DNA of 64,000 bases from Haematococcus lacustris. Its lineage: Eukaryota > Chlorophyta > Chlorophyceae > Chlamydomonadales > Haematococcaceae. This document shows, in pieces, positions 1-64,000 of this stretch. The position numbers and the translations under genes were made by a program. Every line of letters begins with the position of its first letter. Positions within the stretch are counted from its first letter, which is position 1. The notes below the pieces were generated by a model. It worked only from the letters and a program-made list of their open reading frames with translations, did no database searches and was not told where the DNA came from. Location of the stretch: assembly GCA_030144725.1 (NCBI GenBank), contig JASKMD010000015.1, forward strand, positions 8,264,005-8,328,004. Direction: 5' to 3'.

Positions 1-982
1 ATTGCACCAGCTGGACATTATGGCCTGGCTCCCCCATTTGCACCACGGCCTCCCTAAACCGTCCCACCAGGGGCTGCAGGGCTGCTATTGATGCACATCC
101 TTCCTTCCTTGTGATGCCCATGGCCAGCACCCCAATAACCTGACGCCCAAAACGGCCTGAGCTGAGGTCTGCCACACCTCTGTTCAAGGCCGCCATGTTT
201 GGCTCGGGTAGGACGACATTGAGGTCAGATATCAGTAGGGTGGAGACGGATTGTGGTAGATTGCCCACGTCTGTTAGGTACATCTCTGTGACGCTCAGCT
301 TCACAAGGTTGCTGGGGCGGTCACGTAGGGAGATGGGGAGGGGGCCCAGGTAGGTGGCGTAGAAGGATGTCAGCCCCATAGCTGGGTCCAACCACACAAA
401 AGGATGAACGCTTTCCCTTCCAGTCAGGAGGGCTGTTTGGATGTCCAGATGCTTGATGCGCCCCACAACCAGGTGGTGGCGGAGGAGTTCTAGCAGCTCT
501 GAGTGCTGCATTAGGAAAGGCTTGAACCCCAACACACGACAATTGGGGAAGTTGGACATTAGCCGCTCTGCCAACCAGGCCCCCACTGGCAGGTGCTCAT
601 AGGTGGGCTCCTCTGCCGTGTGCTCGTCCATGATGAGTCTGATCTCCACGCCCCGAACTGCTTCACAGTGGCCCAGGAACCCAAGCACCCCCTCCACTCT
701 GGCCCTCGTCATGCATGGACCAAGTCGCTGCTCCAGGGTCAGCATCAGCATCAGACGCCGCCGACGTCCACGCAGTGCCGCCAAGAGGCGAGGTGATAGA
801 TGCGAGTAGATGGTTTCAGAATCGATGCTGAGTATCAGGCAGTCGCAAGTCACCAGGTACGTCTCACGGAACTCTTCGGTGATTGGAGTGGACTCGCTAC
901 CCCGACCGGGCCGCAGAAAATCACCGCCGCTGGTAACAACGACAGGCTCGGCCCAGTTATGCTCCATCACTGAGCGCTGCAT
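1..982 (-). CDS. F-box/LRR-like protein A (3' end outside window)
   Basis: One open frame runs leftwards from an ATG at 982 to the window edge, giving about 327 residues with no stop. The protein is leucine-rich. It aligns by eye with the two split halves at 3108-3735 and 29138-29657: shared stretches include LPVGAWL.ERL..NFPN, GHCEAV/GRCEAV, HLDI and LGPLP.SLR.RPSN. The N-terminal part resembles a degenerate F-box followed by irregular leucine-rich repeats, which would suggest a substrate-recruiting subunit of a ubiquitin ligase; that role is inferred. The ATG at 982 is the first Met of the family-like part, although the frame stays open a little further upstream. The copy matters because it is uninterrupted and shows what the split gene C/D looked like. 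The family call is solid, the F-box call is moderate. Confidence 0.7.
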   Translation of the reverse strand, partial: MQRSVMEHNWAEPVVVTSGGDFLRPGRGSESTPITEEFRETYLVTCDCLILSIDSETIYSHLSPRLLAALRGRRRRLMLMLTLEQRLGPCMTRARVEGVLGFLGHCEAVRGVEIRLIMDEHTAEEPTYEHLPVGAWLAERLMSNFPNCRVLGFKPFLMQHSELLELLRHHLVVGRIKHLDIQTALLTGRESVHPFVWLDPAMGLTSFYATYLGPLPISLRDRPSNLVKLSVTEMYLTDVGNLPQSVSTLLISDLNVVLPEPNMAALNRGVADLSSGRFGRQVIGVLAMGITRKEGCASIAALQPLVGRFREAVVQMGEPGHNVQLVQ

Positions 983-1059
983 TGTCAAACGTTGTGCTTG
1001 TACTGCAGGCTGGGCGAACAGCTTGCACCATGCACTTGCACGCCCAACAAAGATGCAGA

Positions 1060-1345
1060 CTAGTCGTTATCTGTACAGATGCTGTAGTCGTTATCTGTAC
1101 AGATTCTCGAGCGTCGCGTCTGCATAGGCTCTGTTTCAATATCTGTACAGATTGAAGCTCTCTCCGTCTGTTCAGATCTATATACATTGAATCTGTACAG
1201 ATTAACTGTAGTATCTGTACAGATTCAATCTATACTATCTGTACAGATAGCAGTTTGTCCCTATCTGTGCAGATGGCTATCTTACTATCTGTACAGATCG
1301 CAGCTTCTCTCTATCTGTACAGATGAAACTCGCACTATCTGTACA
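1060..1345. repeat. ATCTGTACAGAT palindrome cluster, upstream of gene A
   Basis: About ten copies or near-copies of the 12-bp palindrome ATCTGTACAGAT (some with one mismatch) are separated by short unrelated spacers. The cluster lies between the stop of gene B and the start of gene A, both on the minus strand, so it would sit in gene A's promoter. The palindrome matches those at 29885, 39390 and 49995. Confidence 0.85.
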
Positions 1346-1517
1346 GATTCTAGCTTGGAAGGGGGAGACATCTCGCCATCACGGGGTCGGTGGAATGGAT
1401 GGAGATCCTCTCAGCAATTTAGGCATGGTGGGGATTACTCTGCTTGCCTCCATATCCGATATGAGCAGCTGTTCATCATGGTGACAGGGCTTACAATTAG
1501 ATGAAGACCAAGTGATT

Positions 1518-2840
1518 TCACGGTCGATCAAAAACGCTGTTGTACCAGTCCATCTCCTCCATGCACACACGCAGTGGCCCAAACTGGTAATCAGACAGAT
1601 CGATGTCACTCAGATCCACCTGGGTCCCCATTTGGGACGTCAGGAAGTAATCGATTTGTATGTCGATGGCCCTACCACCATGCTCCTCCACAAACGCCTC
1701 CCTGGACAATAGCACATCCTCATGAAGGTCGTAGCACTGGTTGATGTGCACCTTAGCAATGGAGGGGACCTCATTCACAATGGCCTGCCACAACTCAGGG
1801 CTGGGCTGCAGTGAAGCCATCCTGATGCGCAACTCACTGCAGCCCTGGCACACCGGGAGCAAGGCCTCCATGACATCCACATCAAACTCCTGAATGTCAT
1901 CTTCATCATTCCAATCACCACACACAACATCCACCACGCGGATGCACCCTGCTAGGGGTTGCAATGCAGCCAGAACAGCCAGATCCTCCTCTGACGTGTC
2001 CACAATCTCGACACGCAGAATATCTACCTGGGGCCTGACAGAGACACCCGCTGCAAAGCATGAGGCACCGGCTGTGATTTTAGCCAGTTCGTCAGCCCTG
2101 GCAACAACGTGCAGCCTGCCAATGTGCACCACCTCCCTCACAGCATGCAGGGGCAGCTTGCTCAAGTCGTCAATGTCTGCCTTGCCCACACGCAGCGTGC
2201 GCCACTGGCATGGCAGATCATGCAAATACTCCCCAGGGCTGTCCATGTTCTCCATCTGCAGCGAGTGGAGGCTGACAGCTTCCCTGTAGAACGCTGACTT
2301 CCCAGGGCTGTGGAGAGACGCCCGCCTGATGTCTACATGGCGCAGCTGTGCCTTCAATGCTGTGTCCGATAGGAGGCGGGCTAGCGTTTCATAGGTCATG
2401 CCGACATGCAGGGTGAGGGAGTCCAGGTTGGGGAAGCTGGCAGCCAAGGTGGCTCCTAGCCAGGCACCCAGCTGTGCATCTCCAAAAGCACGGCCGTCCA
2501 GCACCACCTCATGCACGGCCGTGCATCCCCTCAGCAGCCCGATCACAAACCGCAGCATGTCGGGTATGTTGTGTTGCCGCCCCTCCACGCCCCATAGCAG
2601 CTCCAGTTGTAGCCGCTGCTCCCTTGCTCGCAAGACTTCGAGGACGGTTGGCGAAAGGAACCGGCTGACTTTTGTGCTGTCCAGCAGCAGGACTAGCGCG
2701 GGGCAGGTTTCTAGACTCGCGAGTAGAGTGGCTTTACAGGCTAGACGAAATGCTGGCGCGGCAGGGGCTGAAGTGACGGATCGTGCTATGCGCGCTAGGA
2801 CAGCGCTAGGCAAATCGAGGAGCTGGGTGTGGTGAGACAT
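1518..2840 (-). CDS. F-box/LRR-like protein B
   Basis: An intronless 440-residue frame starts at an ATG at 2840. The first 45 residues (LLDLPSAVLARIAR...AFRLACKA) fit a degenerate F-box. The rest is leucine-rich with irregular LRR-like spacing. It is a close paralogue of gene E (30133-31455): both share LDSTKVSRFLSP, a stretch around IPDMLRFVIGLL, LGAWLGATLA and DLPCQWRTLRV in the same order. The C-terminus is acidic and ends near MDWYNSVFD. The likely role is a substrate adaptor for an SCF-type ubiquitin ligase, from family resemblance only. It is divergent from gene C, with about 270 bp between start codons. No frameshift is visible, so it could be functional. Confidence 0.75.
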   Translation of the reverse strand: MSHHTQLLDLPSAVLARIARSVTSAPAAPAFRLACKATLLASLETCPALVLLLDSTKVSRFLSPTVLEVLRAREQRLQLELLWGVEGRQHNIPDMLRFVIGLLRGCTAVHEVVLDGRAFGDAQLGAWLGATLAASFPNLDSLTLHVGMTYETLARLLSDTALKAQLRHVDIRRASLHSPGKSAFYREAVSLHSLQMENMDSPGEYLHDLPCQWRTLRVGKADIDDLSKLPLHAVREVVHIGRLHVVARADELAKITAGASCFAAGVSVRPQVDILRVEIVDTSEEDLAVLAALQPLAGCIRVVDVVCGDWNDEDDIQEFDVDVMEALLPVCQGCSELRIRMASLQPSPELWQAIVNEVPSIAKVHINQCYDLHEDVLLSREAFVEEHGGRAIDIQIDYFLTSQMGTQVDLSDIDLSDYQFGPLRVCMEEMDWYNSVFDRP

Positions 2841-3107
2841 TGCTGTCGGGCGAAAACACGTGGAGCGAGTAGTTAAGATAGCATCACTGATGGCATGAAG
2901 GTGTTTTCATGTAATCACACGCCTAATCTCAGCATTATCTCGTCATTCGGCCCTATTGCGGTGGTGGGGTCGGCTGCATATCTTGCGTGGGCGATCTGTG
3001 TTTTGATGTGCCATATTAAGAGGTTGAGATGTTTGGTGGGCGTGCAAGTGCATGGTGCAAGCGCTCGTCAAGGCTCCCTCCGTGAAGTACAACCCCTACA
3101 ATACACG

Positions 3108-3735
3108 ATGCCCCAATCATCGCAGCGCCAGAGCCTTCCGGATAACTTGATCCCTACGCTTGCTGTACACTTCATCCGAGCCGGGGCGGGTCGCGTGTTC
3201 AGCCGCCTCAGCAAGAAGTGCTGGGAGGCGTGCTACCTGAATTGCGACGGGTTCAGCATCAACATCAGCAGCGAACCCATCACCACTCACCTATCTCCTT
3301 ACCATCTCCAGCTATTGCGCGGGCGCCAAAAGCCCCTGACACTGAGGCTCCAAATGCAGACTTCACTCGGAGCGGCGATTCATCGGTGCAGAGTGGACTG
3401 GGTGCTTGGGCTTCTGGGGCGATGCGAAGCCGTGCGCGAAGTGGCCATCAAGTTCGTCAATCAAGCAGTGGAGTCGGAGCCATGGTGGAAGAGGCACTAC
3501 GAGCCCTTGCCAGTGGGGGCTTGGTTGGGGGAGAGGCTTAAGGCCAACTTCCCCAAGTGCCACTACATCCGTTTCCGGGGATATACCTTCAGCCCAGCAC
3601 AGCTGGAGGCACTCATGCGCCACAGCCTCGTCGCGCAGCGCATCACGCACCTTGACATCTACACTGGTGTCCTGGAGGTCTCCTTGGGGGACAACTGGCA
3701 AGCATATGAGGACATTGCGTTGAAGCTGACGTCCT
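3108..3735 (+). pseudogene. F-box/LRR-like gene C/D, 5' half (split by T1)
   Basis: Reading starts at ATG 3108 (MPQSSQ), although the frame is open from an upstream ATG at 2895. The first residues, LPDNLIPTLAVHFI...FSRLSKKCW, look like an F-box. Later motifs LPVGAWLGERL and HLDI match gene A. Homology to A stops at 3735, exactly where CACTC of T1 begins. The frame then reads about 30 residues of transposon end and stops at 3833, so a truncated protein could still be made. The missing C-terminal half is at 29138-29657. Joining the two with one CT copy keeps the frame and gives LTSLWAPHLGPLP at the junction, matching LTSFYATYLGPLP in gene A. Confidence 0.85.
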
Positions 3736-4845
3736 CACTCGCGCCGATTAAGGCCGGAAGTCGCCTACGCCATTTTCTCCCGGGAGGCATACTGCAGATA
3801 GCCCCAGGAAAGGCCGACTCATCGCCGTTGTAATCATTGAAAAACTCAAAGTTGCTGCGGTGTTATAACTATTTGAAAAATCGCCCGACCCTGTACCGGG
3901 TCCTACCGACCCTGTACAGGGTCCTGGGCCACAGGGTTCTGCCGCACGGCTACAGGGTCCTGTGACTAATGTCTACAGGGTCCTGTCGCACGGCTACAGG
4001 GTCCTGCGACACACGTCTACAGGGTTCTGCGGCACGCCTACAGGGTCCTGCGACACTTGTCTACAGGGTTCTGCGGCACGGCTACAGGGTCCTGCGACAC
4101 TTGTCTACAGGGTTCTGCCGCACGGCTACAGGGTCCTGCGTCCCACGTCTACAGGGTTCTGCCGCACGCCTACAGGGTCCTACGACATTTGTCTACAGGG
4201 TTCTGCCGCACGGCTACAGGGTCCTGCGACACACGACTACAGGGTTCTGCCGCACGCCTACAGGGTCCTGCTGCATTAGTCTACAGGGTTTTGCCGCACG
4301 CCTACAGGGTCCTGCGACATTTGTTTACAGGGTTCTGCCGCACGGCTACAGGGTCCTGCGACGTTTGTCTACAGGGTTCTGCCGCACGCCTACAGGGTCC
4401 TGCGTCATTTGTTTACAGAGTTCTGCCGCACAGCTACAGGGTCCTGCGACACACGACTACAGGGTTCTGCCGCACGCCTACAGGGTCCTGCGTCACACGA
4501 CTACAGGGTTCTGCCGCACGCCTACAGGGTCCTGCTGCATTAGTCTACAGGGTTCTGCCGCACGCCTACAGGGTCCTGCTGCATTAGTCTACAGGGTTCT
4601 GCTGCACGCCTACAGGGTCCTGCTACATTAGTCTACAGGGTTCTGCCGCACGCCTACAGGGTCCTGCTGCATTAGTCTACAGGGTTCTGCCGCACGCCTA
4701 CAGGGTCCTGCGTCACACGTCTACAGGGTTCTGCCGCACGCCTACAGGGTCCTACGACAAACAGCTACAGGGTCCTGCCGCACGCCTACAGGGTCCTGTG
4801 ACACACGTCTACAGGGTCTTGCCGCACGCCTACAGGGTCCTACAG
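3736..4845. repeat. T1 left terminal region and subterminal array
   Basis: Positions 3736 to about 3890 are the type a end. An inverted copy of it is at about 25010-25168. From about 3890 to 4845 follow tandem units of roughly 21 bp that alternate CTACAGGGTCCTGCGACAC-like and CTACAGGGTTCTGCCGCACG-like sequence. Every frame stays open through the array (YRVL, TGSC, LQGP repeats), but these are artefacts of the repeat. CACTA transposases bind subterminal repeats of this kind; that function is inferred here. Confidence 0.9.
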
Positions 4846-4849
4846 GTCA

Positions 4850-5019
4850 TACCGCTAGGTAGCTAAGGCATTCTATCACTAAATGCTGATGGTGTGACAG
4901 TGGCAGCAGCAGCAACATGACAGTGACGCAGCCCCAACAACCACAGAACAGGAACAGCATTACAAGCATCTATTCTGTCATCCGTTCTTACTGGGTGCAG
5001 CACCGTGACTGATGTATGA
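4850..5019. other. T1 transposase 3' flank
   Basis: About 170 bp of unique sequence lie between the left subterminal array and the stop codon of the T1 transposase. No further gene is seen. Confidence 0.5.
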
Positions 5020-8000
5020 CTAGCTGCGGCTGAGGCTGTGCGCTGGCACAAAGAACATACGGCCGTAGCCCTCCCCATCCTCAAAGCTGGTCACAAAGAC
5101 TGTGAAGATCTTGGTGGCATCAAACATATACCAATGCTGATCTCCATAGCCCTGGTGCATGCTGCCCATGGCTGACTGCTGCGGGCGCTCCTCAACAGGT
5201 GGAAGGGGGTCAGCCTGCCGCTGTGATGCACCGGCTGCAAGCCTCTGGGACTTCCTGGTGCCACCTGTGCTGGCTGCCTCCGCTGCTGCCTGCACCACCC
5301 CACGCTTTGCTGACCTGTGCTGCTGTGGTCCACCTATACCGCTGGGCCCAGCAGCCCCTTCTGCATTCCCGTCTCCTGGTGGCTCTCCCCCCTGACCTCC
5401 TGCCTCAGCTGCTGCTCCAGCTCCTGCTGCCTGCTGTGGCCTGGGAATAGCCTGACCAGTTGCTGCCAAACATGAGGGGTGGGATGTAGGGCGGGTCAAG
5501 TAGATGCGGCTGACTGCTAGGCGTAGGAACACCCCAGGCAGTTTGGGGTGCTCCAGACGAACCCAGAACTGCACATGGCCAGCCCAAATGGCCCACTTGT
5601 CGTCATCGAGCTCGAACGGGATTCTGACCCAGGTGTTGTTGCGGGTTGAGGGGCGTTTGTACACACTGCTGAACACAATGGTGCCATTGCAGTCTGCCCG
5701 CTGGTAGTACCGCACTGGATACGGGGGTGTAGGGTCAGCGACCCGTTGATCCTCCTTGGCCTCCTCCTCTGCCTCCCCTGGGGTTAAGACCTCACCGAAC
5801 ACCTGCTTGACGTGCCATGGGCGCCATGGGGTGGCCTCGTCGCTTTTCTGCAGATCCTGGACTGCCTTCATGCAGCCCCTCATCATGGCTCCCGGGCTGT
5901 TCTGCAGTGGGCACTCTGCACTGCCCGCTCCCAGCAGCAGGGCCTGCTGCCCGTCCTGTGTCAGCTCGTCCTTCAGGCGGGCCTTGTAGTCCTGCTCTGC
6001 CTCTGGCTCAGCCCGGTCAAGCAGCCTCTTGCTGGCGTTATGCCCGGCCACCCGCATGGCTATGTGGGCATCCAGCTGGGCTCCAGGAATGCCGCTGGTG
6101 GTGATGGACTTCAAGTCATGCAGGTCACGCTCGATCCAGAGCTCGCCAAACAGGTATGTCCTGCCCACATTGCTCTCTTGCATGAACAGCCTGTGCACAC
6201 CACAGCCATGATACCATGTTGATGCATGGTCTGCCTGCAGCATGCATGTATTGTTGATGGGTAAGGTTGGCCTGCATGCTACTGTTTAAACTCTCACCTG
6301 CAGGCCGTTGTGTGGAGATTCGGGCAGGCTTGGTCAGTAGGCACAGACAGCTTGCCCTCGTTGTCTCCATGCGCAGCAGGGAGCTGAGGATCACGGCGGC
6401 AGCGCTCCAACCTGGCTGCATAGGTCTTCAGATGTGCATAGCCTGCCGCCATCCCCGCAGGGGTGGCGCTGTTCTCTGAGCCTGAATTGGGCAGACATAT
6501 ACACTTTGTTAGGTATGAGCTAGTCGTCATGCAGTGGGACAGTGCCTGTAAATGTTGGTTTGCAAATTACCTGGTGTCAAGTAGTGCAGCATAGCGCCCT
6601 CCAAGGCTGTCCACAACCCACGGTAGGGCTCTGGCAAAAGGTTGCCACGCAACACGATGGGTGAGAAGTGCACATACCAGTGCTTGTAGTCCTCCATGCG
6701 CCATCCACTGCATGATGACATGGGCATTGCAGCACCAGTGCAATCATGAGCGTGTCATGACATGCACCTTGAGATGTCCACATCCTTTCCGTTCAGTGTG
6801 ATGTGATTATGACATACTGCACTACATGCTTATGGCTTACGTGCGGTTGGCAAGGTCTCCCAGGTCCCGTCCCAAGTCAGATGGGGATTGAATGGCTGCT
6901 CCACGCTTCACTATCTCACGCCGCACATCAATGTGAAGGCCATCTGCACTCATGAACCACTCCAGCTGGTGCTTCAGCAAGCCATACATGAAGCTGTGGT
7001 ACACAGGCACCAGGTGGGCCAACCGGGCGTCCAGGTGTTTCAGCAGCAGGGGCAGGAGGGGCTGGGCGTGGCAGCCCACCACCTTAGGGTCGCCTTGGGA
7101 CCACCCATGGATGAAGGGGGCACCTCGGTCCATGATCTGCTCGTGGGTGAACTTCATGCGCACGTCATAGATGAGCACATACTCCTGCAGTCCGCCACCG
7201 CAAGCAAGGATGGTGTGTGCCAAGGGATCCTCGTGTATGATTTCAATAGCACATGCTGTCGAGTTTGTCAAGTGTTCCATACCTCCCGGTTGGAGCCTGG
7301 TAGGGTCTGCAGCGTTGGCGAGTCGTAGCCAAGGGGCGCCTTCTCTGTAGGGGGGTTGGGGGGCTTGCTGATGTTGCAGTTGTGGCACATCTTCAGGGCG
7401 CTGTGGCCCATGCCCCTGGTCAAGGTGGCTCTACATGCACACAATCACGCATGTGTTGCCTTAATGGGTGTCATATGTTTGGTGATAACACTTGGCAGGG
7501 TACAAGTTGTATAGGGATAGACTGGACTGGGAGGTGGTGGAATCATTTGTAGGTGCTAGCTGTTGGCCTTTGTCTCACTCACGTGGCTGGGGTATCAGCG
7601 ATTGATACCACTGGGACTCCCAGGATGCGGACAGGCTCAACACGGGCGGGAGCCACACCATCAACACCTGGGCCTGGGTGTGGCTCCACTATCACACCCA
7701 GGTCACCCGGGCCCTCGATGTGCTTGCTGACTTCCTGGCAGATGGCTTTCATGTAGCCTGTCAGGTGAGACTGGTGCTTCCCTCCGTTGATGACGGCCAG
7801 CACTGAGCTGCACGCCCGCTTGCCGCACACCTCAGCCGGCACATCCAGCAGCCTCAACAGGATCACACCCACTGACCAGGTGCCGTTCTTGCCCAAGGTC
7901 ATCCAGTCAACCCCAATCATGAAGTGGGCTGTGTTGGGGGAGGTGGCCACAACCTCTGGTAGCTTGGGCTGCATCTCTCGCCATGCAGGGCCTGCCAAAC

Positions 8001-9696
8001 AACAACATCATGGTATGGTGCATGTCACTGTACTAATCACCTGGCTATGCGGTCAATTCTATGCCATGGTCAACCCATGCCTACTCACTTGCCCGGAAAG
8101 AGCCAGGAGGTGGGTCCACGCCCCGAGCTCGCCTGAACCAGGTCATCACGTCCTTGCGCTCCATGATGTTCTTCACCACTGTGTTCCAGCCGAACAGAGA
8201 CATGCTCCACCGAGGCTTCAAGGTGACCTCCTGTGGGCTCCCTGTAACCAAGGAAGGGACAGCCTACAACACATGTATACCTCTACAAGTGTCATTAGAA
8301 ATTGACCATGCCCATGTAGATTGGTTTCACCTTTTCTCTTGTTCACATGGAAGCGAGGCGTCTCGCAGTAGTAGCACTTGTCATCCTTGTGGGCGAGCCA
8401 CTCAGACCTACCATGCATGCATGCACATGAAGGCAACCTTGACCCCAACAAACACCATGTGTAATGCGCCATGCATGCATAGCCTAATCCACACCCTTTC
8501 CCCTGACCTCACCGTCGTATCTTGGGGTAGGTGAACCCTGGGCAGTACTTGTTGTTGGCCTTGTTGTCCTTGCCCGCGTTGCACACATGCACCTCGTACT
8601 CATTTGCGTGCTGGACGCCCTGCAAACTCATCAGCTGGTAGAAGCTGGTGATGAGGTTGAGATCAGGCTGGTTTGCAAGTAGCGCACGGAGCAGCTTCAA
8701 CACCCCCTTCATCTGCTCCTTGGTCAGCCTCATGTCCAAAAGCTGGCTCAACCTGTCCAACATGTCCTTGCCTGTCAAGGGGCAGTTCCTGTAATGGCAT
8801 GCACAAAGACAAGCAACAATTATATTTAACAGCTCCCTACTTGGTAACTAATATCTGGTATTTCTAAGTACCTGAACACGGGTTGGTGAAGATTGGCATC
8901 AAGCTTGAACACCTTGCTTCGACGTGCCCCGGCGCCATCCCCTCCTCCTTCATCCCCCTCTGGACCCCCTGGGCCTCCTGGACCTCCTGGACCTCCTGGA
9001 CCTCCTGGACCTCCTGGACCCCCGGGACCTCCTGGACCCCCGGGACCTCCTGGATACCCTTCCCCTTCCTCATCACTGTCTTCACTCCCACTGTCATCAC
9101 TATCACCTCCGTCCCCTCCTCCGTCGACTCCTCCCCTTCCTCCTACATCCCCCTCTTCTCTGTCTCCGCGCTGTCCCCCCCTGTTGTCCTCCTCTTCCCT
9201 CCCACGCTGTTCGTCCCCTCCTCCCTGTCCTCTCCATGCACCCTCTGGAATCCTGCCACCCTCTTGTCCCGCTGGGGCTGCCTGATCCCTGCCTCCTTGC
9301 CCGTCCTCAGCCACCCCTCCTCCATCTCCTTGCCCGTCCTCATCCACCCCTCCTCCATCTCCACAGCTCCCCTGCACACATGTCGTCACAACATGCGGAC
9401 AACATGTGGCCTGCGGCGCAAATTGTCCGCGATGAGGTGCACGCATTAGCTGCCTCATGCGCACATGTACGTCAACGCGTACTAACTAAAAGCAAGCGAC
9501 ATCTTACTGCCGACTCTTGCGATGTGTGTTGCTGAGCGTTTGGGGACTGGGCTTTCGCCATAGCCTGCCACTCCGCCCAAGCCTTCGTGCCTTCGGCTCC
9601 CACGAACTGGGGATGGCGCTGGGAACAGTGCGTGCGCATTCCTTTTATGCCGCCTGATACTCCGCACACTAGGCATTGAAAGGCTGTCTTCACCAT
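5020..9696 (-). CDS. TNP2-like CACTA transposase of T1
   Basis: Multi-exon gene starting at ATG 9696. Exon 1 holds a C2H2 finger (FQCLVCG...THCSQRH, C-x2-C-x11-H-x4-H). The exon at about 8880-9380 is acidic and contains a collagen-like GGPGGP run. Further exons (approximate) are 8513-8788 (HVCNAGKDNK), 8333-8402 (KCYYCETPRF), about 8091-8241, about 7584-7992 (IGVDWMT, then WSVGVILLRLLDVPAEVCGKR), about 7275-7420 (KMCHNCNI), 6841-7187 (VYHSFMYGLLKHQLEW), about 6571-6711, about 6298-6484 and 5020-6241. The order of CxxC finger, Asp-containing core, second CxxC, and C-terminal DYKHW..HF.P and LWIER blocks follows the tnp2/DUF4218 layout. The same blocks occur in order in the T2 transposase. One 7-C run near 7355 puts its exon out of frame by one base, either a sequencing error or a mutation. 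Which acidic residues are catalytic was not determined. Confidence 0.75.
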
Positions 9697-9906
9697 GATT
9701 GCCTGTGTCTTGGGAAGCCTGGAGAGCAAATGGTCACATTGTGCCCGCTGGGCCATCGCGGCCCGCTCTGTGTGTACCCACCCGGCGTCGCTTGCTGGCC
9801 GACAAAGTGACTTTTGGTTAACTGTGGCTTGGACGAGAATTTTGTGAGTAAGCACCGCTACATCGTGTTGTTGTCGTCTTGCCAACCCGTAGCAACAGCC
9901 TGTGAA
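9697..9906. promoter_or_regulatory. Divergent promoter of T1 transposase and accessory gene
   Basis: The 210 bp between ATG 9696 (minus) and ATG 9907 (plus) separate two head-to-head genes. The equivalent pair in T2 is also head-to-head. No TATA box was identified with confidence. Confidence 0.5.
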
Positions 9907-12900
9907 ATGTACCGCAACACGCTCGCCAAGAAGCCCATCGGCGATAAGCCCACCGCCAAGAAGGTATAGTAATTCCTGTATCAATACCGCCTGCCTGCCG
10001 CGATGCCTTACCGTGCCAGGCACCTTCATGCTTTCATTAACTCCATGAACTATCGTTACTGCAGATTAAGGCTGCAGCCCCTCGCTCAGCTGACTCTGGG
10101 CACGAGTCCGAGGAATTGCCTTTGGCCCAGCGACCAAGGGAGCAGCCCCTTGAGCCTATTGCCCCTTCTGGTGATGAAGGGGAGGGGGTGGGAGAGGAGG
10201 AGGACCTGGAGGAGGGGGGAGGGGGAGGAGGATGAGGGGGAGGACGAGGAGGAGATGGAGGGGGAGGACGAGGAGGATGAGGAAGAGAAGCAGAAGCAGG
10301 GGCCAGCCAAGAAACGCACGCGCAAAGGGGGGAAGCGGGTCCCTGATGAGTTCAGCAAGCTCCTCCTCAAGCGGGTGAGCATGGTGCTGCGTGCCTCTGC
10401 TGCCTGATTTGCTGTGGTCACGTTGCCTGTGCCTCAATGTCCTTTGCTAACCATGACCCATCGTTGCCATGTGATTTCAGTTCAGGGATCATGCACCCAA
10501 CGCCGACAAGCCCTTCAGCGCGTTGGGCAAATATGAGGTTAGTGTAGGGTTTACACAACAATTGACCATAGCCTCAAGTCATTACTGCCCATGTCACCTT
10601 GGTTATCTATACCCAATGCATCCTTGCAGCAAGATGCCGCCACTCTCTGGGGCAAGTTCGCCCCCAAATACATCCGGCTGTGGAGCCCGCGTTGTGTGGG
10701 CCAGGTGATAGTGCAATGAATGGTGTAGCCATGTGACCAACCTAATTTCCTCTCTGATGTGGATGTTAGTGAATCAGTATTGGTGTGTGTTGTGCAGTAC
10801 ACCATCCCCAACTGTGTACCAGGGGAATACCCCAAACTGGGCAGCAACGCGGTGGAGGCCAGGTGGAATGTCCCCATGCGGGCAATCATCGGCCTCGTTT
10901 GGAAGGAGTTCACCAAGGCCAACCCACCCTACCTGGATTTGCTGAGCTACTGGATGTTGCTGGCGGCATTCAAAAAGTGGGTAGCATGCATCCACCCATC
11001 ATGCACCCATAGCATGCAACCCATTCATTAGTACAGGTCGTCATCAACGGCCTGGTACCCTTGAACGTGTAGGTCATACGATTGGGTCAGACGACCGAGC
11101 ACTCCTAAGCAGCTGGCCCGGGTGCCGCCGACAACTCGTAAAGCAGAGGAGACCCAGAAGACACATGAGGAGTGGGAGTCAAAGTTTGGAGGCCGGTTGT
11201 TGGAAGCCAAGGCAGCAGCGGTGGCTGCTGGTACCCCCGTTCAGCAATGACGATGTGGTACCCACTGAAATGGAGCCATTCCTGCCCTTAGCTGCTCAGC
11301 TGAAAGCAGCCTCAGGTGAGTGGAGACAGGACCCTGTAGGTGTGCAGCAGGACCCTGTGGTGAGGTGCCAGGACCCTGTAGGTGTGCAGCAGGACCCTGT
11401 GGTGAGGTGCCAGGACCCTGTAGGTGTGCAGCAGGACCCTGTGGTGAGGTGCCAGGACCCTGTAGGTGTGCAGCAGGACCCTGTGGTGAGGTGACCAGGA
11501 CCCTGTAGGTGAGGTGCAGCAGGACCCTGTGGTGAGGCCAGAACCCTGTGGGAGCTAACCCATGACATTGCGTGCACCCCTGATCGCAGAGAACTGGAAG
11601 AAACCAGACAAGACGCCAGAAGGCAAGCACCCTGAAGCTGCCAAGGCCTGGAAAGCAATGTCCCACACATTCTATGACCAGTTTGACGAGGTGGCCCTGG
11701 ACCTAGCAAGGTCTATCCCCGGCGGCAGCAACGCAGACCCGGTGAGTATCTCGTTACAATGCTGATAGAGGTACGTGATTTTACATGTTGGCCGAGTATG
11801 TGTGCTTTGCTTGATGCTGGCAGGTGGCGGCGGAGGCGCAGGCCAAGACGCTGCTGTTGGAGGCATGCACCCAGGACCAATCCTGGTGGAAGGCACACTC
11901 CGGCAAATTAAGGCCTGGCTGGCTTGGAAAACTTGAGAGTTCAGCTCTGAAACTTGGTATGTAGGCTGCTGTGACCTAGGGGAGTACAAGACTCTCTCGG
12001 GCCAAAGTGTAATTCTCAGTCGTTGGGGAGTTGCTGGACCAGGTGTGGGGCTGTGACCCTGATTTTGGCTAAGGGAGTTGGCACCGAGTGATCAAAGTAA
12101 GCTTTCATGAAATGTGAGTATGAGCGATTGTAAAGGATGGTTACAGCTGCCCAACTTAGTAGGTGGCATGCAAAAAGTCCCAGCCAGTGATGAGCTATGG
12201 CCCCTTGTAGGTGACCCTGCGGAGGGTCAAGTACCCCTCTTGGCCGAAGTGGGGGTGACTTGACCCTCCGCAGGGTCAGGCGTGACCCTCCGCAGGGTTT
12301 TGTGACCCTCCGCAGGGTCAGACGTGACCCTCCGCAGGGTTTTGTGACCCTCCGCAGGGTCAAGTACTCCTCTTGCCCCAAGGGCGGGTGACCTGACCCT
12401 GCGGAGGGTCAGACGTGACCCTCCGCAGGTTTTTGTGACCCTCCGCAGGGTCACCGTTGCCTCACTTTCCTAGGCATTCCTGACCCTCCGCAGGGTCAAC
12501 TGTGGCTCACGACCTAGGCAATCCTGACCCTGCGGAGGGTCACCTGTGGCTCACGATTTCAGGTCTGAAACTAGGTATGTAGGCTGCTGTAATATTGAGG
12601 AGTACATGTCTCTCTCGGGCCGAAGTGTAAATCTCAGTCGTTGGGGGAGTTGCTGGACCATCATGTTGCATATAAAACATTATGTTGCATGGAGGCTGGC
12701 ATGGAGGTTTCGCAAAGGAACCGCGAAGGAAGCGAAGGAACCGCGAAGGAAATCAGGTTGCCCCGTCAAGCTGGCATTAGCAGCCAGGAGCAGCCAGGAA
12801 CCAAGCTATGCAGCCAACCTTTTCCTGCAGATAACATCGCAGCCAGGCAGCCACTCTCGCTTGACACATCGCAGCCAGGCAGCCACATTGCAGCCACGTT

Positions 12901-15900
12901 CTATAGCGGCCAACCTCCCAGCCAAGTTTGCAGACACGTAGCACAGTACTTCGCAGCCACCCTCGCATGCAGCTAGCGGCCCTCAGGCCTCGCAGACGTA
13001 GCAGCCAGCCTCAAGATCGCAACGCAGTACAACTCAACGCATCGCAATTTATCGCAACGCAACATTTAACGCAACGCAACACCTCGCAGTGCACTGCAAT
13101 GCAACGCATTCGCAACACCTTGCAATAGCACTGACTGACTTACAACATGTCACCCTCTTGCCGCAGGTCCTCCTACACATCCCCTCCCTCCCCCACTTTC
13201 ACCACCACGTCCCACTACAAAGGTACAAGCCAATGAGGATGGAGCATGGAGGTGAGCACGAAGCATGGAGCAAGTGGTGAGTGGCCGCCTTCCGCCCCTC
13301 AGTGGCCCTCATTACTTAGCCTACACAGCCTTGCCAGCTAGCATGTCCTGTGTTTGCTGCAGGTCTAACGGAGTTTGCTGCAGGTCTGAGGGACCTTCCC
13401 TCCCTCCCTCCCTCCCTCCCTCCCTCCCTCCCTCCCTCCCTCCCTCCCTCCCTCCCTCCCTCCCTCCCTCCCTCCCTCCCTCCCTCCCTCCCTCCCTCCC
13501 TCCCTCCCTCCCTCCCTCCCTCCCTCCCTCCCTCCCTCCCTCCCTCCCTCCCTCCCTCCCTCCCTGCCCAGTCACAACTGCACCTGCACCTCCCTGCCCT
13601 GCAGCCATCCCTCCGCACCCTCCCTACGCCTCCCTCCCTCCCCCCCCCCTTTCCCTCCCCCCATACCCCCCACTCCCTCCCCTCAGCCCCCCACCCAACT
13701 CCGTGAGCCCTGGCCCTCCCGTCCCAATCCCTGCCCATGCCCTTGCTCCATGTGCCCTAGCCTGCCCTGTTCTGGTCATGCATGTTTGTGTTCATCAGCT
13801 TGCTAGCAAATGTTTGCGTGCAGATGTCGACAGCTGGTGCATGACAGGTGTAGCAAGGACAGGTTTAAACAAGGAGCCAGCATGGAGTCAGCAAGGCATG
13901 ACATGGAGCAATAGTGTAAGTGGCCAGCCCCTGCACATGAGTGGTCGCCAATGCCCAGCCTAAGTGCAAGGTTGCCTCTTGTTGGCTGCAGGTCTGATGG
14001 TCGAACTACTGCCCATTGCCCCCTTGCCCCTTCCCCCTTCCCTCCCCCGTCTCACCTTGCAGCCTTCCCTCCCCCGTCTCACCTTCCCTACCCCACCTTG
14101 CAGCCCTTGGCGTAGCAGCCTGGAACGGGCAACCTGGAGCGAGCAGCCTGGAGCGGGCAGCCCCCTCCCCTCCTTCAGCCCAGCCCAGCCCAGCCCAGCC
14201 TGGAGCCCAGCCCAGCCTGGAGCCCAGCCCAGCCCGATTAGAGGTGTTTGCCCACAGCAAGCATGGCCCAGCAGCCAGGAGTTGGGTGCTATGGGGCAGT
14301 AACCGCCAGCCCACCCCTTGTTGTTGAAGGTTTGACGGTAACCCTCCTGCCTTTCGGCCCCTTCCTCCTTCCCTCTCCTGTCCCACCACCACCACCACCA
14401 CCTCCCAGTCCGCCACCCCGTCTACTTCCCCCCTCCCTAAAGGCCAGCCTTGGGCGGGCAGCATGGAGCGCACGCAAGTAGTAGCAGCCAGCCTACTCTA
14501 GTCATGCCATGCCCAAGGTGGTGTGGTGGTGTGGTGGTGGTGGTGTTATTGTTGGTGTGGTGTTGTTGTCACTTGTCACCTTATATGAAGGTGTTGCAAG
14601 GCGGTAGTGCATCAATGCATTTGCTTGGCATTTCTGTAGGGAGGTGCCGCGGGGTGATGGTGCATCGAGACATGTGCTAAGGAGTAGCGTAGTGAGGTGT
14701 TGCGGGGTGTTTGGATGTCGAGACATGTGTTTTGCGGAGGTGTGTCGAGGTGTTTCAACGTGATGACATGTACTTTGCTGTATCTTTGCGAGTTGTTGTG
14801 AAGTGTTTGAGCGTGGAGACGTATGTTTGGTAGTGCCTAAGCGAGGTGTTGCGAGTTGTGTTAACGTTGAGACATGTGCAAGTAATGCCTAGGAAATGAG
14901 CCAGCGGTGACCCTCCGCAGGGTCAAAAATGCCTAGGAAATGAGCCAGCTGTGACCCTCCGCAGGGTCAGAAATGCCTAGGAAATGAGCCAGCGGTGACC
15001 CTCCGCAGGGTCAGAAATGCCTAGGAAATGAGCCAGCTGTGACCCTCCGCAGGGTCAGAAATGCCTAGGAAATGAGCCGGCTGTGACCCTCCGCAGGGTC
15101 AGAAATGCCTAGGAAATGAGCCAGCGGTGACCCTCCGCAGGGTCAGAAATGCCTAGGAAATGAGCCGGCTGTGACCCTCCGCAGGGTCAGAAATGCCTAG
15201 GAAATGAGCCGGCTGTGACCCTCCGCAGGGTCAGAAATGCCTAGGAAATGAGCCGGACGGTGACCCTCCGCAGGGTCAGAAATGCCTAGGAAGCGAGCCT
15301 AGCGGTGACCCTCCGCAGGGTCAGGCCTGACCCTGCGGAGGGTCACACTGACCCTGCGGAGAATATGTGCGAACCTGCGGAGGGTACACTAACTATGAAA
15401 CCGCGATTACAGCTCAACCACTTCGAGTTAGACGGAGTTATTGACGGCGATGGGTCGCCCTTGCGATGGGCTATCCGCGGTATACCTCAGCGGAAACTGC
15501 CGTCTCGGCCTTAATTACCCGGAGTGCAAGTAGCTGGCATCTTACGTGCATACCCTACCATGCCCTACCATACCTCATCCCATGCCCTACCTTCCAAGCT
15601 TCATATTGCCACCTTGTTGTGTGCAGTTGACGACCCAGACCCGGCTTGTGGAGTACAAGTCAAAGCTGGTGTTGGACCTGCAGGCTGCCAGCAGTGCAGG
15701 GCAGCAGGCAGGCCCAGCTTCACCCCCTCGCCGAGGGGGCAAGGCAGCTGCCAAGACAGCTCACACCACACCAGCTGCAGCCAAGCGTAAGGCTCTGGGA
15801 GGCGGGGGTGCCAAGAAGAGGCCTGCAGGAGGAGAAGCAGGGGCGGCAGGGGCAGCAGGGGCGGCAGGGGCAGCAGGGGCAGCAGGGGCAGCAGCAGGGG

Positions 15901-16310
15901 CAGCAGGGACAGGGGCAGGGGCAGCAGGGACAGTAGGGGCAGCAGGGACAGCAGGGGCAGCAGGGACAGCAGGGGCGGCAGGGGCAGCAGGGGCGGCAGG
16001 GGCAGCAGGGGCGCCAGGGGCAGCAGCAGGGGCAGCAGCAGGGGCAGGGGCAGGGGTAGGGGCACCAGGGACAGTAGGGGCAGCAGGGACAGCAGGGGCA
16101 GCAGGGACAGCAGGGGCGGCAGGGGCAGCAGGGACAGGGGCAGGGACAGCAGGGACAGCAGGGGCAGAGGCAGGGGCAGGGGCAGGGGCACCCGGCACAG
16201 CAGGAGCAGAGGCAGGGGCAGGGGCAGTGGCAGAGGCAGTGGCAGCAGAAGAAGCAGATGCAGATGCAGCAGTGGCAGCAGCAGCAGCACGCTGTGACTT
16301 GTTTGATTGA
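9907..16310 (+). CDS. T1 accessory gene (TNPA-like by position), interrupted
   Basis: Multi-exon gene of unknown family. Exon 1 reads MYRNTLAKKPIGDKPTAKK. Next comes a strongly acidic exon (10065-10374) ending KKRTRKGGKRVPDEFSKLLLKR, with a one-base frame slip in a G-rich stretch near 10200. Then short exons follow: 10481-10537 (FRDHAPNADKPFSALGKYE), 10630-10705 (DAATLWGKFAPKYIRLW), 10798-10973, about 11105-11250, 11590-11742 and 11823-11892. Element 11896-15526 is inserted 3 nt into the next intron. Coding resumes at about 15628 (LVEYKSKLVLDLQAAS) and ends in a basic then Ala/Gly repeat tail, with a stop at 16310. Two features suggest a DNA-binding partner of the transposase: head-to-head placement with it, and basic/acidic composition. 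That is inference; no known domain was recognised. Confidence 0.5.
11320..11545. repeat. Repeat cluster inside T1 accessory gene intron
   Basis: Tandem units GGACCCTGTAGGTGTGCAGCA alternate with GGACCCTGTGGTGAGGTGCC. These are the same units found in T1's right subterminal array, here in an intron between about 11250 and 11590. Confidence 0.8.
13390..13566. repeat. (TCCC)n microsatellite
   Basis: About 175 bp of uninterrupted CCCT/TCCC repeats, followed by further CT-rich sequence to about 13720. Pro/Ser-Leu frames across it are artefacts. Confidence 0.95.
14905..15385. repeat. 44-bp tandem array with GACCCTCCGCAGGGTC core
   Basis: About ten units, each made of AAATGCCTAGGAAATGAGCC, a short variable link, then the near-palindrome TGACCCTCCGCAGGGTCA. 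This is the right subterminal array of element 11896-15526. Confidence 0.9.
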
Positions 16311-16591
16311 TGAGATGCTAGAGGTTCATGGACAAACCTTGCACAGGGTTTTGATAACCTCGTACAGGGTTAAGCTGACCGTGTGCAAGGTTTCAGTGAC
16401 CTCTGTAAAGTGCACTAGAAGGTGTACACATATACCTGAACGAGGCCTAACACGCGACAAACTGAACACTGGGATAAGGCAAGCTGTGCATATCACCATG
16501 CCCGTGGCTTGCAGTATTATTGATCACATGCCACCAGACTAGAGTTTGAAAGTCCATTGCGGCCACGCGCACGCTATCAGGACTACGCACA
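16311..16591. promoter_or_regulatory. Intergenic spacer with AACCTTGCACAGGGTT palindromes
   Basis: This spacer between the accessory gene stop and the dioxygenase gene start carries imperfect palindromes at 16336-16405 (AACCTTGCACAGGGTT, AACCTCGTACAGGGTT, CCGTGTGCAAGGTTT). Related ones occur in an intron at 25169-25260. They may be regulatory or remnants of other element ends. Confidence 0.45.
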
Positions 16592-19500
16592 ATGGCAGCA
16601 GCAGCAGCAGGCAATGCGGCATTGGAAGAAGTCGCCGTTGACATGATTAACTTCCTGGCGCGATGCGGCCCCCGCAACCAGGTAAATGCAAAAATTAGCC
16701 TAACACGCCACATCGGTAGCACTACACTCATCCACGATGGCTACTTGCATGTAGGATGCGACTGGGCTGGCCAGCATGAATGACCCCTGGCGTGATGTGT
16801 GTTGTGGATTTTGCGTGGCCAACACTGTTGTGCCCTGTGATATGGCCACACAGAGTAACACAGATGCGATAGTGGACAGGTGAGTGCCAATGCACCCCAA
16901 TGCTCATGAGGACGTGCCCAAGTGTGTGCCTTGTTTGCAATACAGGACCTGGGAATTGGTTGCAGCGAAGTACCCCCAACCAGGTTCCCCAAAACTGCTC
17001 AAGTGGAACAAGTACTTCGCCTACTTCAACGACCATTTCAAAGGCATACAAGAAGCCAGTCCCCCTGAGGGGTTCAAGCCGTTCGCTAGCTTGTGGGACA
17101 CATACAAGCGAGGTGATGAGTTAGTTGGCTGACTAGTTGCCAGCAGGCCGTCAAGGTATCCATGCATTCATGTTTCTGTTAACTATCATGTGCAGATGCG
17201 GAGATGAAGAGTCAAGGAGACACAGATTATGTGTACCTCTGTGAAGTGCAGGGAAGAAAGGAGTGTGCTACTTTGGCGGAATTTGTGTTGAGAACAGAGC
17301 CCCCTACCCTTCCCTCACTTGCCCCCACCCCTGTCCCACAGCCAGCCCCAGCAGCAGGTGTGCAGCAGCCCCCTGCCCACATCCCTGCCACCACCCCTGC
17401 TCCACAGCCAGCCCCAGCAGCAGGTGTGCAGCAGCACCCAGCCCCCACCCCTGCCCCACAGGCAGCCCCAGCAGCAGGAGTGCAGCAGACCCCTCCCCTT
17501 CCCTCTCCAGCCCCCACCCCTGCCCCACAGCCAGCCCCAGCAGCAGGAGTGCAGCAGACCCCTCCCCTTCCATCTCCAGCCCCCACCCCTGCCCCACAGA
17601 CTGCCCCAGCAGCAAGTGAGCAGCAGAGCCCTGCCCCCTCCCCTGCCCCACAGGCAGCCCCAGCAGCAGGTGTGCAGCAGCCCCCTGCCCCCTCCCCTGC
17701 CCCTCAGCCAGCCCCAGCAGCAGGTGTGCAGCAGCACCCAGCCCCAACCACTGTCCAACAGCCAGCCTCAGCAGCGGTTGTGCGACAGCCCCCCCGCCAC
17801 ACCAACAGCGGGTGTACGTGGATTGAAGGCCCCCACCACAGGCCTAGGAACTGCCCTGCCTGCAGGTGTGCAGCGGAGCCCTGCCTTCTCACCTGTCCTG
17901 CGGCGTGCAACAGCAGCACGTGGGCAACTCAGCCTTGCCCCCTCCATTCCCCTGTCGCCTACACCAGCAGCAGGAGGGCAGCATCAGCACCATCCGCCAG
18001 TGCAGCACCACCGACAAACACGCAGAGGGCAGTGGGCACAGGTGGGCACCAGCCCCTGGGCGACAGGCACAGCAGCAGGTGGGCAGCAGCACCAGCAGCA
18101 GCAGCAGGACCAGCGACAGGTGACTGAAGAGGAGCAGCAGCAGCCTGGAGGGGAGGGTGCTGGTCCCTCATCATCCAAGAGGCCGAGGCCTGCCGAGGAT
18201 CAGGTAGGATCACAACATTACAGCACGTAGGAGCAAGACAGCATCATAATGCAGTGTGACAGTGGCTCAGATACCCCATTGCTTCATTTGCCATTGCAGG
18301 CCCTCATACAGTCTTTGATTCACAAGGTGGACAACGTGCAGGAAACAGTGAACAGATTGGAGGTGAGACCCAAGCTGCAAAAGAGGCATAACAGCATTTC
18401 CAACTTGTAAACGACCACACTGAATGTAGGATGAGCTGGTGGGCAGAAGGAGGCTCCACGTGTTGGCAAACACAGCCTTGACTGGAAGTGGCCAGTCAGG
18501 AGTGCAGGTGATCAGCTACAAACAGCCTACAACAGGTTTAAACACTCGTGCAAATTAAGGCCTGGCTGGCTTGTAAAACTTGAGAGTTGAGGTCTGAAAT
18601 TTGGTATGTGGGTTGCTGTGACCTAGAGGATGACAAGACTCTCTTGGGCCAAAGTGTAATTCTCACTCGGTGTCGAGTTGCTGGGCCAGGTGTGGGGCTG
18701 TGACCCTGATTTTGGCTAAGGGAGTTGGCACCGTGTGACCAAAGTGACTTTTCATGAAATGTGAGTATGAGAGGTTGTAAAGGGTGGTTACAGCTGCCCA
18801 ACCTAGTAGGTGGCATGCAAAAAGTCCCAGCCAGTGATGAGCTATGGCCCGTGTCCTAGGACCCTGTACAGGTTCCTAGCGTCATCATGGTCGTAGGACC
18901 CTGTACAGGGTCCTGCCGACCCTGTACAGGGTCCTGTGTACCTGATGAGTGTAGATATTTTTTATCATTCCTTGCATCCTTATGTCACTCCTACAATTTA
19001 AGCCCTGCGTTTTTCCCTGCGCGTTGGCCGACCTTGTCCAAATGGGCTGAAACTTGGCACGTTGGTAGCTTGTGATGTAAGGAATCCATCCTAAAAGAAA
19101 TCAGGTCAAAAAAATCAAAGGCTAAGGCTCGGCGGCCCGTGGCGTTCACGCAGGGACGGATGCAGGGATTGAGGGGGGGGCGCAGGGACAAACGCAGGGA
19201 TGGAAGGGGGGGTGCAGGGACGAACGCAGGGATGAGCGCAGGGATGAGCGCAGGGATTATGGGCGCAGGGATGAGCGCAGGGATTAACGCAGGGACGAGC
19301 GCAGGGATTATGGGCGCAGGGATGAGCGCAGGGATAAACGCAGGGACGAGCGCAGGGATGAACGCAGGGACGAGCGCAGGGATTATGGGCGCAGGGACGA
19401 GCGCAGGGATTAACGCAGGGATGAGCGCAGGGATTATGGGCGCAGGGACGAGCGCAGGGATTAACGCAGGGATTATCGCAGGGATTAACGCAGGGATTAA

Positions 19501-22500
19501 CGCAGGGATTAACGCAGGGATTAACGCAGGGATTAACGCAGGGATTATCGCAGGGATTATCGCAGGGATTAACGCAGGGATTAACGCAGGGATTATCGCA
19601 GGGATTATCGCAGGGATTATCGCAGGGATTATCGCAGGGATTATCGCAGGGATTAGCGCAGGGATTATCGCAGGGACGGACGCAGGGCTCGAGTGCAGGG
19701 ACGGACGCAGGGCTCGAGTGCAGGGACGGACGCAGGGACGGATGCAGGGGCAGACGCAGGGATTGTAGGAACGTGCATGATGCTTACAGCAGTGTCTAAC
19801 ACAAGCACAAATAACCTTCTCCGTGTTTGCTACATCCAACTACATACATCACATCCATCTACTGCGATCATTTAGGCTGGAGTCTGGCTGCTGCATGTCA
19901 GCTGGCTCCTGCCTGTAAGCTGGCTGCCACCAAGCTGCTACGGCCTCTTGGCTGCTGATCCTGGCTTGCACCACTGCTCCATTGCCACACCACTGCCAAG
20001 AGGCTGCTGCACCCCTGCACAACAACAACATGCACACAAGGGGACATGTGCACAAGAGCAGACACCTTACTGATGAAGGACGCACCCACGACGTTCATCT
20101 GCAATCAGGCAGGCAACACAGATGTGGTGGAACGTGACGCTATATAGATGAAGCGCGACTGGTGCTGCGTGACTGCTACCACGAAAACGGCGGCTGCACC
20201 GCACTGCGACATCGCACCTGGCATAGTGTACGAGTGCAGTCCGGATCCTGCAAGCCTGCGAGCGTGCAAGCCGGCAAACCTGCAAGCCACGAGGCGGCGA
20301 GACACATCGCACATCGCTCAATTGCCAGCCGAAGCCACTTACCACCACTAGCGTGCAACGGGCCCTCCTCTGTGGCAGCCACCAGCCAGGCCTTGCCAGT
20401 TTCTCGTCGCCTGATCCCGCTTGGGGAAGCTATATGTGTGCTGCCTTGTATCCTAAGGGATGAACGATGCCGCCGTTAGAACTGCTCTACAACACGCAAA
20501 CTTCGTCACTCGCAAGCTTCGCGATTCACTAACTTTTAAAGTTCACTAACCAAGATAGCGCTTATCCTGACTGTGCTAGGCCTTGCAGGATAAGCGCTAT
20601 CTTGGTTAGTGAACTTTCAAAGTTAGTGAATCGCGAAGCTTGCGAGTGACGAAGTTTGCATCCTTATGTGATAGAACCCTGTTAGGATTACTACATAGCT
20701 TGTTGTTGGTCCTGTTGACCCCGTTTGGGTGCTTTTGACCATGTGTGCCTGGACCCTGTACAGGGTCCTACGATGAGTGTCTTTCTACACAGGGTCCTGG
20801 TACCACACCACAGGGTTCTGCCTCACAGGGTCCTGGCACCACACCACAGGGTTCTGGCCCACAGGGTCCTGGCACCACACCACAGGGTCCTGGCACCACA
20901 CCTCAAGGTCTTGGCCTACAGGGTCCTGGCACCTCACCACAGGGTCCTGGCACCTCACCACAGGGTCCTGGCCCACAGGGTCCTGGCACCTCACCACAGG
21001 GTCCTGGCACCACAGGGTCCTGGAACCTCACCACAGGGTCCTGGCCCACAGGGTCCTGGCACCTCACCACAGGGTCCAGACACCACAGGGTCCTGGCACC
21101 TCACCACAGGGTCCTGGCACCTCACCACAGGGTCCTGGCACCTCACCACAGGGTCCTGGCACCACAGGGTCCTGGCACCTCACCACAGGGTCCTGGCACC
21201 TCACCACAGGGTCCTGGCCCACAGGGTCCTGGCACCTCACCACAGGGTCCTGGCCCACAGGGTCCTGGCACCTCACCACAGGGTCCTGGCACCTCACCAC
21301 AGGGTCCAGACACCACAGGGTCCTGGCACCTCACCACAGGGTCCTGGCACCTCACCACAGGGTCCTGGCACCTCACCACAGGGTCCTGGCACCACAGGGT
21401 CCTGGCACCTCACCACAGGGTCCTGGCACCTCACCACAGGGTCCTGGCACCTCACCACAGGGTCCTGGCACCTCACCACAGGGTCCTGGCACCTCACCAC
21501 AGGGTCCTGGCCCACAGGGTCCTGGCACCTCACCACAGGGTCCTGCTTCACTGACCCTCCACATATATTGAAGTCATCATTAGTGTTATTGCTTCATTCA
21601 ATTATGCGTGCTACAACTGCAACCAAAACTGTAACACGGTATGCCCGGTATGGGTATAAGGTAACAAAATAATCCGGCTGCATGGAGGCTTGCATCAAGT
21701 TCACGCAAAGGAAGTGCGAAGGAAGCAAAGGAATCACGCAGGAATGCAGACTGTCCCGCCAAGCCGGCGTTAGCAGCCAGGGGCGGCCAGAAGCAGCCCA
21801 GGACAGGACATCGTCGCCAAAAGGGTAGCTACGAGCCAGCAGCATCTCTCACCACCAGGTGCGCTGATGTGATGTGCATGATGCGCTAGCCACGAACACT
21901 AGCCACTAGCCATCGCCACCCACTAGCCACTAGCCATCGCGTTTAGCCACAAAAGGTAGCGGACAACAACACAGGCGGACACAACGCAGCCATCAACAGC
22001 CAGGAGCGGAGAAGGATTAGAGGTTGCAGCCAGGAACAGCCAGGAGAAACGGGCATATCGTAGCCGAGCCAGCCAGCCATGCGCCCAGGTTGAGCGAAAG
22101 GGCCAAGAAATGGCGTGATCGCCAGGGAAATGTGCGACGTGAGGGAAAGGTCATAGCGAAGATCATCGACATTCTCATGTGGCTCGGGTTGCTTGCAGGT
22201 GAGTGCCAAGAACTCAAGATAAAAACAAAAAGGAACAGCTAAGAGGTGTACTTAGTGCTTCCTCACCCTCACCATTACCATGACAATGAAGACCCTACTG
22301 CTATGCCAAGTGAGTGCCTTCGTCATGCAACACATGACTACCAGCTTGCCACGATGTTATGCCAGCCTCAACGTAAGCACGTCCCTTGCTTGCTGCAGGT
22401 CTGATGCCTACACTCCTGCCCTTGCCTACCCTGTGCCACCACCACCACCATCACCTTGCCGTCTGGAACCACCCCCTCCACCTCCCCCTCTCCCGCCCTC

Positions 22501-23833
22501 TCTCACTCCCACTCCCACTCCCACTCCCCCATCAACAATGGTACGTTCACCGCTGCCACCCCTATCTCTTGCCCAACGCCGCGAGGAACCACTCAGGTGA
22601 GACCGAGCTTAGTATGCTCTAGCCCCCCTCACAAACATAATGAGCGGCGATCATGAGCAGCACCCTCCCATTTCCCCCCATCACACACTCCACTCTACAA
22701 ATGGTGAGTGGCTTGCTGTTGCAAATGTGTGGCTCCATGTACCCAGTCTGACTGCTAGCATGCCCTTGGTAACTGCAGGTTCTTCTGGTCACACCCATCC
22801 CCCTTTTCCACTACCAATACCACCACCACCACCACCTCCCTTCCCCCTCTCTCTCCCTCTCCCCTCCCATACTCCCATACTCCCATACTCCCAAGCCTCC
22901 CATACTCCCAAGCCCCCACCTTATACTCCTCATCGCAATCCCACCCCACTGGCGCAGATGGTGCCTGGTGATATGGTAAGGCCACGGTGTAGCTAACACA
23001 GTGCCCAGCCTGGTCACCCTACCGCACGTGCACGCCCCTTGGTTGCAGGTCTGATGGGCACCTCCCCTCCACTTTCCCTACACAACCAACCCCTCCCAAT
23101 TCATCCCCCCCCGCCCCCGCTCACTCCCCCGCCCCCACCCAGGCCCATGCCCCCAACCCAGGCCCCCACCCAGCCCAACCCAGGCCCCCACCCAACCCAA
23201 CCCATGCCCCCAACCTACCCCCGCCCCACCTCCCCCCCTCCCGCCTCCCTGCCTCCCCGCCTCCCGCCTCCCTGCCTCCCGCCCCCCGCTTTCCACATCT
23301 ACCCCGCCTCCCCGCCTTCACTCCTCCACTCCCACCCCCTTCCCAGCAGCATTCATCAAGCCGCCAGAAGGTAGGTAGGTGCTACAGTGCCCCTACTATA
23401 TCTGCTGCTGTCGCTGCTCCTGCTGCTGCTGCCCCCCTGCTACTGCTGTCCCCTTGCTGCCGCTGCTGCTGCCCCCCTGCTGCGGCTGCTCCTCCCCTCC
23501 CCTCCCCTCCCCTCCCCTCCCCTCCCCTCCCCTCCCCTCCCCTCCCCTCCCCCCCTCCCCTCCCCTCCCCTCCCCTCCCCTCCCCTCCCCTCCCCTCCCC
23601 TCCCCTCCCCTCCCCTCCCCTCCCCTCCCCTCCCCTCCCCTCCCCTCCCCTCCCCTCCCCTCCCCTCCCCTCCCCTCCCCTCCCCTCCCCTCCCCTCCCC
23701 TCCCCTCCCCTCCCCTCCCCTCCCCTCCCCTCCCCTCCCCTCCCCTCCCCTCCCCTCCCCTCCCCTCCCCTCCCCCCCCTCCCCTCCCCTCCCCTCCCCT
23801 CCCCTCCCCCCCCCCCCCCCCCCCCCCCTCCCC

Positions 23834-23889
<56 letters not shown>

Positions 23890-26653
23890 CCTCCCCTCCC
23901 CTCCCCTCCCCTCCCCTCCCCTCCCCTGCAGCCATGAGCAGTAAGCAAGAGCAGCTGCCAAGAGCAGCAGGTAGGAGGCGCTTAGAGCGGTAGCCAGGAC
24001 TTCTGGTGAGTGCACATGCTTGGGAGGTGTCAGCCTAGCCTGCCCAGTTCTGGTCATGCATGTCCTAATTCATCTGCTTGCTGGCTGATGTTTGCTTGCA
24101 GTTGTCGACAGCTGGAGCATGGCAGGTGTAGCATGGCCTGGTTGATTGCAAGCAAGGCGGTAGAGCAGCAACCATTGAGTAGCCAGCAAGGACCGTACCC
24201 TCCCTGTACCCCGTACCCTCCCCCGGCAGCGTGACACGGAGCATAACTGTAAGTGGCCAGTCCCTACACATCAGTGGTAGCAGCCCTTGGCGTACCAGCT
24301 TGGAGCGGGCAGCCTGGAGCGGGCAGCTTGGAGCCAAGCCCAGCCCAGCCCAGCCTAGCCTAGCCCAGCCTAGCCTAGCCTACCCCAGCCTGATTTGGTG
24401 CCATGGGGCATAGACAGCAAGGCAAAGTGATGAGGTGTTAGCCCATAGCAATGAGGTCCAGGCAGTCCTTGTGGTTGTGCACATGGCATAGGTGGTGAGC
24501 AAGGCATGAGTCGTAGTGTTGTTGTTCTAGTGATGTTGTGTGGTGTAGTTGTGTGGTGTTGTCACCTTGCATCAATGCATGTGCTTAGCACCAGCAATAC
24601 ATGCCGTTTGTTGTAGTGTTGCGAGGTGTTCGGGCGTCGTTGCATACGTTGTGGCAGGACCCTGTAAACAAATGTCCTAGGACCCTGTAGCCGTGCGGCA
24701 GGACCCTGTAAATAAATGTCATAGGACCCTGTAGCCGTGCGGCAGGACCCTATAAATAAATGTCGTAGGACCCTGTAGCCGTGCGGCAGGACCCTGTAAA
24801 CAAATGTCCTAGGACCCTGTAGCCGTACGGCAGGACCCTGTAAATAAATGTCCTAGGACCCTGTAGCCGTGCGGCAGGACCCTGTAAATAAATGTCGAAG
24901 GACCCTGTAGCCGTGCGGCAGGACCCTGTAAACAAATGTCGTAGGACCCTGTAGCCGTGCGGCAGAACCCTGTGGCCCAGGACCCTGTACAGGGTCGGTA
25001 GGACCCTGTACAGGTTCGGGCGATTTTTCAAATAGTTATAACATCGCAGCAACTTTGAGTTTTTCAATGATTACAACGGCGATGAGTCGGCCTTTCCTGG
25101 GGCTATCTGCAGTATGCCTCCCGGGAGAAAATGATGTAGTCGACTTCCGGCCTTAATCGGCGCGAGTGAAACCTTGTGCAAGGTTTCGTTGACCTTGTGC
25201 AGGGTTTCAGCAACGTGGTGCACTGCTTCACTAACCTAGTGCAGGGTTCCACTGACTCAAGCTGTGGCTCAGGAGGATATGTGTGGATTGTGTTTGCAGT
25301 CAAGCACCGGAGGCACCCTGCTGCATGGAGGTGCAGAGCGGTTTCCCAAGAATAAACAGGTACGAAAGGCATAACTAGCTGGTATGAATCGAGAGTGACG
25401 GGTACTTGTGAGCATGTCGTGCATTGCTCCCTTACACGCAGGGAATGGTGTATCAGCTGCCCACCTTGCTGCCATACACAGGGGAAGTCTACCAGCCTCA
25501 TGAGCTAGAGCAGTGTCGACGAGCAGCTCTAGCTCATGGCCTAACCATCTGCCAGCTGCCACAGCTAGCCATAGATATGGCAGCGGTGATTGCGGCCAGC
25601 ATCTTGATCACCAGGGTCTATAACCACATGGTCTTCAGCTCGGTCAATGCCAACAGCAAGACACAGTATGGCACTGGCCAGAGGGTGCAGGTGGTGTTGG
25701 CCAAGTCAGACAAGAACAGCAATGGCGACCTAGACACAACCCTACAGCTGTTGTCTGACAACTATAACACGGCTGTGTACAGCGCGCTGACAGCAGAGAA
25801 GAAGGAGGAGGTGAGAGACAGATAAATCAGGGTGTGCAGCAGAAGACACAAGCCACAACAGGAGTCATAGCCATTGCTGCAGAAGCATTTCCTAGCTTAC
25901 CTAGAGTCAGGGCTGCGTGAAGCACAATAGACAGCACACTGGGTGTGTTTGCAGGTGGATGAGGCCAAGGAGGTGTTGGCCCAGTACCTCACTCTCCTGC
26001 AGCCGGTGCTGAGGCAGCTGCTGGGCCGCCCCTTAAACGCCCTAGCTACCATCATCACTGACCCCACCTGGCAGCGTCGCCTGAACAGGAATGGGAACAT
26101 GGTGACTACACTGGCCCAGCAGCTGGCTCAGGCCCAGGCTCCCCACACAGACTTCCTCCCTGTTGGCCCAGGGATGGATGACGGCCTGGTGTTCCTGCTG
26201 GCTCTCCAGGACTTCCCTCTGGTTGCCTACATGGGCAGCCACAAACTGTCCCGGTTGGCTGCAGCCCATTGCCGGCGGACGGCTGATGGTCAGAAGCAAG
26301 TGGTGGAAGTGAAGGACATGGATGCCCTGGCCATGACCTTGCCACTTCAACTGGGCACAGAGGTCCTGGTGAAGGCTGGACAGCTGGTGTTGTTCCGGGG
26401 CAACACAGTGCATGCTGGCAACGTGGGGGTGGCTGGCTCGTGCTGCGCCAGGCTGTATGGCTTTGGCCGGCCTGACACGGTGGCTGACAACACCACCATG
26501 AACACCTCTGAGCTGGGGGACTTGTACCATGGGTTGTTTCAGCCCATCCAGGATGAGGGCATTGGCCCCAAGATGGCAGACTGGAACAGGCGCGGCATGG
26601 CAGGCCAGTGGGTCAGGATCTCAGAGCCATACAGGCCTGATCAGCGTATTTGA
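16592..26653 (+). CDS. T1 dioxygenase gene (2OG-Fe(II)-like), intron holds an element
   Basis: Exons (approximate) are 16592-16681 (starts MAAAAAGNAALEEV), 16947-17110, 17197-18202 (Gln/Pro/Ala-rich, ends KRPRPAED), 18300-18363, 18430-18507, 25309-25361, 25442-25809 and 25955-26653. The last two form the enzyme-like domain. HTD at about 26136 and VHAGN at about 26407, followed by an Arg, fit the HxD...H...R plan of double-stranded beta-helix 2OG/Fe(II) dioxygenases. The domain aligns with 31642-33072 of T2 (GTGQRVQVVL versus GTGQRLQMTV, and matching HxD and HAG motifs). The substrate is unknown; nucleic-acid dioxygenases of the TET/JBP type are known to travel with other transposons, but I cannot assign that family. 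The intron 18508-25308 contains element 18543-25168. Reading frame within the Pro/Gln-rich exon is uncertain. Confidence 0.6.
18986..20655. mobile_element. Foldback element copy 1, right end truncated
   Basis: It begins CACTCCTACAATTTAAGCCC, as does the copy at 40342. It then has a 12-bp minisatellite (GCAGGGATTAAC variants, 19145-19770), a unique stretch, and a strong hairpin near its right edge. The outer part of the right arm present in the other copy is missing. The 14 bp TTGCATCCTTATGT occur on both sides (18972-18985 and 20656-20669). The matching part of T1's right end (28717-28730, inverted) has this sequence once with one mismatch, which is the empty site. Confidence 0.85.
20512..20658. 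repeat. Long hairpin with ~65-bp arms
   Basis: Arms from GCAAACTTCGTCACTCGC to GCGCTTATCCTG pair almost perfectly with the downstream inverted copy, across a loop of about 17 bases. This is the inner end of the foldback arms. Confidence 0.9.
20745..21545. repeat. CACAGGGTCCTGGCACCTCAC array
   Basis: Tandem units of CACAGGGTCCTGGCACC with variable links. It is the inverted counterpart of the array at about 27880-28620. Long open frames across it (TGSWHLT, HRVLAPH) are repeat artefacts. Confidence 0.9.
21550..24650. other. Interior of element 18543-25168, no convincing gene
   Basis: The stretch contains AGCCAG-rich sequence (21700-22060), short CT-rich tracts each preceded by a TGCAGGTCTGATG-like motif (22395, 22775, 23045), the CCCCT array at 23487-23935, and CCCAGCCTAGC repeats near 24340. 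Parts match 12700-14500 in the other non-autonomous element. I see no conserved protein. Confidence 0.6.
23487..23935. repeat. (CCCCT)n and poly-C tract
   Basis: About 450 bp of CCCCT pentamers broken by pure C runs (about 23805-23887). A sequence of this kind is prone to assembly and length error. Confidence 0.95.
24655..25015. repeat. GGACCCTGTAGCCGTGCGGCA array
   Basis: Tandem units alternate GGACCCTGTAGCCGTGCGGCA and GGACCCTGTAAATAAATGTC. This is the inverted counterpart of T1's left array at 3890-4845. Confidence 0.9.
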
Positions 26654-26699
26654 ACGATTGACATTGCATGGCAGCATGGGCTGGTGTGGAGCTACAGCA

Positions 26700-29137
26700 G
26701 AGGGTCAAGTGTGGTGCCAGGACCCTGTGGGCCAGGACCCTGTGGTGAGGTGCCAGACCCTGTAGGTGTGCAGCAAGACCCTGAGGTGTGGTGCCAGGAC
26801 CTTGTGGTGCCAGGACCCTGTGGTGAGGGACCAGGACCCTGTGGTGCCAGGACCCTGAGGTGAGGGACCAGGACCCAGTGGTACCAGGACCCTGTGGTGA
26901 GGGACCAGGACCCTGTGGTGCCAGGACCCTGTGGTGAGGGACCAGGACCCTGTGGTGCCAGGACCCTGTGGTGAGAGGCCAGGACCCTGTAGGTGTGCAG
27001 CAGGACCCTGTGGTGAGGAGCCAGGACCCTGTGGTGCCAGGACCCTGTAGCCGTGCGGCAAGACCCTGTAAGCAAATGTCGCAGGACCCTGTAAGCGTGA
27101 GGCAGAACCCTGCAGAAGTGTGTCATAGGACCCTGTAGGCGTGCGGCAGAACCCTGTAGACTAATGTAGCAGGACCCTGTAGGCGTGCGGCAGAACCCTG
27201 TAGTCGTGTGACGCAGGACCCTGTAGGCGTGCGGCAGAACCCTGTAGCCTAATGTCGCAGGACCCTGTAGCCGAGCGGCAGAACCCTGTAGACGTGGGTA
27301 ACAGGACCCTGTAGGCGTGCGGCAGAACCCTGTAGACTAATTCAGCAGGACCCTGTAGGCGTGCGGCAGAACCCTGTAGACTAATGTAGCAGGACCCTGT
27401 AGGCGTGCGGCAGAACCCTGTAGCCTAATGTCGCAGGACCCTGTAGGCGTGCGGCAGAACCCTGTAGACGAAGGTCGCAGGACCCTGTAGCCGAGCGGCA
27501 GAACCCTGTAGACGTTGGTAACAGGACCCTGTAGGCGTGCGGCAGAACCCTGTAGACGAGGGTCGCAGGACCCTGTAGGCGTGCGGCAGAACCCTGTAGA
27601 AGTGTGTCATAGGACCCTGTAGGCGAGCGGCAGAACCCTGTAGACTAATGCAGCAGGACCCTGTAGGCGTGCGGCAGAACCCTGTAGACGAGGGTCGCAG
27701 GGCCCTGTAGCTGTGCGGCAGGACCCTGTAGACCTGTGTCGCAGGACCCTGTAGGCGTGCGGCAGGACCCTGAAGACGTCTGTCGTAGGAAACTGTAGAC
27801 GTGCGACAGGACCCTGTAGACATCTGTCGTAGGACCATGTAGCCGTGCGACAGAACCCTGAGACATATGACTTTGTGGTGTGGTTCATGGACCCTGTGGT
27901 GAGGTGCCAGGACCCGGTGGGCCAGGACCCTGTGGTGAGGTGCCAGGACCCTGTGGTGTGGTGCCAGGACCCAGTGGTATCAGGACCCTGAAGTGTAGTA
28001 CCAGGACCCTGTGGTGAGGTGCCAGGACCCTGTGGTGAGGAGGCAGGACCCTGTGGTGCCAGGACCCTGTGGTGTGGTGCCAGGACCCTGTGTGACAGAA
28101 CCCTGTGGTGAGGTGCCAGGACCCAGTGGTTCCATGACCCTGTGGTGAGGTACCAGGACCCTGTTGACCAGGACCCTGTGGTGTGGTGCCAGGACCCTGT
28201 GGTGAGGTACCAGAACCCTGTGGTGCCAGGACCCTGTGGTGTGGTGCCAGAACCCTGTGTGCCAAGACCCTGTGGTGTGGTGCCAGGACCCTGTGGTGAG
28301 GTGCCAGGACCCGGTGGTGCCAGGACCCTGTGGTGAGGTGCCAGGACCCTGTGTGCCAGGACCCTGTAGGTGTGCAGCAGGACCCTGGAGTGTGGTGCCA
28401 GGACCCTGTGGTGCCAGAACCCTGTGGTGTGGTGCCAGGACCCTGTGAGCCAGGACCCTGTGGTGAGGTGCCAGGACCCTGTAGGTGTGCAGCAGGACCC
28501 TGTGGTGAGGTACCAGGACCCTGTGGTGCCAGGACCCTGTGGTGTGGTGCCAGGACCCTGTGAGCCACAACCCTGTGGTGAGGTGCCAGAACCCTGTGGA
28601 GAAAGACACACATCGTAGGACCCTGTACAGGGTCCAGGCACACATGGTCGAAAGCATCCAAACGGGGTCAACAGGACCAACAACCGGGTATGTAGGAATC
28701 CTAACAGGGTTCTATGACATAGGGATGCAAAGCATGATTGTAATATCAACACTCATAGGGTACACAGGACCCTGTACAGGGTCCTACGACCATGGTGACG
28801 CTAGGACCCGGTGCAGGGTCCTAGGACACGGGCCATAGCTCATTACTGGCTGGGACTTTTTGCATGCCACCTACTAGGTTGGGCAGCTGTAACCACCCTT
28901 TACAACCTCTCATACTCACATTTCATGAAAAGTGACTTTGGTCACACGGTGCCAACTCCCTTAGCCAAAATCAGGGTCTCAGCCCCACACCTGGCCCAGC
29001 AACTCGACACCGAGTGAGAATTACACTTTGGCCCAAGAGAGTCTTGTCATCCGCTAGGTCACAGCAGCCCACATACCAAGTTTCAGACCTCAACTCTCAG
29101 GTTTTTCAAGCCAGCCAGGCCTTAATTTGCACGAGTG
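26700..29137. repeat. T1 right subterminal arrays and terminal region
   Basis: From about 26700 to 27040 and 27880 to 28620 lie GGACCCTGTGGTGAGGTGCC-type units. From about 27040 to 27870 lie GGACCCTGTAGGCGTGCGGC / AGAACCCTGTAGACTAATGT units. Perfect GGACCCTGTACAGGGTCC palindromes follow at about 28618, 28768 and 28800. Positions 28830-29137 are the type b terminal region, an inverted copy of 18543-18860. Confidence 0.9.
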
Positions 29138-29657
29138 CTTGTGGGCCCCGCATCTTGGCCCCTTGCCCCACTCCCTACGTCATCGCCCTAGCAACCTCAA
29201 GGTACTCTGCCTCCGGGAGATGGCTATCCAGCAGGTTGGCAACCTGCCCACCACCTTATCTCTGCTACAGATAGCCCGCCTCATTGCCGTTCTCCCAGCG
29301 CGGGACTTGCCAAGTGTGGCTCGAGGGGTGGAGGCTATCTTTTCAGGGTGCTTCGAGAAGGTGAAGATCGGGCTGTTGGTCCTAATCTTCACATGCAAGG
29401 AGGGTGGAAGCCGTGCCTCCCTGGCACCCCTCATGCCGTTGGTGGGCCAGTTTGGGGAGGCGTTTGTGGAGGTTGATGGGCTCAGTGCACAAGGGCCAGT
29501 GATGGTTGAGAGCTACATTTGCCACCTGCCTCCACTGTTGGCTGGGTGTGCTGGGGTCACGTTCGCCGGGTGCACAAAGCCTCTGTACTGCTGGTCAGAG
29601 GCCCTCTTCAAGCGCAGCCTGGCACCCGGTGGCACTTTGAGCTATCACGCAGAGTGA
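29138..29657 (+). pseudogene. F-box/LRR-like gene C/D, 3' half (split by T1)
   Basis: Family homology starts directly after the T1 terminus and CT duplication. LGPLPHSLRHRPSNLK matches gene A's LGPLPISLRDRPSN, and the following residues track gene A to the window edge. The stop is at 29657 after SYHAE. It has no start of its own apart from a chance ATG inside the T1 end (29127). See the 5' half at 3108-3735. Confidence 0.85.
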
Positions 29658-29884
29658 CATGATGAGTCATGATGAGACAGTTATGCCAGGCAGGGTGACA
29701 CATGGAACACCATTGATGGGGTGCAACGTTGTGATGTGCCATGTACCATGGGGTCGATGTTATGTGTTGCATAGTGACACTTGTAGTAACACTGACAGTG
29801 GACAATGTCGCTTGAGTTGATGTTATTTGTGAAGGCTGCCATGGTCTGATGTCCAGCAAATACATACCAACCCATGCGGCCTTC

Positions 29885-30060
29885 ATATCTGTACAGCTGA
29901 CGAAAAGCCAGTATCTGTTCAAGTGCAGCCTTGATATCTGTTCAGAGTTTGCATCTGTACAGATACGTACTCCCTTATCTGTACAGGTACGAGTGGTGCA
30001 TCTGTACAGATACTGACTCTTTGCTATCTGTACAGATGCCAAGGCTGTATCTGAACAGAC
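29885..30060. repeat. ATCTGTACAGAT cluster upstream of gene E
   Basis: Six or seven copies, several imperfect (TATCTGTTCAAG, CATCTGTACAGAT, TATCTGAACAGA), lie about 70-250 bp before the gene E start. A promoter location is plausible. Confidence 0.8.
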
Positions 30061-30132
30061 AAGCGAAAAGCCCTGTAGGACAGTTAATGTATGCATGCCT
30101 GCGTTATGCTGACTTTGCGCAATCCGTATCAT

Positions 30133-31455
30133 ATGTCGCGCTCAACCCAGTTCAGCGATTTGCCTTGCGGTGCCCTTGCGCACATTGCACGGTTTGCGAC
30201 TGCAGTCCCTGGTGCACGGGGATTTAGCCTGGCTTGCAAGGCCAACCTACATGCCTGTCTAGCCACCTGCCCGAAGCTGGTCCTGCGGCTGGACAGCACA
30301 AAAGTCAGCCGGTTCCTGTCACCAGCTGTCCTCGGGGTCTTGCGAGCAAGGAAGCAGCCGCTACAGCTGCAGCTGCGATGGAACGTGGAGGGGCCGCAGT
30401 ACAACATACCCGACATGCTGCGGTTTGTGATTGGGCTACTGTGGGGCTGCACAGCCGTGAAAGAGGTGGTGATTGACGGCCTCGCAATGGAGCAGGCTGA
30501 GCTGGGTGCCTGGCTAGGAGCCACCTTAGCGGACAGCTTCCCCGAGCTCACCTCACTCACCCTGGCTGGCGACGTGGGCTATGAAGGGCTAGCAGGCCTC
30601 CTGTCCGACCCAGCATTGAAGGCTCAGCTACTACACCTGGACCTCAGCCACGCGTTGCTCTACGGCCATGATGCAGCAGCGTTCTACAAGGCAGCTGCCA
30701 GCCTCCACTCTCTGCACACGGAGCAGATTGACAGCCCTGCAGAGTCCTTGCATGACCTGCCATGTCAGTGGCGCACGCTGCGTGTGTGCAAGGCAAACTT
30801 GGAAGATTTGGACAAGCTGCCTCTGCATGCTGTGAAGGAGGTGGTGCACATTGACCTCCTGGGCGTGTGTGCTAGGGGTTACAGCCTAGATGATATCACA
30901 GCCGGTGCCTCATGCTTTGCAGCGGGTGTGTCTGTCAGGCCTACGGTGGGTACTCTGCGTGTCAACATTGCAGACTCATCTGAGGAGGATCTGTCCGTTC
31001 TGGCCGCGTTGCGACCCCTGGCAGGGTGCGTCCGTGTGGTGCATGTTGTGTGTGGTGATTGGGCATCGGTTGATTCAGAGGCGTTTGATGCTGATGTCAT
31101 GGAGGCCTTGCGCCCTGTGTGCCAAGGCTGCAGTGAGCTGTGGGTCAGGAGGGCCACACTCAAGCCTAGCGTGGAGTTGTGGCACGCCATTGTGGATGGC
31201 GTCCCCTCTATTGCATTTGTCTACATCCACCAATGCTTCCAGTGTGATGAGTTAGTGCTAGAGTCCCTTCAGGAGTTTGTGGAAGAGCATGGTGGTAGGG
31301 ACATCAACATACAAATTGATTACTTCCTACAATCACCTTTGGGGGCCCATGAGGGTTTGGGTGAGAGCGATCTGTCTGATTATGATTTCGGGCCAGTGCG
31401 TGTGTGCGTGGACGAGATGGACTTCTATGACAGCCCATTTGATGGACTTCTATGA
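30133..31455 (+). CDS. F-box/LRR-like protein E
   Basis: An intronless 440-residue frame from ATG 30133 (MSRSTQ), chosen because it aligns with the start of paralogue B (MSHHTQ); an ATG 14 codons upstream is also open. The N-terminal DLPCGALAHIARFAT...FSLACKA is F-box-like. LRR-like leucines follow, then an acidic tail. The last codons are altered by a 25-bp tandem duplication at about 31421-31470 (TTCTATGACAGCCCATTTG occurs twice), so the protein ends FDGLL rather than at the second copy. It is otherwise intact. The SCF adaptor role is inferred. Confidence 0.75.
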   Translation: MSRSTQFSDLPCGALAHIARFATAVPGARGFSLACKANLHACLATCPKLVLRLDSTKVSRFLSPAVLGVLRARKQPLQLQLRWNVEGPQYNIPDMLRFVIGLLWGCTAVKEVVIDGLAMEQAELGAWLGATLADSFPELTSLTLAGDVGYEGLAGLLSDPALKAQLLHLDLSHALLYGHDAAAFYKAAASLHSLHTEQIDSPAESLHDLPCQWRTLRVCKANLEDLDKLPLHAVKEVVHIDLLGVCARGYSLDDITAGASCFAAGVSVRPTVGTLRVNIADSSEEDLSVLAALRPLAGCVRVVHVVCGDWASVDSEAFDADVMEALRPVCQGCSELWVRRATLKPSVELWHAIVDGVPSIAFVYIHQCFQCDELVLESLQEFVEEHGGRDINIQIDYFLQSPLGAHEGLGESDLSDYDFGPVRVCVDEMDFYDSPFDGLL

Positions 31456-31641
31456 CAGCCCATTTGATGCCTTGTAAGATAACTCGGTCTCTGTTCCATG
31501 GTGACCTCACCTCAATGGAAGTCCTCTCACCAACCATGCTGAAATCTATATACCTATGCACAGCTGTCCCTGACAACATCTGTATAGTCAGACTCATGGA
31601 TGTCATCTGTATTTCAGGAAGCAACATTATTACACACTTGG

Positions 31642-33072
31642 TCAGGGCTCGAAATGTTGGGGAGGCCCTGCAACACTCCTTGCCCTCTTGGCGGCCTTCT
31701 CCTGCACCTTTTTCTCAGCCTCAGCCTCAACCTTGGCCTCCCTTGCAGCCGCCTTCGCTATCTGCTTCAACCCTGTAATCAACTGGGTTGGAAGCTCATC
31801 ATCCCACTGCTTCAGATAATGCTTCTCGTGCTCTGCAACAAGGGGTGGTGAGTAGGGTGGCAGTTCCACCATGACGTCCCTAGACACCTCAAACTCCGCT
31901 ACCAATGGCCACCCATGTCGTGGCTTCACTGTGGGCATCACGTTGCTGCAGAACAGCTTGCCCAAGCCATGCACATATGTGGTCTCACCAGGCTTGAATC
32001 CTGGTGATGAATAGAAGTGGATGCGTACACTCATGGTGTTGGCCTGGCCCTCATCCCCCGCATGCAACAAATAACCCCTGATGCATACACACGAGCCTGC
32101 CTCTACCTTCACCCTGTGCACTTTCAAAGGCTTCATACCACCCAACTCTGCCTCATATGCTGCCACCTGTGCTGCAGTGGGGTTCTCGCCAAACACCGCC
32201 TCTGCATGGCGCTCTGCCACCATCACCCAACCCACACTGTCCGGTAGTAGCAACAGGAAAAATGTCTGGATGGCTATGATGAACACCATGCCATCCCTGA
32301 ACCTCTGGATGGCATCAGGGTCGGCATTGGCCGCATCCAACTTGGCCGTCACCTCTGCGCTGTCATTCCTAGGATCTGGCTGCACATCCATGTGTACCAC
32401 TTGGGCTTCCACAGTCCTATATGCTGGAAATGTGCTGTAGTGAAAATTGTTTGCTGTGCCATATGTGACCACCTTCCTCATGTGCCTGAAGTCATTCCCT
32501 ATGATGGTGCCCCCCCTGATGTTTCCACCTGCTACCTCCTCAATGAATGGCATCAACATGCTCAAGTACTTGGAAGCTTCATTTGCAGCCATCTGCACCT
32601 GTCTGGTCAGCTTGTCCACCATGCCACCTGCCTTAGCCTTCATGTCCTCCCACTGCCTGGCTGCCCACGGTGTGCTCAATTCAGCAATCTCTGAGCTGTC
32701 ACTCAGTTTACCTTCAGCATTGGTGGATGTGACTGTCATCTGCAGGCGTTGGCCTGTGCCAAAGTCTGTGCCCAACCAGTCCCCCTGATCCGTTGGGTTG
32801 CCGTGCTCATCAAAGGTGCCCTCCTTGAAGATCACCTTTGCAAACTCTACCACCAAGAACAACAATGCCCACAACAACTTGGGGAACCTGGAGGGCTGCA
32901 GCCGCTCCGGCAGCCGGAACACACCAAACCCCTTCTTCTCTACATGTCTAGCGAATGCAATGCGCTGCTCCTTTGTCTCTACTGCCAGTACCTCTGGCTC
33001 TAACAAGGGGTGAGAGGGTGCAGCCCATACCTCCTTTGGTGTGACTGGGGGAGTGTTGGCCTCAGCCGCAGC
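31642..33072 (-). CDS. 2OG-Fe(II) dioxygenase-like domain exon of T2
   Basis: A single large exon of about 476 codons with its stop at 31642. It has no ATG near its 5' end and begins after a clean acceptor (CACATTGCAG) at 33073, so it is the 3' exon of a longer gene, probably that at 33166-39284. Motifs are GTGQRLQMTV, HMDVQPDPRND (HxD) and LLHAGDEG with a following SVRIHF Arg, consistent with a double-stranded beta-helix dioxygenase retaining Fe and 2OG ligands. A hydrophobic stretch IIAIQTFFLLLLP lies between them. It is a homologue of the C-terminal part of the T1 gene at 16592-26653. The C-terminus is Lys/Glu/Ala-rich and coiled-coil-like. Substrate unknown. Confidence 0.65.
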   Translation of the reverse strand, partial: AAAEANTPPVTPKEVWAAPSHPLLEPEVLAVETKEQRIAFARHVEKKGFGVFRLPERLQPSRFPKLLWALLFLVVEFAKVIFKEGTFDEHGNPTDQGDWLGTDFGTGQRLQMTVTSTNAEGKLSDSSEIAELSTPWAARQWEDMKAKAGGMVDKLTRQVQMAANEASKYLSMLMPFIEEVAGGNIRGGTIIGNDFRHMRKVVTYGTANNFHYSTFPAYRTVEAQVVHMDVQPDPRNDSAEVTAKLDAANADPDAIQRFRDGMVFIIAIQTFFLLLLPDSVGWVMVAERHAEAVFGENPTAAQVAAYEAELGGMKPLKVHRVKVEAGSCVCIRGYLLHAGDEGQANTMSVRIHFYSSPGFKPGETTYVHGLGKLFCSNVMPTVKPRHGWPLVAEFEVSRDVMVELPPYSPPLVAEHEKHYLKQWDDELPTQLITGLKQIAKAAAREAKVEAEAEKKVQEKAAKRARSVAGPPQHFEP

Positions 33073-33165
33073 CTGCAATGTGGGGTGGGATGGCAATAAG
33101 TGGAATTGGTGGTGGTGGTCATGATCTATCCTTGTCTATCCTATGCCCCATATGCTGAGCCTCAC

Positions 33166-36100
33166 CTCTTTACTGGACCGCACGCGTGTGGTTCGCCCCT
33201 TCACAGACTTATCAGCAGGGTTGAGCGTAGCCTTTGCCTACACAACAATCCAAGCACCATCGACATGGGCGATGATCAACGCATGCACCACATATGCTTG
33301 ACACATCAACGCAGCACACCCATGCCTCTTCTCACTTGACGAATAGAACCCTACGAGGCCTTTTCTGGCTCGGCACCTCTTGTGTATAGTTGTCTCTTTC
33401 ATCGCACCTGGGAGGCCACAGCTGCGCCTCTCCGTGGCCTGCCACTGGCCTGGCTCTGGATCTGCATCATGGAAGCACGCATGGCATGTGTTTGGCAATC
33501 TGTTTGTCAGGGGCATGGGTGTGCCATGTTGAACCCTCTCACCACCTCAGCCTGTGTATCCATGGTGTCCGCCTCCTCTTCCTCCATGGAGCTTCCGTCT
33601 CCGCCTGTGCCCCTGCCCCTGCCCTTGCGGCTGCCCTTGCGGCTGCCCCTGCCCCTGCCCCTGCCCCTGCCCCTGCCCTTGCCCCTGCCCCTGCCCATGT
33701 CCTGCGCCACCTTCACCGCCTTTGCTTTTGTCGGCTCCTGCGTGGGCAATGTGTACATGTCGTAGGGGTGCAACATGCGTCCGAGCCTAAGCTACCAGCC
33801 CAGTAGTGCACCATGCCCATATCGTTTGTGTGGCTCACCTCATGCGCCAGCTCCTCAGAAACCGTGAGCTCCGAATCGTCAGCTGTCGCCGGCTTGGGTG
33901 GCAGTGCCTGCAATGCCTGACAGCGACGTTTTGATGTCAGCCACAAATGACATATACAAGGGTGGCTCACCTCGTCATCGTAGTCAACAAGCGACCCAAA
34001 GTATCCAGTGCCAGCGATGGCAGGGTGGCATGGCTTCTGCAAGTCCAGTGATTGACAAAACATACAAGTCATGGATGGCAACCCCGTTACGCTGTGCAGT
34101 ATCTGATGCCACTACCTACCTCCCCTGCGCTGGGCGCCTGGAGCTGTTCACCCTGCTCCCTTGGGCGCTTCAGCGGGTTGTCAAGCTGGCTGCAAGGGAT
34201 GGGTGCAGCGTCCTGGCTACAAGGAATGGGGGCAGCCTCCTGGGAGCGTCATCAAGGGAGTGGCAGGGGGCAGGGAGTGGCAGGGGGTAAGGCTCACATG
34301 TTGCGGTGCGTGGTGTTACTGAGTTTTGTGTCTGCATGCCTGACATGCATTGCATATGAAGTGACATACCCCATCATCTTGGCTGCATGCGCCACCCGCC
34401 TGCTTTTCCTTCTCGGCAATGGCCTGGTCCCACATCTTCTGCTGCTGCATCCCAGGATAGTCAGATATGCACTAGCAGTCAGATATGCACCATCAGTTAT
34501 GGGTGCGCTGACTGTATACAGTTTGTGTTGCAAGGAGCCATTGCTGCACCCACCTCCTCCGTGATCAAGCCCTGTTCAGCAAAGGTCTTGGCGCGGGGAA
34601 ACGCCTGCTGTTCCTCCTTAGTGGAAAAGAAATCCACCACCTGTATGCAAACAGATATCAAGTATTCGGAGCACGTTGCCAGACTCCCTACAGCCTAGAT
34701 GTCCGTCTCCTTACTTTGCTCCATGGCATAGCCCTCGGCTGTTCTGGGCTGAGGTCTTGTTGGGTGTCTGGGATAGTCATGACATGGTCGAGGCTGGTCT
34801 CTTCCTGCATCCCAGGTTCAAGTACTAGGTGGCTGCATTAGCAGCTGTAGCCTTAGCAGAATTAAAGTTGCAGGGTGTGTTTGGGCATAGCCCTGCCGGC
34901 CACACCCACCTCTTCTGTGACTAAGTCAACCTCTGATGCGTCAGGGTCCGGTACATTAGGCAGGGGTGGGGGCACAGATGCCAAGTCAGGTTTGAATTCT
35001 AGGGGGGGGGTCACCTGCACACAGATGTTGGGAGGTATTTGCAGTAAGACTTCGGAGGGACATGCTGAGGTTGAACTCATGTTGTGGGCTATAACCACAC
35101 AGCTTCAAGACAGCACTCCACTCACCAGCGTATTCCAGCCCGACGCAGCACGCAGCGTCCTCAACAACCTAGGCCTCACGGACACGACATCCGCTTCCCT
35201 GATGGTCAAGTCAGTGAGAAAAGCGGGCCCCCTACATGCGCATGCATCACGTCTTGCATGACTGTATGGGGACAACATGCAACCATCTGCCCTATGCGGT
35301 GCCACGTACCTGGTCTTGCTGAGGGTGATGCACAGCTGCTCCATGGCCAGGATCACCCTGTCACCACAGGAGATACAATCTTGCTGCTGAGCCACAGTGC
35401 CTCTGAGGTACTCCCAATCGCTGCCACCATAGACAGCTGTGCACCAGTCTTGGAGGCGCTTCCAGCGCCAGGCGAGCATACCACCATTGGCCTGCAAAAC
35501 AAGGGGCTGCCATGCTGATGTTGCGGTTGGGCTGTGCGTGACAGTATGATTGTACATGCAAGCTCAGTGGTCCCACCTGCATGGAGTCATACAACACCAA
35601 GGTCCTCAGTCTGGGGTAGACCACCACCAGCACCCAGTGCTTGTTGCTGATGTTCAGCGGCAACAGCACTGTGCTGGCATCAGACAACCGAAGGAACCCC
35701 CTGGCATGGTAATAAGGGTTATCAGGTTTATTCAGCTTGCTGTAGTCAACAGCCCGCTTGTCGTCCCTGAATAGGTCACAGGACGTCCATGGATAGCAAA
35801 TCAAGAATGACTTGCTCTCACCGTACTCAACCTGCAAGGCCAACATCACATTACAGCGATGGAGCCCCAGTGCCTGGCACAAATATGCATGCCCACCACC
35901 AGTCTGCCCTACCGTCATACGGATAGCAGCAGCCGTAATCTCATGAGTGGAGAGATATTGTGGGTCAGGCGCATCTGGTGATAGACGCTTAAACAGGTTT
36001 GCGTCACATGGGTCGGCCAGGCGTAAAACCTGCATGTATGGCATCACCAAGATGCAGCAGCTATCACACAAATGCATAAATACACAAATGTACAAAAGCA

Positions 36101-39100
36101 CAAATGCACATGCAACAGCTCCCACCCGACCACCTACCTTCACTTAGACACCCACCTCGTCTGCGTTAAATGGTACAGAGTCGTCCACACCTCTGACTGG
36201 CCCAGCCACCAGCAGCCCAGCCTGGTGCAGATCTGTCGTGGTTATTGCAGCAGCGGTGGCCCAGTTGGCCGCATTAACCACCATCTGACACAGTTGCTCT
36301 GCCTTCACACCTGAAATGTTACGTATTGCATGAACATGCGCATATGTGTATCTGCGTCTATGTGTGCGTGTGAATAAATGACATGCCATAACACAGGGGC
36401 ATCACCTGATGGTGTTGATGCAGGAGCTGGCGCCTCTGCCCCAGCCTCCGCCACCGCCACAGCCCCTGCCCCTGCCCCTGCCCCTGCCCCTGCCCCTGCC
36501 CCTGCCCCTGCCCCTGCCCCTACCCCTACCCCTGACCCTGACCCTCCCCTTGCCCCTGCACTTGCTCTTGCTGCTGACCCTACCCCTAACCCAGCCATCA
36601 CCCCTCCCCCAGCACCCACCCTCGCTGCTGCCCCTGCCCCAGCACCCACCCTCGCTGCTGCCCCTGCCCCAGCACCCACCCTCGCTGCTGCCCCTGCCCC
36701 TGGCCTGGTCTTTGCTAAAGCCCTGGCCTGCCTTGCTGCTAAACGGCCTTCCAGCCTCGCCAATCTCTCTGCTGTCCCTGCAGCTCCCTCATCTGCTGCC
36801 TCATCTGCTGCCTCATCTCCAGATCCCTCGTCTGCTGCCTGATCTGCTGCAGGGCGTGAGGGTGCGGTAGCTGTTGATGGTGTAGCTACTGCTGCTGCTG
36901 CTGTGAGTAGCGGTGCTGGTGAAGGCAGGGGTGATACTGCTGATGGAGCCGCTGCTGCTAGTGATGCTGCGGGCGGTGAGGGTGCTGCTGCTGCTGCTGA
37001 TGTTGCTTTGGGGGCTGCTGGTGCCCCTGACCTCGCTGCTCCAGGTGAGGGAGCTGATACGGCTGCCGCATATGTTGCAGGTGGTGAGCGGGAAGAGGCT
37101 GGTACACGGGTGGGGGATGCTGACGCTGTCGCTGGGTGGGGTGGAGGGGGTGGCGGAAGTGGGGCTGCTGCTGGCGGTACCTCTGCCACCCTTGGCGCGG
37201 ACAGGGTAGAAGCTGCTGCCTCAGCGCAACCCCTGGATGCTGCCTTCAGTGATGCCTCGCAGCGCTTTGTATCAGGGCTCAGAATATCGTTCATCTGCAA
37301 CACCGCATGCAGTACATGCTCATGAATCAGGTGACTGCTGTGCATTTGATGACTCATGTCTAAAACGACGCTGTAAGATGCAACCCCAGGTGTTTACCTC
37401 CTCAGCCAGCTCCCGCAGATCCACCTCCCCATCGCATAGGCGCGTGCCATCTGCACGACCTAGGACCATGTAATGATTGTTATTTATTAGGAGCATGTAC
37501 ATGGCCTCACCCTCCAGGCCAGGCTTGTAACCTGGTGGCCTGCAACTGGCCACCTGCTCAGGAGACAGTCCAAACCGATGCGTGAAGCCCTGGGTATACC
37601 AGGGCCGTTTACTGCTAGGATCCTTATCCAGCAGGTACAGAGGTATGCCTCTGAGCAGGCTGTAAAGCGCCAGGACATTGGGGTGCGTCCATGCACTCAG
37701 TTTAGCAAGGTGGGCAGGATACCACAGGCCCAATGGTATCGGCTCTGTCTGGTTATGAGGTAGGACAGACATGAGCGGGGGCAGGTCAGGCGGGACCTGG
37801 TTTGCTGCCACCAACTTCTGATACAATTGCACCAGGTTCTCAGCGAAATGCGCCGTTGCCTCACGCTCTTCAGCATGTGCCTGTTAGCAAACCACAAATG
37901 CAGTGTAACATGACGCAATGTCACATAGGTGCCAATCAGCACACTGACGTGCGACAACATTGTGAAAGCAGGACATGTGCAAATCGAGACATTACCATAT
38001 CAGCCCATCAGCAAATCTTCATTGCCTAACCTGTGATGTAGTCACTCACCTGTGGGTGGTAGGTGCCTTGCCACACGCATGAGGCGTGGAAGAAGCAGTT
38101 CCCGTCGCCGAGCACGTTGTACAGGCTGAGCCCCTTCTTGGCCAAGTGCCTGATAGGGATGGCACGGACGTGTTCGTAGGCCAGCCCCACAGGAGACCAC
38201 AAATTAGGCCTGCGAGGCTGCTGCGGGTGAGGCTGCTGGGGGCGAGGCTGCTGGGGGCGAGGCTGCTGGGGGTGAGGACGCTGGGGGCGAGACTGCTGCG
38301 AGAGAGGCTGCTGCTGGTGTGGTGGCTGTAGGAGAGGCTGTTGAAGGAGGATGGGGGCATGCAGGGATGGAGATTGGGGGCTGGGCGCTCGCTTGCTGGT
38401 AGGTGACTGAGCAGGTGAGCTACGGGCTGTGGGCATGCAAGGGGGACTAAGAGTGGTTGTGGGCAGGCGAGGGGGACTGGGAGGGGCTGCGGACAGGCGA
38501 GGGGGACTGGGAGGGGCTGTGGGCAGGCGAGGGGGGCTGGGAGGGGCTGTGGGCAGGCGAGAGGGACTGGGAGGGGCTGTGGGCAGGCGAGGGGCGCAGG
38601 GTCCTGCAGGGGTTTTGGGGCTAGTGGTAGGGGCGGGTGCAGGCAGGTGTGCCAAATGCGCTTTGGGAGCCTGGATGGGTGAACGCCGCTGAGTGTATGT
38701 AGCCATGCACTGTTTGGCCTCATTCAACAAGCGCATGACCCGCTGGCCATCAGGGGTATTCAACAGGGGCATGGTCGTGCCATCCTTGTCTGCAAGGCAG
38801 TAAATCATGTTATAAAAACAATGCATAGCGATAACCGGTGCCATGGACAGTTTGGACTCACAATTGGCATAGGTCCTGTACAGCCTGATGAGCGGCATCA
38901 CAGCCATCCTGCGGTCTTCGACTAGTGGAGCTCCATCATCAGGTAGCTGAGCCCTGCGTGTGTTCATGGGCCTCTCTAGTCATCTAGGCCAGTAATGGAC
39001 CAGCCCGCAGTGGACGCATGAACTCACTCCTGGATCCACAGCCGCAACTGCTGTAAGGTCCACCCTTTCTTCAGCTTCACTTCTTTTTTCGCCACAGCCT

Positions 39101-39284
39101 TCAGGATAAGGGCCCCCATCAGGGCCTGGGATTCAGTATCCCATTCCCCCTGCAAGGCAACCGCCATCACTCCTGATGTCTCCCATGTTGAACAGACACG
39201 AGAGCTCGCATCACACACGTAGCGATACCCAGGTCGCCACATAGCCTGGATGAAGGCGATGACATCTGTCTGCGGCTTGTTCAT
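33166..39284 (-). CDS. OTU + Ulp1/C48 protease gene of T2 (likely fused to 31642-33072)
   Basis: ATG 39284 (MNKPQTDVIAFIQ). Exon 3 (about 38050-38791) has a Pro/Ser/Gln-rich repeat then SLYNVLGDGNCFFHAS, the OTU DGxC motif. The exon at about 37398-37880 has INNNHYMVL, the OTU catalytic-His region. An Ala-rich linker (36406-37295) follows. The exon at about 35577-36032 has SNKHWVLVVV...VLYDSMQ, and 35310-35492 has QQQDCISCGD: the H-D-Q-C set of Ulp1/C48 SUMO or ubiquitin-like proteases. Downstream exons are basic and RGRG-rich (about 33600-33680). Phase-0 exons at 33408-33461 and 33166-33237 lead straight to the phase-0 acceptor of the dioxygenase exon. OTU enzymes cut ubiquitin and Ulp1 enzymes cut SUMO-like tags; the activity here is predicted from motifs. 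Exon boundaries are approximate. Confidence 0.65.
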
Positions 39285-39389
39285 TTTGCGTCGTTTTAAA
39301 GCTGGCAGCGCGACAGACAGCGACTCAGATGATGCTTTAATTAGTCGGACTGTTGTTCCGAGTTACACAAGCAATATCCGTTGCACCGA

Positions 39390-39745
39390 CCATCATCTGT
39401 ACAGATAGCAGCTTCAGGCATCTGTACAGATGCCTAGCTCTATATCTGTACAGATTCATATCCCATCTGTACAGATAGCAGCCTAAGGCATCTGTACAGA
39501 TGCCCACTTCACTATCTGTTCAGATGCTATGGTATATCTGTACAGATAGGACTTGCCTCATCTGTACAGATACCAGCCTGAGGTATTTGTACAGATGCCC
39601 ACTCAACAATCTGTACAGATGCGTTAAGCGGCTATCTGTACAGATAAGACATGTCTTATCTGTACAGATATACTATAGCATCTGAACAGATAGTGAAGTG
39701 GGCATCTGTAAAGATGCCTTAGGCTGCTATCTGTACAGATGCACC
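39390..39745. promoter_or_regulatory. ATCTGTACAGAT array between divergent T2 genes
   Basis: About fifteen palindromes, mostly perfect and spaced about 22-25 bp apart, lie between the protease gene start (39284, minus) and the small gene start (39851, plus). The placement suits a shared promoter or transposase-binding region. Confidence 0.75.
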
Positions 39746-39850
39746 ACCCGACGCCTATGTCGATCCATCCTTTGAGATTCACACCAACAGCCACCATAGC
39801 ACAGCACAGCACGACACAGTTCACGACCACGCGAACACCCGTCGATAGAC

Positions 39851-40186
39851 ATGAGCAGCGACATGTCCAGCGAAAACAGCGCTACATCTCCATACAGGCC
39901 CCTGTTACCTGACATACAGAGTGGGCCAACATTGCCAGAGGAGCTGAACTCGCGTGTAGCGCGCGAGGCTTACAAAAGGAACAAGCACATAATGTGGAGG
40001 CCGGGACAGAATTGCCGGACATTGTTGCACTTGATCAAGAGCGGCGAATGGGATTGGGCTATGAGTGGCGTGACGGTGGATGAATCGAGGGGGGCCAATG
40101 TTGCCCCAGGGGCGACAGTACCTACATCGGCCGGCATGTCTAATGTGACATCAGAGAACTCAACACAACAATCAGTTGTATCCTAG
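39851..40186 (+). CDS. Small T2 ORF, unknown
   Basis: A single-exon 111-residue frame beginning MSSDMSSENSATSPY and ending TSENSTQQSVVS. A central segment reads IMWRPGQNCRTLLHLI. The MWRPG motif also occurs near the N-terminus of the protease gene (AMWRPGYRY), which hints at a shared short domain. No known family recognised. Confidence 0.4.
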   Translation: MSSDMSSENSATSPYRPLLPDIQSGPTLPEELNSRVAREAYKRNKHIMWRPGQNCRTLLHLIKSGEWDWAMSGVTVDESRGANVAPGATVPTSAGMSNVTSENSTQQSVVS

Positions 40187-40341
40187 ACATAGTCAGTTTC
40201 TATGACACTTGATTGGCCATCGGACCATGTAACACTCAGACGCGAAGGTCGAGATGTCGACCCCATACTACGCATGGGGCAAAAGGCAGCAGATGATGGA
40301 TGATGTCACAAGACACAAAGCAGAACTGAACCATGCCGGTC

Positions 40342-42555
40342 CACTCCTACAATTTAAGCCCTGCGTTTTTCCCTGCGCTTTGGCCGACCTTGTCCAAATG
40401 GGCTGAAACTTGGCACGTTGGTAGCTTGTAATGTAAGGAATCCATCCCAAAAGAAGTCAGGTCAAAAAAATCAAAGGCTAAGGCTCGGCGGCCCGTGGCG
40501 TTCAGGCAGGGACGGATGCAGGGATTGAGGGGGGGGCGCAGGGACAAACGCAGGGATGGAAGGGGGGGTGCAGGGACGAACGCAGGGATGAGCGCAGGGA
40601 AGAGCGCAGGGATTATGGGCGCAGGGATGAGCGCAGGGATTAACGCAGGGACGAGCGCAGGGATTATGGGCGCAGGGATGAGCGCAGGGATAAACGCAGG
40701 GACGAGCGCAGGGATTAACGCAGGGACGAGCGCAGGGATTATGGGCGCAGGGACGAGCGCAGGGATTAACGCAGGGACGAGCGCAGGGATTATGGGCGCA
40801 GGGACGAGCGCAGGGATTAACGCAGGGATTATCGCAGGGATTAACGCAGGGATTAACGCAGGGATTAACGCAGGGATTATCGCAGGGATTAACGCAGGGA
40901 TTAACGCAGGGATTAACGCAGGGATTAACGCAGGGATTAACGCAGGGATTAACGCAGGGATTAACGCAGGGATTATCGCAGGGATTAACGCAGGGATTAT
41001 CGCAGGGATTAACGCAGGGATTAACGCAGGGATTAACGCAGGGATTAACGCAGGGATTAACGCAGGGATTAACGCAGGGATTAACGCAGGGATTAACGCA
41101 GGGATTAACGCAGGGATTAACGCAGGGATTAACGCAGGGATTAACGCAGGGATTAACGCAGGGATTAACGCGCGGATTAACGCAGGGATTAACGCAGGGA
41201 TTAACGCAGGGATTAACGCAGGGATTAACGCAGGGATTAACGCAGGGATTAACGCAGGGATTAACGCAGGGATTAACGTAGGGCTCGAGTGCAGGGACGG
41301 ACGCAGGGCTCGAGTGCAGGGACGGACGCAGGGACGGATGCAGGGGCAGACGCAGGGATTGTAGGAACGTGCATGATGCTTACAGCAGTGTCTAACACAA
41401 GCACAAATAACCTTCTCCGTGTTTGCTACATCCAACTACATACATCACATCCATCTACTGCGATCATTTAGGCTGGAGTCTGGCTGCTGCATGTCAGCTG
41501 GCTCCTGCCTGTAAGCTGGCTGCCACCAAGCTGCTACGGCCTCTTGGCTGCTGATCCTGGCTTGCACCACTGCTCCATTGCCACACCACTGCCAAGAGGC
41601 TGCTGCACCCCTGCACAACAACAACATGCACACAAGGGGACATGTGCACAAGAGCTGTCACCTTACTGATGAAGGACGCACCCACGACGTTCATCTGCAA
41701 TCAGGCAGGCAACACAGATGTGGTGGAACGTGACGCTATATAGATGAAGCGCGACTGGTGCTGCGTGACTGCTACCACGAAAACGGCGGTTGCACCGCAC
41801 TGCGACATCGCACCTGGCATAGTGTACGAGTGCAGTCCGGATCCTGCAAGCCTGCGAGCGTGCAAGCCGGCAAACCTGCAAGCCACGAGGCGGCAAGACA
41901 CATCGCACATCGCTCAATTGCCAGCCGAAGCCACCTACCACCACTAGCGTGCAACGGGCCCTCCTCTGTGGCAGCCACCAGCCAGGCCTTGTCGGTGCAC
42001 CTTCATTCCTCGTACTAAGGCCAATCTTGACGCAAGCCTTTGCCAATACATCGCAGTACGTTCCCGACAAGGCCTAGCACAGTCTGGATAAGCGCTATCT
42101 TGGTTAGTGAACTTTCAAAGTTAGTGAATCGCGAAGCTTGCGAGTGACGAAGTTTGCGTGTTGTAGAGCAGTTCTAACGGCGGCATCGTTCATCCCTTAG
42201 GATACAAGGCAGCACACATATTGCTTCCCCAAGCGGGATCAGGCGACGAGAAACTGGCAAGGCCTGGCTGGTGGCTGCCACAGAGGAGGGCCCGTTGCAC
42301 GCTAGTGGTGGTAAGTGGCTTCGGCTGGCTTCGGCTGGCTTCCCTGCGTTTGTCCCTGCGCCCCCCCCTCAATCCCTGCATCCGTCCCTGCGTGAACGCC
42401 ACGGGCCGCCGAGCCTTAGCCTTTGATTTTTTTGACCTGATTTCTTTTGGGATGGATTCCTAACATCACTAGCTACCAACGTGCCAAGTTTCAGCCCATT
42501 TGGACAAGGTCGGCCAAAGCGCAGGGAAAAACGCAGGGCTTAAATTGTAGGAGTG
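40342..42555. mobile_element. Foldback element copy 2 (complete ends)
   Basis: Left end CACTCCTACAATTTAAGCCC at 40342; right end is its inverse ending GAGTG at 42555. Flanks are TC on both sides. The left arm carries the 12-bp minisatellite and sequence shared with copy 1. The right arm (about 42070-42555) is an inverted copy of parts of the left arm with the minisatellite nearly lost. It encodes nothing convincing and sits between two convergent T2 genes. Confidence 0.85.
40500..41282. repeat. 12-bp minisatellite GCAGGGATTAAC
   Basis: About 60 units, the later half almost homogeneous. Both strands are open (INAG on plus, IPAL on minus) because the unit length is a multiple of three. Copy 1 at 19145-19770 has fewer and more varied units. 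Confidence 0.9.
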
Positions 42556-42645
42556 TCATGATTGATGAATCCATTCATCGCCCAAACGTCCATGACAAAC
42601 GGCCCAAAAGTTACCCTGATCAGTAGGAGGGCTCAGAACACCAAT

Positions 42646-44586
42646 TCATGGGCCAGTGGCACCATCACCGGCAACCATATCCTCTTCTTCCTGCAAGGCC
42701 TTCATCTGCGCCTCATACGCTGCTTTTGCTTTAGCCATCTCAGCAGCTATCTTGGCGCGTTTGGCTTCCGGTGTCTCAGGTACTAGGGTTGCTGCTGCCT
42801 CTGCTGCCGCTGCTGCTGCCTCTGCTGCCGCTGCTGCTGCCTCTGCAGCAATCCTTGCCTCCTCGGCAGCAGCGGCAGCTGCCTGTTGGCGTTGAAGCTC
42901 CTCATAGTCATGAGCACTCTGGGCTTCCTCAAATGACACGTTGAAGGTCTTGGTGAACTCCAGGATGGCAGCCTACAGTCGATTGCAGACGATTAACGCC
43001 AAGATGTTGGAATTGGGCTAACGATAAATAAGTCAAGCACGCATGGAATGGCTCACGTCTTACATCAGGTCATGGCTGGTTGAAACGAGAAATGCACAGT
43101 GACCATCACCTGTGTGGTGATACAAGGCTCTGATGCTGCATCAAAGAACTGCGATGCACCACCATAACGCACCTCCTGTGGAGACGTGATTCATCAGGTT
43201 TGTATGATAGGCCAGAGCATGACCAAGAACGCATGAACCATACATGCAGTGATGCCATAACCCGGGTGTGTAGGACTCACCCGGTTGGCGAGTAAGTCAG
43301 CATCAATAGTGTCTCGCAATTGGGACGGCTGCAAATGCGACAGTGTAGAAGACATGCACACATCGTTCAAGGCCCTTGGCAACACAGGGTACAATGACCA
43401 TCATGATGCACGTGCAACACATAAGCACACCTTCAGGGTGATGGCCTTGTCCGCCACAAGCAGTTGGAACCCTTCGTCAATGTGCTTGGCCATGGCATCG
43501 GTCACAAACAGTGACTTCACAGTGAAGTACTGTGGGTCAGGTAGGATGCCTACAGGCAAAGACACCGTGAAACAGTCTTCAAATATGAGCACCAGCGGTA
43601 CCACTATAAGAACCAACATCAATGTATGCATGAGCAACTACATGCTTACCCTCCTTGAACTTCAAGGCCAGGGCAATGAGCTTCTCCCAGCTGCTTGGCC
43701 GCTTTCCAGCAGTGAAGAACTTGCCCCACACGCGGTCCCACTGAGAGTACTTGTCTTCATTTTCCTTTTTCACTGAGGATGGTGCTGCTTCATTGGAGCT
43801 GCGTGTCTTCTTGCTCACGGTGTTATGACCACACCTGACCCAACAAGCGAGCAACATGCACACAAATAGACAACAGCTCATCGTGTTTCAAGGAAGCAGC
43901 CACCTTACTTGTGGATTTTAACCACGATGTCGTCGTACTTGAGGTCCTTAGACACATACCCCAGGGTATCCAGCAGCCCCATGAGGACAGCACCGACAAT
44001 GGCGTCGGTAGCATCCTGCCATCTGGCATATTTGCACCCCGTCACCTGGGCACCATGACAATCAGCGCACACACTAGGTAAGAGGAGGGATGAAAGCCTA
44101 TGCAGGCAGGGATGCAGCACTAACCCCGTCGGTCTTTCGCCCTGCCAGTAGCATCACGTAGTGTGCAATGAGCACTGTAACCACGCTGTCCGTGACGTCA
44201 TGGGCGGTGATGGGCACTTCGGGTGCAAACCACTCATCAACCACTTCCCTGTCAGAGGTGAGCACCGTGCCCTGCACATCAGACATAACCTTATTGACCT
44301 ATTGTACATCCGCACTATATGACCTGTGGGTGCATGTTAAGAAGACTCACAACACTGCCACTGGCGCCAGGGGAAGAGCAAGTAGCCGGCGCAACCAGGC
44401 GCCTGGATTTCTGCACGAACAGTAGCATGCCAGATGAGAAGCACGCTGGCGACTAACAATAGCCATGCAACGCACCGGAAGCTCACGACTCTTAAACGCG
44501 GGGGTAGAGCCTGTGTCACTATCGGACAAAGACCTGGAATGCTTGGTGCCAGCTTTCTTGTCAGACCCGGTTTGCTTTGGGGGCAT
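42646..44586 (-). CDS. T2 accessory gene (TNPA-like by position)
   Basis: ATG 44586 (MPPKQTGSDKKAGTKHS). Exons include 44476-44586, 44351-44410, about 44125-44277 (VVTVLIAHYVMLLAGRKTDG), about 43915-44045, about 43650-43830 (KENEDKYSQWDRVWGKFF), about 43440-43600, about 43280-43375, then a last exon to 42646 that is Ala/Glu-rich and probably coiled-coil. No known family recognised. It is head-to-head with the transposase, as in T1, and like the T1 accessory protein it starts basic and ends in an Ala-rich tail. A role as the transposon's DNA-binding partner is inferred. Confidence 0.55.
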
Positions 44587-44605
44587 TATCAATTAGGTAG
44601 AGGAA
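44587..44605. promoter_or_regulatory. Very short divergent spacer of T2 core genes
   Basis: Only 19 bp separate the two ATGs (44586 minus, 44606 plus). If the transposase starts at the in-frame ATG 44733 instead, the spacer is 146 bp, which is more realistic for a bidirectional promoter. Confidence 0.4.
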
Positions 44606-47600
44606 ATGGCGTTGGTAGTGGAGTTGAATGTAGCGATGCTAGCATCGAAGCCGCCCGCGAGCCCGTATAACCATACTAACAACCACCCCGGAAATGTCGC
44701 TTGTAGCCACAACAATACAACGGGCATCATCATGACGACAGGCGTGAGCAAGAGAAGAAAGGAAAGGACCACCAGCAAATACCGCAACATTATTGCGAGG
44801 AGCCAGGGGGATCGCAAGTGGCGATGCATTGTTTCGAGCTGCAACAGATGTAGGGATGGATGCAGCTACTATGGGGCAACAAAGCACGCCAAGGATTACC
44901 ACCACGACCTTATACCGGCGAACAGTAGTCAGGACTCACATGAGCCGTCGCAGTCGCTAATGGAGGGTGCAGGACCCTCTACAGCCGCCAATGAGGCGAT
45001 GGATGGAAATCGCTGGGTACCCAGCACTGGGTTGCAAGCGTCGCCGGGTGATGCTGCGGAGGTCGCCAAGAAACCGGCAGATGAGGTAGAGAGTCCTGTC
45101 AGACTCGATGCCATGTCGCCCTCACACGCCGATGTTGATTGTCGCATGTCTTGACAGGAGACGCCAAACCAAGAAGAGGTCGCCGAAGAGGTCCCACCCA
45201 CGAACACCCAGCCAGTAGGCTTCGCTCAGATTACACCCCCTGTTTGCCCTTAATCCACTGTTGGCCTACATGTTCAGTGGGAGGGCTGTTTGATATGCAG
45301 GAGGGACCAGAGGCTGAGTTGCCTGTTTTAGACGAGAATGAGGCGTGGGAAGCCTGGTCCATGGGCACCTACACCACTGATATGGAGGTGAGATAGCATG
45401 CACGGGCGATAGGACACATCACTACTACAGACTGGTGGTGAATTGATGCTTGTACACAGGCGGAGGAGGGCGTTGAAGAGCACAACGATCACCACTCGCA
45501 GCAACAACAACCCATGGAGGAGGATGAGGCAAGCAACACAGAGATGATACATGCAACAGACCCATAGGTCAAGCATAGCTACTCATACATGAATACCAGA
45601 AATGGCGGCGCTTGTTGCCTTGTGTTGCAGGAAGGAGTGGCCCCCCAGTCTGACATAGCGAGGGACGCTGCTGAATTCGAGGAAACCCTGCGCAAACATG
45701 CTGAAGCACAGGCCAAGGCTGAAGCAAAGGAGGATGAGGTGGGACCCCAGCGCCGACACAGCAAGACTGACACAATTCGCTCCAAGTGGAATGACTCCTG
45801 CACTCCTAACAGCAGCTTCACAACCAAGTGGTTGATGTTGACCCTTGTGATGCTCATGAAGAGGCGCAAGTGGTTGAGGGCGGACATGGAGGTCATCATC
45901 AACCTGTGTTGTGTGCTGCTGGGCCCGGTCCACAACTTCCCAGTCTCGTGGTACATATTCCAGGAGGTCATGAACCACGAGGACAACCTGGAGGCAGAGA
46001 AGACCCTGCATGTCTGCAATGGGCTGCATTGCCGTGGGTACACATGTCAACACCTACGGAGGTAATAGTAACCCTACCAATACCCCTAACCCTAGCCCTA
46101 TACCTAACCCTACCCCTAACCTAGCCCTATCCCTAACCCTAACCCAACCCCATCCTCACGTCATGTCAAGCCCTAGCCCTAGCCCTAGCCCTAGCCCTAG
46201 CCCTAACCCTAGCCCTAGCCCTAGCCCTAGCCCTAGCCCTAGCCCTAGACCTAGCCCTAGCCCTAGCCCTAGCCCTAGCCCTAGCCCTAGCCCTAGCCCT
46301 AGCCCTAGACCTAACCCTAGCCATAGCCCTAGCCCTAGCCCTAACCCTAACCCTACTCATACCTACACCACCGACCCCTACCCCTGACACAACACTCCCA
46401 TACACTGCGTACACCATGCATTTCTGCACAGAGATCAGTACGAGCAACACAAGGATCAGAGATGTCCACGGTGCAATGAACGTCGTTTCTCGGCAAAGAA
46501 AGTGAAGGGTAAGGATGAACAGGGTACATATTCCCATACATGTCAATGGCAGGATAGTTGTAATTGTTGTGACATGACTTGGCTCCCATGGTGTGTGCCT
46601 TAGGTTCATGTGGCCTGCTGACCCGGTGGCATGTCGTGCCTCGGTGGTCCATGTACTATTTCGGACTTCAGTCTACCATCCAGGCCTTGTTCGACCGCCC
46701 ATCATTCCTGGAGTTCTTCAACATGGGCCTCAACAGGGACACTTCCCAAGGCAGTTACCGCGCTAGTAAGTACAATTATACCACACAAGACAAACGTTGC
46801 AAAGATACAACACTGAACAATCCATGCAATGTCATGAGATGTGTGCCATGTTGGGGATGGTGCTGGCATGTTGCGTGGCGACACAGGTGCGGCAGCAGCG
46901 AAGACCCGGAGCAAGTTGAAGGAAAAGGTACCAGGAAGCAACATCTTTGACGACATCACGTCTTTCTTGTTTGACCTAGGCATGGACTTTCTGACGGTCA
47001 ACGGCCAGTCTGTGGGTGTGCTTGGCCTCCGCGCCCGTGACGTACCACGTCATGTGCAAGGCCGTGATGCCTGCATTGCCATGCTGGCCATCTTCTTGAA
47101 GAGTGAGCCTGCCAAGTACGTTCATGGCTTCATGGATCAACCGCTGAGAGACATTAACGGTATGACACATGTTAGCCTGTGGCGCAGTACCAACAATCCC
47201 TTGTGCATGAAGGGGGTGTAACCCCCAGCCTCATGTGTTCTGTGCTGCAGCCGCCATCTACAACAAGATCTGCATCATGGTCAACAAGATTGAACAGTTC
47301 TTTGTGCCCATCTTCACCGCCTTCATGGCTGACTTGCCGGCAAGGTGGGTGTGACATCAGGAAGGGCCAGCACACTAGACAGAGCAGGTGCATGGCTGTT
47401 GAGGCTAGGTCGTTGTATGGTTGCAGGATGAAGCTGACCCGATGCCTTGGGCACTCTAGTGGCTGTCCTTGCATGGCGTGCAAGTGGCACACTCCAGGCC
47501 AGAACCCCAAGCACAAAGGGTACAACGCGCAGCAGGTGAGCAGCCATGTATTGCATACACATTTCATGGTGTTGTTATGAACACGGCATCATGACATATA

Positions 47601-49785
47601 CGCAGGAGATCGAGTGGACAGACCCGGTGTCTTTTATCACTGCAATCTACATCGGCCACCCCCACCAGGACCACATGCAGTTGACAGATGAGCAGTACGA
47701 TGCCCGTGGGTTGCTTGCTCAGCAAGAGGTGGAAGCAGCCCTTGCCGCTGCACATGCCGCTAACAAGCCACTGAAGGACAGCAGCATTGTGTACAGCGCA
47801 GCATGCCGTGGTGCCCGAGGGGTGTGTGGTCACGCAGCACTTGAGCGACTTCGCTTCCTCCCTGGATGCCTTTGTGATGCCCACCTACCATACCTTTTGC
47901 CTGGGCGTGCTGAGGGACTTCATTGAGTACCTGCTGTCCACAGCCAGCAGCTTGTCAGCCCCGGCCAAGGCAACCATCCGTGAGCGCCAGGCGGCCTTGC
48001 ACATCCCTACCGACTATGGACGCAAGCCAACGTGCTGCATTGACGACAGGTTAGAGCTGGGATGGCAAGCTCAGCACGTAGGGGTCCCCTCTGAGTGCGT
48101 TACATATGCTGATTACAGGGGGCATTGGATCATCGAGGACTACCTGCACTTCATCTTCACCACCTGTACCATGCTGTTTGCTGGACTGTTGGACTACAAG
48201 CAGAGCCGTTTGCTTGGGTACCTTCGCACTGCAGCCCTCCACTACTTGCGCCCAGGCAAGGCTAATGCAAGCTTCATAGGATAGAAATCAACACATTGGC
48301 CCATAACATGCCTGCGTTTCAATTGATGATGCACGCACGGCTTTTGATAGTTGATCACAATGTGATGGCTACTCATTGTACAATAGCACGTAGTGCATGG
48401 AGTATGAGACACGATGCCATGTGCAGGGGATGATAAGCAGGGCACTAAGCAGGCCATGGAAGCTGCCCACATGGCTATTCGCAAGTACGCCTACTTCATG
48501 GAAGAGTGGAGCGTCGACATGAAGGTATGTTGATACAGGCTGGGTCAATTCATCACAGCTACAGTATGCAACATGAGATAAAGAGCCATGGTGCTGATGA
48601 TGTGCCTGCAGATTACGGAGGACATGTACAAACCGAACCTCCACATCCTGGAATGCCAGTGAGATCTGCAGTCTGCCCATTGAGACACAAACCACCACCT
48701 TCCAGTCCTTTTCCCTAGGCCTCTGATTCGACCCATCACCTGTCATATGCAGTTACCATACCATACACATGGAGATGGGTGATGGCATACCAAGACAAAC
48801 ACTTGGGTGTGTTGTGTGAGTGTGTGCAGGAGCGGGAAGCAGGAGCAGCGGCGTGGCCTGATGCACTTGGACTTGGAGATGTGGGTGGAGCGGCTGATGC
48901 AGTACTTCAAGTCGTGGGTGGGCAGCCACGCCGTCCCCATGAACCTTGAGCTCAGCGTGGCCATGAAGGAGGAGCTTGTGCGGAAGGGCCGAGCAGAGCA
49001 TGCCAAGGGTGCCTATGTGGACGGCGTGGGTGCGCCGGGTCTGGAATTGGTTCGTGGGGACGATGAGCCTGCGGATGATGTGGTGATGGGCCCCACTCAG
49101 CGATGTGTGCTGAAAGGCTGCCGCATGCCCCAGCCCTCATCTCTGGCAGGGCCGCACAGCAAGACCCTGAAGGCAGCAGTGCTGGCTTATGTGAGGTTGC
49201 AGCGGAGCATGAACGAGGACTTCCCCTGGACAGAGCAGCACGTCCACATGATCTTCTCCAGCAGCTCAGGCGTTGCTCCAGACTACGATGGCCATGTGCT
49301 GTTCTTCCGTCGGGCAGAGTGCAATGAGGAGGTGATTCACAGCAGCGAGTACAAGCGTGTCAAAGTGCGCAACAGCACTTGGATTCAGGCAGATTACGAC
49401 TTGGGGGGTGGGAAGACTGAGCACAACGCCGCCCATGTGCTGTTCTGGGTTCGGCTGCAGCACCCAGCACCTCCAGAGCCCTACTATGTACCTGCGGCTG
49501 GCTGCAGCTCGGCTGTTCAACATGTCAAAGTCAGCTGTGGAGCCTGAAGCCAGCATTGCATGCTATCACAGCTATGGCCTTCCAGCCACAGACAGCAACG
49601 GCGAGGCGGTGGTGGGGCCCAAGGGCAAGAAGTCGTGCTTGGTCCGCGGTGTGGGTCCCAACAATCTGTACATGGTGGATGGCGAGACCATCCGCTACAA
49701 GCTAGTCTGCTGCTTCCCCCATGGTGAGGAGCATGGTCACATGATGTTCCAGCAGTATGTCAGCACCACCGTGCGCGATGCATGA
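44606..49785 (+). CDS. TNP2-like CACTA transposase of T2
   Basis: Exon 1 (ATG 44606 or 44733) has a Cys/His cluster ([15 protein letters not shown]...KHAKDYHH). Later blocks are [13 protein letters not shown] with [13 protein letters not shown] (about 46010 and 46430-46510), [11 protein letters not shown] (46650), [22 protein letters not shown] (about 46970), [12 protein letters not shown] (47460), [12 protein letters not shown] (47890), YLHFIF..CTMLFAG (48150), [15 protein letters not shown] (48860) and [11 protein letters not shown]...[11 protein letters not shown] (49350-49465), then a C-terminus to 49785. Order and spacing match the T1 transposase. One-base frame changes are needed near 47800 and 49475, so this copy may be inactive, or the sequence has errors. 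An intron holds telomere-like repeats (46070-46370). Confidence 0.7.
46070..46370. repeat. Telomere-like CCCTAA/CCCTAG repeats in an intron
   Basis: Degenerate CCCTAA/CCCTAC units (46070-46160) lead into a more homogeneous CCCTAG hexamer tract (46175-46345), ending in CCCTAA units. It lies wholly within an intron of the T2 transposase. Confidence 0.9.
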
Positions 49786-49994
49786 ATGCGAGCAAACATC
49801 CACCATGCCAGACATGACATTGCCAAGCATGGCTCAGACCATAGATGCAGTATGGGGTAGGACACGTACAAGACAGCAACAGTGGAGTGCATTTAGATAC
49901 ATGCATGATGATGGGAGGTGGCAAGGGCAGACCTGCTACACATTAGGAAAGCGCATGAGGACACCAGTCGGCCTGGTAGTGATTTTGTAAGCAT

Positions 49995-50947
49995 TGCAAC
50001 AAGCATCTGTACAGATTGTGAATGCGCGTCTGTACAGATTAGACAGATTTGCATCTGTACAGATATCAAAGTTGCATCTGTACAGATAGCCGCGAAGCAT
50101 CTGTACAGATACAAATAGGGTATCTGTACAGATAGGTGAAAATCATCTGTACAGATAGGAGCAAGACGTCTGTACAGATAGCAGCAAGGCATCTGTACAG
50201 ATAGCAGCAAGGCATCTGTACAGATAGCAGCGAGGCGTCTGTACAGATAGAAGCAATGCGTCTGTACGGATAGCAGCAACGCATCTGTACAGATAGGAGC
50301 AAGGCGTCTGTACAGATAGGAGCAATGCGTCTGTACAGATAGGAGAAAGGCGTCTGTACAGATAACAGCAAGGCATCTGTACAGATAGCAACGAGGCATC
50401 TGTACAGATAAAAGTGAATTATCTGTACAGATAGCAACAAAATGTCTGTACAGATAGCAGCAAATCGTCTGTACAGATAGCAAAGTGACATCTGTACAGA
50501 CAAAAGCAAGGCATCTGTACAGATAGTAGCAAAGTATCTGTACAGATATGAGCAAGGCATCTGTACAGATAAAATCAAGGCATCTGAACAGATAGGAGCG
50601 AAGCATCTGTACAGATAAAAGCGAAGTATCTGTACAGATAGCATTAAATGTCTGTACAGATAACAGCAAGTTATCTGTACAGATAACATCAAAGCATCTG
50701 TACAGATACATGCGAGACATCTGTACAGATAAGAAAGAGGCATCTGTACAGATAGGTACAGGGCGTCTGTACAGATATGTGGCAAATAGACATCTGTACA
50801 GATAGTATGCATGCATCTGTACAGATAACTTAAAGGCGCATCTGTACAGATTATTAAGAAGCTATCTGTACAGATGCTGATGACAATCTGTACAGATAGC
50901 TTTGCAGACATCTGTACAGATAGTTACTTAGCAAATCTGTACAGATA
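49995..50947. repeat. T2 right subterminal ATCTGTACAGAT array
   Basis: Over 40 copies of CATCTGTACAGATAG-like units at about 22-bp spacing. Most are perfect 12-bp palindromes with 8-12 bp purine-rich spacers. It ends about 145 bp before the proposed T2 terminus. Confidence 0.9.
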
Positions 50948-51230
50948 CGTGGTTGAGAAATTCGCGGTCCAACTACGTCGCAACGGATGCACGGATTAGC
51001 GTAAGACTTGTACCGTTCGAACGGCCTTCTACTCTAGTTTTCATAGAGCTATGGTCGGTCCAATCGCGACCGGTCCTTGTTTATCGTGAGTGTGCTGCCG
51101 CTACTGCCCCCCTTCCCCCCTGCTGCTGCTGCTGCTGCCCCCCTTCCCCCCTGCTGCTGCTGCTGATGCTGCCCCGCTGCCCCCCTGCTGCTGCTGCTGC
51201 TGGCCCCCTGCCCCAAGCTCCTGCGGTCAG

Positions 51231-51612
51231 CCAGTACTGGTTGGGGGCCAGCCAATACTGGTCGGGGGCCAGCCAGTACTGGTTGGGGGCCAGCCAGTAC
51301 TGGTTGGGGGCCAGCCAGTACTGGTTGGGGGCCAGCCAGTACTGGTTGGGGGCCAGCCAGTACTGGTTGGGGGCCAGCCAGTACTGGTTGGGGGCCAGCC
51401 AGTACTGGTTGGGGGCCAGCCAGTACTGGTTGGGGGTCAGCCAGTACTGGTTGGGTGTGAACCAGTACTGGTTTGGGGTAAACCAGTACTGGTTTGGGGT
51501 AAACCAGTACTGGTTTGGGGTAAACTGGAGGTGGACCAGTATTGGTTGCGGGGCGGCCAGTACTGGTTGGGGGTGGACCAGTACTGGTTGGGGGTGGACC
51601 AGTACTGGTTTT
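51231..51612. repeat. 21-bp minisatellite (CCAGTACTGGTTGGGGGCCAG)
   Basis: About 18 units containing the palindrome CCAGTACTGG, more diverged towards the right. It would translate as repeated ASQYWLG, but no gene context supports this. A CTG-rich tract precedes it (51093-51230). Confidence 0.9.
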
Positions 51613-51714
51613 CTCGTATCTCCTCAGCCCGATTTTTCCTCAATTTTAGGTTTACACCCCCATTCTTAGAACCGCTAAAAAATACAATCTATCAAAGCAC
51701 TTTGTCAAAAAATT

Positions 51715-52100
51715 CAACTTTTCTCATGAATTTTTCTGCGAGTGTTCACAAATCCTCCCTTTGGTGCCTCATCCCCCCCACCCCTACCTCCCTCCTTCCC
51801 TCTGGAGCCTGGTTTGCATGGCCGCCCTTGATGCGATGGACTTTGGCCGTCGCCGTCTCTGGGCTCTCACCCATCACCCCACCACTCAAGCGACCGCTCC
51901 TACCACCCTTTCCCCCATTTCTGCAGCCAGCCAGCTTGCTATCTCTACCTTTTGGCTTCACCTACAAGACTTCACCCTAGCCCATCCCAACCCTCCTGGC
52001 TGGAACCTCCCCCATCCCCATCCCTTCATCTCTACTCAAGACGGATCCCTTAGTGTCACTTTCCCGGTTACTCCTCCTAGTCCCTCTGACTCTTAACGTG
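51715..52100 (+). pseudogene. Possible LINE 3' remnant
   Basis: A frame reads MAALDAMDFGRRRLWALTHH, later FWLHLQDFTLAHPNPPGWN and HPFIS, ending SPSDS. A Trp-rich tail of this sort reminds me of C-terminal ends of algal non-LTR reverse transcriptases, but no reverse transcriptase motif is present. Tentative. Confidence 0.2.
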
Positions 52101-53165
52101 TTTCACTCCCCTCTCCTTTCTAGCCCTCCTAACTTTTGCGTCCTTACTAGCCCTCCAACCTTCTGCGCCCCTTGCTCCTCCGCTTCTCTGACTTCTCCGC
52201 TTCTCGAGGTCTCTCACCCTCTCCCTTTAGCTCCCTTCCCCTTCCTTCTCTGAGTTCTTTCTCTCCTAGGTAGTTCCCCTTCTCTTTCCTTTTTTCTCTG
52301 TTCTCTCCTAAGTCTTTTACCTTTGGAGGTTGGCTTGTATCCACCCGAGCCCTACCTCCTTAGTGTAACAACTACTACTACCAAACGGACCCTTGCGCCG
52401 GCTGGCCTCGGCTGCTTCGTAACCGAAAAATGTCTTTTTGTGTATAATTTTTAGGTAAAAACAATTTTTGGCATAAGAAATGCTGCGTTACTTTCGTTAC
52501 CAGTCGGGACCAACTGCGTGACCAGCCATGTGATGGTCTCGGACCCTTCGTGACCAGCATAAAAAAAAAACTGGTTCGCAGTAAGATGCATAGCATAGCT
52601 TCCTAAGGGCTGGCAATCAATAGGCAATGTGTTGGATGTCATCACTTGTAAAAACTGTCGTGGGAAATTGTTGCAGCTGAGCTGGTAAGGTATTGTGCCC
52701 CAGCCTGCCCTGCGTGCTTGGGCCTGCTGTCCAGTAGCAGGGTGGTGTGATGGTGGCTTACACCGCTCAAACCGTGAGCCGTTAGGCTGCTTGGCCGAGG
52801 GTGGTGTGCACATGACTTGAAGCTGTGCGGCCTAGGCACCAATGCGGGCTGTGGGCCTTGGTGCCAAACAGCGGCTAGGACATGCTTAGTAATAAACATG
52901 GACAGGCAAACGCCATGTGAGTAAGGCTTCCAGCCTGCTTGTCAGCCAGCCAGAGGCGTGGTCCTAGGCATGGTCAGGGGCATGGTCAGAGGCATAGTCT
53001 TGTTGCCCTGGTTTGTCAGCTTCCTTCTGCCTTCTTACTTTGCATGGAAACTGAAACTCAGCAGGCGTCGACTGGCAGCCAGCCAGAGACTTGCTTGTCA
53101 TGGTCCTAGGCACAGGGTGCAGGGCAGTTACCTGCTAGCCTAGGGCAATGCACTTGTCTGGCAGG
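52101..53165. other. Intergenic, nothing recognised
   Basis: CT-rich sequence to about 52330, then unique sequence with an A9 run at 52562. No conserved frame or RNA gene was seen. Confidence 0.5.
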
Positions 53166-53169
53166 TCGA

Positions 53170-53360
53170 TGGTGTTGCAATGTACCTTCTGCGATGCGTG
53201 ATCAACACCAGCCTGCCTGAGGCGCAGGCATAGCAGCAGCTGCTGCAGGCGGGTGGGAAACACTCTGCAGGCCAGTGAGGGCCATTTGCTGCAGCCACAC
53301 CAGCAGCTCAGCAGCAGCAGACAGCGTGTCAAGATGTCAGCAATGGCCTGGTCGTGCATG
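53170..53360 (+). pseudogene. Decayed copy of the 3' end of the OPR-like gene
   Basis: Sequence from about 53206 (CAGCCTGCCTGAGGCGCAGG, GCAGCAGCTGCTGCAGGC) and 53265-53330 (CTGCAGCCACACCAGCAGCTC) matches 59725-59850, the last codons and 3' flank of the gene at 58067-59766, with several indels. Confidence 0.55.
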
Positions 53361-54475
53361 TTTATTGACCAGCATTGCCAGGAGCAAGGATGACGCTGCG
53401 AAGGGACGACAGCTTGTGTGTGGTCATGATGTGGTCGCCTGCTGCAGTCCTGGAAGTGTTGTTGCTCAGTTGCGGTGGAGCACCAGTGCAGCAGCAGAGT
53501 GGGAGAGGAGGAGCAGAGTTTGTGCTATAGCTGCAGTGTGCTGGTCTGGGCTGCTGCATGTCCTGCTGGCTGCCCCTAGCAGGGGGCATGGTGGAGGGGG
53601 AGCAGGTTGCATGGTCTGGGGCAGTGTGCTGGCCTGGGCTGCGGATTACTGCATGTCCTGCCGGCTGCACCTAGCAGGGAAGGGGTCGGCTCAGGCTGTC
53701 CAGGGCCAGCCCCAATCCACTGTGTCTGTGTGAAGAACTGCGGCTGACTGCCGCTGCACAGTTGACTTGTGCAGCAGCTACAGCGAAATGCTGCACATGG
53801 GGTTGCTACACTGGCAGGGAGAGGTCAAATGAGAACCCTTGTTTGTAAATATGACATGCAACGCGGCATGCAAGCTCGACCCCGACAGTGTCTTGCAGCA
53901 CGAGAATTGGTGCAACAATTGTGTGTCTTGATCAATTCCAAATTCCCTGCCTGTAGCGACCAGTGCAGCCGTCAGCTAGCCATTCCAGGTGGGACCAGGT
54001 GGGGTGAACATCAACAGCTCATCAGCCCATAGGTGGCATGTGTGCTGTGCTGCTGCAAGAAGCTGAGCATGGTGGAATCCCTGACCGCTGTCACAGTGCA
54101 CCAAAGCCATGAGACCAGCAGCTTGGAGGAGCTGCACACTGGGGGTAGAGCTGGCTCCTCTTTTCTGGCCCCTAGCAGGTCATGTAGCTGCAGCCTTGAA
54201 CTGCTGCCGTTAAGGGGTAGGGTATCTGTAGCTGCAGCTCTGTACTTGCACCTATCCCAGGATTGAGGGGGAGGATATCCCTCCCACCCTCACCCTACCC
54301 GGCAGTGCTGGCACCAGTGCATCACGCTGCATCCCAGTGATGCTCGACAGCATGAGCCAGTGACGCAGCCCATGCCACGGGCTCCACATGGGAGGTGACA
54401 GTTGCTGCACTCGCGCCGACTGATGCAGATATGACGATTTCTGCTGAAGTGTACCCCGGATAGCCCTTTGATAGG
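53361..54475. other. Intergenic, nothing recognised
   Basis: Rich in GCAGC/TGCTG. It contains a local duplication of CTGCATGTCCTGC(T/C)GGCTGC at about 53556 and 53651. No convincing gene. Confidence 0.5.
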
Positions 54476-55679
54476 CGCCCCGCCCCGCCCCGCCCCGCCC
54501 CGCCCCGCCCCGCCCCGCCCCGCCCCGCCCCGCCCCGCCCCGCCCCGCCCCGCCCCGCCCCGCCCCGCCCCGCCCCGCCCCGCCCCGCCCCGCCCCGCCC
54601 CGCCCCGCCCCGCCCCGCCCCGCCCCGCCCCGCCCCGCCCCGCCCCGCCCCGCCCCGCCCCGCCCCGCCCCGCCCCGCCCCGCCCCGCCCCGCCCCGCCC
54701 CGCCCCGCCCCGCCCCGCCCCGCCCCGCCCCGCCCCGCCCCGCCCCGCCCCGCCCCGCCCCGCCCCGCCCCGCCCCGCCCCGCCCCGCCCCGCCCCGCCC
54801 CGCCCCGCCCCGCCCCGCCCCGCCCCGCCCCGCCCCGCCCCGCCCCGCCCCGCCCCGCCCCGCCCCGCCCCGCCCCGCCCCGCCCCGCCCCGCCCCGCCC
54901 CGCCCCGCCCCGCCCCGCCCCGCCCCGCCCCGCCCCGCCCCGCCCCGCCCCGCCCCGCCCCGCCCCGCCCCGCCCCGCCCCGCCCCGCCCCGCCCCGCCC
55001 CGCCCCGCCCCGCCCCGCCCCGCCCCGCCCCGCCCCGCCCCGCCCCGCCCCGCCCCGCCCCGCCCCGCCCCGCCCCGCCCCGCCCCGCCCCGCCCCGCCC
55101 CGCCCCGCCCCGCCCCGCCCCGCCCCGCCCCGCCCCGCCCCGCCCCGCCCCGCCCCGCCCCGCCCCGCCCCGCCCCGCCCCGCCCCGCCCCGCCCCGCCC
55201 CGCCCCGCCCCGCCCCGCCCCGCCCCGCCCCGCCCCGCCCCGCCCCGCCCCGCCCCGCCCCGCCCCGCCCCGCCCCGCCCCGCCCCGCCCCGCCCCGCCC
55301 CGCCCCGCCCCGCCCCGCCCCGCCCCGCCCCGCCCCGCCCCGCCCCGCCCCGCCCCGCCCCGCCCCGCCCCGCCCCGCCCCGCCCCGCCCCGCCCCGCCC
55401 CGCCCCGCCCCGCCCCGCCCCGCCCCGCCCCGCCCCGCCCCGCCCCGCCCCGCCCCGCCCCGCCCCGCCCCGCCCCGCCCCGCCCCGCCCCGCCCCGCCC
55501 CGCCCCGCCCCGCCCCGCCCCGCCCCGCCCCGCCCCGCCCCGCCCCGCCCCGCCCCGCCCCGCCCCGCCCCGCCCCGCCCCGCCCCGCCCCGCCCCGCCC
55601 CGCCCCGCCCCGCCCCGCCCCGCCCCGCCCCGCCCCGCCCCGCCCCGCCCCGCCCCGCCCCGCCCCGCCCCGCCCCGCC
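54476..55679. repeat. (CCCCG)n satellite, 1.2 kb
   Basis: About 240 perfect pentamer copies with no visible interruption. Every frame is open because the translated unit repeats; those frames are artefacts. Confidence 0.98.
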
Positions 55680-56139
55680 TGTAGCGAACGGCTCCTCGAA
55701 GCCTAGCTCGCCAAGCAGCGGCAGCAGCGGCAGCAGCGGCAGCGGGGCGGGAGCAAATTGTGAGCAACACCATGAGGTGGTAGAGTATAACAGGCAGGAG
55801 AAAAGTCATACAGTGGAAAAGGGGTATACACGTGTAAGGTGATATCATGTAAAGGGAAGGCTATGCTATGCCATGAAGAAAGGAGAGAGGCAAACCGTGG
55901 GCTGCAGTACAGCCAGTGGCCTTGCTTTGGCCTGTCCCACTGGAAGTCGTTCTTGGTCTTCATCACCTCGACCTACTTGTCAGCAATGGTCATCAGGAGC
56001 CAGGGCCAGGGCCAGAGCCAGGGCCAGGGCAAGGGCCAGGGCCAGGGCCAGGGTTTGCATTGGCAGGAGCAGGTGGACTGTGTGGTACATTTAAGCAGCG
56101 GGAGCAGCAGCGGGAGGCAGGCTCCCACTAGTGCCGCTG

Positions 56140-57300
56140 ACCTGCAGGCGGTAGTCAAAGCCCACACCCTTCCTCCTGCCAAGGCCGGCAGAAGGCAGGC
56201 ATGCCACCCACGTCCTGCAATGGTGCAAACAAGGCCAAGGGACTGCTAGCTGGACACTGCTGACACGTGACAAGTGACAGCAGCAGGGGTGGGGCAGGGG
56301 TTGGTAAACGCGGTCTGGGACAGCAGCAGCAGCAGCAGTTTGGATGCCTGGTATGAAGCAGAGGCATGGCATGTTTTGCTCCCATCTCCCACCTAGCATT
56401 CACTCTTACTCACACCTGCTTTTCCTCCCTCGCTGCCGCCATATTAAGCTTCCCCTGCCACTGCCACGTGTGGCAACTACCCCTGGCCTCCAGTCCACCC
56501 CTTCAATACCCTGCCCTTGCCCCTTAGCCTAGTTCACTTATCAACCCTTGCTCTGCTTTCCCTGTGCCCCTGTGCCTGTGCCCCTCGCTTCCTGCCGGTT
56601 GTGGCTGCTGCCTCCTCTGACCCCTGAAGGTGTAGGACATGCCATGGTGGTGGTACATCATGCTGGTCACGCCGTCAAAGCGGTAGCCATCAAACTTGTG
56701 CTCGTCCTTCCACCAGCGGGCATTGCTGAGTAGGATGCGCAGCGTCTCCCGGTTGCCTGGGCCAAGACCAGGAGCAGGGGAGAAGGGAGAGGTTGAGGGC
56801 ATGCAGGGTGTGCTGGGCTGCTGGGTTGGCTGACACTTGAGGCAGGGCTGTGGACCAGGAGCACTTGGCTCCAGGGCCAGGGCTGTGGGATGGGTGATGA
56901 TGTAGAAAGATGGCGCTAGGGATGGGCCATGCAGTGCTGCCTGTGCTGCCAGGGTGCTGCTTCCAGGTCTGCCTACGCCAAGCCCTTGCCAGCAGGTCTG
57001 CTAACTGCTGCAAAGGGAAGGTCACAGTCTTGCCATGGCTAAGGACGGCCCCAGCAATGCTCATATGCTGCTGAGAGAGCCATCTCGGGTAGGTCAGCAG
57101 AGTGCTGCCGGGGGGGTGCAAGGCTGGCGGGTGCACGGCACAGGGATGAGCACGGCTGCTGCTGTCGGGACGGATGCAAGCTGTGGTAGTGGTTGCCCTT
57201 GGGGCCGGAGTAGAAGTACATGGCGTCAATACCGTCAAACATGTTGATGCCGTCGAGCGTGTTGTTAGAGGCGCGGTTGCGGAGCATACCAGCATGCTCA
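56140..57300 (-). pseudogene. Starch/glycogen branching enzyme fragment (GH13)
   Basis: Three exon-like blocks on the minus strand. Block 1 (57175-57295) has ASNNTLDGINMFDGIDAMYF and SGPKGNHYH. Block 2 (about 56622-56762) has [17 protein letters not shown], then [18 protein letters not shown], whose RFDGVTSM carries the GH13 nucleophile region. Block 3 (about 56145-56235) has GGMPAFCRP and, one base out of frame, GVGFDYRLQ. These are consecutive landmarks of 1,4-alpha-glucan branching enzymes. The segments normally between them (for example the DSRLF...SWE and YFG...DA blocks) and both enzyme ends are absent. I read it as a relic, or as a badly assembled gene. Confidence 0.65.
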
Positions 57301-58066
57301 CATGTTTCTCCACCTGCCCGCATGCTCAGTGCAAGCTATGGTAGCAGGGAGGTGCAGAGCAGTGCAGCATTACAAGCCAGTGGGTGCAGGCGTAAGTGTG
57401 GTCGTAAGTGCATGGAACGGAGGTCAATCAAACAAATGATCAGCTCGTCAGTGCATAACACCTGGGGCGGTCGTGTCGTCCTGCACAGCGCATTGCCCGT
57501 GCCCTATGCACCACCTCAAACCGCAAACGGAGCGGCGACGAAGAAGTGATCCGTGCAAGTGGTACCCGTGAAGCTGCTCCTTCGCGCTTGCCTCTTCCCC
57601 GCTCCACACCGCTGCTACCGGCCATGCGCTTGTTCCTATGTGCGCTCACCTGCTCGCCACGACCTGGGCACAGCATCGGCTGGGGTTTGCGACCGGCTGT
57701 CCTCGTGCACAGCCCTGCGCCGCGCACTCGCCTATTGCCCTGGCAAACGGACGCGCCGTCGCGAATACTCAGGGCCTCAGCACACAGTAAGCAATGCAGC
57801 CTGCTGGCCCGAGCTGCTGCCAAGACACCGCTGCTATGGGGCAGCACAGCCACTGCCAGCTGCTTCCTGCCACCCTGCTTAGCAACCTAGCCCTATCAAG
57901 CAGGAGCAGGCATACTGCATCAGTGCTGCTAGCAGTGCATTACATGGCCCTCCCCTCCCCGCTGTCGCATTATGCCCTCCCCTCCCCTCCCCCTCCCCTC
58001 CCCTCCCACGCATTACACTGCTCTCTACACTCTTACACCACACAACTCCTCCTCTCTGCCTTGCAG
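57301..58066 (+). other. 5' region of OPR-like gene, first exon not settled
   Basis: Somewhere here must be the 5' exon(s) of the gene at 58067. An Arg/Ser/Pro-rich frame at 57625-57790 could be an organelle-targeting first exon, but the splice was not resolved. CCCTCCC-rich sequence occupies about 57950-58010. Confidence 0.3.
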
Positions 58067-59766
58067 CCCTGCGCCAGTATGACCCGGCACCTCGACCCAA
58101 GCAGGACCTTAAGCAGCTGGTGTCAGCGGTGGAGGAGCTGCCCTTCCTGAGCAGCAGCAGCCAGGTGGAGCAGACGTCACGGCTGCTGTGGTGCTTTGCT
58201 GACTGGGCCAGGCAGCCAGAGAACAGGAGAGCCTCCCTGACCAAGGCCCAGTGTTCTTCAGTGCTGGCCCTGCTGCAGCGCATGGCTGGGGGACCAGGGG
58301 TTGGCAAGGCTGGCAGGCCTGCACCACCTCCAGCGCTGCAGCAGTTCAATGCTCAGCAGCTGAACATGGCAGCCTGGTCCCTGGGCAAGCTCAGGCCCCA
58401 CCTCCCTGCTGCCGCTGTCACCTCAGCCTGCAAAGCCCTTGCCAGCCACAGTGCCAGCAGTGAGGCCATGAAGTGGGCCAGCTGGCGTGACTGGAGCAGC
58501 CTGCTGCATGGCCTGGCCACAGCTGGCATGAAGTGCAGCAACAGCCCTGACCTGACCAGGCTGTGTGACCAGGCAGTGCAGATGCTGCCTGAGAGGCTGG
58601 TCAGGGGTGCTGATGGTCAATCCATTGGCATGGCATTCTGGGCCATAGCCAAGTCAGGCTACACAGGCAGTGCCCAGCCCCTGCTGCAGTCAGTCACAGC
58701 TGCCATCAGCCAGGGTGAGGTCATGAGGGATGCTAAGCCTCAGGAGTGGGCCAACCTGATCTGGGCTGCCAGCAAGCTGCCTGGCTGCAGGGAAGAGGCA
58801 AGGCAGCTGCTGGACCAGTTTGCAACCACATCACAGGCAGTGGTGCCTGGTTTCAACGCTCAAGATGTGAGCAACATCCTATACGCCATGGGCTTGGTGC
58901 TGTGGCATGACAAGGAGGTCTGCAGGCAGCTGGCTGAGCGGGGAACTCAAGTAGTAAGGATGACGAGCCAGCAAACTAGTAATAGCCTGTATGGCCTGGC
59001 CCGCCTTGGCTACCTGGACAGCTCAGTGCGAAGCCTGGCAGCAGCGGTGGCTAAGGCAGACCTGACATCATACAAACCACAGGAGCTGACTAACCTATTG
59101 TATGCCAGGAGCGTGTTCCTTGCTCTGTCCATCCACCAGGCAGTGTCATCAGGTCACAGCCAGCTGGCCAGTGAGCCGCAGCTGAACAGCATGGCAGCAG
59201 CACTGTGGAGGGAGTGTGGCAGGAGGGGCCAGAGTGAGGAGCAATGGGCTGATGTTGATTTATTTCAGCATTATGCAACCAGTCAATGGCTGCATGCCTG
59301 CACTGGAGGCCAATCCACCTTGGCTACTTTACCTGCAATAGAGGAGCTGGTTGCCAAGGCCACTGGATGCCAAAAATACAGCATGGGTTCACTTCAAGCA
59401 GCGCTGCAGCACAGGGATTTCAGCCAGCTGTTGCAAGCGCTGGCAGCTGCCGGTCACAATGAAGTACAGCAGGCAGCACTTAGCCAAGATGGCACTGGCT
59501 GCACTCAGCTGCTGGTGCAGGGGCCAGGGCTAACCCGGGGCATATCAGTGGATCAAAGCCCCAACTACTTGCATGATGGCAGCATGTCAGGTGTAATGGC
59601 TCATGCCAAGCTGCAGCAGCTGACCCACTTCGATGCATGTGTGATGCTCAACACAACAACCTTTGACCAACTGGCCAGTGACAGTGAGCGGGCAGCCTTC
59701 ATGCGTGAGCAGGTGCGGGCCAGCCTGCCTGAGGCTGAGGCGTGGCGGCAGCTGCTGCAGGCATAG
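58067..59766 (+). CDS. Octotricopeptide-like (OPR/RAP-type) organelle RNA factor
   Basis: A large terminal exon with acceptor CCTTGCAG at 58066 and stop at 59766. The first in-frame residues are LRQYDPAPRPKQ; there is no ATG at the 5' end, so a first exon lies upstream. About 560 residues form helical repeats with the signature Q..(S/A/T)N..(W/Y)(A/G).A.LG, for example QEWANLIWAASKL, QDVSNILYAMGL, QTSNSLYGLARLG and QELTNLLYARSV, typical of algal OPR proteins that stabilise or help translate organelle mRNAs. The C-terminus (AFMREQVRASLPEAEAWRQLL) is where a RAP domain often lies, but I cannot confirm one. Role and location are by family. Confidence 0.6.
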
Positions 59767-60999
59767 GGGTGACACTGTGCAGGCCAGGAGGGGCCACCAG
59801 CTGCAGCCACACCGGCAGCTCAGCAGCAGCAGGCAGTCAGCGTGTCAGCTGGGCAGCAGGCAAGGCAGCAGGGCGCACTGCCCCTGCCAGCTGCCCAGGC
59901 CAACAGTACAGGCGCGCTCCCATGACAGCGGGCAGGCCAGGCACCAGGGCTGATGCCCCGCCCAGTGCGGCCAAGGGTGTGAGTTAAGGGTAGGTGGTGC
60001 AGTGGGTGGAGGGGGTAGGGGCAGCTTCTGGGCCTGCCTGGGCTGGGCTGGTGCGGCTGGGTGGCCAAGGTGCAGTGCAGGCCTGGTCTGGTCTGAGTTG
60101 GGTTTCTAGGCTGTGTGTAGAGCTGCCACCCTATATGGGCTCGTGCAGCCGACTGCCCTCTCAGGGGCTCAGGACCAACAGGGCCTGCAGCAGCGCCATG
60201 CGCCCAGGTGAGCTTAGCCAAGGTGTCTTACAGCCCAGCAAACGTGCAGTGTGCTCCCAGGTGGGCACGGAGCCAGCCGCCCTCTCAGGGTCTAGGGGTC
60301 ATGAGGCAGGATGAGGGCCTCATGCCCAGCAGCAGCGCAGTGGGTCAGGGTGGCCAGAGAGCGCGGGGAGGGAGGCAGCAAGCCATCGGGTTGGGGCAGC
60401 TGGCAGGGTAGCTGGAAGGTGCTGTTGTAGCTGGCAGGGCAGGCTGCCCATGGGAGCAGGAACAGCTGCGGCAGGTGATCTGTTACCCTCATGGTGGCTA
60501 GCTAGGTAGCAGCCATGCACACACCTCCACTCATCGTCATCATCATATTGACATGGCACTGGCCAATGTGTGGCGTAACGATCTGCCGCCTGTGCCACTT
60601 TACCCAACTGGCTGGGTAATGGAAAGGTCTGCTTGTGTTGTTACTTGTGTCGTATCATGGTTTTCATGGTCATCATGCGGCATTCTATTATGTTTCTGGC
60701 GTCAGCAACTTTGGCAACTTGCAGCTGGGACATGGACTTATCATCAGCATCATCATGCGGCATCTGCTGGATTGATCAAACCTCTTTTCTGGAGCGATAC
60801 AAATCACACACATTAGATGGGATGCTGTTTATTGCCTGCATTATTTACAACAGGGGAGCAGTGGGTGGCCCACTCCAACACTCCACTGAGCATGACGAAG
60901 TCGAAGTTTTGTATGTTGTTGCGCAAGAGTGTGTTGTGGCGCCCGGCGTTCTGAGCGACCACTATCTATTGGCCTGGCTGTTGATGTCCCCCTGCTGCC
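59767..60999. other. Intergenic, nothing recognised
   Basis: CAGCCACACCGGCAGCTC-type sequence just after the OPR-like stop is shared with 53265-53330. The rest up to the assembly gap has no supported gene. Confidence 0.5.
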
Positions 61000-61007
61000 T
61001 AGCAGCT

Positions 61008-61507
61008 NNNNNNNNNNNNNNNNNNNNNNNNNNNNNNNNNNNNNNNNNNNNNNNNNNNNNNNNNNNNNNNNNNNNNNNNNNNNNNNNNNNNNNNNNNNNN
61101 NNNNNNNNNNNNNNNNNNNNNNNNNNNNNNNNNNNNNNNNNNNNNNNNNNNNNNNNNNNNNNNNNNNNNNNNNNNNNNNNNNNNNNNNNNNNNNNNNNNN
61201 NNNNNNNNNNNNNNNNNNNNNNNNNNNNNNNNNNNNNNNNNNNNNNNNNNNNNNNNNNNNNNNNNNNNNNNNNNNNNNNNNNNNNNNNNNNNNNNNNNNN
61301 NNNNNNNNNNNNNNNNNNNNNNNNNNNNNNNNNNNNNNNNNNNNNNNNNNNNNNNNNNNNNNNNNNNNNNNNNNNNNNNNNNNNNNNNNNNNNNNNNNNN
61401 NNNNNNNNNNNNNNNNNNNNNNNNNNNNNNNNNNNNNNNNNNNNNNNNNNNNNNNNNNNNNNNNNNNNNNNNNNNNNNNNNNNNNNNNNNNNNNNNNNNN
61501 NNNNNNN
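61008..61507. other. Assembly gap (500 N)
   Basis: Exactly 500 N, probably a placeholder length. Frames drawn across it are meaningless. Confidence 0.99.
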
Positions 61508-61699
61508 GGCCAGGCCCCCTCCCCGCCTCCCCCTCCCCGCCTCCCCCTCCCCCTCCCACGCCTCCCCCTCCTCCCCCCCAAAACCACTTTGTATGCCATA
61601 CCCAGCCCCTCCCCCCTCCCCCACAACCCCCCGCCCGCCCAACACTCTCTGGCGTCTGGCCACTAACCCTGACCCCTCCCCCTCCTCCCTCCCCACTAG

Positions 61700-63961
61700 G
61701 CCCCTGAACCTCCCCATCAGCCCTCCTCAGCAGCTGCAGGAAGGCGGAGGCGGCAGTCACCGGCTCCCGGCCCGCCCCCCGGCCCGCCATCAGCCCGGCC
61801 TCTGTCAGCGTGAGGGTGATGCTGCACAGGCTGCAGGCGCTGCTGGCCGCGTGCCCCTCCTCCTCACGCCCCGCACACACCTCAGTGGCCCAGCCCCGAG
61901 CCTGAAGGGGGCAAGGAGGGGTCGGGTCGGGTCGGGTCGGGTCGGGTCGGGTCGGGTCGGGTCGGGTCGGGTCGGGTCGGGTCGGGTCGGGTCGGGTCGG
62001 GTCGGGTCGGGTCGGGTCGGGTCGGGTCGGGTCGGGTCGGGTGGTCGGGTCGGGTCGGGTCGGGTCGGGTCGGGTCGGGTCGGGTCGGGTCGGGTCGGGT
62101 CGGGTCGGGTCGGGTCGGGTCGGGTCGGGTCGGGTCGGGTCGGGTCGGGTCGGGTCGGGTCGGGTCGGGTCGGGTCGGGTCGGGTCGGGTCGGGTCGGGT
62201 CGGGTCGGGTCGGGTCGGGTCGGGTCGGGTCGGGTCGGGTCGGGTCGGGTCGGGTCGGGTCGGGTCGGGTCGGGTCGGGTCGGGTCGGGTCGGGTCGGGT
62301 CGGGTCGGGTCGGGTCGGGTCGGGTCGGGTCGGGTCGGGTCGGGTCGGGTCGGGTCGGGTCGGGTCGGGTCGGGTCGGGTCGGGTCGGGTCGGGTCGGGT
62401 CGGGTCGGGTCGGGTCGGGTCGGGTCGGGTCGGGTCGGGTCGGGTCGGGTCGGGTCGGGTCGGGTCGGGTCGGGTCGGGTCGGGTCGGGTCGGGTCGGGT
62501 CGGGTCGGGTCGGGTCGGGTCGGGTCGGGTCGGGTCGGGTCGGGTCGGGTCGGGTCGGGTCGGGTCGGGTCGGGTCGGGTCGGGTCGGGTCGGGTCGGGT
62601 CGGGTCGGGTCGGGTCGGGTCGGGTCGGGTCGGGTCGGGTCGGGTCGGGTCGGGTCGGGTCGGGTCGGGTCGGGTCGGGTCGGGTCGGGTCGGGTCGGGT
62701 CGGGTCGGGTCGGGTCGGGTCGGGTCGGGTCGGGTCGGGTCGGGCCGGGTCGGTACGAGTCGGTACGAGTCGGTTCGGGTGAGGCAGGTGGCCCAGGTAC
62801 GCCTCAGCCTTGGCACCGTACTGCGGGTGCAGGCAGGGCAAGCGCCAAGGCCAGGCTGACCTCGTGGCTGTCCTTCACTGCCGGCATCAAGTACAGGTGC
62901 CGGCCCTGAGGCAGGGGGGGGCAGCAGGCGGGCAGGAAGGTCCCTTCACGCAGTCTTTGACACGCAGCATTAGGCCCTAGGCACATGGTGGCAGGGGGGT
63001 GGGGGAGGGACTAGGCCTGCCTGGGTCTGGGTACCGAGCAGCAGATGGCAGGAGGAGGCAGTGGGTGGAGCTTTGTAGGGGAGCCTGCCTGGCCTTGCCC
63101 CTGCCCCTGCCCCTGCCCCTGCCCCTGCCCCTGCCCCTGCCCCTGCCCCTGCCCCTGCCCCTGCCCCTGCCCCTGCCCCTGCCCCTGCCCCTGCCCCTGC
63201 CCCTGCCCCTGCCCCCTGCCCCTGCCCTGCCCTGCCCCTGCCCCTGCCCCTGCCCCTGCCCCTGCCCCTGGCCCCTGCCCCTGCCCCTGCCCCCTGCCCC
63301 TGGCCCTGCCCCTGCCCCTGCCCCTGCCCCTGCCCCTGCCCCCCCGCAAAAGAAACACTTTGCCTGTAGCTCAGCTGGGTCAAACAGGCTGCCAACGCCC
63401 TCTGCCATGGCTGCTGCAACCTTCTTCACTGCCATGTGCCCCGCTGCACCCAGCCGCCCCCTGGCCTTCACACCCTCCCCCTCCTCGTCCTCATCCTCAT
63501 CGTCCTCCTCACCCTCCTGCTCGCCCTCATCTTCCATACTGCTCTCTGCAGCAGCAGATGGTGCCACATCAGGTAGGCTGCAAGAGCTGTGCCAAGCCCT
63601 CACATGCTGCGCTGTCCTCACACGCTGCTGTGACCCTACTGCAACCCTCCCCCTCACCATCACCCTCTGCCTCCTGCACAGCACCAGCCACAAGGCGGTG
63701 AAGTGGACATGGCAGATGCCTCCACCTCCACCTCCACCAGGACCCTGGGAAACGGCGCACCTCAGTGGGAGGAGTCAGCATCTGGGGGTCGGAATGGAGT
63801 AGGCAGGTCAAGCCATTGGTCAGCTTGACGTAGCGGTAGCACTTCAAGTCCTGCGGCGACTGGACGATATAAAGGGAGTGATACAAGAGGGATGTACAGG
63901 ACGAACAGATCAGTCTGCCGACGCTTTGAGTGTAACTGCCACTATGCGCAGTCTGGCTCAT
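61700..63961 (-). CDS. Insulysin/nardilysin-like M16 peptidase, fragmentary
   Basis: From ATG 63961, exon 1 (about 63753-63961) reads IVQSPQDLKCYRYVKLTNGL, the usual M16A N-terminus. Exon 2 (about 63362-63548) has an acidic insert (EDDEDEDEE, as in nardilysins) then VKKVAAAMAEGVGSLFDP. The next exon should carry the zinc-binding HFLEH motif but is absent; a CCCCTG array lies there instead. At about 62815-62905 comes RHLYLMPAVKDSHEVSL and, one base out of frame, HPQYGAKAEAYLGHL. At about 61720-61900, after the GGGTC array, comes ARGWATEVCAGREEEG and ITLTLTEAGL. All are M16A landmarks in order. The rest is lost in or beyond the gap. Either a relic or assembly loss at the repeats. Confidence 0.6.
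61917..62752. repeat. (GGGTC)n satellite, ~0.83 kb
   Basis: Near-perfect pentamers with one phase break at about 62041 and degenerate units at the right edge. It lies between M16 exon blocks, so it is probably intronic. Confidence 0.98.
63096..63345. repeat. (CCCCTG)n array
   Basis: About 40 hexamers with a few indels, positioned where M16 exons with the zinc site should be. Confidence 0.95.
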
Positions 63962-64000
63962 CCCCTAATGATGCCCGTGTCGCCTACGCGCATTACCCTC

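What the first reader, a model, noticed from the sequence alone, without database searches (positions are those of the whole stretch)
31642..39284. Transposon gene joining OTU, Ulp1 and dioxygenase domains
The minus-strand exons with OTU (DGNC, HYMV) and Ulp1 (HW, YDS, QQQDC) motifs run, with phase-0 exons at 33408-33461 and 33166-33237, into a dioxygenase exon that lacks its own ATG and starts at a phase-0 acceptor. That predicts one polyprotein-like product with two different deconjugating proteases and an oxygenase. Ulp1 capture is known in plant transposons; this three-way fusion is, to my knowledge, not described.
Basis: partly seen in the sequence, partly recalled or inferred. Interest (0 to 1): 0.9.

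Follow-up and report, generated by a model that had tools for sequence, protein, structure and literature searches.

The report
Transposon protein fusing two proteases, oxygenase
A repeated and likely mobile element of a green alga (likely Haematococcus) carries a gene predicted to make one protein that joins an OTU-like protease, a Ulp1-type protease and an oxygenase-like domain, a combination that would likely help a jumping gene resist its host's silencing on several fronts.

Summary
On the minus strand, 39284-31642 reads as a 21-exon gene with GT-AG introns and one open frame of 1,879 residues: N-terminal region, OTU-like domain, Ulp1 domain, linker of short exons, and a dioxygenase-like exon without its own ATG at its start. 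Ulp1 passes its Pfam cut-off (1.9e-7). OTU rests on motifs and a partial profile match to OTUD3 (2.7e-4). The dioxygenase is tied to PhyH-type 2OG oxygenases only through a second, stand-alone copy in the window. All 17 database relatives found are Haematococcus lacustris. Four carry Ulp1 joined to the linker and dioxygenase exon, with at least part of the OTU; Ulp1 and dioxygenase types are reshuffled while their order stays. Linker exons are in-frame coding. Against this, 0 of 7 V8C86DRAFT models contain OTU or Ulp1 motifs, three of them start in exon 18, and the QJQ45 annotation merges neighbouring genes. No transcript was seen. I judge one gene about 0.8 likely. Ten paper searches did not turn up the three-way combination; OTU, Ulp1 and dioxygenase capture by transposons are each known. 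New variant of a known kind.

The parts
39395..39740 (.). Array of 12-bp palindromes ATCTGTACAGAT, likely control region of the gene
   Evidence: 15 copies with at most 1 mismatch, about 110 bp upstream of ATG 39284
39028..39284 (-). Exon 1, ATG, N-terminal region
   Evidence: relative P0014 aligns here at 92%
38862..38953 (-). Exon 2, N-terminal region
38050..38789 (-). Exon 3, Pro/Gln-rich spacer and OTU N half with GDGNC
37398..37880 (-). Exon 4, OTU C half with NNNHYM
36406..37294 (-). Exon 5, Ala/Gly-rich spacer
   Evidence: coding score near zero
36156..36310 (-). Exon 6, start of Ulp1 region
35913..36029 (-). Exon 7, Ulp1 region
35577..35831 (-). Exon 8, Ulp1 with KHW and YDS
35310..35491 (-). 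Exon 9, Ulp1 with QQQDCISCG
35126..35231 (-). Exon 10, end of Ulp1 region
34910..35014 (-). Exon 11, linker
34715..34804 (-). Exon 12, linker
34554..34640 (-). Exon 13, linker
   Evidence: 90% to P0011 and P0014
34370..34444 (-). Exon 14, linker
34120..34239 (-). Exon 15, linker with basic stretch KRPRE (possible nuclear signal)
   Evidence: LKRPR in 6 of 17 relatives
33971..34036 (-). Exon 16, linker
33839..33907 (-). Exon 17, linker
33543..33737 (-). Exon 18, RG-repeat linker; holds in-frame Met 33587, at or just before which three V8C86DRAFT models begin
33408..33461 (-). Exon 19, linker, phase 0
   Evidence: its residues are present in the P0002, P0005 and P0006 models; neutral coding score
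33166..33237 (-). Exon 20, linker, phase 0
31642..33072 (-). Exon 21, divergent 2OG-Fe(II) dioxygenase-like domain, no own ATG at its start
31630..31634 (-). TGTAA, 7 nt after the stop codon; likely polyadenylation signal
   Evidence: role of the motif recalled
42646..44586 (-). Gene A, upstream neighbour with its own stop; merged with the OTU gene in P0011 and P0014
44606..49785 (+). Possible transposase gene (Cys-rich motifs, related gene in sister element); start and splicing by eye, superfamily not assigned
   Evidence: no Pfam match to a transposase
30088..31455 (+). Leucine-rich-looking gene LRR2, convergent with the fusion gene
   Evidence: no credible Pfam or PDB match
29887..30037 (.). 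Palindrome array upstream of LRR2
50005..50946 (.). Long palindrome array beyond the possible transposase gene, likely near one end of the element

Best explanation
A 21-exon minus-strand gene (39284-31642) in a multi-copy, likely mobile element of a green alga (likely Haematococcus) is predicted to encode one 1,879-residue protein joining an OTU-like protease, a Ulp1 protease domain and a divergent dioxygenase-like domain, which would likely strip ubiquitin and SUMO from silencing factors and oxidise a repressive mark so that the element can be expressed and move. Shown by sequence: the open frame, the domain motifs, the conserved linker, the same order in relatives. Inferred: single transcript, nuclear action, all catalytic activities, and the anti-silencing role. 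I put the one-gene architecture at about 0.8 and the anti-silencing role at about 0.4.
For: Open spliced frame. Ulp1 Pfam 1.9e-7 across the joined exons. OTU profile to OTUD3 2.7e-4 with GDGNC aligned. Dioxygenase linked by hhalign to the window's second copy (exon 25931-26650: prob 96.2, pairwise E 2.1e-9, 188 columns; unrelated control prob 1.7), which itself hits PhyH at 2.8e-6. Linker exons coding in frame. Among 17 relatives, 4 join Ulp1 to the linker and dioxygenase exon with at least part of the OTU (P0011; P0013, whose model lacks GDGNC; P0014, dioxygenase cut short; P0017, OTU C half and no Ulp1 Cys stretch); P0012 joins the Ulp1 end to the dioxygenase and P0015 joins OTU, linker and dioxygenase. 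Both Ulp1 types occur with both main dioxygenase types (window a-1, P0011 b-1, P0013 b-2, P0017 a-2). TGTAA follows the dioxygenase stop by 7 nt and is absent between Ulp1 and dioxygenase. A palindrome array lies before the OTU exons and none before the dioxygenase exon, whereas the stand-alone copy has an array (24653-25019) upstream of it.
Against: No cDNA or read was seen. 0 of 7 V8C86DRAFT models carry OTU or Ulp1 motifs, and P0002, P0005 and P0016 begin in exon 18; if these are the JGI strain Liv1 models, as I infer, that annotation used Iso-Seq and Trinity transcripts. The QJQ45 annotation merges neighbours: gene A in P0011 and P0014, LRR genes in P0009, P0012 and P0013, a retrotransposon in P0012. 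Only 1 of 17 relatives (P0011) has all three motif sets intact. The dioxygenase exon has no Pfam or NCBIfam match and no credible PDB match, and its predicted fold is unusable (pLDDT 31). Absence of TGTAA over about 2 kb is weak, since it occurs only 6 times in 13 kb of that strand.
Confidence: 0.55

Rival explanations
1. Two adjacent genes: an OTU-Ulp1 gene and a separate dioxygenase gene that starts at Met 33587 in exon 18 (or Met 34435 or 34780 further up); database fusions are merging errors.
For: P0002, P0005 and P0016 start at or just before this Met; the other annotation demonstrably merges neighbours; the sister copy of the dioxygenase looks stand-alone.
Against: Exons 11-18 upstream of that Met are coding in frame and are conserved as protein in divergent relatives; no gene-end signal or palindrome array between Ulp1 and dioxygenase. 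The OTU search (proteins of 455-1,447 aa) gave no V8C86DRAFT OTU-Ulp1 protein, but it also missed P0015, which lies in that range, so this is weak.
Confidence: 0.17
2. One gene, but the product aids the transposition reaction itself (removing ubiquitin or SUMO from the transposase or repair factors) rather than countering silencing; the dioxygenase acts on a protein or small molecule.
For: A part in transposition was proposed for OTU and Ulp1 domains of Ginger1 transposases (PMC2836005, passages); PhyH enzymes mostly act on small molecules (recalled).
Against: Nothing here separates it from the anti-silencing role; a separate possible transposase gene exists in the element.
Confidence: 0.3
3. 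The window copy is an unexpressed relic, kept open by recent copying, and has no function.
For: Several relatives are truncated: 6 of 17 lack the HxD or the LLHAG motif (P0005, P0006, P0007, P0009, P0010, P0014), though model errors can do the same; a 2.2-kb insertion sits between gene A and the fusion gene.
Against: All motif sets and the 1,879-codon frame are intact in the window; the dioxygenase motifs are kept in relatives only 60-70% identical to it (P0004, P0013, P0015, P0016, P0017).
Confidence: 0.15

Closest known systems
Ginger1 DNA transposons with OTU or Ulp1 domain (PMC2836005, passages read)
   Same: Transposon-encoded OTU or Ulp1 protease domains
   Different: There one or the other sits at the C-terminus of the transposase; here both sit in one protein apart from the possible transposase, and a dioxygenase-like domain follows
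Mutator-type elements with Ulp1 domains (as cited in a passage of PMC2836005)
   Same: Ulp1 domain carried by DNA transposons, plants included
   Different: No OTU or dioxygenase mentioned for them in the passage read
Fungal DNA transposons with TET/JBP dioxygenase (PMC12730594, abstract and first part of the discussion read)
   Same: 2OG dioxygenase carried by many DNA transposon lineages, thought to counter silencing
   Different: Different dioxygenase branch (no Tet_JBP match here, nearest link PhyH); the words Ulp1 and OTU do not occur in that main text
Stand-alone PhyH-type gene of the sister element, window about 25445-26653
   Same: Homologous dioxygenase in a neighbouring gene set with related palindrome arrays
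   Different: No protease exons seen next to it; an array lies upstream
Hypothetical proteins QJQ45_002750, QJQ45_022611, QJQ45_002767, QJQ45_002718 of H. lacustris
   Same: Same domain order; P0011 covers 100% of residues 820-1879 at 63% identity
   Different: No function named; several merged with neighbours or truncated

Membership tests
Ulp1 / Peptidase C48 | Pfam PF02902 above its cut-off | tested here: met
   31.6 bits, cut-off 20.7, E 1.9e-7
Ulp1 / Peptidase C48 | His, Asp, Gln, Cys catalytic set in order | tested here: met
   KHW, YDS, QQQDCISCG; His, Asp, Gln and Cys invariant with P0011; the set itself is recalled
Ulp1 / Peptidase C48 | SUMO or ubiquitin-like cleavage activity | not testable with these tools
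   needs assay
OTU cysteine protease | Profile match to OTU proteins | tested here: inconclusive
   PDB OTUD3 2.7e-4 over profile positions 16-61 of 214 only; Pfam Peptidase_C65 in 2 of 4 members, best 0.12, below cut-off
OTU cysteine protease | DGNC and downstream NxH | tested here: met
   GDGNC and NNNHY in the window, P0011, P0014; GDGNC and NDNHY in P0015; GDGNC missing from P0013 and P0017 models; motif recalled
2OG-Fe(II) dioxygenase, PhyH branch | PF05721 match | tested here: not met
   No Pfam match for the exon itself; match only for the homologous sister copy
2OG-Fe(II) dioxygenase, PhyH branch | HxD...H...R | tested here: met
   HMD, GYLLHAG, SVRIHFY aligned to HTD, VHAG, CARLYGF of the sister copy
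TET/JBP dioxygenase | Pfam Tet_JBP match | tested here: not met
   no Pfam match
CACTA/EnSpm, Plavaka or KDZ DNA transposon | recognised transposase | tested here: not met
   no Pfam match to a transposase for the window or sister gene pieces; the CACTA-like look is recalled, not tested
CACTA/EnSpm, Plavaka or KDZ DNA transposon | terminal inverted repeats and target duplication | tested here: inconclusive
   only low-complexity matches for the stretch beyond the right-hand array; left end unresolved

The most novel reading that the evidence does not exclude
A transposon evolved a single anti-silencing enzyme that removes ubiquitin, removes SUMO and oxidises a repressive mark, recombining interchangeable protease and oxygenase modules between copies, and places this gene and others of the element under arrays of one palindromic operator read by a protein of the element.
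Probability: 0.25. Interest if true: 0.85.

Novelty: new variant of a known kind. Interest (0 to 1): 0.62.

Why it matters
Transposons are known to carry ubiquitin or SUMO proteases and, separately, DNA-oxidising dioxygenases. One protein with both would suggest that these tools act together on the same target, and would give a compact test of how host silencing is undone. The reshuffled modules in one algal genome offer natural variants, and Haematococcus is an industrial species for which RNA-seq and Iso-Seq data have been made.

Tried and rejected
Dioxygenase as TET/JBP: no Pfam match; replaced by a PhyH link through the sister copy. AlphaFold2 of the dioxygenase with 8 rows: pLDDT 31, discarded, no fold search run. 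The second fold job was not used, because the alignments are just as shallow. Viral relatives of dioxygenase and OTU: none. Phage records: none. Solved structures for the dioxygenase, LRR2 and the sister copy: nothing credible. Transposase naming by Pfam or NCBIfam: failed. Terminal repeats of the element: only low-complexity hits. Self-cleavage after the GG in exon 18 (polyprotein idea): a GG before DGSSMEEEE is seen in the window, P0012 and P0014 but not in P0013, P0016 or P0017, so not pursued. hhalign of A2 with the OTU piece is no control, because A2 contains P0015 with its own OTU; one search is the valid negative control. hhalign E-values are pairwise, not for a database. dN/dS of the linker could not be done: DNA of relatives was not obtained.

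An error of mine: the sister dioxygenase typed began with 12 residues of a guessed leader exon whose frame does not join the next exon (seen). The link was therefore repeated with the window's own exon alone, and the PhyH match cited is that; both hold. The start of that sister gene is unknown; 25445 is the first in-frame Met after an acceptor.

Paper searches did not turn up this three-way combination. Searches asked for OTU with Ulp1: 0 papers with all four terms, 4 papers, and 41 papers with three terms of which 8 were listed. PMC3482391 (polymorphic toxins) holds all four terms and was seen as a listing only. The library holds open-licence papers only. Read: PMC12730594 abstract and discussion part 1; PMC8226300 two passages; PMC2836005 passages; PMC10400597 sections 5 and 6 and passages; PMC12613990 whole text; others as listing.
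Full report
What is there. The minus strand from 39284 to 31642 reads as a 21-exon gene. Joining the exons gives 1,879 residues and a terminal stop; introns are 63-170 nt and GT-AG. The order is: N-terminal region (aa 1-about 150), Pro/Gln-rich spacer, OTU-like domain (about 310-524), Ala/Gly-rich spacer, Ulp1 domain (821-1092), a linker of ten short exons all divisible by three (1093-1403), and a 476-residue dioxygenase-like exon.

Domains. Peptidase_C48 matches at 1.9e-7 once exons are joined, and the match then covers the His, Asp and Cys motifs. The OTU part has no Pfam match above cut-off, but a four-member profile hits OTUD3 at 2.7e-4 with GDGNC aligned, over profile positions 16-61 of 214, and P0015 keeps GDGNC and NDNH at 41% identity. 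The dioxygenase part has no direct family match. It aligns with a second gene in the window (plus strand, about 25445-26653): with the exon 25931-26650 alone, prob 96.2, pairwise E 2.1e-9, 188 columns, 28% identity, including HxD, H and R (unrelated control prob 1.7). That exon matches PhyH at 2.8e-6. So it is likely a divergent 2OG-Fe(II) dioxygenase, not a TET/JBP enzyme.

Is it one gene? For: the ten linker exons together score +100.5 bits in frame and negative in both other frames (311 codons; exon 19 neutral; the training set excluded these exons; background was out-of-frame codons plus the gene's own introns). Relatives align to the linker exons at or near the same borders, and a stretch with DNPLKRPR or HNPLKRPR recurs in divergent relatives. 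Of 17 relatives, 4 join Ulp1 to the linker and dioxygenase exon together with all or part of the OTU (P0011, P0013, P0014, P0017; the dioxygenase of P0014 is cut short, the model of P0013 lacks GDGNC, and that of P0017 has only the OTU C half and lacks the Ulp1 Cys stretch); P0012 and P0015 join two of the parts; the other 11 of 17 (P0001-P0010, P0016) have only dioxygenase pieces, some with linker exons or merged neighbours. There are two Ulp1 types (window and P0017 79% alike; P0011, P0013, P0014 93-95% alike; 39-43% between types) and two main dioxygenase types, and all four pairings occur in the same order. A TGTAA lies 7 nt after the dioxygenase stop and another 17 nt after the LRR2 stop; none lies between Ulp1 and dioxygenase. 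Of five gene ends looked at, three have TGTAA within about 200 nt (fusion gene, LRR2, possible transposase) and two do not (gene A; sister dioxygenase, seen to 26800 only). That TGTAA is the algal polyadenylation signal is recalled.

Against: the seven V8C86DRAFT models (P0002, P0004-P0007, P0010, P0016) contain no OTU or Ulp1 motif, and three begin at or just before the exon 18 Met. I infer that they are the JGI models of strain Liv1, annotated with Iso-Seq and Trinity transcripts (PMC12613990); the paper text does not give the tag. The QJQ45 models come from the SAG 192.80 assembly, since the contig lengths of P0001, P0003, P0008, P0009 and P0012-P0015 equal chromosome lengths in its Table 2, and were built from homology to eight species plus RNA-seq; P0011 and P0017 lie on smaller contigs. 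They merge neighbours, so a fused model alone proves little. The searches were limited by length (262-833, 1,033-3,288 and 455-1,447 aa), the first two scored only the roughly 8,000 candidates sharing most words, and the third missed P0015, a known relative in its range. No transcript was examined.

Setting. Copies or pieces lie on at least seven chromosomes (2, 12, 23, 25, 26, 27, 31) plus smaller contigs, which fits a dispersed repeat. Around the gene are gene A (44586-42646, minus, ends in its own stop), a possible transposase gene (about 44606-49785, plus) with a related gene in a sister set (29% over 228 aligned positions), and a leucine-rich-looking gene (30088-31455, plus). Arrays of the palindrome ATCTGTACAGAT (70 matches with at most one mismatch in the window against 0.1 expected) lie about 110 bp before the fusion gene's ATG, just before LRR1 (first Met 982) and LRR2 (first Met 30091), and beyond the possible transposase gene at 50005-50946. 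The sister set carries arrays with the related core CTGTACAG, one of them (24653-25019) upstream of its stand-alone dioxygenase. That these arrays are control sites bound by an element protein is inference. Element ends were not found.

Mechanism. From the parts, the likeliest reading is a protein that would remove ubiquitin and SUMO from host factors on the element and oxidise a repressive mark, in the way proposed for dioxygenases of fungal TET/JBP transposons (PMC12730594). The alternative, help with the transposition reaction itself, as proposed for Ginger1 proteases (PMC2836005), is not excluded.

Novelty. OTU or Ulp1 in transposons and dioxygenases in transposons are each known. Both proteases plus a dioxygenase in one protein did not turn up in ten paper searches of an open-licence library. 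The architecture already exists, without a named function, in hypothetical proteins.

Noticed in passing
window 40342-42555 and 18986 to at least 20585: A 2.2-kb insertion with 215-bp, 98% inverted ends beginning CACTCCTACAA sits between gene A and the fusion gene; a second copy starts at about 18986. Looks like a non-autonomous DNA transposon; TC on both flanks is a possible 2-bp target duplication.
   Followed up: partly
window 3885-28600: A second set of genes with palindromic arrays (AGGACCCTGTACAGGGTCC type), a related possible transposase gene on the minus strand near 8847-5023 and a stand-alone PhyH-type gene at about 25445-26653.
   Followed up: partly
window 1-3830 and 29112-31455: Several leucine-rich-looking genes; 1523-2828 and 31447-30145 are 78.6% identical. 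An F-box-like start is seen by eye only, with no family match.
   Followed up: partly
window 39800-40186 (+): Small open frame (ATG 39851) whose start faces the array on the side opposite to the fusion gene, so the array could serve two divergent genes.
   Followed up: no
window 46084-46355: Array of about 46 CCCTAG-type units inside what looks like an intron of the possible transposase gene.
   Followed up: no
window 51228-51610: Another palindromic array (CCAGTACTGG core, 21-bp units) just beyond the right-hand ATCTGTACAGAT array.
   Followed up: no
window 54476-55679, 61919-62780 and 61008-61507: Perfect or near-perfect CGCCC (241 copies) and GGGTC (173 copies) arrays; 500 bases of N lie at 61008-61507.
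   Followed up: no
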